Of a stretch of 64,000 nt of DNA, positions 1 through 64,000 are shown in pieces. Both the position numbers and the translations under genes were made by a program. The DNA comes from Hydractinia symbiolongicarpus. Lineage: Eukaryota > Cnidaria > Hydrozoa > Anthoathecata > Hydractiniidae. A model generated the notes under the pieces. That model searched no databases and was not told the DNA's origin. It saw nothing but the letters and a program-made list of their open reading frames with translations. Position 1 is the stretch's first letter. Every line of letters starts with the position of its first letter. Location of the stretch: assembly GCF_029227915.1 (NCBI RefSeq), contig NC_079881.1, positions 17,087,501 through 17,151,500 of the forward strand, written 5' to 3'.

Positions 1-2755
1 CATATGTCTTTTTGATGAATTCTTCATTGTCTGGATTGTCAATCACAGATCTTGCAATAGCATCATTCACCAATTCAATGTTCCAGATCTTTGGCCTTCC
101 GGTGCAGCATGTTGTATTCCTCAATATCGTTTTTGCTGGTGAAGACACCAGCAATCTTTTTTGCAATTTTTAAATCAATGATTCTACACTTTTCTTCTAG
201 CATGTTAAAGAATTTCAAAAAAGTTGCAAGAGAGATATGGAGTACAGGGAGAGCAACCTGGTTGTAAAAACAGTGAGTGAATAACCTTTGTATATTTTAT
301 TAGATTGAATTTTCAACAGCTTTAACATTCAAAGTCTCGCTTCAAAGTATCTAAAGTTCGAAACTCTGAAGCTCCACGATCTGCTAACTGCATCTCAGTT
401 GAAGTGATGTTACAAAATAAACAACAGTGGCGTCCTAAAAATAAAACTTAACATTTTGAATTCCATCTGTTTTCAGGTATATGCCTAACACTTTCGATTA
501 AGTAATAAAGTTTACCATTTGCTCCAGTAAGGCCATAAACGGCACACAAAAATTCATAGTCACCAAACATGAAAACTCTGATTGGATATTGTTTAGTTTC
601 AACTATATATATTATATCAAGTGCCGATTACACCATAAATATATACGCATAATATAAAGCGCCAAGTATAACATAACAGATATCCCCTAATAAGAAAACA
701 AACTTGAATGATCTAAAAAAATATTTACATGATGGTTTGATTTACATGAAGTTAAATTTACCTCCAGTGGCTCAGTTGAAGCTGGTCAATTTGACTTTTG
801 AATGTTTGTAAACCAACTTTAAGATTAACACGGTAATTCTTTGCCTCAAAGTATGAAAACACCACTATTTCTTGTTTGGTTTCTCCACATTACAAACTTG
901 GTAACTCATTTTAAAAGATTTACCACCATGATCTCCACCAATCTTTAAATGTATTTCTTTCTGAAATTCTTTAGGATGCATCACAAAGTTGCTCCTAATT
1001 AAAATAGGAATTACATATAATTCTTTTCTTGGTTGTTAATATCTTGGTATAAGTACAATAAATAATTATTTAATTCAAAAATTTCATTCAACAACAATTT
1101 TTATGAATAGAGATAAAAAAAAGGTTTACTCATGAAGTTTATTCATACGATCTAAGATGTGTGATTTAAGATCTGCTACATATGACCAGGGTGTTGTTCT
1201 AACTTCATATACTCCTTTGTGGTCATTCGATTCCATTGTAAAAGGTGTATCCTCAACAATGTATTCATTGCCAGCCCATGATTGTGCTACATCTCGTTGT
1301 TTGTTGATTGCAGCTGGTTTAATGTTGAATGTCCTTAACCAATTAAAGGGATTAAAACATGTTTGTAATCAAAATATTTACATTTGCAATACATGCAGAT
1401 GATCATAAAATGAATTTGTTTTTAAGAAATAGTTTAAAATGAAAATTAACGAGCCATTGTTTTCAGTTTTTCCCATGGTATTCCAATATCTGCTTTCAAA
1501 GAGACCATGGTTTCTTCAGATATCTCCACTGGTGGGATTTGTGACTTTTTATAATTTCCACTCTCTGTTTTTGTTCAAATGACTGTATCAGAACAGCAGT
1601 CTGGCTTACAGCAGATACTTCATCACTGCCAGAAATATTTATTATGTTATTTTGAACATGTTTATTCCTATTTCTGAGGGTACGTTGTGATGCAATGCTA
1701 CTGGCTTTGTATGCTTTCGGTGTTGATGTAATGTAAATTGGCTAAAGTAAAATGTAATGCTGGAATAAATATTCATTTTTAAAAACATTGTCTGAATATA
1801 TACAAGTTTAATGTTTTATGATTTTGAAAATATAATTATTGTAATTTAGAACTGCTTACCCGAGGACCACCAGATTTGAATTCTGCAATTTTCGAGCTGC
1901 TACTGGCTAATTTCTTCTCAATAATATGCAGAGTCGCATCTTCAACTTCCCTTGGAATCGATTCAACATCATTAATTCTGAAGATGTCATTAACAGTGAT
2001 GGCAGTTGGTGTTTTTTGAAAGCAAAGACTTTCATGTTCTTGTCTGCTCTTTTCATCATGCACATTAAATGTAGAACCACATGAATTTTTGCAGGCAATC
2101 ACAATACACTTTAGCATGTCAGCTACGTTTACAGATTTTTCAATTTTTTGAAAATTAGTGCCACACACTGGACACATAGGCCTAGTCAATAGTTTTCACT
2201 CAATCTTGGGCAGGATGCAGTTCATTCAAAATGAATGCTGGCATTTTTGAATGTATACAGGAAATTTTTGTATGTTATTACAAATATTGCATATGCACAA
2301 TTTAAGATAAGGATTTATTTCATTATCCAAATTTTCTACATTGTATATATTGTGTGGAAAAGTGTCAATGTAATTGTCCTGAATTTTTTGCAAAATATCT
2401 CGTGTCCATTTGGCGTTTTCTAATTTTGTCCTACGACCTGAATTGGTTTTTTTAATGTGTCTACCACGTTTCATGGGATCACATGTAATACAGTTTAGGG
2501 AGGAATGTGGGGTCCATTCTGCCACTTTAAAGTCTGCTGAGAGTGTTGATTTTCTAGTTTCAATATTTCTCATTTTTGAATAGCAGTTTAGGCACATTTT
2601 GGTGGGATGTACACAGGTTTCGTCATTTACTGGATCTATATAGAATGCAATCTTAATCCTTTCACTCAATTTCCGTACGTCCATTTTGTCTTTCCCTAAT
2701 TTTTTGGCACAAATACGACAAAACTTAGGTTGTTTGTGTGTGTCTGGTCAGCCAT
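1..2755 (-). pseudogene. RAG1-like transposase gene, broken, 3' end outside window
   Basis: Seen: on the minus strand a series of exons translates into a protein that follows the RAG1 layout. Exons with plausible splice sites are 2755-1860, 1741-1451, about 1341-1130, 994-762, 602-516, 434-327 and 257 to beyond position 1. The first exon has the N-terminal zinc-binding pattern (CRICAKKL, VRKLSERIKIAF, VHPTKMCLNC) and a RING-like finger. Later exons carry KIGGDHGGKSFKM and FGDYEFLCAVYGL, then GRHCCLFC joined across an intron. Family knowledge: RAG1 and RAG-like transposases are DDE recombinases; the Asp codons at 931-933 and 559-561 fit the first two catalytic positions. The third acidic residue would lie left of the window. 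Breaks: two in-frame TGA codons in the first exon, frameshifts near 2727, 1560, 875 and 85, and some mismatched exon phases. No RAG2-like partner is visible. I read it as a decayed RAG-like transposon gene; an assembly artefact could explain some breaks. Confidence 0.85.
1860..2755 (-). other. First exon of the RAG1-like gene: N-terminal zinc region and RING-like finger
   Basis: The best start is the ATG at 2755-2753, followed by MADQTHTN; a one-base slip in the CA-rich stretch then links it to KFCRICAKKL. The region matches the RAG1 N-terminal region (Cys pairs, HPT-x2-C-x2-C) and then a zinc finger with C-x2-C, C-x-H and C-x2-C elements (CNIC, CQH, CPVCG). Two TGA codons lie in the same frame at 2226-2228 and 2196-2198; the first falls exactly where the finger needs a zinc-binding Cys after CQHSF. 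The exon ends with a good donor (GTAAGC at 1859-1854) directly after a GGPR motif, a glycine-rich basic patch also seen in RAG1. Confidence 0.8.
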
Positions 2756-3720
2756 CTTGAATATCCTGTAGCTAGCCTTCCTCTTCAATTTCGCTTATAT
2801 CTTTTGAAAAAAACTGTTAGGCTCCTGATTTCTTTTGATTTGCTCAGAAAATAGATCAATTATGGTTAAAAAGTCCAGTTTTAATATGCAAAAAAATTTT
2901 TTGTGCTGTTTTGGGGCCTCAAATTCGGTGTTGTTTCAGTCTCTTAGACTCGATTTGAATTTCGCGCTATAAATTTCCCTGAGCGTTCAAAGTCCATATT
3001 TTTTTATTTTCTGACGCCCTGGTCACACTTGCGTCATTTAAAAGAATCCAGGGTTAGCTCTACACTATATATTTACTACAATACAGTAAATAAATAGGGG
3101 TTGTGCAGCCACGCTTGTGCTCGCCCGGGAGGCAGAAATGAGGAACCTCAGAATTTAAATTTTGCGCATGCGCATAAAATATTCCATGTTTTCAGCGGAA
3201 TGAAACTAACGTGGATAGTGAAAAAAGCAATAAAATAAATAAATGATAAAAAAATTCGTTCCTAAAAGTTTTTTTTTTATTTTAATGTTATTATTTGTTT
3301 TAATTAGTTTTTAAATAAATTAAAAACAAAATTGTTGTGTTGTTTGTCTTTTTTTTCTTCAAAATGAAAACCGTCGGCATGGCCTATGAGTATCAAAATC
3401 AAGATCACCAGTTCCCCTTCATCGATGGTCTGCTTTATACGCGTAACTTATACAGGGCTTGTTTAATTGAGACAACATGGCTGATTGTTGCTAAGATATT
3501 TCTTTACATGAGGAACTGAAATGTTACGTGGAACAGAATATGGAACGGTCAGAGTTAAGTTGACTTTATTCAAAAGCTGTATCCACAATACTGCTTGAGT
3601 TTTCCAGCGACAGGCGTTTGAAATTTTGTCAAATAAATTATGTCGACAATGCAACACAATTGTTAGGAAAGCTGTTCAATGTGACAAATTACTTGATGTT
3701 GCGCCATGAATCATAAACTC
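2756..3720. other. Upstream flank of the RAG1-like gene, no gene seen
   Basis: AT-rich sequence with T- and A-runs. No convincing exon on either strand. Read on the minus strand, 3220-3211 gives CACTATCCAC, which resembles the CAC-type start of RAG/Transib terminal repeats, but without the other end this is only a candidate. Confidence 0.3.
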
Positions 3721-3729
3721 AGAGCGAAA

Positions 3730-4570
3730 CATAATTTTGTGTTCCTAGGAATCTTGTAGCAGATATGTTATTCGATTAAGATCCAGATGAAGTGGGGTGT
3801 AGAAATGTGAAAAAAAAAATAAAAAAAACATTGAAAAGACCGTTTATTTCTGATGGCCAGGATCGACTTTTTCTCTTGGTGGGCATGACAAAATGATGGT
3901 TTTCTAGAAACGTTTTTCAGAAAAATAGTTTTTCCTGACCCAATTTTGATTGGAAAATTCTATACTGAGTATCTTCTAGAAACAAAGAAATTGCCTATGT
4001 ATTTACTCACGGATCGTTGAAGGGGACTGGTTTAATGGCAATGGCATACTTAGTTGACAAGTTCTGCGATCTGGAGGACAGCACTAAGTGAATTGAGTAT
4101 GCGAAATCAACCTCTAACAAAATAGAAAGAAGGTGGAAGGATTTGCATGATTGGTTGATTATCCTATTTGTATGACCCAAGTTGAACATTTGATCGTAAA
4201 ATGCTATCCTATATTTTTAATCCTGTACTTCAAAGAGAATGTGATACATTTTGTCGTATGTGAAACTCTCAGCATAAGGGATCAATCAGGATAAGAATTA
4301 CGAACTGGAATACCTAATCACATGTTTTCCTTCCCACAAAATTATAACCCTAAGGAAAAACATATCAACGTAACTGAGGAGTCTTGGGAGGAAGTAAGTG
4401 AAGTAGAAAACATAATATGTAAATGTAATAAAGTACATAACGATGCAGTGCCTTGTTATATAAATATATTCAACAAAAAGCACTTTAAAGAGCAAAATAC
4501 CAATGTCTCCCTACAACAAAAACATCCTACAATATATCGTATTGTTATTTTTATAACAAAATAAGAACAA
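3730..4570 (+). pseudogene. Decayed integrase-core (DDE) transposase-like remnant
   Basis: Seen: patches of protein-like sequence in changing plus-strand frames. A segment with the pattern DPDEVGCRNVKKKIKK followed by a DGQDRLF-type patch (about 3776-3890) is followed by AKSTSNKIERRWKDLHDW (about 4098-4160), LQRECDTFCRM (about 4230-4260) and PNHMFSFPQNYNP (about 4312-4350). Family knowledge: this order resembles the animal integrase-core proteins found in repeats, where a Y-R/K-S-T-S/A-N-x-R-I-E motif follows the third catalytic region. Every patch is separated by stops or shifts, so no product is expected. The family call rests on a few motifs and is tentative. Confidence 0.35.
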
Positions 4571-4589
4571 AAATATCCACCTAATAGCA

Positions 4590-4990
4590 TAATATGTAGT
4601 TTTACAATTTTCAGTCTTTGTCCTCCTCTGATTCTATTTCTATTTCTGTTAATGACGGAAGTTTGCAAACAGGTTGCATTTGTGCTGGCTAAAGAAATTA
4701 TTTCATTCAAATTACCAGAACAAAAATATCGTTTATTATCCATTTCTAGGTCATTAGACGTAGCAATCTCAGGATCTTGGGCATTCTTGATTTGTGAAGT
4801 GGGTCAAACATTTAGCTTTAGCATACAAAGCCATTTCAACAGATACGTTAATTTGTACTGGCACCCCATCATTATTAATGTACTTTTTAAATTCCTAGGC
4901 ACAAAGGGTTTAACAGTTACCGGTTCATTCATAAGATTTGCAAACTAAACATTATTGTGAATAAAAAATGTTCAAATTTCAAAGATTTTC
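4590..4990 (-). pseudogene. Unrecognised decayed exon-like region
   Basis: On the minus strand, after an AG at about 4953, protein-like sequence runs through NEPVTVKPFVPRNLKKYI, VPVQINVSVEMALYAKAKC, then DNKRYFCSGNLNEI and an acidic tail EIEIESEEDKD followed by a stop. At least three frame changes are needed. I do not recognise the family. It may belong to the neighbouring integrase-core remnant on the other strand or to a separate element. Confidence 0.25.
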
Positions 4991-5740
4991 TCCTCTTTTT
5001 CGGTGGGAAAGACCATAGATCGTGAAGGCTTTTTGTTTTTGGTGACAAAAGAGTGTGTGTTTTTCATTGGTTAAGATAGGTCTTCAATTGCAATCTCGAG
5101 ACGATTGATAACGCCTTCCAAAGAATGGAGGGTGGCAGATTTCGAAGCATAAAAGTTGACTGGCTGGTGAATTGAACTCCTTGTTTAAGTTCGAGATGAT
5201 ATGTAATTGTTTTCTGCGTTACCGCCGCTGGGTTCTAAGCCTACCTTTCTAAGGGGTGGTTTCTTCGTCAGCCCAAGCATTACCATACGATTTCTCGAGT
5301 GTTCATGTCTAAGGTCAGAACGCTTTTCTGTTTCCAGTTTTCTGCTTTTCAATCTTTGTCACAACCTTTCTAACGGCTGGGTTCCAAATTTTATTTCTTT
5401 TAACGGTTTTTTTTTTCTAATAATTTATTTATCGTCAAAACATATTTTTTTATCCTAATTGGTTGAATTTTTTAATATTATTTTTATTGATTTAAATTTG
5501 TCTTTTTATATTATGTTTCTTTTTATTTTGACATATCCATCATATTTTTTTACGTTGATACCAATGGACTGCCATATAGATGTATAATGTATTCATCTAA
5601 AACATATTTTGTAAACGAGTTTTTGTAAATGAAAAGAATTGTATTGAATTTTTATTGTGTCTTGTATTCGGAATAGTATTATTTTTAACTTTTAGCAGTT
5701 AAATATTCACATGCTTTTTTCAAACAATGGAAAATCAAAA
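4991..5740. other. No feature seen
   Basis: AT-rich stretch with long T-runs near 5400-5560. Short open frames only; none looks like a protein of any family I know. Confidence 0.4.
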
Positions 5741-5744
5741 AACA

Positions 5745-6680
5745 AGTGTAGGGCATGCACATTCAGGTAAAGCGCTTAAGTACAGGTATATAGTATGTCG
5801 TAAATCAAGTGAAGTGCACACAACATGTTGTTTCCAGTGTTACATATTTTTCAGAAAACAACTTTCCCGCAACAAAGGCTAAAATAAAAACACGGTTTAC
5901 AACCGTTGTGACTCCTCCATAGCAAAAACAATCAGACAATAATATTTTATTTTGGGAAATAAGTTTCAGTAAACATTAACAATTAATTGTAACACTGGAC
6001 TGGGCTTAATACACACAAAATTAGTCATGACATCGAGCTAAATGCTATTGAAATTTCGGTTTAAATAAAAACACAGGGAACAGCCTGTCGTTGCCCGCCT
6101 AGCTAAAACAAACGGTCAGCCATCTTATTAGCAGAAGTTTTCAGGAAATTAATTAAAGATGTAGCTACCTAGCTATAACTGCATTTAGAATAAGAATTAT
6201 TGCTTAAGAATATTGTTGTAGCCAAACTGCATTTTTATGCTCTCACTTTTATCCAAAGATAGGAGCTAGCTAAATGGCTATAGCCCCAACATAAAACTAA
6301 ATGTTGGGTAAGAATAAAGAGCTCTTATACCATAAAGAATAGTATTAAAAGTAGGACTCTAGCTAGCTAGCCTTTAAAATCTTCGTTCCTAGCCAAAATC
6401 TTAAAACTGTATCGATCTGTACTTGGCTAAAAAACGTGACATATATTTATCTTAAGATGTAAAAACATACATAAGACAAATATTACAAAAATAAAAAGCT
6501 TTTAGAACACCAAAAGGTTAAACCTAACAGTGACAACGACCTCTTTCAAAACCAAAATGGCCTTCGTCGTTACGTTCCTTCGTTTGCATGTCCAGGCCGC
6601 GAAAATCTTGGATTGGTTTTTCAAAGAATCATGTATTTTGATTGGTATGGTACGTGCGAAGGGTGGTGGAAGAACCATCA
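5745..6680 (-). repeat. Helitron-related repeat, copy A (truncated)
   Basis: This stretch aligns by eye, block by block, with 38490-39730 inside the complete Helitron at 38310-40078: the CAGGTATA..AGTATGTCGTAAAT block, the GCTAGCTA-rich block near 6170-6380 and the GCCGCGAAA..TTGGATTGG block near 6596-6620. Both termini are missing. Strand is given by analogy with the complete copy. No coding capacity. Confidence 0.6.
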
Positions 6681-8090
6681 GATACTATGATGATAGCCCT
6701 CACCTTTCATTGCCTCTTTTTCATATTCAGAGAGTAGCGAGACTAATATAGCAAAGACACAAAAGGCATTGGGAACGAGAGTTTTTAGGATCCTAAATAC
6801 TCGCCATCACAACTATACGAGGTTTTGTTCCATAGATGGTAAAAATTTCGTCCGTAACCCAGGACGATATCTACGAATCACGACTTTGCAAAAAATGGCT
6901 GCTTATTGGTCAAACTTAACACAGATGAACATTAGCAATCATATAGTTTGTTCGATACGATACACGGTGTCATGTTTTTTACGAATTCGAAAATTTCGCA
7001 TTCCGAGTGTAAATACATGACCACGGCCCTGTTGGCTATGATATATAGCAAGAACGCGGGTTGAAGACTATAATTCGTTTTGCGTTTGCGGATTAGAAGG
7101 ACATAGAAATGGTTGACTTAGTACAGGCACCAATGCTTCTAAGCACTAGACAATGGAATACATATTCACATTTTGTTGGCAAAAAAAAAGAAAAGAAAAT
7201 GGAACAAAATATATTAGAAAAGTGACAGGCCAGTTAGCTGTCCTATTCTTGCGGTCGGAATGTTCTCCTTCGTCGCTCTCCGATGAGGTACAAAGTCGAC
7301 TTTTCACAGTCAAACCTTCACAGTAGCAACCTTTATTTAAACAGAATTTACAAGCAAAACGGTGTTAAAATGTCGCAAAATGGCAATTATTAAGCAGTAT
7401 CTAAAACATATTATGGATTTGACTAAAAAAAAAAGAATTCCTTAAAAAATCCAGTATTTTATTTATGAAGGTTTCACCACAACATTATGATTACGGTATT
7501 TGTACACCATTTCATAATGGCTGCTTAACCTAAATACTGGCCCGTGATTGGTTCAACCAGTATTATGATGCGAATCCGACTGCAAGAATTTACAAAAGAT
7601 AAACAGAGATATAAAAACTAAAATATATGCACTATGGAATACAAGGTAAAAAGTCAGTTATGTGCAAGCAATGATATATTACTTGTCAACTCCGGAGAAA
7701 CTTGTGTGAAAATACTGCAGCAGGAAATTTTAACTATAACGAGGTGCCTGAGAAAACGTAAAGTATACATATTAGTTATACCAAGTTGTGTAAAAATAAC
7801 AAAATTGTGAACTAAGTGATAAAAATAAAAAGTATTAAAAATATATACATGAAGAAATGAAATGAACATCTATCAACCTATTCATCGCTTGTATCATCGG
7901 CTTAAGAATTTTCGGTAAAGAGTTTCAAATCATAGGGTGTCATATTATCTGTATTTAACGTTATTGTGAACATTTCGGACAAAAGCTTCTTAACAAACAT
8001 AATTTTGTTATTAATAGGAACATATCTTGAGCATATCCAGTGTCATCAACACATCATACTTTAGGCTTGAAGAAGTATTTTTGATCACTG
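6681..8090. other. No gene recognised
   Basis: AT-rich sequence. Some minus-strand frames near 7650-8090 may continue the protease-like pseudogene that lies upstream of them (8096-8750), but the match is too weak to annotate. Confidence 0.35.
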
Positions 8091-8095
8091 TTACA

Positions 8096-8750
8096 TCAGA
8101 ATTCTTTTTTGACATTCGTTAATAGCTGGCATGTTAGAACAATTGTTGCAAAGTAGGATGCCAGATCTCGTAAACTAGAAAAATGTAAGAAGATAGACGT
8201 TCCAATAGGAGTTGGTTCTCTATTGCTATCACGGCTATGATAATCAACTAAAATAGCACTGAATGGATTACAAGATGCATTAAATAATGATACAGTAACC
8301 TTCACAGATAAATATTTTACCATCGTTATCTTGGTCTGAACATAAAGATGTTATTAAGTCACTTAATGACTCATTATTCCTGGTTAGTGTTCCAAACATG
8401 CCTTGGTTAAAATCAAGTTCTACTATAGCGTTGTAAACACTGACAGTCCTAGGAAGGTCAAGGGTTGATAAAAATGATGAAGTATTCATGGACTTGTAAA
8501 GTACATCACCTTGTTCAATGACATATTCCAAGTCATTTGAATTCCAGATATTGACACGATTGAACTTTGAAAAACAAATTGCAAATAAAGATATGTAAGA
8601 ACACTGAATTCTTCGAGTGCTTCCAAATTTACTACTGAGTGAATGACAGCATGAGAGTTATTTACCTGAGAGCTGATTTTCTTAGAGATACCCTGTGTTT
8701 GCATAGTGAATATTCGAGTTAACAATCGAATCGTCTGACAAGTATGCAAA
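8096..8750 (-). pseudogene. Cysteine-protease-like (OTU/C76-type) transposon protein remnant
   Basis: Three overlapping minus-strand frames join into one protein-like path: WNSNDLEYVIEQGDVLYKS, then LPRTVSVYNAIVELDF, then GKIFICEGY, and after a shift SLFNASCNPFSAILVDYHSRD with PTPIGTSIFLHFSSLRDL. Family knowledge: the D-x-HSRD...G-x-P...GTS-x-L-x-F pattern near the C-terminus is typical of papain-fold protease domains carried by large animal mobile elements, some Helitrons included. At least two frameshifts break it. Its minus orientation and position downstream of a Helitron 5'-like end near 9497 suggest it was cargo or part of an autonomous Helitron; that link is inference. Confidence 0.35.
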
Positions 8751-8879
8751 AAACAATGGCCTCTTTAAAAACAAACTGGACGAACATTCAATGTTAAAAT
8801 TGATTTAGGATAGAGTACGTGAGAAAGTAGGTAAAATAATATCGCAGGCGCGTGATTTAAGCAACTGGCCTGCTACGAT

Positions 8880-9497
8880 CGCAAACGGGTGGGATATTCC
8901 CGAGTTTGTGCCTTAGCGCAGCCCATTTCAAGACTGGAATATCTCCCAGTAAAAATGGCGTATTAAATTAATGTATTCATTTTGTTCACTTAATTTATTT
9001 TTCTTATTTATGGTAATAAATTAATGTAGTTAAATTAATTAAAGAAATAAATTAATTTCTTGAATTTATTTTAATCAATTATAATTTTTTTTTAATTTTA
9101 AAAATATTGACACGTATCTTTTCAGTCATTGTCATTGAATAATATGAATATTATCATGTCATGAACAAGCGAGTTTATTCTAGGCTACGTTTCGACAGAT
9201 ACAGCTGTCATCGACGGCAATGATCGTAATCATCTTTGGCTATTTATTATTTGAAGAATTAATTAGAGGATCGAAATTAACCAATCTGATCAGAGCATTT
9301 AAAGTAATTAACTTTGATGACAGCTGTAGCTGTCGAATCGTAGCCTAGAATAAACTCGCTTGTTAATTACATGATAATATTTATATTATTCAATACAAAG
9401 TTTTTGACTAAACAACCCCAAACTCGCGGAAACATCAAAGTAATATCGGTAACCGCTTGGGACAGATAGACAGAAGACAGCTATTTTTATAGAGAAG
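8880..9497 (-). mobile_element. Helitron 5'-end region, copy C, carrying a nested insertion
   Basis: 8950-9060 matches 39830-39965, and 9405-9497 matches 39985-40078, of the complete Helitron. On the minus strand the outer end reads TCTCTATAAAAATAGC, close to the TCTCTCTATAATAATAG start of that copy. The flanking base is not the usual A, so the end is degenerate. Between the two blocks sits the fold-back element at 9134-9394. Confidence 0.6.
9134..9394. repeat. 261-bp fold-back element with Penelope-tail-like arms
   Basis: Arms 9134-9212 and 9316-9394 are inverted repeats of 79 bp each with about five mismatches. Each arm, read outward, contains GATGACAGCTGT, a hairpin, GTCGAA and an AATAAA (TAGAATAAACTC). 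This is the layout of the outer tails of the Penelope-like pair at 41.7-46.7 kb (GATGAC, hairpin, GTCGAAAC, AATAAA). It interrupts Helitron copy C. No coding capacity in the 103-bp centre. Confidence 0.65.
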
Positions 9498-10313
9498 TAT
9501 GTATCTAAAAGTGACTAATTTTGCCTATTTAGTTAAAATTACTAATTCGTCATTCTACCTACATTTACGGCGTATGAACAAACTTATTCGGCTGGTTATG
9601 CTAGCAAATTCTTTATCGAAATCACTATATACGAATGTCCTTCAATTTAAAACAACTTTTGCTGGCGTTTTGCTGGTCTGATAAAAATCGTCAAAAACTC
9701 GACTAAACCGACCTGGATAAGAAAAATAATATTGCACAGGAATGTAAAAATAAATAAAATATCCGAATTTACTTAGTAACAATTTTTTCTGGTTTATTAA
9801 ATTGATTTATAAACTATTCTTACTTATTTAAAAAGCAAACGAAAGATAATTTTACTTCAAATTTGTTTCAACATGATAATGTACAATTGATTTATAAAAA
9901 GCTCTATGTTTTCATCCTGGAATGTGACGAACTTTTGAAAACTTTCTATTTTATTCTCGGGAACATGCGGTAGCTGTATTGATGAGTTTATATCAAACAA
10001 CATTTTCGTTTGTTTATCTTTTATTAATTTAATAGTTTTTATTTAGTAGCTACATATTTATGTAATAAAACCCTCTTCATTTGATAGAATAGTTTATTTT
10101 GTACCCTCCAGATAAATTTTGTACAGACAAAAATCAACACGAGTATAGAAACCAAGTCAAGTCTTCTTAAACATTTGATCACACTGAAAACAATGCTGTG
10201 ATCACATATCATATCATATGATCACTGTTTGGTTTTCTCGTTTAAATGAATGTGATACTAAGAACATAATCCCTCTTAACAACGCACACACCCGTCAGTC
10301 ATGAATAGGGAAA
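9498..10313. other. No feature seen
   Basis: AT-rich sequence without recognisable coding or repeat structure. Confidence 0.4.
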
Positions 10314-10394
10314 TCGTTTAAGCTTTAAGGATTTGTGGTATCTTTTAACCTGAGGCAGGCTAAAAGGAACCACAAATTATTAAAGCTTGGACGA
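10314..10394. repeat. Long imperfect hairpin (about 39 bp stem, 3-nt loop)
   Basis: 10320-10352 pairs with 10356-10388 with three mismatches and two wobbles; the stem extends outward by TCGTTT/GGACGA with two more wobbles. The length and small internal bulges resemble a microRNA precursor, but a short palindromic MITE would look the same. Strand unknown. Confidence 0.6.
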
Positions 10395-11466
10395 AAGCAA
10401 TATGCTTACGTTTTGTTTAAAAGATCCAAATGCTTCATGAACCAGTAATTTGCCTCATCATTATCCCTAAAAGTAAAGCTCGATAAGCTGTGAGTTCAAT
10501 AAAGCTAGTTGCCTGTTTTTTTCTGGTGCATTACTCTTTGCTGGTATTTTGTATTTTAATAGCAACATTTCGAAAAACCAATGTTTAATTCATCGAAAAA
10601 CATTTTTCACATTAATTGCTCGTGGTCGCCGGTACGATTAAATCATGTAATTCAGCCGAGAACAAAATAGTTAACCTTGTTAACCACACTGATTTACTTC
10701 GAAAATGTCATAGTTTTTCCTGTTACGTAGCCAGCTACACCACCAAAACCTTATAAACACACAACAATCCTCAGCTTTCAAAACAATGCATTGTCTTTCG
10801 ATTAAGTACAAATGCTGGACACTGCTCCATTTAACAATTAAGTACAGCCGAAACAACGAAAAAATGTATGAATTTATCAGCTGTGATATGTTCTCTCACA
10901 CACACAAACAGGCATTGATAACACAGATGGTTGGTCATGAAGGAATAACTTGTATGAATATGCCTATTAATACTTGGCTGACCTCGTTAAGATTTCATAA
11001 GATTAACAATCGTTTTATGCTGATAATAGTAATCTTAATTGATGGCATAACTGACGTTTCTTTCATTTAAAACTGTTAAGAGCTTTGTACTGACACAAGC
11101 ATAAATAAGAAAATTCTGCGTTAAAGAACATATCCTTTCTGTGTACTGTAAAACAATTCTTTTTTTCAGAATCAATAATCTTAAGAGATGATACGTTTTT
11201 AAAAAAAACCGTTTTCGGACAAAAATAATTAGCCTAACGGAAATTGAGTTGCGATTGGTGGCTTTGAAATCTCCAGATAGTTTGTGTTTGGTAAAGTTGC
11301 TAGACCCAATTCAATATTTTTCTAAAGCATGAGACAGGTGACACCCACCTACTCTTCCAGAGATTTGGGTTTTAGAACACCGCTAACTACGTGCACGGGC
11401 CTCCAGCTGTGGACGTGCTTTGCACTTCAAAGGTTAGGAAAATAACAAAAATGCCAGAGTTTAAAT
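10395..11466. other. No gene recognised
   Basis: Includes a 94-codon open frame at 10786-11070 (+) that shows no family motif; I regard it as chance. Confidence 0.35.
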
Positions 11467-11467
11467 T

Positions 11468-11582
11468 GCTTATTAATCCATAATACAAAACAGGTTAATT
11501 ACTCTTCATGAGTTTTGTTAAGTAAGTAAATCCACAACGTAGCGGTGTGATAAAATTTTCTTACTTCAGAGAAACTTTACTA
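11468..11582 (-). pseudogene. Fragment of an MFSD8-like transporter gene
   Basis: This stretch matches 14404-14515 inside the intact transporter gene with only a few substitutions and small insertions. On the minus strand it still reads LTKLMKSN, then a TAA stop, then PVLYYGLIS, where the intact gene reads LTKLMKTNQPVLYYGLIS. It is a broken partial duplicate lying about 2 kb downstream of the parent. The rest of the copy is not detectable around it. Confidence 0.8.
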
Positions 11583-13442
11583 AAAATACTTTTACGTATT
11601 TGTTATTTCTATGTTAAGCGTTTTTAATCACTCTATCTGACTATCAGGTTAAAAAAATATTTTCCTATATAAACGGAGGGGTTGCATTCGAGGGCTGAAA
11701 TATGCTGATATCAGCACCACATTTTTTCGAAATTACCCAGGGTTCCTCGACGTTGTTCATCATATTACGCAACTTTAGCAAAGAAGACTGCTGACGGTAA
11801 TTTTACGTCACATAATACGCCATGTTTGCCGCGTTTTTTATAGTTTTTTATACCGCGGACACCAATATGGCTGTAGGGACTAATCGGTTTGAAATTAATT
11901 TACAATATTTATATTAATATATTTCATAAAAAAAACTTTTTCTGTTTAGGTGTTTTTAATTTCCTGCAAAAAAAGGCGTTGTATAGCTTATGTGATAATA
12001 GGGTAAGAATGGAAAATATACACATTCTGCGGGACATTGGTTTTAAACCTAAAAATTCTCAGCAAGAAAGTTGAATAATTATAAATCACAAAATCACAAA
12101 AATTTATCTTAGAAAATCTTAATTTTAGATAATGCAAAAGAAATCCTTGTGAAATTTTGTTTGATGTTCTTGTAAAAAGAAATACTTCACACTGCGTATA
12201 TGGGGTAACTTAATGAACAATAAAATTTTCCCAGATGTTCTCAGATATGTTTACTATAAGCTAAAAACTGTGATGTAATTTTTCTCCTAAATTTTGACTG
12301 TTAAAGCAGCTAAAGAGCTCGGTCTTAGCTATAGCGAAAAAGTTTAATATTTAATTATCTAGTATCAACTAATAAACGCTAGTTTATTCCTAAATCTAGC
12401 CTTAGGGTAGCTAAGCTACGTGTAAGAACAACAGCAAACAACGTCGAGGCTGTTCTCTTTTGTAAACATACCTGGTGGTATTTTGTATAAGTACCAAATT
12501 TTATTTGTACACTTCTTGTGCTTATGAGTGAAATCAAAGTGCCCAGTACGTAGATCTGAAAAATTTATGTCATTGTCTCACTCTTTACGAATAACACCAC
12601 GCAACAATGAAACCGTGCTTTGCTATTTCCCGTAACCTATACCGAGATTTTGTTGTGAGACATAACAGAATTAATTGTTTTTAAATTGTCGCTCAAAGCT
12701 ACCATTAAATGAAAATAATTTTAAATTTTGTTATTCTGCCAGGTGATTCTGTGATAATATTATAATCCACACCCTGGGAACAAAATACAGAAAATAGACA
12801 ATCTGTTTTTTACGTCACAATTTATAACTCTATAATTATTAAAAAAACAGGAATCAATTAAAGGACCCCTTTTATAATATCTAAATCAATTAACACATTA
12901 TATCAACCGAAAGGCGCCATGGGGATGGCTTTGAAATCGGCTTAGAGAGTAATTACAAGGGCTCCAAAAAGATTCAAGTAAATTGTTATAAGCATTTTAC
13001 AGTCTTTAAAAATAATTTTTTTTAATTAAATTTTCTATAGCTATATTCGAAATTAGAAACGTTTTATTCTTTCGGTGGTAAAGTAAGCAAAAGTCTGGCA
13101 AACATATTAAATATCAGTAAAATCGTGAGTTTGTTTTAACAAGCAAACAAAGACAATATTAGGAGCTTAAATTGTTAAAAAAATGCTATGTTACTAGATT
13201 AAAAACTAATACTTTTCCAACCCCGTTGAACCCCTTAACAAAATGTTTTGCATTTAAATAATTTTCCCTTTCCTAAGCACTATTTTATAAATATTGTAAC
13301 TAAAATGTTGTCGTAATTTGTTTTCAAATGTGATTGTTACTTATCAAAGGTCTGACAGACACGAAAGAAGTCGTACAAGCATCTGTCGAAAAACATTTAG
13401 ACCTGTATAACTGGATACATCAATTCTTGCATCAATTCTTAC
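11583..13442. other. No gene recognised; may hold the last exon(s) of the transporter
   Basis: AT-rich. The transporter gene upstream on the minus strand ends in a splice donor, so a C-terminal exon should lie here or further left, but I could not identify one. Confidence 0.3.
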
Positions 13443-14583
13443 TTTCTGAATAGCTTTGATGTTGCGATGACACCAGCTTGGAAAATGCAACAACTAAAAA
13501 CAATTGTTCGCTAAAATCGACAAAAATTGTGGTAAGAAGGTATAGCAGTAACATGGCGACTTTGATGCTGAAAAATAGATGAACAGACACAAATATATAT
13601 TGGCAAGTCAATAATATGACCAGGGAAACCTGTCCTAATACTCCAATCCAGAAAACAACCACAGATCCGGTTTTGGTTTTAATGACTACAAGACAAGGTA
13701 ACAAGAGTCCGATACCTTGGAAGATAAGACCAGCAGAAATCCATTTGTACGACATCAATAATACATTCAGCACAAGAAAGGGGAAATTTCTGCCAGATGA
13801 GATGGAACCAATGACACTGGAAAATGTCAAAGCAAACATAAACATTAAAACTTTTGATTTAAACGCCTTTTTTACGACTTTAATACCATTGCTCTTTGAA
13901 ACATCTCCTATTATAGAGGATGACTTATCTGTAGATGCTGCTTCCTTCATATCATATTCTCTTGATAAATCATGCGCAAAACACACAACACAGCATTGTA
14001 TACAGATGATAGTAACGAGGAGAAGAATACCTGATATATTTCCATATCCAACTCGTAATTGACCGAAACAAAAATCGATTTCTGCAAACGGAAGTACGAC
14101 ACAAGGTCCAATCATAAATCCTAATGTCGCTGATACAATTAGATAGGCAAACTTACTTTGTATTTCTTCAGATGGGTATGATCTTGCTGTTTCACCGATA
14201 ATTAACGGTTGTAATATAATAACACATCCATTGAGGAGTTTCCCTGTGAAAGGAAAGAGCGGAGACACTGAAATAACGTATAAAATACTGCCTAACATGG
14301 ACACAAAATTTATAATGATAATAATCAGCTTAATACGTCTTGTTTTGTCAGCGAATCTTGCCACTACGGAAGATAACAGAAATGGCAGAATATAAACTGC
14401 AGCGCTTATTAATCCATAATACAAAACGGGTTGATTAGTCTTCATGAGTTTTGTTAAGTAAAACCACAACGTAGCCGTGTTTATACTTTTCTCAAATTCA
14501 GCGAAAAAATATAATAACATATATACAAAGAAGGTGGTTTTTCGTTTCTGCTCCCATTCTTTTATATCAACCAAATTATTCAT
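13443..14583 (-). CDS. MFS transporter, MFSD8 (CLN7)-like, main exon
   Basis: An intact reading frame of about 380 residues from ATG at 14583-14581. It starts WEQKRKTTFFVYMLLYFF, followed by alternating hydrophobic helices (about 10 membrane segments). Family traits seen: FADKTRRIK after helix 2 (the MFS loop 2-3 signature), GETARSYPSEEIQSKFAYL after helix 4 and LGFMIGPC in helix 5, the order found in MFSD8-like proteins of the major facilitator superfamily. Family knowledge: MFSD8 is a lysosomal membrane transporter/chloride channel about 500 residues long. Here the frame stops early after SQHQSYSE, but the bases A|GTAAGA at 13443-13437 make a good donor, so the remaining helices probably lie in a further exon. 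Substrate unknown. A partial duplicate sits at 11468-11582. Confidence 0.75.
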
Positions 14584-14879
14584 ATCTACACTTTGGTGTG
14601 TTAACGTGATATGTGCCTTCGTAATGAGGATACGTTCTTAAAGAATGTGTGTTTCAACCACAATTTCATTTTTGAGTAATTGTTTGATTGGATTTAGTTA
14701 ATTACAAACTTTACATATATTTTTTAGCTGTCATTCTTTATCTCTGTTTAATACTTCATAATGAACATTAATTTTTAGCTTTATCTTATTTTTGATCCTC
14801 ATGTCATACAAAGCTGTTTCCGCGGATCCTATTAATACAATATAATCTGATTTGTACCATGGTTGATTTGGGAAAACTG
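14584..14879. promoter_or_regulatory. Upstream flank of the transporter gene
   Basis: AT-rich flank that should contain the promoter; no specific element can be named. Confidence 0.25.
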
Positions 14880-14884
14880 GGTTC

Positions 14885-15235
14885 TAGTTCAAAACTTGCA
14901 GTAAAACTCGCGGCACAACTCGCGGCACAACTCGCGGCTGCGACTTATAACTAACGGTCGAAACTTACAACTAGCGACTGCGTATTACAAATACAAGCGT
15001 GTATCTGGTCTGTGGAATGTGTATGTCACGTAGTGGGTCAGCAAATTGTATAGCATGAAGACGTTGCTGCGACGTATAACTCACGTCCGCGACTTATGAG
15101 ATATATAACTCCCGGCCGCGACTTATAATAAGCAGCTGCAAATTATAACATGCGGCCGCAACTTGTGAATTATGACATTTGACCGTTATATATAAGTCGC
15201 AACCGCGAGTTATATGCACAAGGTTTTTACGTCCC
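14885..15235. repeat. Cluster of degenerate CGACTTATAA / CTCGCGGC repeats
   Basis: About eight spaced, diverged copies of a GCGACTTATAA-like unit in both orientations, plus three near-tandem ACTCGCGGC units at 14906-14938. The cluster is richer in CG dinucleotides than its surroundings. It could be a decayed satellite or a repeat-rich transposon interior. Confidence 0.5.
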
Positions 15236-15399
15236 TTATAATCAATGTTTCATACGGAACTATCAATGACATTATCAATCTAAAATGGATTGTGCAGCAT
15301 GTTTCAGATTTGTTCGGGTACTGACATGACTCTGAAATTTAACTGAGTGCAACCGAATAACGAAGGTCCGTAAAAAATGGGTTTTGCGATAACTTTCTG

Positions 15400-15575
15400 A
15401 AAAAAGCTGCGCGCAACCATTTTAAACAGAATACGGCTATTATTATAGAAACGCCGGGGTAAGCCACAAGTCAAGGTGTGACCCGGCGTTGAATAGGAGC
15501 CGTAAACTGTGTCACACAATCAGGTGGAGCGCGTTAGTACAGGTATACAGTATGTCGTAAATCAAGTATTTTTAC
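15400..15575. repeat. Helitron-related fragments, copy D
   Basis: 15425-15446 (AGAATACGGCTATTATTATAG) equals the 5'-terminal block of the complete Helitron, and it runs directly into 15447-15575, which matches 38398-38545 near that Helitron's 3' end. So two distant Helitron blocks are fused here, by internal deletion or by insertion of one copy into another. Confidence 0.6.
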
Positions 15576-16786
15576 TCACTGAATTGCTTTTTCGAGATCA
15601 TATGCTGCGTGAAGTTAGCAGGAACGTTTTTATATTTCACGAATATAACTCATCAAATTTTCAATGAGCATGTAATTATTTGCGGTATAATTCTGCTCCC
15701 ACACATCATCACAACATGCTTCGTCCGCCATTTTTAATTTTTATGCTTTGATCACGTGAAAACGACAATTATGATTGGTTTATAGATTACTTCTCCGCAA
15801 AAAAGAAAATCAGAGTTGAAAACATTTTCTTTTTTCGCCAAAAAATATCAAAATATTCCGCGGAAAACTTTAAATAATGCCAACGTGCATGCTCTATGTA
15901 TATTTTTCTTTCCTCGGAAAATTTCCGGTAAGTGGAAAACGGCCTTTACAAAGTACTCCAAGGGAAAAAATTATTGCAAAAGAAAATATTGCGGACAAAA
16001 AGATTGCAAATTTGGCCAAAATTCGCAATCATTTCTTCCGCAATTTAATGAAAAATAATAAAATTCGTATCTAATTTTGTCCATTTCTATGAAAAAGACG
16101 AGTTACTTCTGTCGTTGTATTGCTATATGAATGTTTATAGAGGAACCCCCGCAATTATTGGCATCGGAAGAAATTTTTAAAAGAACAAATCTTAATGATC
16201 AAGATAAAAAAAAAAATTATAAAGCCATTTCGTGGAAAAATTGATGGATCATTGCTACAATTCTCAATTATAAATTCAGTATTTCTTGACACAATACCAG
16301 ATTTGCGATCTTTAATTCCGCATTCCAAGATTGTATCACCAATTCGCAATTTTTAGTTTCGCAATTTACGATTTTTTCTACCATGAATTCGCAATCTTTA
16401 ACTTCTTTCCTTACATAAATAAATATCATTTTTTTAAAAAATCTTTTTTGTCACATATTTTATCATATTTTTGGAAAGTAATTACTTTGACGAATAACTT
16501 TTCATTAAAAAATAAACCAGCCACAATATAAGTAGTGACGGTTTTTTAAAAAACAATCATAGTTAATTTTAATTAAAGAATAATTTATTTATAAAACTTC
16601 ACCGTTTGATTTAATAGAATCAAAAAGAATTGCTCCCTTTGTGTTTTCTTTCCTTCTATGTTTATATTCAAAGGGTAGCTAAAAACGGATCTTTACATTT
16701 TCATATAATCATAAACAGAAGAACCAACAACAATATTATTAAAACATTCGAGACTAGTTCTATATTGAAAGAAAGAGGAGAGAAAG
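15576..16786. other. No gene; repeated TTCGCAA motifs
   Basis: Contains many scattered TTCGCAA/TTGCGAA and TTCCGC motifs between 15790 and 16400. No terminal repeats could be paired. Presumed 5' region of the LINE lies at its right end. Confidence 0.35.
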
Positions 16787-17505
16787 ATGGCGGACGGACG
16801 TGTGTGCGTGTTTTTATTAATTTTATTATTGTTAATGGCTGGGGATATTGAAAAATGTCCAGGTCCATGGAAAGAACAGGATTTTACAATTGTGCACCAG
16901 AATAATCGAGGTTTGTCAAGTAAATTGGAATTATTAACTTACTTTATTAAAAATCATAACATCAAGATTTGTGGAGTAACAGAAACTTTGTTAAATGATT
17001 CTTTGCGTTCGTTTATTAATATTTCTGGATATACATTTGAACGGAGAGACCGTGTTTCGCCGTGAGGAGGAGTTGGCCCTTACATTAGCAACAGCTTAAA
17101 TTATGTTAGAAGACTCGATTTGGAAACTTATGATGTCGAATGCATTTGGTTAGAAATATTTTCCGATTACACCGAATACCTTAAAACACCTCAGTAAAAA
17201 CTTTAACAATAATTTTCAAAAAACTTTAACAAAAATAAATAACGGAAACAAAGAACTCATAATACTGGGACACATTAACTGTAATTATCTTATAAAAAAT
17301 AACAATAAACCGTTGTAAGATTTACTATCATTAAATGGCCTTATACAAACCATCAAGGGACCAGCAAGAATTACGGACACCACTGAGTCGCTTATTGATG
17401 TTATTTTGACAACAAAAGCCGAGAATCTAATGGAAATTAAAATCGTTTCAACCGCGCTGAGTGCAAAAGAAAACTTAATAACATTAAACAACAGTATGAA
17501 ACAAT
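16787..17505 (+). pseudogene. LINE leader with 2A-like motif and broken AP endonuclease
   Basis: The protein begins MADGRVC, then a run of hydrophobic residues (FLLILLLLMA) and GDIEKCPGP at codons 19-27 (16841-16867). That matches the shape of a signal-peptide-like 2A sequence at the start of some LINE proteins, except that the usual Asn is Cys. It continues as endonuclease: NNRGLSSKLELL, ICGVTETLL. A TGA at 17063-17065 interrupts it, and a later stretch lacks sequence between WLEIF and KHLSKNF. The GDFN-type catalytic motif reads GHIN, so the active-site Asp is lost. The end resembles endonuclease again (DTTESLIDVIL). Inactive as endonuclease. Confidence 0.75.
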
Positions 17506-17519
17506 AAAATGTAGAGATT

Positions 17520-18105
17520 ATTTAAATTACAATTCTGTTGAATTATCTCGCGATTTGAGTAATGAAAACTGGGATTCAGTTTATGCTGAACGAAATCCTA
17601 ATAACGCCTGGGATACATTGAGAGATATTGTAAGTCGGAATTTCAACACGCATGCCCCAAATATTACCAAAAAAGTCAAGGGTAAAAAATCACCATGGTT
17701 GACACGTGATATAAAATCGGAAATGAATTACCGAGACACGTTGAACAGAAATTTTCGTAACTCAAGAACTCCCACTGACTTTGAAAAATTCAAGAGTCAA
17801 AGAAGCAAAGTAAATAACCATTTTAGAAAGGCTAGAAACGAACATAGTAGGACACTCCTGCAGGAAACGGCAAACGATCCTAAACGATTTTGGAAAACAT
17901 TGAAAAGAACTTTTCCCTTAAAAGAAAAAATCTCAACAGTTAAATCTTTTATTATTGACGTCATAAGAAACTCAAATGCAAAATCTATCGCATCACGTTT
18001 TTGTTCTTACTTCTCTACCACCGTTTCGAAACTGAAAGCCAAGGCAATGCCACTGAAAAATTTCATCTGGGCAAAACCGAAGGAAAGTAATTTGAAAACA
18101 AGTAC
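17520..18105 (+). pseudogene. LINE linker between endonuclease and RT
   Basis: Basic, Arg/Lys-rich open segment typical of the region between endonuclease and RT in CR1/L2-like elements (KSPWLTRDIKSEMNYRD, KSQRSKVNNHFRKARNEH, DPKRFWKTLKR). The frame must shift by one base near 18100 to continue as EFTEVTVNEVFMHLKKLKRS into the RT. Confidence 0.75.
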
Positions 18106-18144
18106 TACCTTGAGTTCACTGAGGTCACAGTTAATGAAGTTTTC

Positions 18145-19617
18145 ATGCATCTCAAGAAACTCAAACGTAGTAAGGCTTGTGATTCTGCCGATCTCCCACC
18201 AGGCATGTTGAAAGACAGCGCAAAACACTTAGCAAAGCCTCTTTGCCATGTCATCAATGCCTCACTAAGATCTGGTATAATACCGTCCGATTTCAAGCTG
18301 GGACAAGTGACGCCCATTCACAAATCAGGACGTAAAGATGACATGGACAATTATCGTCCAATTACCGTCTTGCCTGTTTGTTCGAAAATTCTGGAAAAAT
18401 GTATTCACAACCAGTTATGTAAATTTCTAGAACAGAAGAAACTGTTATCTGAAACTCAATATGGCTTTAGAAAGAAAAGAAACACGGAACTTGCTGCCAC
18501 ACTATTTCTTGACACAATAAGAAGGAATTTAGACAATGGAGAGTTAACTGGTGCATTCTTCATAGATCTTAGCAAAGCTTTTGATTCGCTAAGTCACGCA
18601 CAAATCATTGAAAGCCTGAAAAGTCATAGTGTTAGAGGAATTGAAAAGGAACTTTTCATTGACTACCTCTTTGGTCGGAAGCAAACTGTGAAAATAAATA
18701 ATGAAACATCTGAACCTGAGTCAGTAACCTGTGGTGTACCGCAGGGCTCGATTTTAGGTCCCCTTTTATTCTTAATTACATTCAATGACATTGGCAGCGT
18801 CCTTTCAAACTGTAAAATACTGACATACGCTGATGACACTGTCATTTATGTTTTTGGTAAAACAAAAGATAGCATCGAAAAATTGTTGACTGATGACTTC
18901 AATCGTGTTACAGACTGGCTCGAAATGAACGATCTTGTTATAAATATGAAAAAAGGGAAAACGGAATGCATGCTGTTTGGCACTACCCAACGTATCAAAA
19001 ATAAAACCTTGGATATAGATTATCGGCATCAATCACTCTCTTTCACCAACTCCTACAAGTATCTTGGTGTAAAATTGGACCAAACTCTTTCACTATGTGA
19101 GCACATCGAGTCGACATACAAGAAAGTTAGAGGGAGATTATACTTGCTTCAGAGAATCAGACCTCAGTTAACCATCGAGACTGCATCAACAATTTACAAG
19201 ACCATGTTGATACTAGTTTTCACGTATTGTTCAATCATTACATGTTATTCTAAGACGACGTTTCAGCTAAAGTTGGAAAATTTAGAAAAGCGAGCAAATC
19301 GTATTATATTCAAGAAAAACGTGCCAAGAAAATCTAAACCAGCATCAATTAAAAATCTGTTAAGGAAACGTCTTTGCCTTCAAGTTTTCAAGTGTGTTCA
19401 TGGAGACGTGTGTGAAAACTTTGTAAATTATTTCGAAAAAATGACAAACAACACAAGAAATAAAAATCATTTACCACGACTTCCTAAGATTAAGCTGGAA
19501 TCAAGTAGAAAAAGTTTCTTTTTTAATGGTGCAAAAACTTTCAACGAGCTTCCTCTGAAAATACGTGCTTCGAAATCAATAGAAGATTTTGTAAAATTAT
19601 ATGAAGATTTTTTTTAA
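18145..19617 (+). CDS. LINE reverse transcriptase domain, frame intact
   Basis: 490 codons open. RT motifs in order: VTPIHKSGRKDDMDNYRPI (residues about 55-73), motif A FFIDLSKAFDSL (about 140-151), motif B GVPQGSILGPLLF (about 197-209), and motif C YADD at residues 228-231 (18826-18837). A C-terminal part with YLGVKLDQTL (thumb) and a conserved FFFNGAKTFNELP tail follows, as in CR1/L2-like elements. Catalytic Asp residues are present. The start codon shown is internal; the true protein starts upstream at 16787 and is broken there. Confidence 0.9.
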   Translation: MHLKKLKRSKACDSADLPPGMLKDSAKHLAKPLCHVINASLRSGIIPSDFKLGQVTPIHKSGRKDDMDNYRPITVLPVCSKILEKCIHNQLCKFLEQKKLLSETQYGFRKKRNTELAATLFLDTIRRNLDNGELTGAFFIDLSKAFDSLSHAQIIESLKSHSVRGIEKELFIDYLFGRKQTVKINNETSEPESVTCGVPQGSILGPLLFLITFNDIGSVLSNCKILTYADDTVIYVFGKTKDSIEKLLTDDFNRVTDWLEMNDLVINMKKGKTECMLFGTTQRIKNKTLDIDYRHQSLSFTNSYKYLGVKLDQTLSLCEHIESTYKKVRGRLYLLQRIRPQLTIETASTIYKTMLILVFTYCSIITCYSKTTFQLKLENLEKRANRIIFKKNVPRKSKPASIKNLLRKRLCLQVFKCVHGDVCENFVNYFEKMTNNTRNKNHLPRLPKIKLESSRKSFFFNGAKTFNELPLKIRASKSIEDFVKLYEDFF

Positions 19618-19785
19618 TTTGTAAATATTAATTTACTAACACATTTTTAGTTATTATTCTAAATTTTATTACTATTTTTGGGGGGCTGGGAAACAGGACC
19701 CATGGAAGAACAGAAATTTTGTAATTATACATATTTTGTATATTTTACTAATTTTTGAATGGAAAAATCCTGCGTAAATATTTGT

Positions 19786-19787
19786 TA

Positions 19788-19866
<79 letters not shown>

Positions 19867-19868
19867 AT
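19786..19868 (+). repeat. (AAAT)n tail of the LINE
   Basis: About 21 AAAT units directly at the 3' end of the LINE, 168 bp after its stop codon. Short tandem tails of this kind are normal for CR1/L2-like elements. Confidence 0.9.
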
Positions 19869-20957
19869 CTTGATTCCGATGTTGTTACTTCTTTTCACTA
19901 ATTTATGATCGAATGTTAATAACAGTCGAATAAAAGATTAAGTGAGAAGCAGTAGGATGTTATAAACCAGCGGCAAAAAATCACAAAACAGCGTAGATTT
20001 AAAAATGGAGGGAAACTTTAATTTATGAACGAGAAATTTCCAAACAGAGGGAAATTCTAAAATAATCATGTTAACCACGGGAAGGAAGTTTCACGTAAGC
20101 ATTTAATTAAAAAATAGATTGATAACCATGTTGGGTCAACAAAGTGATAAAATCCTCATTAAACTAATTTTATGGGGGAAGAAAATTTAATTTTTAATTG
20201 CTCTGTTATTGTTTTTAAGCCAGTTAAAGGACATGTAAAGGACACGAAGAAGGACATGTATTGTTAACAAACGTAAGTCTGTATTCTTGTTTCCTTTCTT
20301 TTTTTATTTCGAAGCGGTATTCTGGTAACTTTCTCGTTTTCTCTCTTTATTTGTTAGTCCAACAAAATTAGACAGCTATGCCTTAAAAACGTAAAATACG
20401 ATAAAAATTGAAACGATTTGAATGTTGTTGTCTAGTACAAGTAAATCAAAAAGACTCAATTCTTATCAACCATCCTAGCTTATCGTTTAACGTGAAGTGA
20501 TTGAATGCTATCTGTTTTTGCACAACTAAACCCTACATCAAGTTTAATGCTTCATCTTATAGCTTGAGACTTATTGCGTTACATTCGCCTTCAAGCAGTG
20601 ATTTTATTCTTAAGTTGTGACTAAGCTGCGTTAAATAGAACCATTTAGAGCTATTTTAGTGTTTAATTTAAACTGTATTCAATATTATTATTTTGATTTT
20701 TAGAAGCATATTTTAGAAGCATATTTTGCGTACGATATACACTCAAAAGCCTAATTGGAAAAACAATGAAATTGTTTTACCTTGCCATATCAACATAATG
20801 TTGCCTGACTGATAAAAAAAGTAAGTACAAAAAATATAAATGAAAATTTACACAAGGCTTCAGAAAAGTGTTATCAGTCTAGTAAACTCTCATTAAAACT
20901 CAAGTTTATAAAAAAAGACTTTAAAATTGCGAGGGATAAAAATTTTTATTGACGAAG
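19869..20957. other. No feature seen
   Basis: AT-rich sequence without recognised coding or terminal repeats. Confidence 0.4.
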
Positions 20958-21030
20958 TACTTTAATTGGAGAAACTTTCGCGAAAATGGCAAAAAATCGC
21001 GAATTCGCAAAAGTTTCTCCTATTAAAGTA
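20958..21030. repeat. Short inverted repeat, 21-bp arms
   Basis: 20958-20978 and 21010-21030 are inverted with one mismatch; the loop holds further CGCGAA/TTCGCAA partial pairing. Likely a small palindromic MITE. Confidence 0.6.
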
Positions 21031-21530
21031 GCTAATTATGCACCTATGCAAAACAAAAAATGTATATCTGGAGAACGTTGGCTTCATTCTTAAACAACGG
21101 TGTGTAGTAAAGATAGCTTGAAAATATACCTGTCCTGTAATAAATAACAGGGCATACAAATTGCCGAACTTAGTAACTAGCCTTATCTCTAATAATGCCG
21201 GGCTCTTTTGATGTCCATAGCATCGGAGGTGGGGTGGGCATAAAGTGCCTGCCGGACATATATCTGAAACTAATTAAGCTGTCAAAGCAGGCGCCGGTAC
21301 TTTATGCCCCCTCTCCAACCATACTGATAGGGTTAAGGATTGGTAAACTTTTCCAATCAACACACCAAGCTATATAATATTATACATTAATTCCCTTGCG
21401 TGAGTGAGCATATAAGTCTACTTAACCAAAATCTCAAGTCACTTTTTTATGGCTCGCGTATTCCTCCCAAAAGCGTGGCGTTGCGCTAAAATTCAATAAA
21501 ATAAAGTAAATCGCAAAACAGGACTTTATT
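21031..21530. other. No gene; weak inverted repeat at 21228-21313
   Basis: GGGCATAAAGT with GCCTGC at the left and GCAGGC with ACTTTATGCCC at the right form a loose inverted pair. No coding sequence recognised. Confidence 0.3.
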
Positions 21531-21534
21531 TGCT

Positions 21535-21890
21535 GGTTAGTTTAATGCTGTACGGGGCCGTTATTGTTAAAATAATTTTGGTTTTACCCCTAACTTAGCA
21601 TCCGCATGCCGTATCTCACGAAAACAAGTTCTTTTTTTATAACTTTTGTACTTATTTCCTTAAAATAAATCTATTAAACAAAGCATGCCAATTTTTCCAT
21701 CACCAGATTAGTTTAATTTTTTTTTCGACTTCCATTTCTGTGTTATGGGACCGAGGTTTCTATTGTAACAAAAAATAAACTGTTGTTGTGGAGTATAAAA
21801 ACTTGGTATTAGAAATATTCGTACGATAATATAGCGTCTCAGAGAGAATTTATTGGAAATGTATACAATTTTGTACATTTCCAATCCATG
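21535..21890. repeat. Dispersed repeat, copy 1 (second copy at 56865-57335)
   Basis: Shares blocks with 56865-57335 in the same order: GGCCGT, GCCGTATCTCAC(G/A)AAAACAAGTT, AAACAAAGCAT, CCATTTCT..TATGGGA. Both copies end with a small hairpin (here 21852-21885, 12-bp arms) of the form ..GTATACA..ACTTCC/ATTTCC. Family unknown. Confidence 0.55.
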
Positions 21891-22377
21891 TTTTTTTTTT
21901 AATAAACGTTAATTTTACTTGATATTCTTGTTTGCCTGGGTAGGTACAAAGGTTGCAATGACATGGTGATTTAATGATGCAATTACAGAGAGTTCATTTT
22001 TTTAAATCAGATACAGTCCGATGATGAAACTGATACTGACTTGTTTGTTTTTAAAATAACAGGATCTTTCCATAGCTTCAGACCTTGCGAGCTTGGCTTT
22101 ATAATTTACAGTGCTATATCTGAACAGATCGTATATTTTATTGATTACCTTATCGGACAAAGAATGTCGGAAAAAAGTGACGAAATTTTTCGAAGGTGAC
22201 GAAAATTTTATCGGACGAAAATTTTGTCTGACGAAATATTTTGTTCAAACGTAGCTGGAAATTTTGGTCATGTGTGATAAAACAAAAAATATCACCTGAA
22301 GAAAATTATGGGATAAGGCAATAAAACAGTAATTTCGAAAACCATATTTATTTTTTAACATCTAAAATGACTTTCCA

Positions 22378-22564
<187 letters not shown>

Positions 22565-22579
22565 CTACAGCATCGAATC

Positions 22580-23025
22580 CCTGTGTAATCTTTTCTGGTT
22601 GTGTGCATAATTGTTTATACAACTGGACAATCCATGATGCATATAGCGGTTTGAGATCCGACAACTTGGACGAAATTTTATTGTCAGTTGGAGTCACGCT
22701 TTGATTAAGTTACGTTGCCACTAAATTCGAACACCATTCATTATACAGATTCTGGATGAATGATTTTGCTGCTTTGTTAACGCTGGTGTCCAACGGCTGA
22801 AATTTATTGGTCAAATTGTGTAACTACTTCACAATGGTTTTCTGAACAGAGTTCCTTAAGTGTATCATTGTCCTGATATTTAAATGTTTCCATGATTATT
22901 AGAGAATACTGCTCCTTTGGATATACCATTTCTTTTTTGGCTTTTGATAGGTAAGGAATGATTTTTGAAAGAGGAGAGCAGAAAAATAGATTGGTTTGTA
23001 CATTCCACTCAACACTGACCGTCAC
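22580..23025 (-). pseudogene. Decayed DDE_1 (pogo/jerky-like) transposase, C-terminal part
   Basis: Minus-strand frames read VSVEWNVQTNLFFCSPLSK, YPKEQYSLIIMETFKYQ, ELCSENHCEVV, then HNLTNKFQPLDTSVNKAAK and [20 protein letters not shown]. Family knowledge: a ...MDTFKGQ... motif with the second catalytic Asp, followed by N-x-T-x-x-x-QPLD and N-K, is characteristic of DDE_1 transposases. Here the position expected to be Asp is Glu (METFKYQ), and stops break the chain. The N-terminal DNA-binding part is not found. Confidence 0.65.
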
Positions 23026-23645
23026 TTATTCCCGCAGATGGTGTAGAAATCCCCCTGATGTTGACATTTAAGAGCCCATAACATCGTTGTATTCGTATGA
23101 TTATGAAGGAATCGAAGAAGATGATGACGATAAAGTGGAAGGAAAAAAAAACTGATGGTGATGACTGTAGTGAAGTTATCGGGCAAAGGCAAAAAAGAAA
23201 AAGTCCGCCGATAATTTCATACTCGTCCACAAACGAAGATGGAGATGAACTTGAAGAAAATAAAGACGATTGAACGATTATTTATAAGAACAATTATTTG
23301 TAAGAATAAGATTGATAAGTCAAAGATATTTGTTATTATTGACTCGATTATTAAACTATGCCATAGCCTATTTACGGTTTCTCATGTTTTTACCTGTTTT
23401 TGATACAGAATATAAAGAAAAATTTTTTTTAGATTTGGACAAAAGTTTTCGTCGGACTAAATTTTTCGTCGGACATAAGTAACGAAATTTTTTGGAGGTG
23501 ACGAAAATTTTTTCCGACGAAAAAATAGTCCGATAAGGTATTGGATTTACTTTCCAAAGGTTTTTTAACCGAATAATTTTGCAATTAAAAAAATTTTCTG
23601 TAACTAAGTCTATTTATATTGTCGTGTTATACAGGTTTACTCACA

Positions 23646-24268
23646 ATGGCTGCATCTTACGAATCACTTATAGCTGACCAAGAGTTCAAGCTTCGTTTGG
23701 TAACCTTTTTAAGCGAAGCCGAAAAGCACCTTCGGTGTATATTCCATGACCCTAAATATGGCAACTTTCCAACTGACAGGAAAAAAATATACGGAATTAT
23801 GGTAAAATTAGATAAAAATGGAAGTTTAAATCATTTACAGCCAAACCAGCGGACAATTGTTTTACCAAAGAGTAGAGAGACTGATTCCCAAGAGTTTGAT
23901 ATCACACTTTTATCCTACTTTCTTCTAAACCACGTAAAGCTAAGCAAGAAGGTACGAGAGGCTATCGAAGGAATAAGAAAAGAGAGAAATCTTATCCTGC
24001 ATAATCCCAACATATTATGTACAGAATTTCAAACAAGATGGACTAGTTTGGAAGTCTTTCTCAGTGTACTTAATTATGATATTAGTACTGTAAAGGATCT
24101 GAAATCTGGCAGTTTGGAGCATTTGGAACATCTCCAAGTGTCAATAAACAAAAGCAAAATAGAGTTGCAAGATCAAAGGTTGAGTGCTATAGAACACAAA
24201 ATCAACACCTTTAAACCCGAAAAAACTCAACATGCGCATAATGCTGTCCAAGCAAGAAGCACGCCAAG
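23646..24268 (+). CDS. HEPN-domain exon (DZIP3-like), intact
   Basis: About 207 residues starting MAASYESLIADQEF. The conserved DZIP3-type HEPN core reads FDITLLSYFLLNHV ... KVREAIEGIRKERNLILHNP ... WTSLEVFLSVL. The R-x4-6-H signature of HEPN ribonucleases is present as RNLILH (Arg, then His five residues later), so catalysis is possible but unproven. The exon ends with AG|GTAAAA. This exon has no break, in contrast to the third exon of the same gene. Confidence 0.7.
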
Positions 24269-24307
24269 GTAAAATGTTTGTATTTGTTGATTTTTTGTAA
24301 GAACTAG

Positions 24308-24355
24308 TTATCGCACCGGGCTAAATGTTTTATAACATTTAGCCCGGTGCGATAA
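24308..24355. repeat. Perfect 22-bp hairpin in intron 1 of the HEPN gene
   Basis: 24308-24329 and 24334-24355 are perfect inverted repeats around a TTAT loop, with a GC-rich middle (CACCGGGC). It begins 40 bp after the exon 1 donor. Confidence 0.9.
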
Positions 24356-25217
24356 AATTAAGTGTTATTTGAAAATATCTACAAAAGAACGAGAATGAAA
24401 AAGGACATATTGAAAAATAACTAATTTATCATTAGCACGAAAAATATTCTCTGAATAGAAAATTTTTGAATGAAATGTACATAACATCCAAAAGCGTTGC
24501 TCAAAAAGTTAGAAGAAAAAAAACATTCGGATTTTTAAAATTGTTTAAACACAACGCATTTCGGGGAGCGTTTATAATTTTAATTTAAGGTTTCTCGTGA
24601 AAATTTAAAACTATAAACTAACAGTTGACAACTACTAAATCGAATTATATTCATTTTCTTTGCTTTACCGTTTAACTTTAGTGTCTCATTTGGTGTTGAC
24701 AATCACAAATTTTGTTCCAGTAAGTCGTTTTGACCTTCTCATGCTCTTTTAACTGTTTCCAGGAGATTTTTATCACCTTTTTAAGTTAAAATGCATTTAT
24801 TCTCTCCATAACACAACGCTTTGACTATTTGGTAAAAATTTGAACTCCGCTAGTTCCCAGCCAAGGTTTTCAATATTTTACACTTAATATTATCTTGCTC
24901 CCTTTAGCTAATCACGTTCGAGATATTATTTGTGCTATGCATAACAGACAAGTTTATGTTTTATATTTCATTCTATTTGGATTTTAGTTTTGAATTGTAT
25001 AAGAACATGCAGGAAAACACAGTGGTGCGGTTTGATAACGAGAGTTATTCACATGTCGTCGAAATTAAGAAAAAGAATGCAGAAGGCGTGACAGAGTTGC
25101 AATCAAGTAATCAATATCATCAGAAGAACGAAAAACACCAGCTAGTTCAAGGTATTCGAGAACTTCAAATCACGTTATCTAACAAGGAAGGGGAAAGGAA
25201 AATCATAACGATTAACG

Positions 25218-26635
25218 GTTAGTAAGAATATTATCATACGCGACTTTTTGTCTGTGAGTCAAGTAGCCTTTTCCTTTGATCTCGAAAACATTTTTTGTTC
25301 ATGATTACAACATGAAGTTCCAACTGCTCGGGAGATGTTATGGAAACAATGTGTGTAGAAATAGCCATGGTAAAGACCTTTTTTGGACAATTTTTTATCT
25401 TCAAAATGATTTCTATTATGGAATTAGGACTAAACTAAATGTATGAACAATGTATAGGATCATATGTTTTGGACGAACACCTAAGGAGATATAAGGGCTT
25501 AAAAAATCAACAAACGGTCGTGAAATTTAAACTTTTTTAAAAAAAACTAAATTTTAAATTTATTGATTTAACCTTTGTGAATGCGATATAATAGATCAAT
25601 TCATGCAGGACCACCAGTCTCTAAAAAGTACGCCACGAAGTATGAAAGTAATACCTTTAAGAAGTTTTGTCAAAGCAACATAATGGTCATGAAAATATCT
25701 CAAAAGCTACGAATAAGCAACTAACCAAATTTGCCGTTTTCAAATGCCTAATATTTGGAGTTCTTCGAACAAGGATATAATAAATCCACTAAACCCCACT
25801 CCCAAATTATAATTTCTCAAACAATTATTCTGCAAAATAACAAAAAACTGACCAATTGTTTTTGCTTTGGCAAGTTAACAACAGGTTACCCTGTGTTTTT
25901 ATTCCAACCAAAGCTAAACACAATTCATGGTTACTCTTTTCATTAAACTACAAATAACTAACTAATATTAAATATTGATAGGTTGTGTGTGTAAGTATTC
26001 AAGGGGGACATTTAACATCCTTTAAATAGTCAAAGTTGATTAAATGGTGGTCTATAGTACCAGGCATTACCACTAGTCGTGCTGTGTCATTAAATATAAA
26101 TGTTTATCACTCGGCCTAAGAAGAAATTACCAAACTCTTTTTGCTTGAAATTGTCTTAGCGTATGCATAGGATTTAAAGGAATCGTTTGATTAAGAAATT
26201 ATATATTGATTTGCAATTCCGTCAAGATTAGTTATTTTACCCGAAATGTCTGATCGCCCTACCTTAAATACCTAAATTTTGTAACTCAGGAAGCTAAGGA
26301 AGTATAGCTGTAAGTATACTATTTTTGTGCTAGTTTCTTTGCATTGGTAAAAAAGTACCCTATAACAAGTCAGTAATCCTCTTTATACTTAGTTAATTCT
26401 TTTTTGGTAATTATGAAATGGGCTTGAACACGATAAATCATGAAGAAATGTCCTTTTAGGAGAAATTGTTTTATATAACAGGGAATAACAAACAAAATGG
26501 TAGAAAAACATTCATTTTCGGCTAGATTCTTAATAATTTAGCAAAGATTATTTGTTTTGGAAATGCAATTACTGCTATTGCAGGAAACAAATTCAGCTTA
26601 ACCGAATAGCATTTGTTTTTGAATTCTTTTCGTAG
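25218..26635 (+). other. Intron 2 of the HEPN gene
   Basis: 1.4 kb between a GTTAGT donor and a CTTTTCGTAG acceptor. Contains a short piece resembling Helitron internal sequence near 25868-25925. No other feature seen. Confidence 0.55.
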
Positions 26636-29600
26636 TTGTAAAATTGGCATGCCCACACCAGTTTATAAAAAAGAATAGTGAAGCTTTTCTGTGTACTCAT
26701 TATTGTGAGAACGTTGCCTTCGAAATAGAGACAATGAAAACTGCTGAAATTGAACAACCTGATAAATTTGTTTGTTGTGGAACATTGCGGAAAATGACAC
26801 AGAAAGAATACGTTGATTTTTCAAAAAAATATGCTCAAGAATACTTCACAGGAGGAACGTTTTTGAAAGAAAAAATTCAATTTCCACCATTTGATCATAA
26901 CCTGATAGTCTCCCAGTTTGCGTTTAGAATTATCAATATTTTAAAGGACTGTGGCCATCATTACGTTGTATTAACACACTATGACGCAGTAGAAAATCTC
27001 AACTTCTTGCACATGAGCCAGCTCGCCGTACCATCCAACCACGCCCCTGACAGTCATCCGTGTCGTAATACATTCGTAAACATCAGGTTTACCGAAAAAA
27101 GAGACGAGCTAACCATTCGCAACAAATTTCTCAACGGCGAATCACACATAATACACTTAACTGCTGTTAAATTTCGTCAATGTAGTCACCGCTCCAAATT
27201 TTTTAAAAACAAAACAAAGTGACATTTGCAAGGATTGTAATTTGCTAGACAGCCAAAATTTGTCTTCGGAACAAAATACTCAACGCTTCTTTGATAATTT
27301 GCTTCAACATAAGATTAACCGAATTAGCGAATGTAGTAAAAAGCACTACATGATCAGATGATGTGCTTTATGGCGACAATAGATGGTTTATACGCAGTAC
27401 CGACACTTAAGGCAGACGTCAATGAGAAAATTACTACAATGATTTTGTCATCTCAGCAGCTCCGTTGTGTACATAATGATTCAAAGAAAAAAATTATTCT
27501 TGGACCCCTTGGAAGTGGAAAGACGGTTATTGCCTTAACCCATTTGCAGCTTTAATATGAACGCTGTGTCACTAAATCGGTCATATACTATGTACTATGG
27601 AGTGACAAGACATTACTACTAAACGATGTAAAAAGATATGCAAAGAAATTTAAGCAAAATGAAAATGCTAGAATTAAAATCACGAATGCTGAGGAAATTG
27701 CAAAGGAATTCAATTTATCAAAGTTGCCTACGGTGTCGCAGTTAGTAGCGTTGTTATTGAAGAAACACGGGATGTTCTGTTTTCATTTATTGGAGACGAG
27801 ATAGATGGTGAGATGTTTGACATAAAAGAGTCATTGTCCTTGAAACAGATGTTTGAAACAGAACACGGTCTGCAAATGTCCTTCGTAGTGCTTTTTTCGC
27901 AGTCCTTAGAGAAACATCGCACATATGTCTCGCCCAATGGAGAAAAAGAGCATGGGAAATATAAGTTTAAAGAAACTGGCATGAAGGTGTTTTATCTTAG
28001 TAAAGCAATAAGAACATCAAAAAGAAACTTCAAGTTCTTGCTGGAATTTGAGAAAGTCATCTCTGGACTTGAAACTATTATTAAACATCCTGTACGTGGT
28101 AGCAGTAGTGAAGATGCTATACTGGATTCCAATAAGTGTGTTGCAAAGTTTTGGACCGAAGCGGCAATTGGATTAAACAAAGCTAACTCCACTAAAGAGC
28201 AACCAATGCATATTACAGAAGGTAATAAAACTTTTGAATGCCCAACTGATGTAGACATACTTGCAGCCACCTCTGACGACACAAATATATCTGATGACTA
28301 CAAAACAATAACCAAATTAAAACGCAACCCTGCTAACTTAATTGGGCACAACATTCAAGGTGAAAGACCAATCGTGGTTCACCTTAATCACAATCAGAAG
28401 ACATACGAACATGCTATAGTAACTTTGGCAATAGCATTGAAAAAGATATGCATCAATCGATCTGGTGTGAAACGATTGTTTTTCTATCACACAGAAAACC
28501 AAAGGAATACCTTAAAGAAGATCATAACTTTGCTTGAAATCGAATATATATTGCTTACCGAGAACAAACAAATTGGGAATGTCTGGAAAATGGCAACACC
28601 GTTGTAAAGAATCTTCCAAAAAGTGGTTTTTACAATTTACTGACGGAAGTTAATGGTTGTCGTGGTGCTGAATTCTCAGAAAGTGTATGTGTCATCGATA
28701 TTAATGACACAAAAATGCGACATGTAACATTGGAAGGTATGTCCAGAACAACTGATCGTTTAATAATTGTATCAATGCAGAATGTGAACAGTCCTGAAGA
28801 AACGAATTCACCCATTGGACACATTATTAAGAACTTGCTTCCTAATTACTTAAACGAAATGTATGTTGAATGTGTAATCGATGCCGATGAAGAGAGTCCT
28901 TATACGGAAAGGGATATCTGTGCGGTTGAATCAATGCTTTATGTGAACACAGCGTCCTTGCTAGACGAAAAGCTTTTAAAGAAAGCAAGAAAGATTAATT
29001 ACGAAGAGAAATACCCGGGACAGACTGATTCAAGGCAGGCTATACTTAAAAGGTAAGCTTATGTTCCCTTTGTACTACAAAAATCGCAATTTTTCGAGTT
29101 TTAAATTCCTCATAAAGAGAAGGACTTTTATTTCGAACTCTTAGAATGCACAGAATCTAAATGACAGCAAATGTCAAAACCAACAGTAGCTTAGAAGCAA
29201 TTATCACGTTACTAAATTCCCTCTTGTAGGAATGAAAATGAATTTAATCGTTTTTACCTTTTTACGTATTTTTTTTTTTAATTAGCTCCTAGCTTCATCT
29301 AGTAGGACCCATCTACATGTCAATGTATTTACCAAAGGACGACGCTACAGAACGGCTGTCTGTAAATGTTTTTAGCGTATTCACCTTTATATATTTTAGT
29401 CTGCATCCACCAGAACCAGTTCAACATTTAAGCTGTTATTACATAAATGAAACAAAATGCCAGCTCCAGTGGATGTGAGATACAGCTATATCATAAAAAA
29501 ACAAAATGGATATTTACAATGGGAGGATATTAGACATGCAATCTCCACCGATGAGTGTATCATAGATGGTTTAACACTTGGTGAAACATATTCATTTTGT

Positions 29601-29659
29601 GTAAATGCTATAAATCGTTCTGGTGAATCTGATGACAATGTCACATCGTACCTTGATGT

Positions 29660-30703
29660 GTAAGATATTAAACCAAAAAATTTTGATTTATAACATGTAT
29701 GATTATGTATACAAATGTTTATATTTAACGGAAGAAAGTTCAATACTTATATTTATTTTGCTTAACACCAGTATCGCTCAAATATGTTTCATGCTGGCTT
29801 ACTAGCTTTGGTTTTTTTCTTGTTTAGACGTAAAAATATCTTTGTTCGTGAAAAAAAAGCAATAAGTATTTCAGGTTCGTAAATTGGAATATTTTTTAAC
29901 AACATAGGACCATGCCCGTACAATTTATTAGGTAAAGGAGCTACAAAACGATTTAATATTTCAGTTTATTTATATCCTTTCACATTCTGAATACAATTGA
30001 GTTTTAATTGACCTTGCTTTCAAACTCCTGCCAAGTCATGCCAGAGCCTATAAAAGTGTGACTCGATTCTTTCTGCTTAACGTTCAGCATGAGAAAAGGA
30101 TCGATATATTATATTGCACTTACACGCTTTTCAAACCCAAATGGGAGCTTTAATTGTACTAGGACCCCGTCCGCATGATCCTATTGCTAACAGTTCTATT
30201 ATGAACTAAAGAGGCTATCCTGGGTAAATAATAGTAATAATAATGAAGCTGTCCCCGTACAAAAAATTACATGACTTTACTACTACATAGGTAACATGTT
30301 GAAATAATTGCACTACTACTCTAATTTCTAAGTTATAATTATGTAAATGTATTTAGCTTATAAATTTTTTAGTGGTTAAATGAACCACGGCCTATGAAAT
30401 ATACACATTTTTGTAAAATTAGGCGAGGACGAAAAGTGAATCCTGCATGATTTTATTTTCCATCTATTTGCGCCCTGACTGTTCTTAACCTTTCAAATCG
30501 ATAAAAATAACAAGTGTTTCTCTAAATGTATGTTTCCATAAAACCGGATTTTTGCATTTTTTGCTCTCCGCAAAAAATTCAATCACATGGAAATCTACCC
30601 GAAACCAACATCAAATGTTATGCAAAAACAAATTGATATTTGAAAAAAGTTGTCGCTGGTCACTTCCTGTGTTAATTTTTCCTTTTACGTCATTTTATAT
30701 CAG
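29660..30703 (+). other. Intron or spacer between FN3 and ankyrin exons
   Basis: 1 kb, AT-rich. The FN3 exon ends in phase 2, while the ankyrin exon would need phase 1, so either another exon is hidden here or the two parts are separate genes. Confidence 0.4.
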
Positions 30704-30705
30704 AC

Positions 30706-31191
30706 ATGAAGAAATTTATCTTTTCCAACAACATCGTGGAAATGGAGAAGCTACTCATCTCCAACTCAAACATTGTTCATATGACTGATGAAGAAGGACA
30801 CACACCATTGATGGTAACAGCAAATTTCTCTGACAATCCCTTAATGGTTCAACTTCTTGTTGCGCATGGAGGTAACATTTGGGCTATGAATACACATGGA
30901 GCAAATTGTTATCATCTTGCGGCTATGCTTGGTCATCACCAAACTTTAAAAGTGCTATGTCAGAACGATGTTACGAATATTAATTGCACAAATGATCTCA
31001 ATCGTACAGCATTGCATTATGCTGTGGTTTCGGGGGAGGTTAGAAGCGTTGAAGTTCTGTTGCGTCAAAACAACATTGACACTTCTATCAGGGATGCCTA
31101 TGGAAGGACTGCGCGTGATGTTACTGGGTATAGGACCCACCAAGAAAACCGTGAAAAAATTATCAAAATGATCGAGAATCACGCAAAATAG
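30706..31191 (+). CDS. Ankyrin-repeat protein or 3' exon
   Basis: An unbroken 161-residue frame. It contains three to four ankyrin repeats: DEEGHTPLMVTANFSDNPLMVQLLVAHG, the NTHGANCYHLAAMLGHHQ repeat, the NRTALHYAVVSGEVRSVEVLL repeat and a final DAYGRTARDV half repeat. A good acceptor (TTTATATCAG) ends at 30703, so it is probably the last exon of the HEPN/P-loop/FN3 gene, although the ATG at 30706 also allows a separate small protein. Ankyrin repeats bind partner proteins; the partner is unknown. Confidence 0.75.
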   Translation: MKKFIFSNNIVEMEKLLISNSNIVHMTDEEGHTPLMVTANFSDNPLMVQLLVAHGGNIWAMNTHGANCYHLAAMLGHHQTLKVLCQNDVTNINCTNDLNRTALHYAVVSGEVRSVEVLLRQNNIDTSIRDAYGRTARDVTGYRTHQENREKIIKMIENHAK

Positions 31192-32599
31192 GACTACTTT
31201 ATACCAAGAAATAAAGAAAGAATTACAAAAAATGACGCAAACTGATAATTTAAAAACAATTTTAAATAAATGTTGTAAAATATTTTAACTCTAAATTTTT
31301 ACTCTGCTCCCATAACTATTTGTATTTTATTTGTCTGTCAAATTTGAAGTACTATTTTTTATAGGACATTCAACTTGGGGAATTTCCTGTAAAATAAAAC
31401 TTTAAGAATTACTTATGTGATGATTACTTTTATATAAGAAGTAGTTTGCATAAAAACAAACATTTGTATTATCTGTACATCTTTTCTAACAGCATGTGAA
31501 TAATGCATAATATGTAATACGTTTCAGGAAATCAGATTACTCGTTTTTAATTTCTGTACATGACTAGAACTTTTTACTGTAACTTCTATACTTTATAACA
31601 AAAATCGACTACATCATGGATGTTATTATTATATGTTTAAGAAAAGATAAGGGAGAGGGAGCCAGGGAGACAAATTTAAAAAGATATTTATAAAAATAGA
31701 CAAGTCATTCGTAGCTTTTTACATCTGTCCTGATGGGCTAACAATTACCTTAACAATTTTCAGAAGAGTTGTGCGGGTTTTTATTTTAAAAATTGTATCA
31801 CTTTTTAAGCTTTAACATCGCCTTGGAAGTTAAACATATAGACACAACGTTGAGCCTGGACGCGCTAGGTCGATAGTGACACCAAGTCATCTTGATAAGA
31901 GACAAACCATCTCCGCAAATGAAGTCAAAACAAAAATTTTATCATTGACAAAATTAACTATTTTCCTGTGCCTAAATTTCTAGATTAATTTTTTGACATC
32001 CCTATGTTCTTGGCCAGCACAACGAGCTAAGCAACGCATTGGCATCGAGATCTTACATTCATGCGGTACGCAACACACGGCACATTGATTTGTATCATAA
32101 AAACACCAACCTAAAGTCTATTGTCTATTAGTCTATTAGTCCGACAAATCGTGCACAAACCTGTCTCTTATTTGCTTTCACATTTGTCAAGTGTTTACTT
32201 TTTTCCGTTGAAACGCTATTATTTTTAACTTTGTAATTTTTCAAGTAAAAACGCTGAAAAAAATATTGTTATGTTTAACATCTTACTCACTGAAAATTGT
32301 CCCTAATATGAATATTTCCTCCTGCAAAAGCCAAAAATCTGCATCTATTTACCAGTTACGGAAATTTTGATGGACATTATGAGTTAAGGCTTCGCCTCGC
32401 TTCAAATATTCCGGTTAGAAACAAATATTTGGGTTCCTTTAATTTTCTGAAGAACGTAACAAGTGCTCTTAATGTAGGCACAAATTATTAAATTAAACAA
32501 GAAAAAATTAAAAATGCTAATAACAAAATAAAATGTTGAACAACATGTGACGAACATATTTTCATTTATACTACCTAACTTACTAAAAAAATTTACGAG
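31192..32599. other. No feature seen
   Basis: AT-rich stretch between the ankyrin exon and the Harbinger element; no coding or repeat structure recognised. Confidence 0.4.
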
Positions 32600-32773
32600 T
32601 AAAGGCTCGAATACACGGAACAATTTTACAGATCAATTTTCGAAAAATATTATTTTTCGGAATATTGTTGAAAAAAATACATACAAAAATTTTAGGTCAA
32701 TAATTACTCAATTCTTAAATTAATTTAATATTTTTGTATACATACACGAGACAATATAAAGAACAATCTGAAT

Positions 32774-33217
32774 TTAATTTACCACAACATCATCAGCTCC
32801 AGCGCCACTGGCCTTTGAAGATTCGACAGATCTTTTTTGACCACCATAGTATGTCTTTAGATTTGTGAGTTTATCTGCAATATCTTTCACTGAAGCAAAA
32901 ATACCTTGGTCTGCTAATTCTTTCTGAATTTTTTCAAGAGATTTTTGTCGTGTACCACGATTAAAATATTGGCTGTTTCTTGTGTTGTAGAGATTATCGT
33001 GATTCGACCAAGTTTCAATAAGAACAAAGATTTCGTTATCATCCCAATCTCTTTTTTCGGATGACTTTTTTGAAGGTCTGCCACGTTTTTTTGCAACCAC
33101 AGCTGTTTCAGGTTGTGCAATCTCCTCAGCTGGTTCACTCCGTTTTTGCGTGTCCTGCGAATTGTCATTGTCAGGAATTGAGGATCTAAACAAAGTTCCA
33201 AAAAGCTTTTTGTACAT
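32774..33217 (-). CDS. Myb/SANT-like DNA-binding protein of the Harbinger element
   Basis: About 147 residues from ATG at 33217 (MYKKLFGTLFR); the frame is open a little further upstream. It has an AT-hook-like patch KKRGRPSKK followed by a trihelix/SANT domain (WDDNEIFVLIETWSNHDNLYN ... QGIFASVKDIADKLTNLKTYY). Family knowledge: PIF/Harbinger elements encode such a protein beside the transposase; it binds near the element ends and helps bring the transposase to the nucleus and DNA. Here the transposase is missing. Repeated AGATCAATTTT motifs near both ends could be its binding sites (inference). A SPERF segment just upstream of the ATG resembles a transposase N-terminal motif but is too short to judge. 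Confidence 0.75.
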   Translation of the reverse strand: MYKKLFGTLFRSSIPDNDNSQDTQKRSEPAEEIAQPETAVVAKKRGRPSKKSSEKRDWDDNEIFVLIETWSNHDNLYNTRNSQYFNRGTRQKSLEKIQKELADQGIFASVKDIADKLTNLKTYYGGQKRSVESSKASGAGADDVVVN

Positions 33218-33593
33218 TGAAAACCTCTCAGGAGACACAGCATTGTGGTAGTAACAACCTCCCAGTGAACGAAGAATTCAAGTTTCGAATAGGAATCGCG
33301 ACAACGTCATTTCGCGACGTTGCACGTTAGGTGGAAGAGAGCAACGTGTAATCACGAAGAAAGTAGAGACAAAAAATAGAAATACAAAGTACCTTAATTC
33401 AGTTTGCCTTGCGGCTTGATACGATCTAAACGTACTTGGTAAAACAAAATTATCTGACATGTTTAGTCGCGTTTCTCTTCATTTACTCTCTTTACGTGCA
33501 TAAAAACATTTGAAATGAATAAAATACCGAGCGTGAGTTTCGAAAAAAAGTGAGCAGCTGGCGGTTTCCTTTGAAATAATATTGTTCCGACGA

Positions 33594-33643
33594 AAAATTG
33601 ATCTAATAAAATCAAACCGGTTTGATTTTATTAGATCAATTTT
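33594..33643. repeat. Perfect 50-bp palindrome inside the Harbinger element
   Basis: 25-bp arms without a spacer, centred on AAACC|GGTTT at 33618/33619. Both arms end in the AATTGATCT/AGATCAATT motif that also occurs next to the element's terminal repeats. Confidence 0.95.
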
Positions 33644-33782
33644 TGAGTGTTTTTACGTCATTATGGCATTATCGTTCTGTTATTTTTCTACGATATATAC
33701 GCAACAATATTAGATCAATTTTAGTTCAATATTTTATTTTGAAAATTGATCTGCAAAATTGTTCCGTGTATTCGAGCCTTAA

Positions 33783-36335
33783 AGATAAAGAAAGTAAAGA
33801 TTCGAGAATAAAGATGAAGCAACCATATTGCGTATTCGATTTGTTGTTGAATGTTTTCGGTCTGTATATTTATTAACATTTTTGGCGGCATCGCATAATA
33901 ACAAACCTTTTTGATCAAGACTTGTTGTGGAAAAAAGACTCAAAACATGAAAAAATATTGTTGTTGGTCATGGCAGGTGTTTCTATAGTTCAAAGTGTTA
34001 AAACGGAGGTTATAAATGCTGTTACTACTATAGTACGTAAATTATTCTTTTTTATCTTGAGTCAAAGATCTTATTTCTGATGTTTACTAGTAAGTATATC
34101 CAAAAAGTACTTATTTCCACCCCATACAGCCATAAAATTTCTGTAAAAATGTTGCTAGAAAGATAGATACTTAGTTGTGAAATATATTTATTTATTTGTT
34201 ATTATAGTAGTTATCTTAGTAGATTTTAAGGTTTAGAAATCCATACAAAATTTTCTCTCGTCTAAAATTTATTTTCTGGCCGCCACAAAAAAAATACTTT
34301 TGTTTGCCTCTCCGATAAGAACATTAAGTGAATTGGAAAACTATTTCTCCCACATTCTTTCCAAAACTCAATATGTTCTTTTTCAACTCTATCGTTAGAG
34401 GGCGAGTCTTTTGTGTCGTACATTATGCAGATTCCATTACTGACTCTTTTACCAATCCTTTTATTTACATCTTTCAAAGTTTTTGTGTTTTCTTGCTACT
34501 AATAGGTATTTGATTTTCCTAGCCGCCTTTTCCAGTGAACCTTCTATGGTTTTCGAAGCTCTGACATAAATCTATTGATGGTAGTTTGTGAGCATTATTT
34601 CTACTAATTTTTGTTTAAATTTTGCATGCAAGAATCCCACAACTAATTCGTATAATTAGCACTGAAACGCCAAATAAATTAGTAAAGGTTTTCGACAATC
34701 TTTCCAATTCTTCGCTAGGCTATGCCTATGCATTGATCAACAAACTTTTTTTCCAAACCAGATTTTGAAGACTTGTAACCTCCTGCATAATAAATCAAAC
34801 TCCAGGTAGATACTTTCGCAGCTAAAAGAGTTTATATGCGAAAAACAAATTTCGCTTTGCATCTTTTGTAGTTCGATCTATTACAACTAAATATTGGAAT
34901 ATTGCCAAATCAAAATCTCAAATTTAGGTGCCTGGTACTTCGGGTCATCGTGACTTTAGTATTTCTATTTTGCAACATGTTCGCATTTACACATAAGAGC
35001 GACAAACTGTCGTTTATAACTTGAGAACCAGAACTCCTAACACCAATGTAAGAAACAGAAATCTGCCGCATATCCGCTTAAAAACCTAATGTTCTTACCA
35101 GTTTAGGAACCGGAATTTTAATTCACATTCATTTAAGAACCAGACCTTGTAGCATGTATGTGAGAGCCCGCATTTTGCTGAATATCCACTTAAGAACCAG
35201 TTTACGAAAGGTCATTATCTTACGCACTTAAATTTTCTTTCATGTTTCTTGTCACTACTCTTAATCAATCGATCTTTTTGCTACAGCTAGTGGATCTCCA
35301 TTGACAAAGCATCGAAGAAGCATCGTCTTTGTGCAATCCAGTTATTCTTGTGCGCTGTTTTCAAACACTTCAAATCCATCTATTTACCCAAGAAAAACGG
35401 CTTCGTTATATGCTTTTTGTAGCGCCATATAATTTTTTGCCAATCATCACCAACTCGGTCGTATACGTGCTTGAAAGCTATGCCTGTTACATTGTGCACG
35501 TGAGATAATGTGCTTTCTTTGAAGTTACATATTCCAAACAGCCCTTTTATAAAATGCATTTCAGTCATTACACAACTGTTGATGTTATAAATGCGCACTT
35601 TATACACTTGGAAGGGAAGGTATAGTGTAGCTAACACTAAACATTCATTCAACGTATCCTTTTCCCAAGAATAAAACTTCACTTAAATTTTAAAACGTCT
35701 ACGAGCCCTTTCATAGGAACAAGTCTCCAGTGGGTTTTTTGGTAAAACTAAACAAAAACGTCTTTAAAGGCACGAAATCACCTTGTTGGCAAATTTTTTT
35801 GAGGTCATTTTATTGTAAGAGCTAAAAGATATAGATGAGGAAACATAATCCTGAAAGTTTTATTGAAAACTGAAGACAAGGACATGTTCAAATGTTTTAC
35901 TACAATAGCAAACTCACCCTAATTTCTCTCCTCCGACAGAGCCGTGATTCACACGATCATAAACACACAGTTAAGTCGATCACGTGCTAGCTGGATACTT
36001 GTCATCACCTAAAATTTAATTAATGAGGGAGAGCATGTATAGCTGCATTTCCATCGTTATGCTTTTTATAAATATAAAAACAAAGTTCTGACTATGATAA
36101 AACGATCAAAGTATGAATTTAACGTTTTAACTTCTTTAAATAATGCTTCTTTGCAACACCCAGCTACCTCTTGATGTTGTTTTCAAACACAGCTTCGCAT
36201 CGCTTTTGCCTTACGTTCTGATAGTGCCCTATGTTTAAACAGTTAGGCACTCTTTGGCAAAAGTTATGCAATAATCGTGGTCACACATTTTAATAAATAG
36301 AAGAGACATGAAAATAAACATGAATTATCATAATT
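33783..36335. other. No gene recognised
   Basis: Contains a minus-strand open frame at 35380-35682 (KFYSWEKDTLNECLVLATLY...) that might be a transposon-protein remnant but matches nothing I can name, and spaced TAAGAACCAG motifs at 35020-35210. Confidence 0.35.
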
Positions 36336-36339
36336 AGTG

Positions 36340-36735
36340 GCCATAAGGCAAAGAAATATACCTGCCTGGTGTCAACAATGGAGTGTTTCCTGTGTTTTTA
36401 TTTAAACCAAAGTTATGACAAAGTTTTTATGCCTATACAGATGTGCAAAAACAGTTGTACTTAGCGCTCAGCCCGGTGTCACGATTATTTATCTACCCTT
36501 CCCGAAAAATTACCGATATTAACCGATTGTTTTTCCTATGACGGGATAACAACTGCTTGTAAACTCTGTTTTTATTTCAGCTATAGTTGCGGGAAAGTTA
36601 CATTTAAAAAATACATTGCACCTAAAACACTGAATTGTTATGTGCGCTTCCCTCGACATACTGTATACCTGCGCTAAAGCGCTCCACCTAGATGTTCCGG
36701 ACAGTGGATGGTCTTATTATATGCTCCACGTGTCA
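36340..36735 (+). repeat. Helitron-related repeat, copy E (inverted)
   Basis: The reverse complement matches blocks of the complete Helitron: CTAAGCGC-type, GGCGTATAGG-type and the GACATACTGTATACCTG block at 36656-36672, which is the complement of the CAGGTATACAGTATGTC block at 38511. Both ends missing. Confidence 0.55.
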
Positions 36736-36978
36736 TTCAACACCAGGTTTTGACTGCGGTTCTCCCGGCTAGTGCCAGCTTTGATTCGCCGAAAAAAGTA
36801 TCTCTTATTTGAAAAATGCATAAACGGTACATCTCGATGTTAATGCATGAAACTCAAATAGGAAAGCCATTGCAGGGAGCTGTAAACGTTTGTCAAAAGC
36901 ACACAACCCTATACATTTTTGTGAACAGCATTTCAATCTTCTACACAATAGCAAGAGGAGGTTAAGAAATTTCTGATA

Positions 36979-37985
36979 AAATAAATTTATTTATTTGGCA
37001 GGCCCTCGCTGACACCAGCAAAATTTTTAAACCCTTATATCTTTAACCATTAAAAGCACATGATCTTATACATTATTTTAATTAGCATTTTAGGTTCTAT
37101 TCTTGCACTGCGTTTTGATCTTTAGAGGGTGTAACCTCTACAATTCTAACTTCAAGGGTCGTTAGACCAGTTCCATCATCACAGCTTGCTGTCTTGTTAT
37201 CTCATAATCATACAAGCGACAAGTACTTTTTTTTACCTTTTTTACAATCATCGCTGACGTCATCAAATTTAAATGCAGGATTGTTTTCATTGTTCCTCTT
37301 CCGAAGTGGATTTTTTCACGTGTATAGTAAGGAGATAACTTGGATAGTATTTATCAATTTCTGAAGTCGCCGAAAAAGTCATATCTAATTTTCTAACCAT
37401 ATTGAAGTTTTGTCAATATGTAAATGTAAATTAGATTGGTGACAATTGGATAAACAATATTAGTATAAGTATTGCATTGTAATTTTAAGTTTGAGGAGAT
37501 GAATGTGAGATAACAAAAAACCGATTCGCTAAATTTTTACCGTTCATATCCTCTAAAGATCTACATGCGGCCCGAGATATCCCTTTTACAAGGATAGTTT
37601 GCAGATCCAGCAGAGAGACAACGCAACAAAGAACTCACAGATAACATATTTGACATAGAAAATACATAAATGTTAAGACCTAAGGAAAACAGCAGCTCGT
37701 GCACCAGGACTTATGAACCACGCTGTAGCTTTCTGCATGCGTTATAGAATCCGAACACTTAACCTTACACAGGTAGTTGCCATTATCGACCAGACCAGAA
37801 TTTAAAATATTCAATACTAGTCGATAAAGCTCGTGGACACTGAGGCAGGATAAAAATGAAAAAGAAGCGTCATTTAAATTTTGATGACGTCAGCAGCCCA
37901 TCCACAAGAAAATAATTTAGAGCTTTGTTTGTAAGGTTTTAAAAATTTTGCTGATGTCTGCAAAGACCCACCAAAATAAATAAAT
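36979..37985. repeat. Possible inverted-repeat element, about 1 kb
   Basis: 36979-37035 and 37930-37985 are inverted repeats of about 57 bp at roughly 80% by eye (TTTATTTATTT..GCAGAC/GCTGACACCAGCAAAATTTTTAAA). A second inner pair GCTGACGTCATCAAATTTAAATG lies at 37251 and, inverted, near 37870-37895. No coding sequence. Target duplication not identified. Confidence 0.4.
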
Positions 37986-38309
37986 AAATTTTTTTTTTTA
38001 GAATTTTATATCTAATGCCTTTATCATATAGATCTTGAAACGCAGATCGAAATAATATACGGGATCACATATCTTTTACAAACGGTTGCAGAGATATTGG
38101 GATTTAAAAATTTTGATGACGTCATCAACCCGTGTATTCCGAAATGGAATTGGGGATCCAGGTTTGGAAAAATTACCCAAATTGGTCCTAGGTGGTCCCT
38201 AGTTACCCACGCGGCTGAAAAAATTATTGACGTCACCACCTCGTTTCCAACTCATTTAGCCTAAAAGTTTTAAGTGCACTGTAATGGTTCATTAATTTAA
38301 TATATGATA
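37986..38309. repeat. TGACGTCA-containing repeat next to the Helitron
   Basis: Contains ATTTTGATGACGTCATCAACCCGTG at 38111 region and a second TTGACGTCA at 38229; similar motifs occur at 37250 and 37880. Looks like an older repeat into which the Helitron inserted. Confidence 0.35.
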
Positions 38310-40078
38310 CTAGTCGATGGCCCGTGAAAAAATCCACGGGTCCGCCCATCCTTTTTATACCACTTAAGCGCGTCTCGCGTTTGGCTCACCCCGGTGTCGA
38401 AACGTCGGGGTAAGCCAGAGTCAAGGTGTGACCTGACGTTGAACACTCTGTGGAGCGCTTAATAAGAGCCGTAAACTGTGCTACACGATCAGGTGGAACG
38501 CTTTAGTACAGGTATACAGTATGTCGTAAATTAAGTGAAGCGCATACACCATTATAGTCTTGCGACTGTATCATATTTTTCAAAAAATATTCCCCGCAAC
38601 GATAGCTGAAATAAAAACGCAGTTTACAAACAACAGTCGGTACCCCATCATAGCAAAAACAATCAGTCAATATTATTTTATTTTGCGGAATAAGTTTTTG
38701 TGAAAGTTAAAGAATTTATCGTGACACTGGGCTAAGCGCTTACTACAGTTAAACGGTGTTGTACAGGCGTATAGGAATAATACGCCTTTGGAAAAAACTT
38801 TCTCACAGATTCTGTTTAAAAAAACACAACAGGGCTGAGCGGTTAGTCCGGGTAAACATTGCTGCACATCCGTACAGGTGTGATTACCGAGAAAGTTTGA
38901 AAATGAATTGTCACATTGGGATGACCCCTTAGTACAGGTAAACCACGTTGTAAATGCGCATAGGCGTAACAGCCTTTACTAAAAACAACAGTCTGTTGTT
39001 AACACTGGGCTAACCGCTTAGTACATTTGAACAAAGTTGAACAGGCGTATAGGCGTAATACCCCTTTCCAAAAAAACTTCATTGCAACTTCGGTTTTAAT
39101 GAAAACACAGGGAACAGCTCATTACCGGTTCAGCTAAAATAATCTGTCAGTCATTTTATTTGCACAAAAAGTTTTCAGGAAAAAATAATAAAAGATGTAG
39201 CTACCTAGCTAACTGCATTTATAGCATAACACTTATTGTTTAAGAATATTGTTGTAGCCAAACTGCATTTTTATACTCTCACTTCTAGCCAAAGATAGGA
39301 GCTAGCTAAATGGCTACAGTCTCAACACAAAAACAATTGGTGGGTAGGATAAAAAGCTCTTATACCATACAGAATAGTAATAAGTAAGGTTCTAGCTAGC
39401 TAGCTAGCCTCCAAAATCTTCGTTCCTAGCCAAAAATCCTAAAACTGGTGCGCTTAAGATCTGTACGTGACTAAAAACATGACAATATATTCATCTTAAC
39501 ATTTTAGAACATACAAAAAACCAATATTACGAAAATAAAAAGCTTATAGAAGACAAAAAGGTGAAACAGACTTACAAACAGCACTGAACTGACCTTCTTC
39601 TAAAAACAAAAATGGCCATCATGTTTCGGTCCTCATGTTTTTTCGTCGGCATGCCCAGGCCGCGAAAGTCTTGGATTGGTTTTTCAAACAATTAAGCGTT
39701 TTGATTGGTGTATTATGTGCGAGCGGTCAAAACAAAGTCAGTAAAACTATCAGTAAAATGTCCCATTTGTTTTATGCAGCTCCTGAGCGAAAACGGTGAT
39801 TGAGGTCACGGGGGTAATTATTGTTAAAAATGTCGTATTAAAATAATGCATTCATTTTCACTTAATTTAAATTAATCACTTAATTTATTTTTCTTAATGA
39901 TGATAATCAATTAAAGTAATTAAATTATGTAAGGAAATAAATTAATTTCTTGAATTTATTTTAATCAGTAATTTGATTTGCGATTAAACAACCCCCTGGT
40001 TTCTAAAAATCGCGGAAAGATATCGGTAACCCTTTTGAACAGACAGACAGACGGAATACGGCTATTATTATAGAGAGA
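38310..40078 (-). mobile_element. Non-autonomous Helitron with both ends, 1,769 bp
   Basis: Read on the minus strand it starts TCTCTCTATAATAATAG (40078) and ends with a hairpin (CCCGTG..CACGGG, 38321-38340), 7 bp and CTAG (38313-38310). It is flanked by A on the 5' side and T on the 3' side, which is the canonical AT insertion of Helitrons with no target duplication. No Rep or helicase sequence is present. The interior contains GCTAGCTA-rich and GTCTGTCTGT segments shared with copies A, C, D and E in this window. Confidence 0.85.
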
Positions 40079-40131
40079 TACAGCTGGTGAGTGTGATATT
40101 ATAAGAGATACAGCTGGTGAGTGTGATAGCT
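40075..40131. repeat. 30-bp tandem duplication beside the Helitron end
   Basis: GAGATACAGCTGGTGAGTGT starts at 40075 and again at 40105, a period of 30 bp. It overlaps the Helitron border by a few bases. Confidence 0.8.
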
Positions 40132-40350
40132 AACGTCAATGTAGAAAGTAATTTGATTGGAAAATGACATTTTCCCTCTATGTTGAAATTAATAATTGTA
40201 TGCGGGGTTAAACTGTCAAGTTTGCGCGGGATCACAAAAAACCCTGATAGAATTGTTTGGAACTTTTTGTTAAACAAGGTTCAAACTAAAATAAATACAC
40301 AGAAAATATGAAAATATGAAAGAAAAACACAACGCTTAAATTTGAAATGA

Positions 40351-40354
40351 ATAA

Positions 40355-40453
<99 letters not shown>

Positions 40454-40714
40454 ACAAATAAACAAATAAACAAATAAACAAATAAACAAATAAACAAATA
40501 AACAAATAAACAAATAAACAAATAAACAAATAAACAAATAAACAAATAAACAAATAAACAAATAAACAAATAAACAAATAAACAAATAAACAAATAAACA
40601 AATAAACAAATAAACAAATAAACAAATAAACAAATAAACAAATAAACAAATAAACAAATAAACAAATAAACAAATAAACAAATAAACAAATAAACAAATA
40701 AACAAATAAACAAA

Positions 40715-40808
<94 letters not shown>
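40351..40808. repeat. Compound microsatellite (AAAT)n-(AAACAAAT)n-(AAAT)n
   Basis: About 100 bp of AAAT units, then about 260 bp of the 8-mer AAACAAAT, then about 97 bp of AAAT units. Open frames across it (LFIYLFI, LFICLFVY) are artefacts of the repeat. Confidence 0.95.
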
Positions 40809-40809
<1 letters not shown>

Positions 40810-41681
40810 CAAATGTATATCAACTATTCTTTACACGGCTTGAAAGGATGAACATTGTGACTGTTTAACTTTCTTGAACTTCTTTAACAGACGCAAATTT
40901 ATTTGAAATTTGATAAAACAAAACTTCGTAACTTTTGTGTTTGAAACTTGATTTGAACTTGTTACTTTTTTTGAGCGGGAATGAAAAAAAAAACGTGAAA
41001 AAACTACATATATAAATTCTATCAATAAATATATCACACTTGCACATTAACGAACATAAACACAAGTTAATTACACAATACACCATAAAATAACAATAAA
41101 ACATGCACGTAACAAACATATTGAACACGAAACGAACGTATACTATCTTATAACACGAAATCAACACAAATCCAGTGTTACTGTACACAAACACGATTGG
41201 GTTCAAAGGAATAAATGAGTTTCTGGAAAACTAGTAACGCCATTTGATACGAATTGTTGTTATGAAGTGAAAGCAGCACTTGCAATGGAAAGCGATACCT
41301 ACGACGAAGTGTGTATAAAAACAAACTTATATTATTTTCAAGGAAAGTTGGAACCTGATAGCGAACGTGTTCTGATCTCAGTGTCTGTTTTTCCGTATAG
41401 AATAACATTTATACAACAACAGACGGTCACAACAATATGCGCAATTCACTGCAAATATTTAACCTAATTCATGTCGGTGTATAGATGGTCTAATATACCT
41501 TATCCTCGTAACTTCCCTTGCCTTGGATTGTAAAGCATAAAACGTGGTACAAGTAATGCCGGTCGCATGACAATTAAAATTCATCTCTGAAATGATGCCT
41601 GACAGCAATAACTTTTAAAATTAGCATTTTTGTTAAAAATTTAGCGTTCAAAGGTGTTTTTTTTCGGCATATGTTTCTTGC
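40809..41681. other. No gene recognised
   Basis: AT-rich spacer between the microsatellite and the Penelope pair. Confidence 0.4.
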
Positions 41682-41694
41682 GATATTCGCTTAA
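41682..41694. repeat. Target-site duplication, left
   Basis: GATATTCGCTTAA, the same orientation as at 46655-46667. The last two or three bases overlap the start of the left arm. Confidence 0.8.
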
Positions 41695-41717
41695 AAATTA
41701 CGACACGTTTTATTTTT

Positions 41718-41750
41718 GACATGTTTCGACTTTACCAAAGTCATCTTCAG
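41718..41750 (-). ncRNA. Hammerhead-ribozyme-like motif in the Penelope 3' region (left)
   Basis: Exact inverted copy of the motif at 46550-46582, at the outer end of the left arm. Confidence 0.4.
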
Positions 41751-42043
41751 AATATTATACAAAAGTTGATACATACACTCTTTATACAAAAATTTTTTCA
41801 AAAGTTATTTAAATATTTCCCAAAAGTACAATTTATATGAATTATACACAAGCTAATCCATGTTGGCAAAATAATATTAGATAAACTAACAAAAGTTAGT
41901 TAAATAAAATTTATATACACAATTTGTTTAAGACAATTAAATATTTCCCAAAAGTACAATTTTTTAATTTATTAAATGAATTTAAAATGCTAAATCAATA
42001 TCTAAGTAACAAAAACGATATTGAACAAGCGGCTAATATAAAA

Positions 42044-44240
42044 TTAAACGGATAAATTGATGATGCAATGCTTAACTTGTTTATTGAGGTCTGGTTTCAA
42101 CCAAGAAATATGCATACTCTCTTTGAGTTTCCTCTGCCAATCAGTGTCTGCATGATCCAAAATAGAAAAACAATTTTCGTTACATAGTAATTTGCAGTTA
42201 AGATTTGACTGCATATGCTTAAATATTTGTGAGTTTTTATCAGTTTTCAAATGTTTTTTAACTCTACTAGAAATGTGCCTGGTGGTTTCACCCACATAGC
42301 TAGCATTACAACTAGCACAAACAAATTTATACACAAGTCCAGATTTAAAAGATTCAGGAACTCGGTCCTTGCAAGAAAAATAATCTTTAATTTTACACGA
42401 CTTAAAAACGAGGCACACATTGATTTCTTTACACATCTTATTGACAAGTTGATTGACTTTTTCTTTGGCAGTAATAGAGTACTTGCCAATAAAAGGCAAT
42501 TTAAAATACCTCTTTTCTAATACATTAGTTGTCTCTGTACTGACAGCTGTAGAAAAATTCTTATCAAGGTAATTTGAAATGTGGCGGTTTACCAGTTTTG
42601 TAGGAAAAAAGTTTTTTCTCAAAATTTCAGTCAGAGCCTTAATATTAATGTCAAAGTGTTTCCAACTGTTGTTAATTTTGAAAGTCCTGTCAATTAGTGT
42701 TTTAATGAGACCTATTTTATATATTTTGGGAGTGAAACTAAAATAATTAGTTAAAAGGCCAGTATAGGTTGACTTATGGAACACAGAAGTATAAAATTTG
42801 TCACTGGTGTTCTCAATTAAAATGTCAAGAAAAGGAAGTTTACCATCAACTTGTTTTTCTAAGGTAAATTTTATATTAGGGTGTCTCTGATTCAAGTATT
42901 CAAAAAAGGCCAACGCTTCACTTTCATCGTTAAATAAAGCAAAGATGTCATCCACATATCTACGGTAGTATGTTGGGCCACAACCCGAGTAATTTTTTAT
43001 CCATTCCTTTTCTTTAACGCCCATGAAAAGATTCGCTAAAATAGGTGCCAGCGGCGAGCCCATGGCAACACCATCGACCTGTTCATACATTTCATTATTG
43101 AACAAAAAATTCGAGGATGACGTTGCAAAAACGAATAATTGTTTTAGTTCAGATTTTGTGATTTTGAGTTTACGATTTCCGGCAATTACAAGTTGAACTG
43201 CAAGATCTAATGTTTCATACAATGGTATGTTCGTGAAAAGACTACAAACATCAAAAGAAACCATAAACTTGTCGGATTTACTCACCTTTTTTAATTCCTC
43301 AACGAAAGTGAAAGTATCTGCAGTACAGTAATCCTTGGGAATTACATCAGATAATAAACCACCTAAAAACTTGGCAAGTTGATAGTTACAAGTGCCTATA
43401 GAAGATATAATAGGCCTAAATTTAGGTAAATTTTCAAAAGATTTATGCATTTTAGGAAGGCCGTATATTCTGGCCGGTTGAGAACCACTGGGATATATAT
43501 CGTTGTACACTTTGTCACTAAAAAAAACCTTTTTTCTTTAAATTCCTAAGAAAACGTTGTAACTGTCCTTCTCTCTTCAATGTTGGATCTTCGTCGAGTT
43601 TTTTAAATTTAGTAGTATCTAAAATGATATCCAAGATGCCTTTTTCATAATCCTTTCTGTCTAAGATTACTACCCCATTTCCCTTGTCCGGCTTTAAAAT
43701 AACAATATTGTTTTTCTTCAACTTTTTCAGGATACCATGTTTTTTGATAACTTCGCGACTGGGTCGGTAATCGTGGTAATAACTGTTCGCAATATGTGAT
43801 AGGCTGGACTTTAAAAGATTATCATCATTTTTATCTTTCAAATTTGAGGACATAAATCGATAAATCATTTCAAACGAAACAAACACATCTGTTTTCCTAA
43901 GTGTTAATGGTGGAATGGCAAAAGACAGACCATTTTTTAAAACTTCACTCTCATCATCAAGCAAATTGTACGAAGATAAATTGGTGACAATTTCGTCTGC
44001 TGTAAACGGTGGTGCGACGTTTTTAGTTAGACTTCTAAGTTTCTTCTCTTGGGTAAAAATGCATTTTCTAATACTTTTTTCAACACTTTTCTCGGCTGCT
44101 TTCCGTAAAATATAGAAATCTATAGAATTCAAGGTATCACTAAGAGATTGGACGTGATTTACATAATCTTTTCTTAACTTGATTCGTTCTTTTTCTCCTT
44201 TGTGAATGGCACTTTTCAGTAAGGGTTTACGTATTATGCA
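42044..44240 (-). pseudogene. Penelope-like RT and GIY-YIG endonuclease, left copy
   Basis: The coding region is open from the centre (about 44240, CIIRKPLLKSAIHKG) through an N-terminal part with LKPDKGNGVVILDRKDY to a stop at 43518, where a run of eight T residues shifts the frame by one. It then continues as 488 codons: RT motif A SFDVCSLFTNIPL, motif B GVAMGSPLAPILANLF, motif C RYVDD, and a C-terminal GIY-YIG nuclease with a Cys pair (YKFVCASCNASYVGETTR). Family knowledge: this domain order defines endonuclease-bearing Penelope-like elements. With seven T residues the frame would be continuous. This copy reaches further 5' than the right one but lacks the last 46 bp of the 3' end. Confidence 0.85.
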
Positions 44241-46256
44241 TTTTTACCCAAGAGAAGAAACTTAGAAGTCTAACTAAAAACGTCGCACCACCGTTTACAG
44301 CAGACGAAATTGTCACCAATTTATCTTCGTACAATTTGCTTGATGATGAGAGTGAAGTTTTAAAAAATGGTCTGTCTTTTGCCATTCCACCATTAACACT
44401 TAGGAAAACAGATGTGTTTGTTTCGTTTGAAATGATTTATCGATTTATGTCCTCAAATTTGAAAGATAAAAATGATGATAATCTTTTAAAGTCCAGCCTA
44501 TCACATATTGCGAACAGTTATTACCACGATTACCGACCCAGTCGCGAAGTTATCAAAAAACATGGTATCCTGAAAAAGTTGAAGAAAAACAATATTGTTA
44601 TTTTAAAGCCGGACAAGGGAAATGGGGTAGTAATCTTAGACAGAAAGGATTATGAAAAAGGCATCTTGGATATCATTTTAGATACTACTAAATTTAAAAA
44701 ACTCGACGAAGATCCAACATTGAAGAGAGAAGGACAGTTACAACGTTTTCTTAGGAATTTAAAGAAAAAAGGTTTTTTTTAGTGACAAAGTGTACAACGA
44801 TATATATCCCAGTGGTTCTCAACCGGCCAGAATATACGGCCTTCCTAAAATGCATAAATCTTTTGAAAATTTACCTAAATTTAGGCCTATTATATCTTCT
44901 ATAGGCACTTGTAACTATCAACTTGCCAAGTTTTTAGGTGGTTTATTATCTGATGTAATTCCCAAGGATTACTGTACTGCAGATACTTTCACTTTCGTTG
45001 AGGAATTAAAAAAGGTGAGTAAATCCGACAAGTTTATGGTTTCTTTTGATGTTTGTAGTCTTTTCACGAACATACCATTGTATGAAACATTAGATCTTGC
45101 AGTTCAACTTGTAATTGCCGGAAATCGTAAACTCAAAATCACAAAATCTGAACTAAAACAATTATTCGTTTTTGCAACGTCATCCTCGAATTTTTTGTTC
45201 AATAATGAAATGTATGAACAGGTCGATGGTGTTGCCATGGGCTCGCCGCTGGCACCTATTTTAGCGAATCTTTTCATGGGCGTTAAAGAAAAGGAATGGA
45301 TAAAAAATTACTCGGGTTGTGGCCCAACATACTACCGTAGATATGTGGATGACATCTTTGCTTTATTTAACGATGAAAGTGAAGCGTTGGCCTTTTTTGA
45401 ATACTTGAATCAGAGACACCCTAATATAAAATTTACCTTAGAAAAACAAGTTGATGGTAAACTTCCTTTTCTTGACATTTTAATTGAGAACACCAGTGAC
45501 AAATTTTATACTTCTGTGTTCCATAAGTCAACCTATACTGGCCTTTTAACTAATTATTTTAGTTTCACTCCCAAAATATATAAAATAGGTCTCATTAAAA
45601 CACTAATTGACAGGACTTTCAAAATTAACAACAGTTGGAAACACTTTGACATTAATATTAAGGCTCTGACTGAAATTTTGAGAAAAAACTTTTTTCCTAC
45701 AAAACTGGTAAACCGCCACATTTCAAATTACCTTGATAAGAATTTTTCTACAGCTGTCAGTACAGAGACAACTAATGTATTAGAAAAGAGGTATTTTAAA
45801 TTGCCTTTTATTGGCAAGTACTCTATTACTGCCAAAGAAAAAGTCAATCAACTTGTCAATAAGATGTGTAAAGAAATCAATGTGTGCCTCGTTTTTAAGT
45901 CGTGTAAAATTAAAGATTATTTTTCTTGCAAGGACCGAGTTCCTGAATCTTTTAAATCTGGACTTGTGTATAAATTTGTTTGTGCTAGTTGTAATGCTAG
46001 CTATGTGGGTGAAACCACCAGGCACATTTCTAGTAGAGTTAAAGAACATTTGAAAACTGATAAAAACTCACAAATATTTAAGCATATGCAGTCAAATCTT
46101 AACTGCAAATTACTATGTAACGAAAATTGTTTTTCTATTTTGGATCATGCAGACACTGATTGGCAGAGGAAACTCAAAGAGAGTATGCATATTTCTTGGT
46201 TGAAACCAGACCTCAATAAACAAGTTAAGCATTGCATCATCAATTTATCCGTTTAA
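44236..46256 (+). pseudogene. Penelope-like RT and GIY-YIG endonuclease, right copy (5'-truncated)
   Basis: Begins inside the N-terminal region (TQEKKLRSL). It runs to a stop at the same T8 run (44772-44782) and then on as a 488-codon RT plus GIY-YIG frame (44790-46256). YVDD is at 45342-45353. Apart from VKE instead of VKK in the nuclease part, the protein equals the left copy. Because both copies share the frameshift, it was present in the source RNA or element, or a consensus error affects both. The 5' truncation is typical of target-primed insertion. Confidence 0.85.
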
Positions 46257-46549
46257 TTTTATATTAGCCGCTTGTTCAATATCGTTTTTGTTACTTAGAT
46301 ATTGATTTAGCATTTTAAATTCATTTAATAAATTAAAAAATTGTACTTTTGGGAAATATTTAATTGTCTTAAACAAATTGTGTATATAAATTTTATTTAA
46401 CTAACTTTTGTTAGTTTATCTAATATTATTTTGCCAACATGGATTAGCTTGTGTATAATTCATATAAATTGTACTTTTGGGAAATATTTAAATAACTTTT
46501 GAAAAAATTTTTGTATAAAGAGTGTATGTATCAACTTTTGTATAATATT

Positions 46550-46582
46550 CTGAAGATGACTTTGGTAAAGTCGAAACATGTC
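46550..46582 (+). ncRNA. Hammerhead-ribozyme-like motif in the Penelope 3' region (right)
   Basis: CTGAAGA, a hairpin (GACTTT..AAAGTC), GAAAC, two bases, GTC: the order of core elements in minimal hammerhead ribozymes known from Penelope-like elements. Stem III would be a single closing pair and stem I pairs poorly by eye, so activity is uncertain. Confidence 0.4.
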
Positions 46583-46654
46583 AAAAATAAAACGTGTCGT
46601 AATTTTTATGAAAATACTTTGCAATCTTGTGTTGCTACGAAGTTTTGGAAATAT

Positions 46655-46667
46655 GATATTCGCTTAA
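46655..46667. repeat. Target-site duplication, right
   Basis: GATATTCGCTTAA directly after the 3' end of the right Penelope copy. Confidence 0.8.
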
Positions 46668-48792
46668 TATTTAAAATAAGTATTATTTTGTTATTTTGAG
46701 TGACATTTCAACTTTTTTACCACAATTCATTAACAATTAGAGTCCAATTGGATAAAGTATAAAAAAAAAATTGATACATTTTTTAAAAGAGATATAGCCT
46801 TTATAATGTGCATTATGCAAAAAGATCAAAATCTTCAAAAAATATCACATAGAACATGATGGGCGTGGCATATCTGCTCGAAATTTTCATAAATTTTCTT
46901 TCTGTCAGGGTCATTGAGTTAATGGTTGTAATTTTATCGACGAAAGTTCGTTATTCGTTTTTTATTCGTTCAAGGTATTCTAGATAAGGTACCTGTATGA
47001 CAGCTGGGATATTTTTGCCTAAAAGATCGTTTCCACTTACGACCAATAAATTATTTAGCTGCATGAGCTTTTTCTTTGTTTTTTACATCACTCTATTAAT
47101 GTTTTTTTCAGTACAATCTAAATTACACACATTTAGATATTCTGTTCCCAAAACTACATTTAGGTTTAAAATAAAGATTCGACGGTAAATTTACTCCTTC
47201 AACCTTGACCTGCTCAGAGCTTTAGTTCCAATGACGTTAAATTTGATTGTAAAGTAAACCGTCCTTAACATGGCGTGTAAAAACGCTGATGAACTGAAGT
47301 GTCAGTTGACGGGATAAAGTATAAGTTGATATTTTTGTTGGCAAAGAAAGCATTATTATTTGTTTAACAACATAATATTTTGGATCGTTTTCTTAATCTT
47401 GTTTTGCTTAAGATGATTTAATAAAGATATAGAAATGTGTTTACTGGTGAAAAGACGTGACTATCTAAAATGCTTACCATTATTTTCTGTTGTGTGTGTG
47501 AATTACAAAGACAGTTGGAAATATTGATAAAGGAGTCGTTAGTTAGTTATTCTATTTCTCTATTATAATGTTTATGCATTTAACTACATTTAACTGTATC
47601 TTGTTTCACGACCGAATGCTTTCTGTTCTTCGTTTGTTATAGGGCAGTTGTTCGTTTTGTTTAAACAATTACTATAATAGTATGTCTTGCCTGTCAGTTT
47701 TTTTTTTTTTTGCACTAAAAACACACAAAATAATTTTGTCTGTAGTTTCTAGCTGTATGAATGATATCAGTATTCTGTTTGTTGGCCAAGTGATATATAT
47801 TTTTACGACTTTAGTGTGGCAACGCGCACATAGAATGCACACCAACGCGCATAAAAAATAAACTTATTTAGCGACCTCAAAGACTTAACAAAATTAATTA
47901 AAGTAGACTCTCTGTCTCTTAACTCGAACACCTCCTTATTTCGAATAATTATTTTTGTCCTGTAAGTACTTTTCTATCTCTAACTCATACTTTATGACAT
48001 GTGAGCTTTAAATGCTTATGGAAGCGGCAATCGAACAAGTTGACGTAATTCGAATGTTATAAAGGATTCGAATGTCAATTGAAAGTAATTATAAATATTG
48101 TAGTGAATGTTACAGAACAGATTTCAAAATAGAATATTCTTACACGGTAGTGAGTCTTTTCTGACGATAGCAAAATAGTCTAAGCTTAATATTTGACCGC
48201 TGATTAAAACAACATGTATGGGATATACATTATTTTAATCAACATTTCGAGTCGTACCAAATGAAACAGCAGCTACCAAGTTTATCCAAAAAAGTTCTTT
48301 GTAAAAGGACCACTAACCATTTTTTGCTGAATTTGGTGGGTTACACGGACCAATGAACTGATGCTCAAGTTGTGTGTGTATGTCTGTAACAGACAAAGTG
48401 AATATGTTCATTTTTTCGAGCCGCAGAAACTGTTACCAAACATGGTCCTTTTCTGGACTGTTCTAAAGTTATTAACAAAAATGTGCCAGGTAGGACTTTT
48501 TAACTCTCCCCCGGAATGAATAGGGTTAATTGGTTCTTAACCTTAAATGTGTAGGTTCTGTCGCCTGAACTGTATTTTACCCCAACTAAATTCTCTGCTT
48601 GTACATCACTGATTAGTTATTCTTTTTCTGTAAACAAATATAAAATTAATTGATCAAAATTGTATCAAAAATAAAGTCAGTTTATGTAAGGATTAGGAAA
48701 AGTGTAAAATAAACAAATCTATTTCGTAGTTGATATTGTATATAATTATTGCTTTTTACTTTTAGTTATTTTCTCAGTTCATTTAAAAAAAT
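46668..48792. other. No gene recognised; upstream region of creatinase
   Basis: AT-rich. Near 47905-48100 there are TCGAACACC / ATTCGAATG motifs that recall a decayed pogo-type MITE. The promoter of the downstream gene should lie near its right end, but no element can be named. Confidence 0.35.
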
Positions 48793-51700
48793 ATGTTTTC
48801 GAAATTCCGATTTATTGTACCAGCTTTGCGATATGCAAAAAAAGCGTCAGCAGGTAAAATGATATCAACAGCGTCCTTAACGTCTGATTTCCCTGCATTG
48901 GTAGATTGTAGACAAGGCGAAAAGACTGGTAGCTTGTTCAGTAAGACAGAGATGGAGAGGAGACTCTCAAAGCTTCGCGAAACAATGGTCGCGAACAGTG
49001 TTGACGTATGCGTTTTCACCTCTTACCATAACATTGCATACTACAGCGGATACTTTTACGTTGCATTTGGGCGTCCTTATGGACTAGTTGTTACTATGGA
49101 TAGCCAGACAAGCATTTCAGCAAGTATGAATTTTGTTATATTTAATTATTGCATATTGACTTGTAACATATGTTTTTTTTATTTTTGCATACGTAAATAA
49201 CTGTACAAGCAATGTGCTATGATTCGTATTTTAATCCTTCTGTATTCTTAACAGTAACATCTAAAGGTAATTTCACTTTGAAAATTAACAGACGGTAATG
49301 GAAAGCTCAACAACTTGCAATTCCGAAACAAACGTTTTGCATTCCTTCGTTTATTTAGGACATTCGTGCTTTACTGTCACTTAGTGCAATCTTCGTCTCA
49401 ATGTTTAGCTTTTATTTATTTCATTTCAATAAATAAAAAAAGCTATGCTGTACAAACAAAGGAATGTTATTTTAAGTAAGCTAAGATAATAGCTTAAAGA
49501 CAAAAGGTAAATGAACTTCTGCAAATTTGACTTGTTTGGTTAATAATTAATGATAGAGGTCGATTATGGACTAGCGTGGAGGAGAACATACGGAGACAAT
49601 CTTACGTACACCGATTGGCAGCGCGATAATTACTACAAAGCCGTACAGCGTTGGCGATCGCAAGAGAATTGGACTTGAGTTTGATCATGTTACTTTGCAG
49701 AACATGGAAAAATTCAAAGTTGCTTTACCTGATGCTAGCTTTGTTGATGTTGGTGTTCCAACCATGGAATTGAGAATAATTAAATCTGATGAAGAAATAT
49801 CTCTTATTAAAAATGGTAAGAATGCTTATGCAAAAATGGTAAGAATTTTGCCAACGTGTATTAGATAGCAGATAAAGTCGTACAAAATCGGTCAGATTCT
49901 TTCTCAATAGTGATTAAAAAAAGCAAAAAAATTGGAGCACAATGTACGCCAGGGTGCTTTGCAACAAATATGCATTTCACAATAAATACTATTCCCCGGA
50001 ATAGATCGAAAACTGAGAAAATTACGACCTTTCCGATGGAAGGTTAAAAGTGCCGCCGTCGTGATCATCAAACGTATAATAAGTTGTTTTACGTCAAAAC
50101 TTAGTTTTTTTATAATTTAAACCTGAACGTTCACAACGAATTATCCCGCCTTGGTGATTCACACTGCTTAAAAGACTCATTTCAATTCGACTACATTGTC
50201 CACTATAGTATTCCGTTTAAAAACGTAAACTTCTTGGATATAGCAAAAAATGAAGTCAAGTCTTAAGGCTTGAAGCTTTTAAGGCTTACCATCGTCCTAA
50301 CATGGGTTGCACGAAGCTAAGTGAGAACCAGCTTTAACTGTTGCAATTAACCAGCTTATAAGAAAGAAACCAAATGTTTGATTTTTTTGGAATTGTTTAA
50401 GTAACGTAATTTATTTACATTTATTATTTTATCGTTACAGGAGCAAAAATAGCAGAAAAGGGTGGAGCAGTGTTAAAGAACGCCATACATGAAAACGTTG
50501 CAGAATATAAAGTTGCACAAGCTGCAACCAATGCGATGATAAACGAGATCGCAGCGACATATCCTTATGCAGATATTACAGACAGTAAGTAAGAAGCTCG
50601 TTTTGTTGGTTTGGCAATAAAAGAGAAAATTTATAGCGACCAAACATTGCGCTATTTTCACGGGAAACGGGAAGTCTGTGGAGGTAATAAGAACCAGATA
50701 TTTTGTGACGCTGTAAAGACCGACCATTTTATATAGTTTTTGGTACGGTAAATGCTCTATTAAACGCTGGCTTAATATTCTATCTTCAATAAACACCTCG
50801 CTAAAAAATTAACGAGTAATAAACGCCCGTCTTTTAAACGCCCGTCATCAACAAAGCCTGTTCCTAATAAACACCCATCTATAATGAAAACCCGTCTGTA
50901 ATAAACCTTCGTCTCTAATAAACGTCCGTTTCTAATAAGCGCCCGTCTCTAACAAACGCCCGTCTCTAATAAACGCCCGTCCCTAATAAAAATCCGTCTT
51001 TAATAAACGCCCGTCTCTAATAAAGAGTGTTTGTTAGATTTTTTTTCAATCCAAGAAATTTATTTGTGATGAATTATGATGAAGATTTACTTCTGTCAAA
51101 ATATGAATGTTCAAAATTTTTAGTTTTAGCATAATCCCTATTAAATGCGACATAAGAATCTTGAAAATTGAATAAACCGGGGGCGTTTATTAGAGCATTT
51201 GCGGTAATCAAGCAGTGGGTAAGTTTGCAAGCACTTACAGATCTCTCATATTATCTAATTAGGTATATTATATATTTTTAGCATGAAATTTGCATTGTAT
51301 TAGACAAGTATAAAGGAGCTGGGAAATTAAAAGTTTATAAGTAGTAATGCTTTTATGAAATATTAAACCTCAAAAGATGATGTTTTGGCTTTGATAGGAT
51401 AAAGAAAAGCGTAGAAATGGTTTAATGTATTCACGAAATTTTTCTCGACATTCTAGCATGGTCGCTTGTGCAGACCGGAAGTAACACAGATGGAGCTCAC
51501 AACCCAGTCACTACACGAAGAATTCAAAATGGAGACATTATTTCAGCGAACTGTTTCCCAGTGATAGGAGGGTAAAGTATTAATACATATTTGTCAACAT
51601 GTGACATCTCAAATCATATTTTGTGCTATTACCCTCTCTCTCTCTCTCTCTCTCTCTAAGTGGTATGTTCATGATATGATAAAAACGAACCGATTCGTGG

Positions 51701-53338
51701 AAATGACAGTCCCTTATGTACTTTCTTTCATAATATCGAGGGTTAAAGAGCACAGCTTAAATTAGGACTTATTATTGCTGTAAGAATATATAATATTCTT
51801 GAAGTAAAAAAGAGAGAAATGTAGTTAACGTAATAAAGTGACTGAACGCCCTTGTCAGTTTTTCAATATTAAAGGGGCTACGAACTGGTTAAAATCCTCA
51901 CATTGTATATATCCCGTGCACAAATTAAAAATCCGGCAAATGCGTTTTGCGCAATGAACAAACCAGCGTATTTGCTCGCTGGTTCAATATTTTTTTTCGA
52001 AAAGTATATTACATAGAAATATTTCAGCAAGACTCATTTTAGATGAAAACATGACCAAGGCTGGAGAAGATAAAAATTCTAGATATATCTATATGCTCGA
52101 GTCTGTAAATTACATACATGCCGGAAAAAAAGCCATTTTTGTTTTTTGCCGCCATCGGCTCGACTTTCGTGTAATTCACCAAAGTTGAAAACCAGCAGCC
52201 GTTCCGTAGCCCCTTTAATAAACAGAACGCGTTCATTTACCATGTTTGAAATGCGCAAAAACACGGCTGTGAATGACAACACAACATGTATACTTAATTT
52301 TTAAGATAAAGATAAACATATTTTACTATTTATATGATGTAGAGTTGGGATAAGGACGCGAGCATAATGTGTCTGCTGTCATATATCCTCTTGCTCTCTG
52401 CTAATTTTGCTTGGCAGCTTATCTCCGCAATACGTTAAAACTTGGAGGACCTCCAAGGTTAAAACTAAATCCAGCTAAAATTAATCGTTTAAAAAAAATT
52501 CCTTGTCTCAACATACGTGCCATCACGTTCTCAGAAACTACATTTACGTGACATTTGAAACACGTTTGCTACAACTGCATCTTACAAGTTGTCACCAACA
52601 GCATTTGTCTGACAGCTTAAAAAGTTTACCATTGCGACATTTACGTCGTCTTTGAGTTTCCTTTTCGGCAAAGAAATAATATATTTCCCCCATGTATCTT
52701 TTTGTTTTTCTTATGAAAACTTGTATGTTGTATATGAAGGGCTAACGGAAGAGTGGTTTATAAAAATGGATGAAAAAATGGTTCAAGTAAAACAGAATTT
52801 GGCTTCCTAAGGAAAACAATTTTTAATTGTAAAAACTCGAGTTATCCAGTTTCTTAAATTACTCGAAATAGTTCTTATAATATTGTTCTGTAGATACTAT
52901 ACTGCATTTGAAAGGACCATGTTTCTCAAACATGCAACAGATAAACAACTGGAGTTATGGGAGATCAACTGCAAAGTTCATCGTCGAGGATGTGAACTTA
53001 TAAAACCTGGTGTTAAATGTAAAGATATAGCCAACGAATTGAATGAAGTATACAAAGAACACGATCTACTTAAGAACCGCACTTTCGGTTATGGTCATTC
53101 CTTTGGTATTTTATCCCATTATTATGGTAGAGAAGCTGGTCTGGAGATCAGGGAAGACATTGAAACAGTACTCGAACCTAATATGGTGCTATCTATGGAA
53201 CCAATGATTGTCATTCCGGAGGGCCGAGATGGTGCTGGGGGTTACAAAGAGCATGATATTCTAGTGGTGACAGAAGACGGGGCTGAAAATATCACAGTGT
53301 TTCCCCTAGGTCCAGAACATAACATAATAAACGAGTGA
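48793..53338 (+). CDS. Creatinase (M24/pita-bread fold), five exons, one frameshift
   Basis: Exons 48793-49123, 49557-49815, 50441-50584, 51457-51571 and 52894-53338 have GT/AG borders and matching phases, giving about 430 residues, the usual length. Family traits: FSKTEMERRLSKLRETM and FTSYHNIAYYSGY (N-domain), WRRTYGDNLTYTDWQRDNYY, LQTGSNTDGAHNPVT-like region (here VQTGSNTDGAHNPVTTRR), and FGYGHSFGILSHYYGREAGLEI with SMEPMIVIPEGRDGAGGYKEHD. These fit creatinase (creatine to sarcosine and urea) better than the metal-dependent Xaa-Pro peptidases. The first 30 residues are Arg/Lys/Ser-rich without acids, like a mitochondrial presequence. Exon 2 is one base too long: the frame must shift near 49640 (KAV to SVGDRKRIGLEF). 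Either a consensus error or a recent knockout. Confidence 0.8.
50744..51206. repeat. 463-bp MITE with 24-bp inverted ends and internal 18-bp minisatellite, in creatinase intron 3
   Basis: The ends read TAC(G/C)G(T/C)AAATGCTCTA and continue TAAACGC, inverted at 50744 and 51206 with three mismatches in 24 bp. Between 50800 and 51030 lie about ten diverged units of CTAATAAACGCCCGTCT, the same motif as the inner part of the ends. No coding capacity. Confidence 0.7.
51572..52893 (+). other. Intron 4 of creatinase
   Basis: 1.3 kb with a (CT)n run at 51634-51657. Otherwise nothing recognised. Confidence 0.6.
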
Positions 53339-53451
53339 CAAATTAAAGGAACTTCTTTAAAACAAACAAATCGCGATAGCAAAGCATTTTACTGTATTTT
53401 CGTAATATCAATGCCAAACAATTTGTTGCTTAGCAATATGTAATATAAATA

Positions 53452-54114
53452 CAGTCGACGTTCGATATTTCGAACTCTCAAGGGGACCAACGGAAAAGTT
53501 CAAGTTATCGAAAGTTTATGATAAAGGATTGTCGAATATCAAACGTCCGAGGCCGTGTACGAAACTTACGCTTTTCAATAGATTGTTTAGCCAAAGATGA
53601 GGACCAGGAAAAAGACAGAATATATGAATAATGGTATATATTTGTTACTGAAACTAACTTCTGTCCAAAGAAACTTAAAATACTACTTCTTTTTCTCGAG
53701 AATATATTATTTTTAACAATAACAGACCCTGTCTGCAATTCTTTTAAAGAATAACATTTCTCAACCAACGTTTTTACCAAGAGCTTTCGCTTGGTAGTCA
53801 CTTTGAAAATGGGAAGAATTTCAAAAGTCCCAAATTGTAAACATTCAAAAGTCCCTTTAATGTATCAATGAAAATATTTATAAAATCGGATGTTTTTTTT
53901 TCGAATAAAAAGGAAAAGTTTTCGAGATAATGTAATAAAATGAGCTAAAGGGACCCGAAAAAAGTTCGAAAACGCGAATGTTCGAGATAATGGAGCTCGA
54001 GATATACAACGTAATTTGGCCTACAAGAGATTGTGATGACTAAAGGGACCAGAAAGAATTTCGAGACAGCGAAAGGTCAAGATAATGGGCATTCGAGATA
54101 TCGAACGTCGACTG
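53452..54114. repeat. pogo/Tigger-type MITE, 663 bp
   Basis: The ends are inverted repeats beginning CAGTCGACGTTCGATAT, flanked by TA on both sides (53450-53451, 54115-54116). This is the usual end and target of pogo/Tigger elements. The right part contains two tandem-like copies of a GGGACC..GAAA..TTCGA..GATAATG block. No transposase. Confidence 0.8.
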
Positions 54115-54116
54115 TA

Positions 54117-56330
54117 TCAGCTACAAACCTAGCGTATTCCTTTACAGTAATTTTTAAAGTGTGGCACCCCATTGCCAGAGAGGTTGTAAGTTATTTTGAC
54201 TATTTTAACACGTTAATCAACTTGGTCAAGTCAGCCTAATAATGAACATTAACGAGCTAGAAATATAAGTGTATTATGTTCTTCTAGGTTATCTCCCTCC
54301 CTCAAACAACACCTAAGGAGAAGCTGTTTAATTAGTTCTGTATCCATTTTTCTTTTCTCTAAAGTAAATAAATCATAAAAAACAATCAGGTTGCTGCATA
54401 AAATGAAAGTAAACAAAAGCGAAACAACAAGGTACGAGGGGAAAATGCATATACAACCACTTTTGTATGGGGCAAACTACAGCTGAAACTTTAATGCTTC
54501 AATGTTAATTAGAACTAAATTCAAATTTGCGATGCATGCGCAAACGCAAACGCAAAGTTGATTTAAAAAATCTGGCGCGTTCACCTTAGACCATGGAAAC
54601 GAAGACGTTCACACTAGAAAATATAAACAAACATAACTCATTAAGAAGACAAATAAGATTTTTCTTGTCTTCATTAAAATATGATATAATTACCTAAGAA
54701 AAGAGAAAAGAGGAAGTAGAATTTCCCACGTTGTAGTAGAATCGATGGTAAACAAATCAGCATGAAGCAGCTTTAGAAAGTGTTTCATCCTTTTTTATTT
54801 TATGTCTTATCATTATAAAACGATATTTCAAAAGCAACATTTTTAATGTTTTCATGTACGAAAAAATGCCGTTTAAAGTACTTTTATATTATTTCTAACT
54901 TCAAATTACCACAGTTTTCTTGTTAATTGTTTCGAAATTTCAAAAGGTACGTACCAGTAATCAAGGAGCAAAGTTAAAAGGCTGTGTATACGTATATGTT
55001 TCAACTCCAAGATGGAGCAAATTAAGTTACTTTATTATTATTATTATTAATATTATTGAAATTACTTACCCAGGATAGCCTTTTCACTTCCTATTGGTGC
55101 TGCTATCAACGAGGGTCCTGCGAAGGGAGTCCTAGCGCATATAAAGCTCCTATTTAAGCTACGAATGTCGTGCAAGCACAGAAATTGATTAACTAGACAA
55201 CTGTTTAAGATGTCAATCCCATTTCCATGACAAGCGCAAATTAGAAAGGAAAGATTCACATTTTTGTAGTCTCTGGCATGACTTGGCTAGGGTTTGAACT
55301 AGTTGCATAGTGTAAAAACAGCTTTCATCAGTGTCTATCTTCAAAATATTTAAAGCTAAGACGTATTAGCTAATGCCTAAAAATATGAAGGAAAAACGTT
55401 ACTCTTTGTTACTCTTTATCCTCGCATATTCTGAGTAACATGTAATAACCAGATCACTTAGAAGGTTGAGTTATAAGAACTTATACGCTCTTTTTGCAAC
55501 AATTTAGACAACGTGTTAATTATAATTACTCTTTTATGATTTGGTTCATTTTTAAAGGGAAAATTGATTATGCTTTATTAATTTTTAGTATATATATATA
55601 TTTTTTTAAACCCTATTCTTGCAAAGATATCGGCGCTATCAATGCTGGGCGAGGGTGGCTCCAGCATTTTGTCATTTTTTTTAAATACATTCGCCGGAAA
55701 TTTAAAGTTAAATAAAATTTTTTAAAGTAAAAAAATTATCGAGGCATAATTGCATTGTCAAAAGGTAGAAAATAGAGTTAAGCTACGGTCTCTAATATGA
55801 CGGTGAAATCTAATTGTTGTTGTTACCCCAACTGGCCTTATATGGCATGTTTCTGTGCACAATTTAGAACAAAACACTTAGCTAGCTAGGTAAAGAAGTT
55901 AAAAGATTCTTTCACCAGAAAATATGGTTTGAATACGAGGCAATTGCTGATGTAGAATTAGTTATGGATATCAAATATTTATAAGGAACAATTCTAATCG
56001 TTTTCAATTATATTAGGATCTCAATGAGGTTTGCCACATCTATAAAAGTCCTTTATCTTACATCACCCGAAATTATTTTTTTTAGGTTTTCCAGTAGGAA
56101 TATTAGAAGCTTTTAAGTTTATTCTTTAAACACGGCAGACAATCTTAAGGATGACTCAAAGTTACCTGTATGTAACAATAGAATTTCCTATAAACGAGTT
56201 TCCTAAGGCGTGTCCTGCAATTAAATCAACGAAAAAGTGTTATGATACATTTTTGTTGTTGTTGACCAAACTTTACCTGTTTAGTTTACTAGCACATGTC
56301 TTTTTTCTTTTCTAAACTTTTTGCTAATTA
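54117..56330. other. No gene recognised
   Basis: Includes a short (ATT)n run at 55027-55056 and a minus-strand frame at 55062-55259 that ends exactly at a strong donor (CTGG|GTAAGT, 55074-55064 region). That frame could be an exon, but I do not recognise its product. Confidence 0.3.
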
Positions 56331-56460
56331 TCTATAGTATATTACCTGCATGCGTCTGTCTATCTGTCACGCGAAATTGTAACGCAAGTAGTGAGACGCA
56401 CGCAATGAGGTATAAAAATAAAGGGCGAATCCGTGTATTTTTCCACGGGCCACCGACTAG
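56331..56460 (+). mobile_element. Mini-Helitron, 130 bp
   Basis: Starts TCTATAGTATATTACC after A (56330), contains GTCTGTCTATCTGTC as in the large Helitron, and ends with a hairpin (CCGTG..CACGG, about 56431-56449), ten bases and CTAG (56457-56460) before T. Length and ends fit a fully internally deleted Helitron. Confidence 0.75.
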
Positions 56461-56864
56461 TTATACTATTTAATTGATGCGAGTGTATTTGTGGTAATTA
56501 CAGCTAGTTTGATTGAACTTTCTTGTTTCATGTGCATGTTTGTATATTTTTTATTATTCTGAAAATGTCTTGGCTTCAAACTAGTCATTTTGTGAAACAA
56601 AACAGTTTCATTAACTGAAAATACTTTCTAGGTACTGTTTTGTGATTTTATTACGAAATACTCTTGGATGCCACAATCATTTAACTCTATCAAATAAGAC
56701 TTTACTGCAGGCTTTGCTGTATCTTTGCGTAAGCAACTATGGGAGCCCACGACACGCAAATCACGAGTCACGTGCCTGAACGCTAAAATTTGCTAAAATA
56801 ATAAGTAAGCCACCAAACGAGAAAACAGGAGGCCCATTTGTCATTTTTGCTACAGCGCCGTTCG

Positions 56865-57335
56865 CGGCCGTAATGTGTTAAAGAATTTTAATTTTACCCC
56901 CGGTTTATCATGCGCGTGCCGTATCTCACAAAAACAAGTTGTTTATCAACTAAAAAAGAAAATCGAAGCGAAGAAGGTTGTTTCTTTTTCATATCTTTTG
57001 AACTCATTTCCTCAAAATTAAACGTAAAGAAGTTATTACAAACAAAGCATTCCAATGTTCAATCATCATAAGGTTGGCTTAAAGTTTATTTCTTCTTCTA
57101 TATTTTCCATTTCTTTTTATGGGATCAAGGTTGCTTACTTTTATGGAAAATTTATCACATTCGAATATGAATTTAATTCGAATCAAAAACTTAAAAAACA
57201 AATTGTTGTTATCGAGCAAAGTTAGTGTTGTTAGTTAGAAACATTTTTTTAAAAAAGAAAAATGTACGCTGATATAACATCACAAAGAGAATTGATAGAA
57301 AGTGTATCAAACAATTGTATACACTTCCAATTTGT
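56865..57335. repeat. Dispersed repeat, copy 2 (first copy at 21535-21890)
   Basis: Longer than copy 1 because of an insertion near 56945-56990; same block order and terminal hairpin. Confidence 0.55.
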
Positions 57336-57344
57336 TCTCTTTTT

Positions 57345-58792
57345 GGTAACCAAAGTAAAAAACTGATTGGACTTTTATCCAGAGAACGCTAGCTAATACT
57401 GAGAGAGCGAAAAAAGCAGGTGTGTTGTTTAGATTATCTGATAGAAATATAAATTAAGGTGTATAACGATTTTTTAACCCTCTTGACTTTTCGGGCTAAA
57501 TTTGCCCTTAAACAATAATTCTTTGTCATTTTTGAACCGGAAAATATTTCCTTTTAGCACTTTTTTGAAAGAATAAACTCTGAACAATGGGTCAGACGTT
57601 CAGAATATCCTAAGAATATGTCCAGCCTTAATTGTTTGTTCTAAATATAAAAAATTGTATGATGCACAAAATTGATCAGAGGTTTACTTTTTATTGCATA
57701 TCAAACAAACTGAACTTTTCTTTTGTTCAGCGCAGTGGGCCGTTATGAAACAGAATTTTCCATTAGCTATTGCAAGTTATAGCAGGCTTTTTTTTATTAA
57801 GACATTATTTATTTTCAGGCAATAGTCATGTTAAGAACATAATAAAAATAACAAGGATAGTACTTGTCAAAAAAGTTAAGAACACAACAAATGTGTCGGT
57901 GGTGGAAAGTTTTACCTTAACGGAACCAATCACATTTAACTATAAAAATATAAAAAAAAACGTGGAAGTCTGCAATATAAGAGCATTTTGACACTGTTCA
58001 CACCAATCATAAAGCTCAAAATTAACTTGTTCCGAAAAAAATAAACAACTAGCTTTGTTCTTTATAATGGTAACCAAAGTAAAAAACTGATTGGACTTTT
58101 ATCCAGAGAACGCTAGCTAATACTGAGAGAGCGAAAAAAGCAGGTGTGTTGTTTAGATTATCTGATAGAAATATAAATTAAGGTGTATAACGATTTTTTA
58201 ACCCTCTTGACTTTTCGGGCTAAATTTGCCCTTAAACAATAATTCTTTGTCATTTTTGAACCGGAAAATATTTCCTTTTAGCACTTTTTTGAAAGAATAA
58301 ACTCTGAACAATGGGTCAGACGTTCAGAATATCCTAAGAATATGTCCAGCCTTAATTGTTTGTTCTAAATATAAAAAATTGTATGATGCACAAAATTGAT
58401 CAGAGGTTTACTTTTTATTGCATATCAAACAAACTGAACTTTTCTTTTGTTCAGCGCAGTGGGCCGTTATGAAACAGAATTTTCCATTAGCTATTGCAAG
58501 TTATAGCAGGCTTTTTTTTATTAAGACATTATTTATTTTCAGGCAATAGTCATGTTAAGAACATAATAAAAATAACAAGGATAGTACTTGTCAAAAAAGT
58601 TAAGAACACAACAAATGTGTCGGTGGTGGAAAGTTTTACCTTAACGGAACCAATCACATTTAACTATAAAAATATAAAAAAAAACGTGGAAGTCTGCAAT
58701 ATAAGAGCATTTTGACACTGTTCACACCAATCATAAAGCTCAAAATTAACTTGTTCCGAAAAAAATAAACAACTAGCTTTGTTCTTTATAAT
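57345..58792. repeat. Exact tandem duplication, 2 x 724 bp
   Basis: Units 57345-58068 and 58069-58792 appear identical over their whole length. Each contains the same 73-codon open frame (57770-57991 and 58494-58715) with no recognised domain; I do not regard it as a gene. Absence of differences means a very recent duplication, gene conversion or an assembly artefact. Confidence 0.9.
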
Positions 58793-60984
58793 ACTTAGTA
58801 TTTATTAACGTGGAAATTTTGAAGGAAAACGCAAAAATGCACTTTCTCAGCGAATCGCGGAAAAAATATTGAGACTGATGCAGTTTTTCCTTCATTTTCC
58901 AAATAAAGACAAAGCTGTCAAACAGTCAATGCTCTGCAGCCGGCAGGCTGCAAGGTCGCTTCCTTGGCACACACGTAGGCCAGGCAGACAGCGTTGAAAA
59001 GTTGCTAGTCACATTCTTTAGCACGCCTGCACGCCGATATAATTCACGTCGTAGACCACGAAGGCCCTGAAATTCGTGAATAATGGCCTTGCTGAATCCA
59101 GCAACAATTATCACATTTAAGAATTTAAACTTTATGAAATAACCTAAGATCCGAACTTCTTAGTTCACTCTAAACATTTACAAGTGAATTTTGACAAGTT
59201 CATAATGTGTGAATCTAATATAGAAATAGCCTACGCAAATTACTTATGGTGGCGAACTTCGAAACTAGCTGTCTTGTTTCAACATATTTTGTCCACGATT
59301 GTGATTCAACTCCTCAATTGAAGTAACCAAAATAAATAATAAATATAAATGAAAATATGTACAACAAAAATAATTTGATCGAAATAGAAATAGATTTATC
59401 GAAAATATTTGGAGAAAAAGCAATGAGTACCTAATCAGATTCGGGCTTGTGTTTGTATTGCGTTATATTTGTCCGTTTACGGTTTGTTAAGTTTTTATGG
59501 CAAGAATTAGATATAATTTCGGAAATTAGTAACAGTCCTGAGTGTAAGAATTTTACATTTTGACCACTAATTGCCCATTGTTCTTTAAGACGCCAATTGT
59601 TCTTTACGATAAAACTTAACATTCAGGAAACTAAATTAACTTGTAACTTTCCTTGCGATTGTTTTTTTGCTCATTCTTTGTGATTAAAAAAAAGATATTC
59701 GATATTTTCCAACCATGACCACTTATGAAATAATTAAAAAGAAAAACGCATCATAACTTCCTTTGAAAGAACGATGAGTGGGCAAAAGTGGTGCTGATAA
59801 TTTCCTTAATTGTTTTATTTACGTTTCCTAAAAGCATGCAATTTACTCATTCAAAACAAAATATACTGCAGTAATGCTTGCAAAATTAAGACAAAGTTAT
59901 CTCAGCCAAGGGTTGTATTTCACGTGTTTTGTATCCCTAGGGTAAGATAAAGTGCTAAGCGTAGTAACTCTGAAGCTAAAAAACTTCTGCTTAAGTAAAT
60001 AGACAACTTTGATGTGGATCAAACTGGCGGGGTTTTGTATGCGTGATTTGCCAACTTAGCAGATAAGGTTCCGATCTGTCTTCTTGAAGCGTAAGATTCT
60101 CTAATGGATTTATTTTTTATACTATATAAAAAAAGCAATAAAAATGACAAGTTAATATACTTGTTGTAAGTTTTTTTTCCAACATATTGACAACCACCTT
60201 CAACGCCCCACATTTCAGAAATTATTGCCTTACCCGAAGCGCTCTAATCCTTCTAGTTCTCTAAGCCAAAAAAATATAAGATATGTACAGGGTTATACGA
60301 AAAATTATGTTGAGCTAAGACAACTAAGATTGTCGCCACACGTAATTACATAGGCTATATCTATATCAAATTGACATATTTTCATCTTGTGACACTTGTC
60401 AATGTTCAAAGTAGAATACGGATCTTTGGTTAAGTGCAAACTCTTGAAATTTGCTAACCATTTTACACGAATTTTGACCCGGGTGTGCATTATTTCAATA
60501 TGCGGGCGTGCTAGAGAGCACGACTATCAAATTTTATAAAACTGTTTGCCTGGCCTACGTGTGTCGCTTTTGTCCTTATTTTAAAAGGGCGATAAAAATG
60601 CCCTTGTCCAAAATTGTAGTTTTTTTACACAAAAATTTCCAAAAAATTACAATTCATAGAAGTGTTCAAAATGGTAGCCTTCAAACAAAAACTAAACAAG
60701 TAAAAGTTTTGATGTAAATTTTTTTAATGCGTTTCTTAGTTGCTAAGGTACACTAAACGATCTACACTTTGTAAATAGTTTGATACAAAAATTTTTACAA
60801 AAATTATACTTCATGGAGGCATCAAAATGGTAAAAAACTATGAAAACACATAAAGATTTGAAGTATAGTTTGTCTCTAGTGTGTTCACTGTCGTACACTA
60901 AACATATTCTACACTTTTATAATTAGAGGTGGTTGTAAACATCAATTAACAAATCCAATCACAAACTCGTAATAAAATTCCTCC
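58793..60984. other. No gene confirmed
   Basis: 58926-59110 is GC-richer than its surroundings and open on the minus strand (FSKAIIHEFQGLRGLRREL...), so it could be an exon; part of it (CTGCCTGGCCTACGTGTGTG) recurs at 60544-60564, suggesting a repeat instead. Confidence 0.3.
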
Positions 60985-61461
60985 TTAAAACTTTTCTACT
61001 AAGAATCCAAGAACTCCTGCTCCTGTCGCTCCAAGAGCACCAATCCATCCCAAGATATAACTCCATCCATAATTATAGATTGAACGACGTTCCGCTTTAC
61101 TGCCATAAATAATCAAGGCAAGTGCCATGCATCCCGTAGCAGCGAGTAGGAAAAGAGATGCGAAAAATCCTTTAACTTTATCAGAAACTAATCCTAAGAT
61201 CGACATTAGTATACCACCAGCAGCAGCTAAACATGAAATAATGGCGAATGCGCGAACAGCTTTGAACCAAACCTAAAGGTCCTCAGCCCTAAAGTAGTCA
61301 TCAAAGGAATAGCACCTTACGTGTCCACATGCTTTCCACAACCCTTGTCCAACATTACTACTGAATTTACTTACAAGCCAGTAATTTCCACCGGTACATG
61401 CTGCAAGAAAGATGAATGCACCAATGCTACCAACGATCAGTAGAATTTTACCCACGCCCAT
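60985..61461 (-). CDS. Claudin/PMP22-like tetraspan membrane protein with one in-frame TAG
   Basis: From ATG at 61461 one frame runs 158 codons to the stop at 60985, broken only by TAG at 61275-61273. Four membrane segments: ILLIVGSIGAFIFLAAC, FAIISCLAAAGGILMSIL, FFASLFLLAATGCMALALII and YILGWIGALGATGAGVLGFL. The first extracellular loop has the family signature W...GLW-x2-C-x4-C (NYWL, GLWKACGHVRC). Family knowledge: such proteins form cell junctions or modulate channels at the plasma membrane. The size (157 residues) is typical of PMP22/claudin relatives. The TAG sits just before the second helix (AEDL-stop-VWFKAVRAF). It may be a point mutation of CAG, an allele, or lie within a 48-nt GTAAGG..TTTAG mini-intron (61320-61273), whose removal would keep the frame but also drop the second loop Cys. 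Confidence 0.7.
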
Positions 61462-62265
61462 TTTATCAAGAACTAAAAAAAATATCTATTTCTGTCGAAT
61501 TTGAAAAAACACAAAACGGTACAAAATAAAGCAGCTTTGTGAAGATACTCTTTGATGTTTTATATAAATTGTTTTTGAGAAATGAAAGATAACTTTTTTA
61601 AAAAATGCGTGTACTGAATTAAGTTTGATTTTTTTTTTTTTTTTTACATTATTGTTAAATGAATGAGAATATACTTACAAATTTTATCTAACCTTTAACC
61701 TGCGAGTTCAAAACCAGAAATAAAAACTTAAAAGTAACATTACCATTTCATGCGCCTGCCCATGACATACCCAAAGTCCAATTCCATTTTAGATTGGAAG
61801 GAAAGTTTCTAGTACTTTAGGCAGGTAATTTAGTTAACGGAAATATCTAATTTGGGGAAGTGACAAATTTAAGGTAATTTTAATGGTAACAATCACGTCT
61901 AAATGATATAATCTTAAAACGTGTTGTATCATAAAAGGATAAAAAACATATAGTTGTTGCTTAGTTACCTGTTGTTCATTGATCATTTAATTGAGGAAAG
62001 TCCGTCTAAGGTTTTAATATTATATAATTCCTTGTTGTTGCGTATGAAAAAACGTATGTACAAAACCATTTTATTCTTATGACTAGTTGATACAAGCAGG
62101 GCTCGGACCAGACTCGTGAAGGTTGGCGAGAATAAAATGACGCTGTTTTTAAAGACAACCTTTAAAGTTACTAACTAAAGAAGCGTGTGTGCCAAATTCT
62201 TTATTATTTGGTAGTTTAAAATGTGAAAGAGAAGAAATAAAGATGTTTTTCGCACGTTTTGATAC
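61462..62265. other. Upstream flank of the claudin-like gene
   Basis: AT-rich with a T-run at 61630-61646. The first 220 bp are also present, diverged, at 63200-63410. Confidence 0.45.
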
Positions 62266-62267
62266 CT

Positions 62268-62432
62268 ACGGGAACGTCTCTAAAACGTCTTTAACACGTC
62301 ACGAAAGATATTTTTTTCCGTCTGCTGTCAAAGACGTCTTTAGGCGTTATGATTTTAGGCGGGTCAGAGACGTCTCAACTACATTTCATCTGGTCTTTAA
62401 AAGACGTTTTAAAGACGTCTTTAAGACGTCTC
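62268..62432. repeat. GACGTC-rich degenerate minisatellite
   Basis: At least nine AAGACGTCTTT/AACGTCT-like units of 10-13 bp in 165 bp, several of them self-complementary. Confidence 0.7.
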
Positions 62433-62891
62433 ATGTTTACTGGGTGCTTATATAGCCAACTAGTGTAGAAAAGAAAAAATTGTATTACCCTTCCTTGTTA
62501 ATTAGAAACAAAATAGATACGAACAAGAAATTACCTCTCCAACAGAAACTTTAAACAAAAGTAGTTCCTCTTTTCAAGATAAGGCTGTCCTTTTAATTAA
62601 GATTCCGTAATAGCAATCATTTCCTTCTTTGTGAAAATATTTCCAGCTAGCGTTAACTCTTTTATTAGTCAGTAAAATAAAACATCTACTCATAATACTC
62701 ACTTTATTGATGAATTTTCGCGACTAAAGAGCTAGAACAAATGCAAAATCTATAACACAAAACCACCACACAACACAAAAACCTTTGTTCTTGGTGAAAC
62801 TTCGTACCTGAATTTTTTTCACTAACTTTATTTAAGTGAAAACAGCTTAAAACTTTGTACATCCGATAATAACATTCGTGGGCTTCACAAA

Positions 62892-62928
62892 CAAAATTGG
62901 GTTGTGTAACCAACACAACCCAATTTTG
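62892..62928. repeat. Perfect 16-bp hairpin with 5-nt loop
   Basis: CAAAATTGGGTTGTGT and its complement around AACCA. It lies in otherwise featureless AT-rich sequence. Confidence 0.9.
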
Positions 62929-63099
62929 ACTTTAACAAATCTTTGAGACTGATCTGAATCTATAGTGTTTTAAAGTTCGTGACAGGATTAATCTCAGAGC
63001 TGCCAACACAAAGTCGCAGTATTTATTACACGTTGTTTAAATTTAAATAAAAGAAGGATTTTTACATGTGATAGACTTGACACCGGTAATAGTTGTTCA

Positions 63100-63410
63100 A
63101 AAATCGTCACCACAAGAAGTTACATAGTCTATTTCTATATCAGACTCACATATTTTGAACTTGTCAGCGATGTCAATGATCAGTAGAATTTTACCCACGC
63201 CTATTTTACTAAGAACTAAAAAAACGTTATTTAGGTCGAATTTTAAATTTTAGAAATAGAGAAACTTTGTGAAGAAATGCTTTCTCTTTTATTAAGTGTT
63301 TTTAAGAAATGAAAAATTTTTTTGTTTTGAAAAATGCATGCATTGAGTTAAGTATGAATTTTCTCACATTATTTTTTAATACATGAGAATATACTTAAAA
63401 AATATGAGGT
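63100..63410 (-). pseudogene. Rearranged partial copy of the claudin-like gene region
   Basis: 63105-63172 matches 60333-60400 (downstream of the claudin-like gene) and 63175-63405 matches 61430-61675 (its first codons and upstream flank); the 1-kb gene body between them is missing. The first codons are still readable on the minus strand (GVGKILLII), but the start ATG has become ATA. The junction lies at a GTCAATG motif. A duplicate that lost its body. Confidence 0.7.
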
Positions 63411-64000
63411 AATAGTTGTTGGAAATATGTTCCTAAATAAACAGAAAAAGATTCAAAAAGTTGTACTTGTAATTAGTTTTGACTCAATGATTTTTTGTTT
63501 ACGGCGATAGTGAGGTATGAGTTTTTCATTACAATACTCACGAAATTATTTTCGTCCTAAATTTTAGGTGAGTATTTAAATATTCGCACACAAGCAACTC
63601 GCGAGCGCTCATTGTCACTTTCGTTCTATTACACACTTCATATTTTCTAAGGAAAACGAGAGGGGTCTTTTGCAATTGCAAGGAGTTTGATTGGATACTT
63701 CCCTGTCGGGCAGGTGAAACATGTTTCACAGAAACAGGAAAAAAACGGTACCTGCTCCTGATGACGGCCGTTTTGGCAGCCGATCATTCTCGTTGTTTTG
63801 GCAGTCTACACCTATTGTTTTTCTTCCGTTCTGTTTCATTTCATTTTGAGTTAAAATACTTTTACTTTAATTGCATAACGTTAAGGCGCGCTAATTTTTA
63901 CAATTTCCAAGCGTTGATAATTTGTTTTTTTGAACAAACGGGTTGCTGGACGAAAAGAAACGCAATAACTCGTTTACCTACAGGCACTATTTCCGCAACT
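63411..64000. other. No feature seen
   Basis: AT-rich end of the window; no gene recognised. Confidence 0.4.

Follow-up and report, generated by a model that had tools for sequence, protein, structure and literature searches.

In Chapaev, a group of DNA transposons with animal hosts that include cnidarians, the transposase has an N-terminal zinc domain (Chapa), in some subgroups a RING finger, and a D-D-E core. This architecture is already in print (Kapitonov & Koonin 2015, PMC4411706, in a passage that cites Kapitonov & Jurka 2007 for the Chapa and RING domains). The C(2)C, LH and H(4)H motifs are published marks of the Chapaev core (PMC4079192), and C(2)C and H(3-4)H are described as common to EnSpm, Mirage, Chapaev, Transib and RAG1 (PMC12730594). 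Canonical Transib differs in having no N-terminal half (PMC4411706). RAG1L-RAG2L pairs have been reported in two corals and a jellyfish (PMC7204232). The N-RAG-TP transposon of Aplysia shares with the element described below a RAG1 N-terminal-like sequence inside a transposon, but is described as N-terminal-like throughout, whereas the Hydractinia element has a full core after it (PMC8355894).

The window analysed here, 64,000 nucleotides of the hydrozoan Hydractinia symbiolongicarpus (C7:17087501-17151500; assembly of 481 Mb in 76 contigs), opens with an element of this kind. Window positions 1-3213, read on the minus strand, are in all likelihood the 5′ portion of a cut-and-paste DNA transposon of the Chapaev group that is now dead. 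The architecture is known; the Chapaev families and the Hydractinia host are new. Neither RAG1 nor CMC appears in the main-text passages of the Hydractinia symbiolongicarpus genome paper (PMC11067881).

The window copy and its intact sister

The initial annotation, made from the letters of the window alone, had recognised on the minus strand of positions 1-2755 the motifs CRIC, VRKLSERIKIAF, HPTKMCLNC, a RING-like finger, GGPR, GGDHGG and FGDYEFL, and the motifs, their strand and their order are all as it described. An intact sister copy has ten exons; in an alignment with it, these pieces correspond to exons 1-7, with 90.7-100% identity over the aligned parts (Table 1). Since exon 1 passes the Pfam cut-off for RAG1_imp_bd (38.3 bits, cut-off 23.3) and exon 4 that for DUF1280 (E 5.9e-6, 26.5 bits, cut-off 25), the motif match is more than chance. 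A single-sequence comparison of exon 1 with the PDB returned three sequences at E<=10, all of them RAG1 (best 21wb_A, E 4.1e-4). The RING pieces of the window copy, within which both in-frame stops of exon 1 fall, stay below the Pfam RING cut-offs, and the RING of the sister copy exceeds that of zf-C3HC4. This RING resembles many RING proteins about as closely as that of RAG1.

The disruption of the window copy (Table 1), of which the initial annotation says nothing, continues in exons 8-10, to the left of the window start. Exons 8 and 9 have each lost one base, and exon 10 is shortened where another transposon inserted; its remnant contains the third acidic region, GEQGGE, found in the direction in which the initial annotation had placed the third catalytic residue. 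The inserted transposon has a DDE_1 domain (L008, about 2240-4890, left of the window) and looks pogo/Tigger-like by eye. A terminal repeat had also been anticipated. The element begins with its left (5′) terminal repeat at 3213 rather than at 2755; no right end of the window copy was found. The left terminal block recurs in four other copies (L040, L041, L046 and L048) with different flanks.

Table 1. Parts of the Chapaev-like element in the window
Feature	Window position	Strand	Description
5′ (left) element end	3164..3213	-	CACGTTAGTTTC as terminal block; 28 bases from the end, GGAATATTTTATGCGCATGCGC as inner block
Exon 1	1860..2755	-	Chapa/RAG1_imp_bd, RING, GGPR; disrupted by a 4-base deletion and two in-frame stops
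RAG1_imp_bd (PF12560) match	2415..2666	-	RAG1-type N-terminal zinc region (Chapa); E 1.5e-9
RING finger region	2163..2291	-	broken; intact counterpart in sister copy is residues 157-199
GGPR motif	1860..1871	-	end of exon 1; from motif reading and family alignment
Exon 2	1450..1741	-	1-base deletion relative to sister copy
Exon 3	1130..1342	-	no indel or stop relative to sister copy
Exon 4	762..994	-	5-base and 2-base deletions; contains GGDHGG (922-939), the first catalytic Asp motif
Exon 5	516..589	-	aligned part, 96%; contains FGDYEFL (547-567), the second catalytic Asp motif
Exon 6 remnant	328..434	-	covers 54% of the exon and includes C(2)C (412-423)
Exon 7	1..257	-	26-base deletion; continues past the window start

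A DNA search of the genome gave at least 58 matches, among them copies or fragments that lie on several further long contigs; twelve places among these matches were compared, besides the extended window copy. Eight copies or remnants (the window copy, L040-L044, L046 and L048), which align end to end or over large parts, make up family A. The most complete, L040, lies on the same chromosome as the window (C7:27287885-27292892, 5,008 bp). It has CAC...GTG ends, a 4-bp target duplication (TTTA) and one transposase gene, whose ten exons, joined across nine GT-AG introns, encode 968 residues with no stop. The claim of a single gene with both a RAG1-type N-terminal half and a catalytic core holds, since this sister copy joins the two in one frame. 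For a RAG2-like partner there is no space in L040, with 460 and 573 bp outside the coding region and a largest intron of 284 bp.

An intact left terminus, CACGTY, is present in five of the eight family A copies; that of L044 is TACGTC, and L042 and L043 have lost theirs. The right end is also present in five, reading inward CACGTT in four and CAAGTT in L042. Both ends are intact, forming CAC...GTG terminal inverted repeats, in L040, L046 and L048, the last of which is internally deleted to 797 bp and flanked by AGCC duplications. L044 and L046 have both ends and no target duplication; their common flanks indicate that they represent one duplicated locus.

Domains and catalytic core

In the spliced L040 protein, DUF1280 (E 6.8e-15), RAG1_imp_bd (9.7e-9) and zf-C3HC4 (7.6e-6) are each matched over the cut-off. 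The RAG1 core profile PF12940 has no match in this protein at E<=10, so that of the RAG1 profiles with which the initial annotation proposed to check the gene, the N-terminal one (PF12560) matches but the core one does not. A search of the genome with PF12940 gave nothing at E<=0.01, with the controls equally silent. Among 18 family members scanned at E<=0.01, several of them partial predictions, DUF1280 is found in 15, the C3HC4 RING model in nine and RAG1_imp_bd in five.

Relatives of the protein are widely distributed. A first homologue search found 22 proteins, including ones from Hydra, Patiria, Diadema, Antedon, Strongylocentrotus, Asterias and Branchiostoma, those of Hydra being 40-51% identical to the spliced protein over the aligned parts. 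A second found 11, namely one already known, eight new ones with DUF1280, an N-terminal piece (P0031) and a RING protein of Xenopus. Most of the named ones are called 'uncharacterized protein', and no RAG1-named protein is in either list, the search reaching only relatives that share short exact words. One of the new proteins from the second search, P0029, combines RAG1_imp_bd, RING and DUF1280, and its scpid identifier is of the type used for Sycon ciliatum (PMC6526912), which makes it probably a sponge protein. If so, the architecture also occurs outside Cnidaria and Bilateria. In a quick tree of 30 rows of these relatives, from which P0028, P0031 and P0032 were omitted, the spliced protein falls within the Hydra rows (starred 95), and P0029, on a long branch, has no secure position. 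The GGPR motif occurs in the cnidarian-type rows of the family alignment and in a variant form in the echinoderm rows.

The core motifs were checked in nine proteins. The C(2)C motif lies 19 residues after GDY, and H(4)H is present in all nine. The GGD motif is exactly 70 residues ahead of the second Asp in eight of them, P0002 being the one without GGD. Under strict patterns, GEQGGE and LHI.LG each fit seven of the nine. An alignment of 18 rows shows no variation at the His of LH, at the two Cys or at the two His. The protein therefore has a D-D-E core with the C(2)C, LH and H(4)H motifs of Chapaev. The core fold predicted for P0001, a relative 43% identical to the spliced copy and modelled in place of the window's own protein, is RAG1-like, with RAG1 the closest structure in the PDB.

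Chapaev and the alternatives

On the evidence of sequence, the element is very probably a Chapaev by architecture, motifs, ends and target duplication, as compared with published descriptions of Chapaev rather than with named Chapaev sequences. It shares with Chapaev (PMC4411706) the N-terminal Chapa, the RING, the D-D-E core and the choice of host. CAC...GTG ends are found in L040, L046, L048 and three further families (B, C and D, described below), the exceptions being L044 (TAC), the right end of L042 (CAA) and some lost ends. Target duplications fit the 3 to 4 bp of Chapaev in L040, L048, L052, L054 and families C and D, and are lacking in L044 and L046. The differences from the Chapaev of PMC4411706 are the new Hydractinia families and an end asymmetry of 10-11 bp that its passages do not describe.

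The initial annotation read the gene as a RAG1-like transposase. That reading stands for the N-terminal parts and for the predicted core fold of the relative, but the gene is not a RAGL or Transib gene. A copy of a RAGL (RAG1-like/RAG2-like) transposon would account for the RAG1-type N-terminal zinc region and RING and for the nearness of the P0001 model to RAG1. It is nevertheless very unlikely, since the spliced protein matches DUF1280 and, at E<=10, not PF12940, no RAG2-like gene fits, and the end, CACGTTA, is unlike a CACTATG/CACAGTG-like heptamer. The duplication also speaks against the 5 bp of RAGL: L040 and L054 are 4 bp only, L040 having no 5-bp reading within one base; moving the right end one base into the terminus would also give 5 bp in L048 and L052. 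Compared with RAGL and ProtoRAG (PMC7204232, PMC8289069), the Hydractinia element is alike in its RAG1-type N-terminal region, its RAG1-like predicted fold and its asymmetric bipartite CAC ends, and unlike in having no RAG2-like gene, a 4-bp rather than 5-bp duplication, another heptamer, a core unmatched by the RAG1 Pfam model and inner spacings other than the 27/31 spacers of ProtoRAG.

Transib was considered and set aside: its transposase is core-only, and a RAG1-type N-terminal half is present here. Transib duplications measure 5 bp, compared with 4 bp in the Hydractinia element.

The remaining alternatives have still less in their favour. The stops and frameshifts between the pieces of the window copy could suggest a RING gene and a transposase gene that are neighbours by accident, but the sister copy links both in one frame across GT-AG introns, and single predicted proteins from Hydra, from echinoderms and probably from a sponge have the domains in the same order, which leaves accident almost no probability. 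A domesticated host gene derived from Chapaev would explain the intact reading frame of one sister copy, yet it is extremely improbable for an element that is present in multiple copies, some of them internally deleted, that has ends and target duplications, and whose window copy is broken. Bilaterian contamination, a possibility named by the initial annotation, might be suspected from the echinoderm and lancelet relatives; it can be dismissed with near certainty because copies or fragments lie on several other long contigs, the window's own contig measures 33 Mb, and the nearest named relatives are in Hydra.

The host is the non-bilaterian that the initial annotation supposed, and a single gene with both halves in such a genome had been expected to bear on when they were joined. 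Since the element is most probably a Chapaev, no RAG2 fits in it, and RAG1L-RAG2L is already reported from cnidarians, the window copy alone does not date that event. As an outgroup to RAG1 the element is useful: it combines the N-terminal parts of RAG1 with a predicted fold like that of RAG1, has no RAG2, and is found in a cnidarian. The chromosome-scale genome and the complete sister copy add to this value.

End geometry, a candidate mechanism and the rest of the window

The part worth following is the asymmetry of the ends. The inner block of family A, GGAATGTT..TTATGCGCATGCGC, starts 28 bases from the terminus in six of seven left ends and 17 bases in all five right ends; the exception, L043, has it at 29, with the terminus lost and the start guessed. 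Family B consists of L052, L054 and the truncated L053; compared exon by exon, its protein is 34-83% identical to that of the spliced copy. Here GAACTTCAGA lies at 29 on the left and 18 on the right, and both two-ended copies have 4-bp duplications (L052 AGAT, L054 GGCG). Family C, read across two 99.9% identical duplicates, the left end from one and the right from the other, has its inner block at 29 and 18 and the duplication TAAT; a third copy repeats the right end. Family D, one copy whose kinship is known only from two short DNA matches of 76-80%, has its inner match at 26 and 16 and the duplication TGAA.

An offset of 10-11 is the best of 61 tested in each of the four families, with scores of 24, 11, 21 and 19 and a second best of at most 7. 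The observed inner-block match was reached by 0, 1, 0 and 0 of 2000 shuffles in families A, B, C and D, a test of the matching and not of the offset. Against this reading of the ends stand the offset of 10 in family D, as opposed to 11 in the others, and three further loci at which ends were sought and not found. Because their end sequences are related, the four families do not count as separate origins. By comparison, the nonamers of RSSs begin 19 and 30 bases inward (7+12 and 7+23). Spacers are 27 and 31 in ProtoRAG (PMC8289069) and 4 and 13 in AanRAGL (PMC9435367). Asymmetric ends are described for RAGL and some Transibs (PMC8289069, PMC9435367); passages of the literature searched contain no mention of a 10-11-bp asymmetry for Chapaev.

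In the predicted mechanism the transposase, as a dimer or a higher multimer, would bind the ends of its own element. An NBD-like segment beside GGPR would read the inner block, and the RNase-H-like D-D-E core (D490, D560 and E912 or E916), in which C(2)C and H(4)H would form the zinc site, would cut next to the terminal CAC and, with a stagger of 4 bp, join the ends to the target DNA. By analogy with RAG1, Chapa and RING probably serve in dimerisation, nuclear import or ubiquitin ligation. Since the inner blocks lie about one helical turn apart (17 and 28 bases in family A), the two ends may be bound differently, as RAG does with 12- and 23-signals.

A broader proposal, tentative and rather unlikely, is that Chapaev transposases pair two unlike ends, with the inner block about 16-18 and 26-29 bases from CAC and read by the NBD-like domain. 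The one-turn-asymmetric bipartite signal and the fusion of N-terminal half and core would then be older than RAGL and Transib and common to animal Chapaevs. Should the asymmetry prove functional, V(D)J signals and their 12/23 architecture could be tested in a lineage outside RAGL and Transib, with consequences for a published proposal in which asymmetric bipartite ends were ancestral (PMC8289069); invertebrate RAGL has been argued to be relatively insensitive to end asymmetry (PMC7204232). The asymmetry could also be inherited without function, or the inner block could bind a host factor.

A GCGCATGCG-type palindrome is present in or adjoining the inner block at the ends of families A, B (left), C and D. 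It resembles the NRF1 site, and a host factor rather than the transposase might therefore bind there.

Several other features were observed in the window. Two near-identical 497-aa ORFs at 42047-43537 (minus) and 44763-46253 (plus) lie in inverted order and, together with upstream ORFs that also match, form a palindrome of about 4.2 kb; the plus copy, the one tested, contains RVT_1. A 508-aa ORF with RVT_1 at 18091-19614 (plus) is a retrotransposon remnant. The single-exon ORF at 13435-14637 (minus) is MFS-like, below the Pfam cut-off, and its 15 matches consist of the window's own, four from Hydractinia (33-58% identity) and ten others. Exons at 48787-53335 (plus) resemble one peptidase M24 gene, Pfam having been applied to exon 52811-53335 only. 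Long low-complexity repeats at 40284-40830 and about 22366-22570 have LFIY-type and IY-type translations, respectively.
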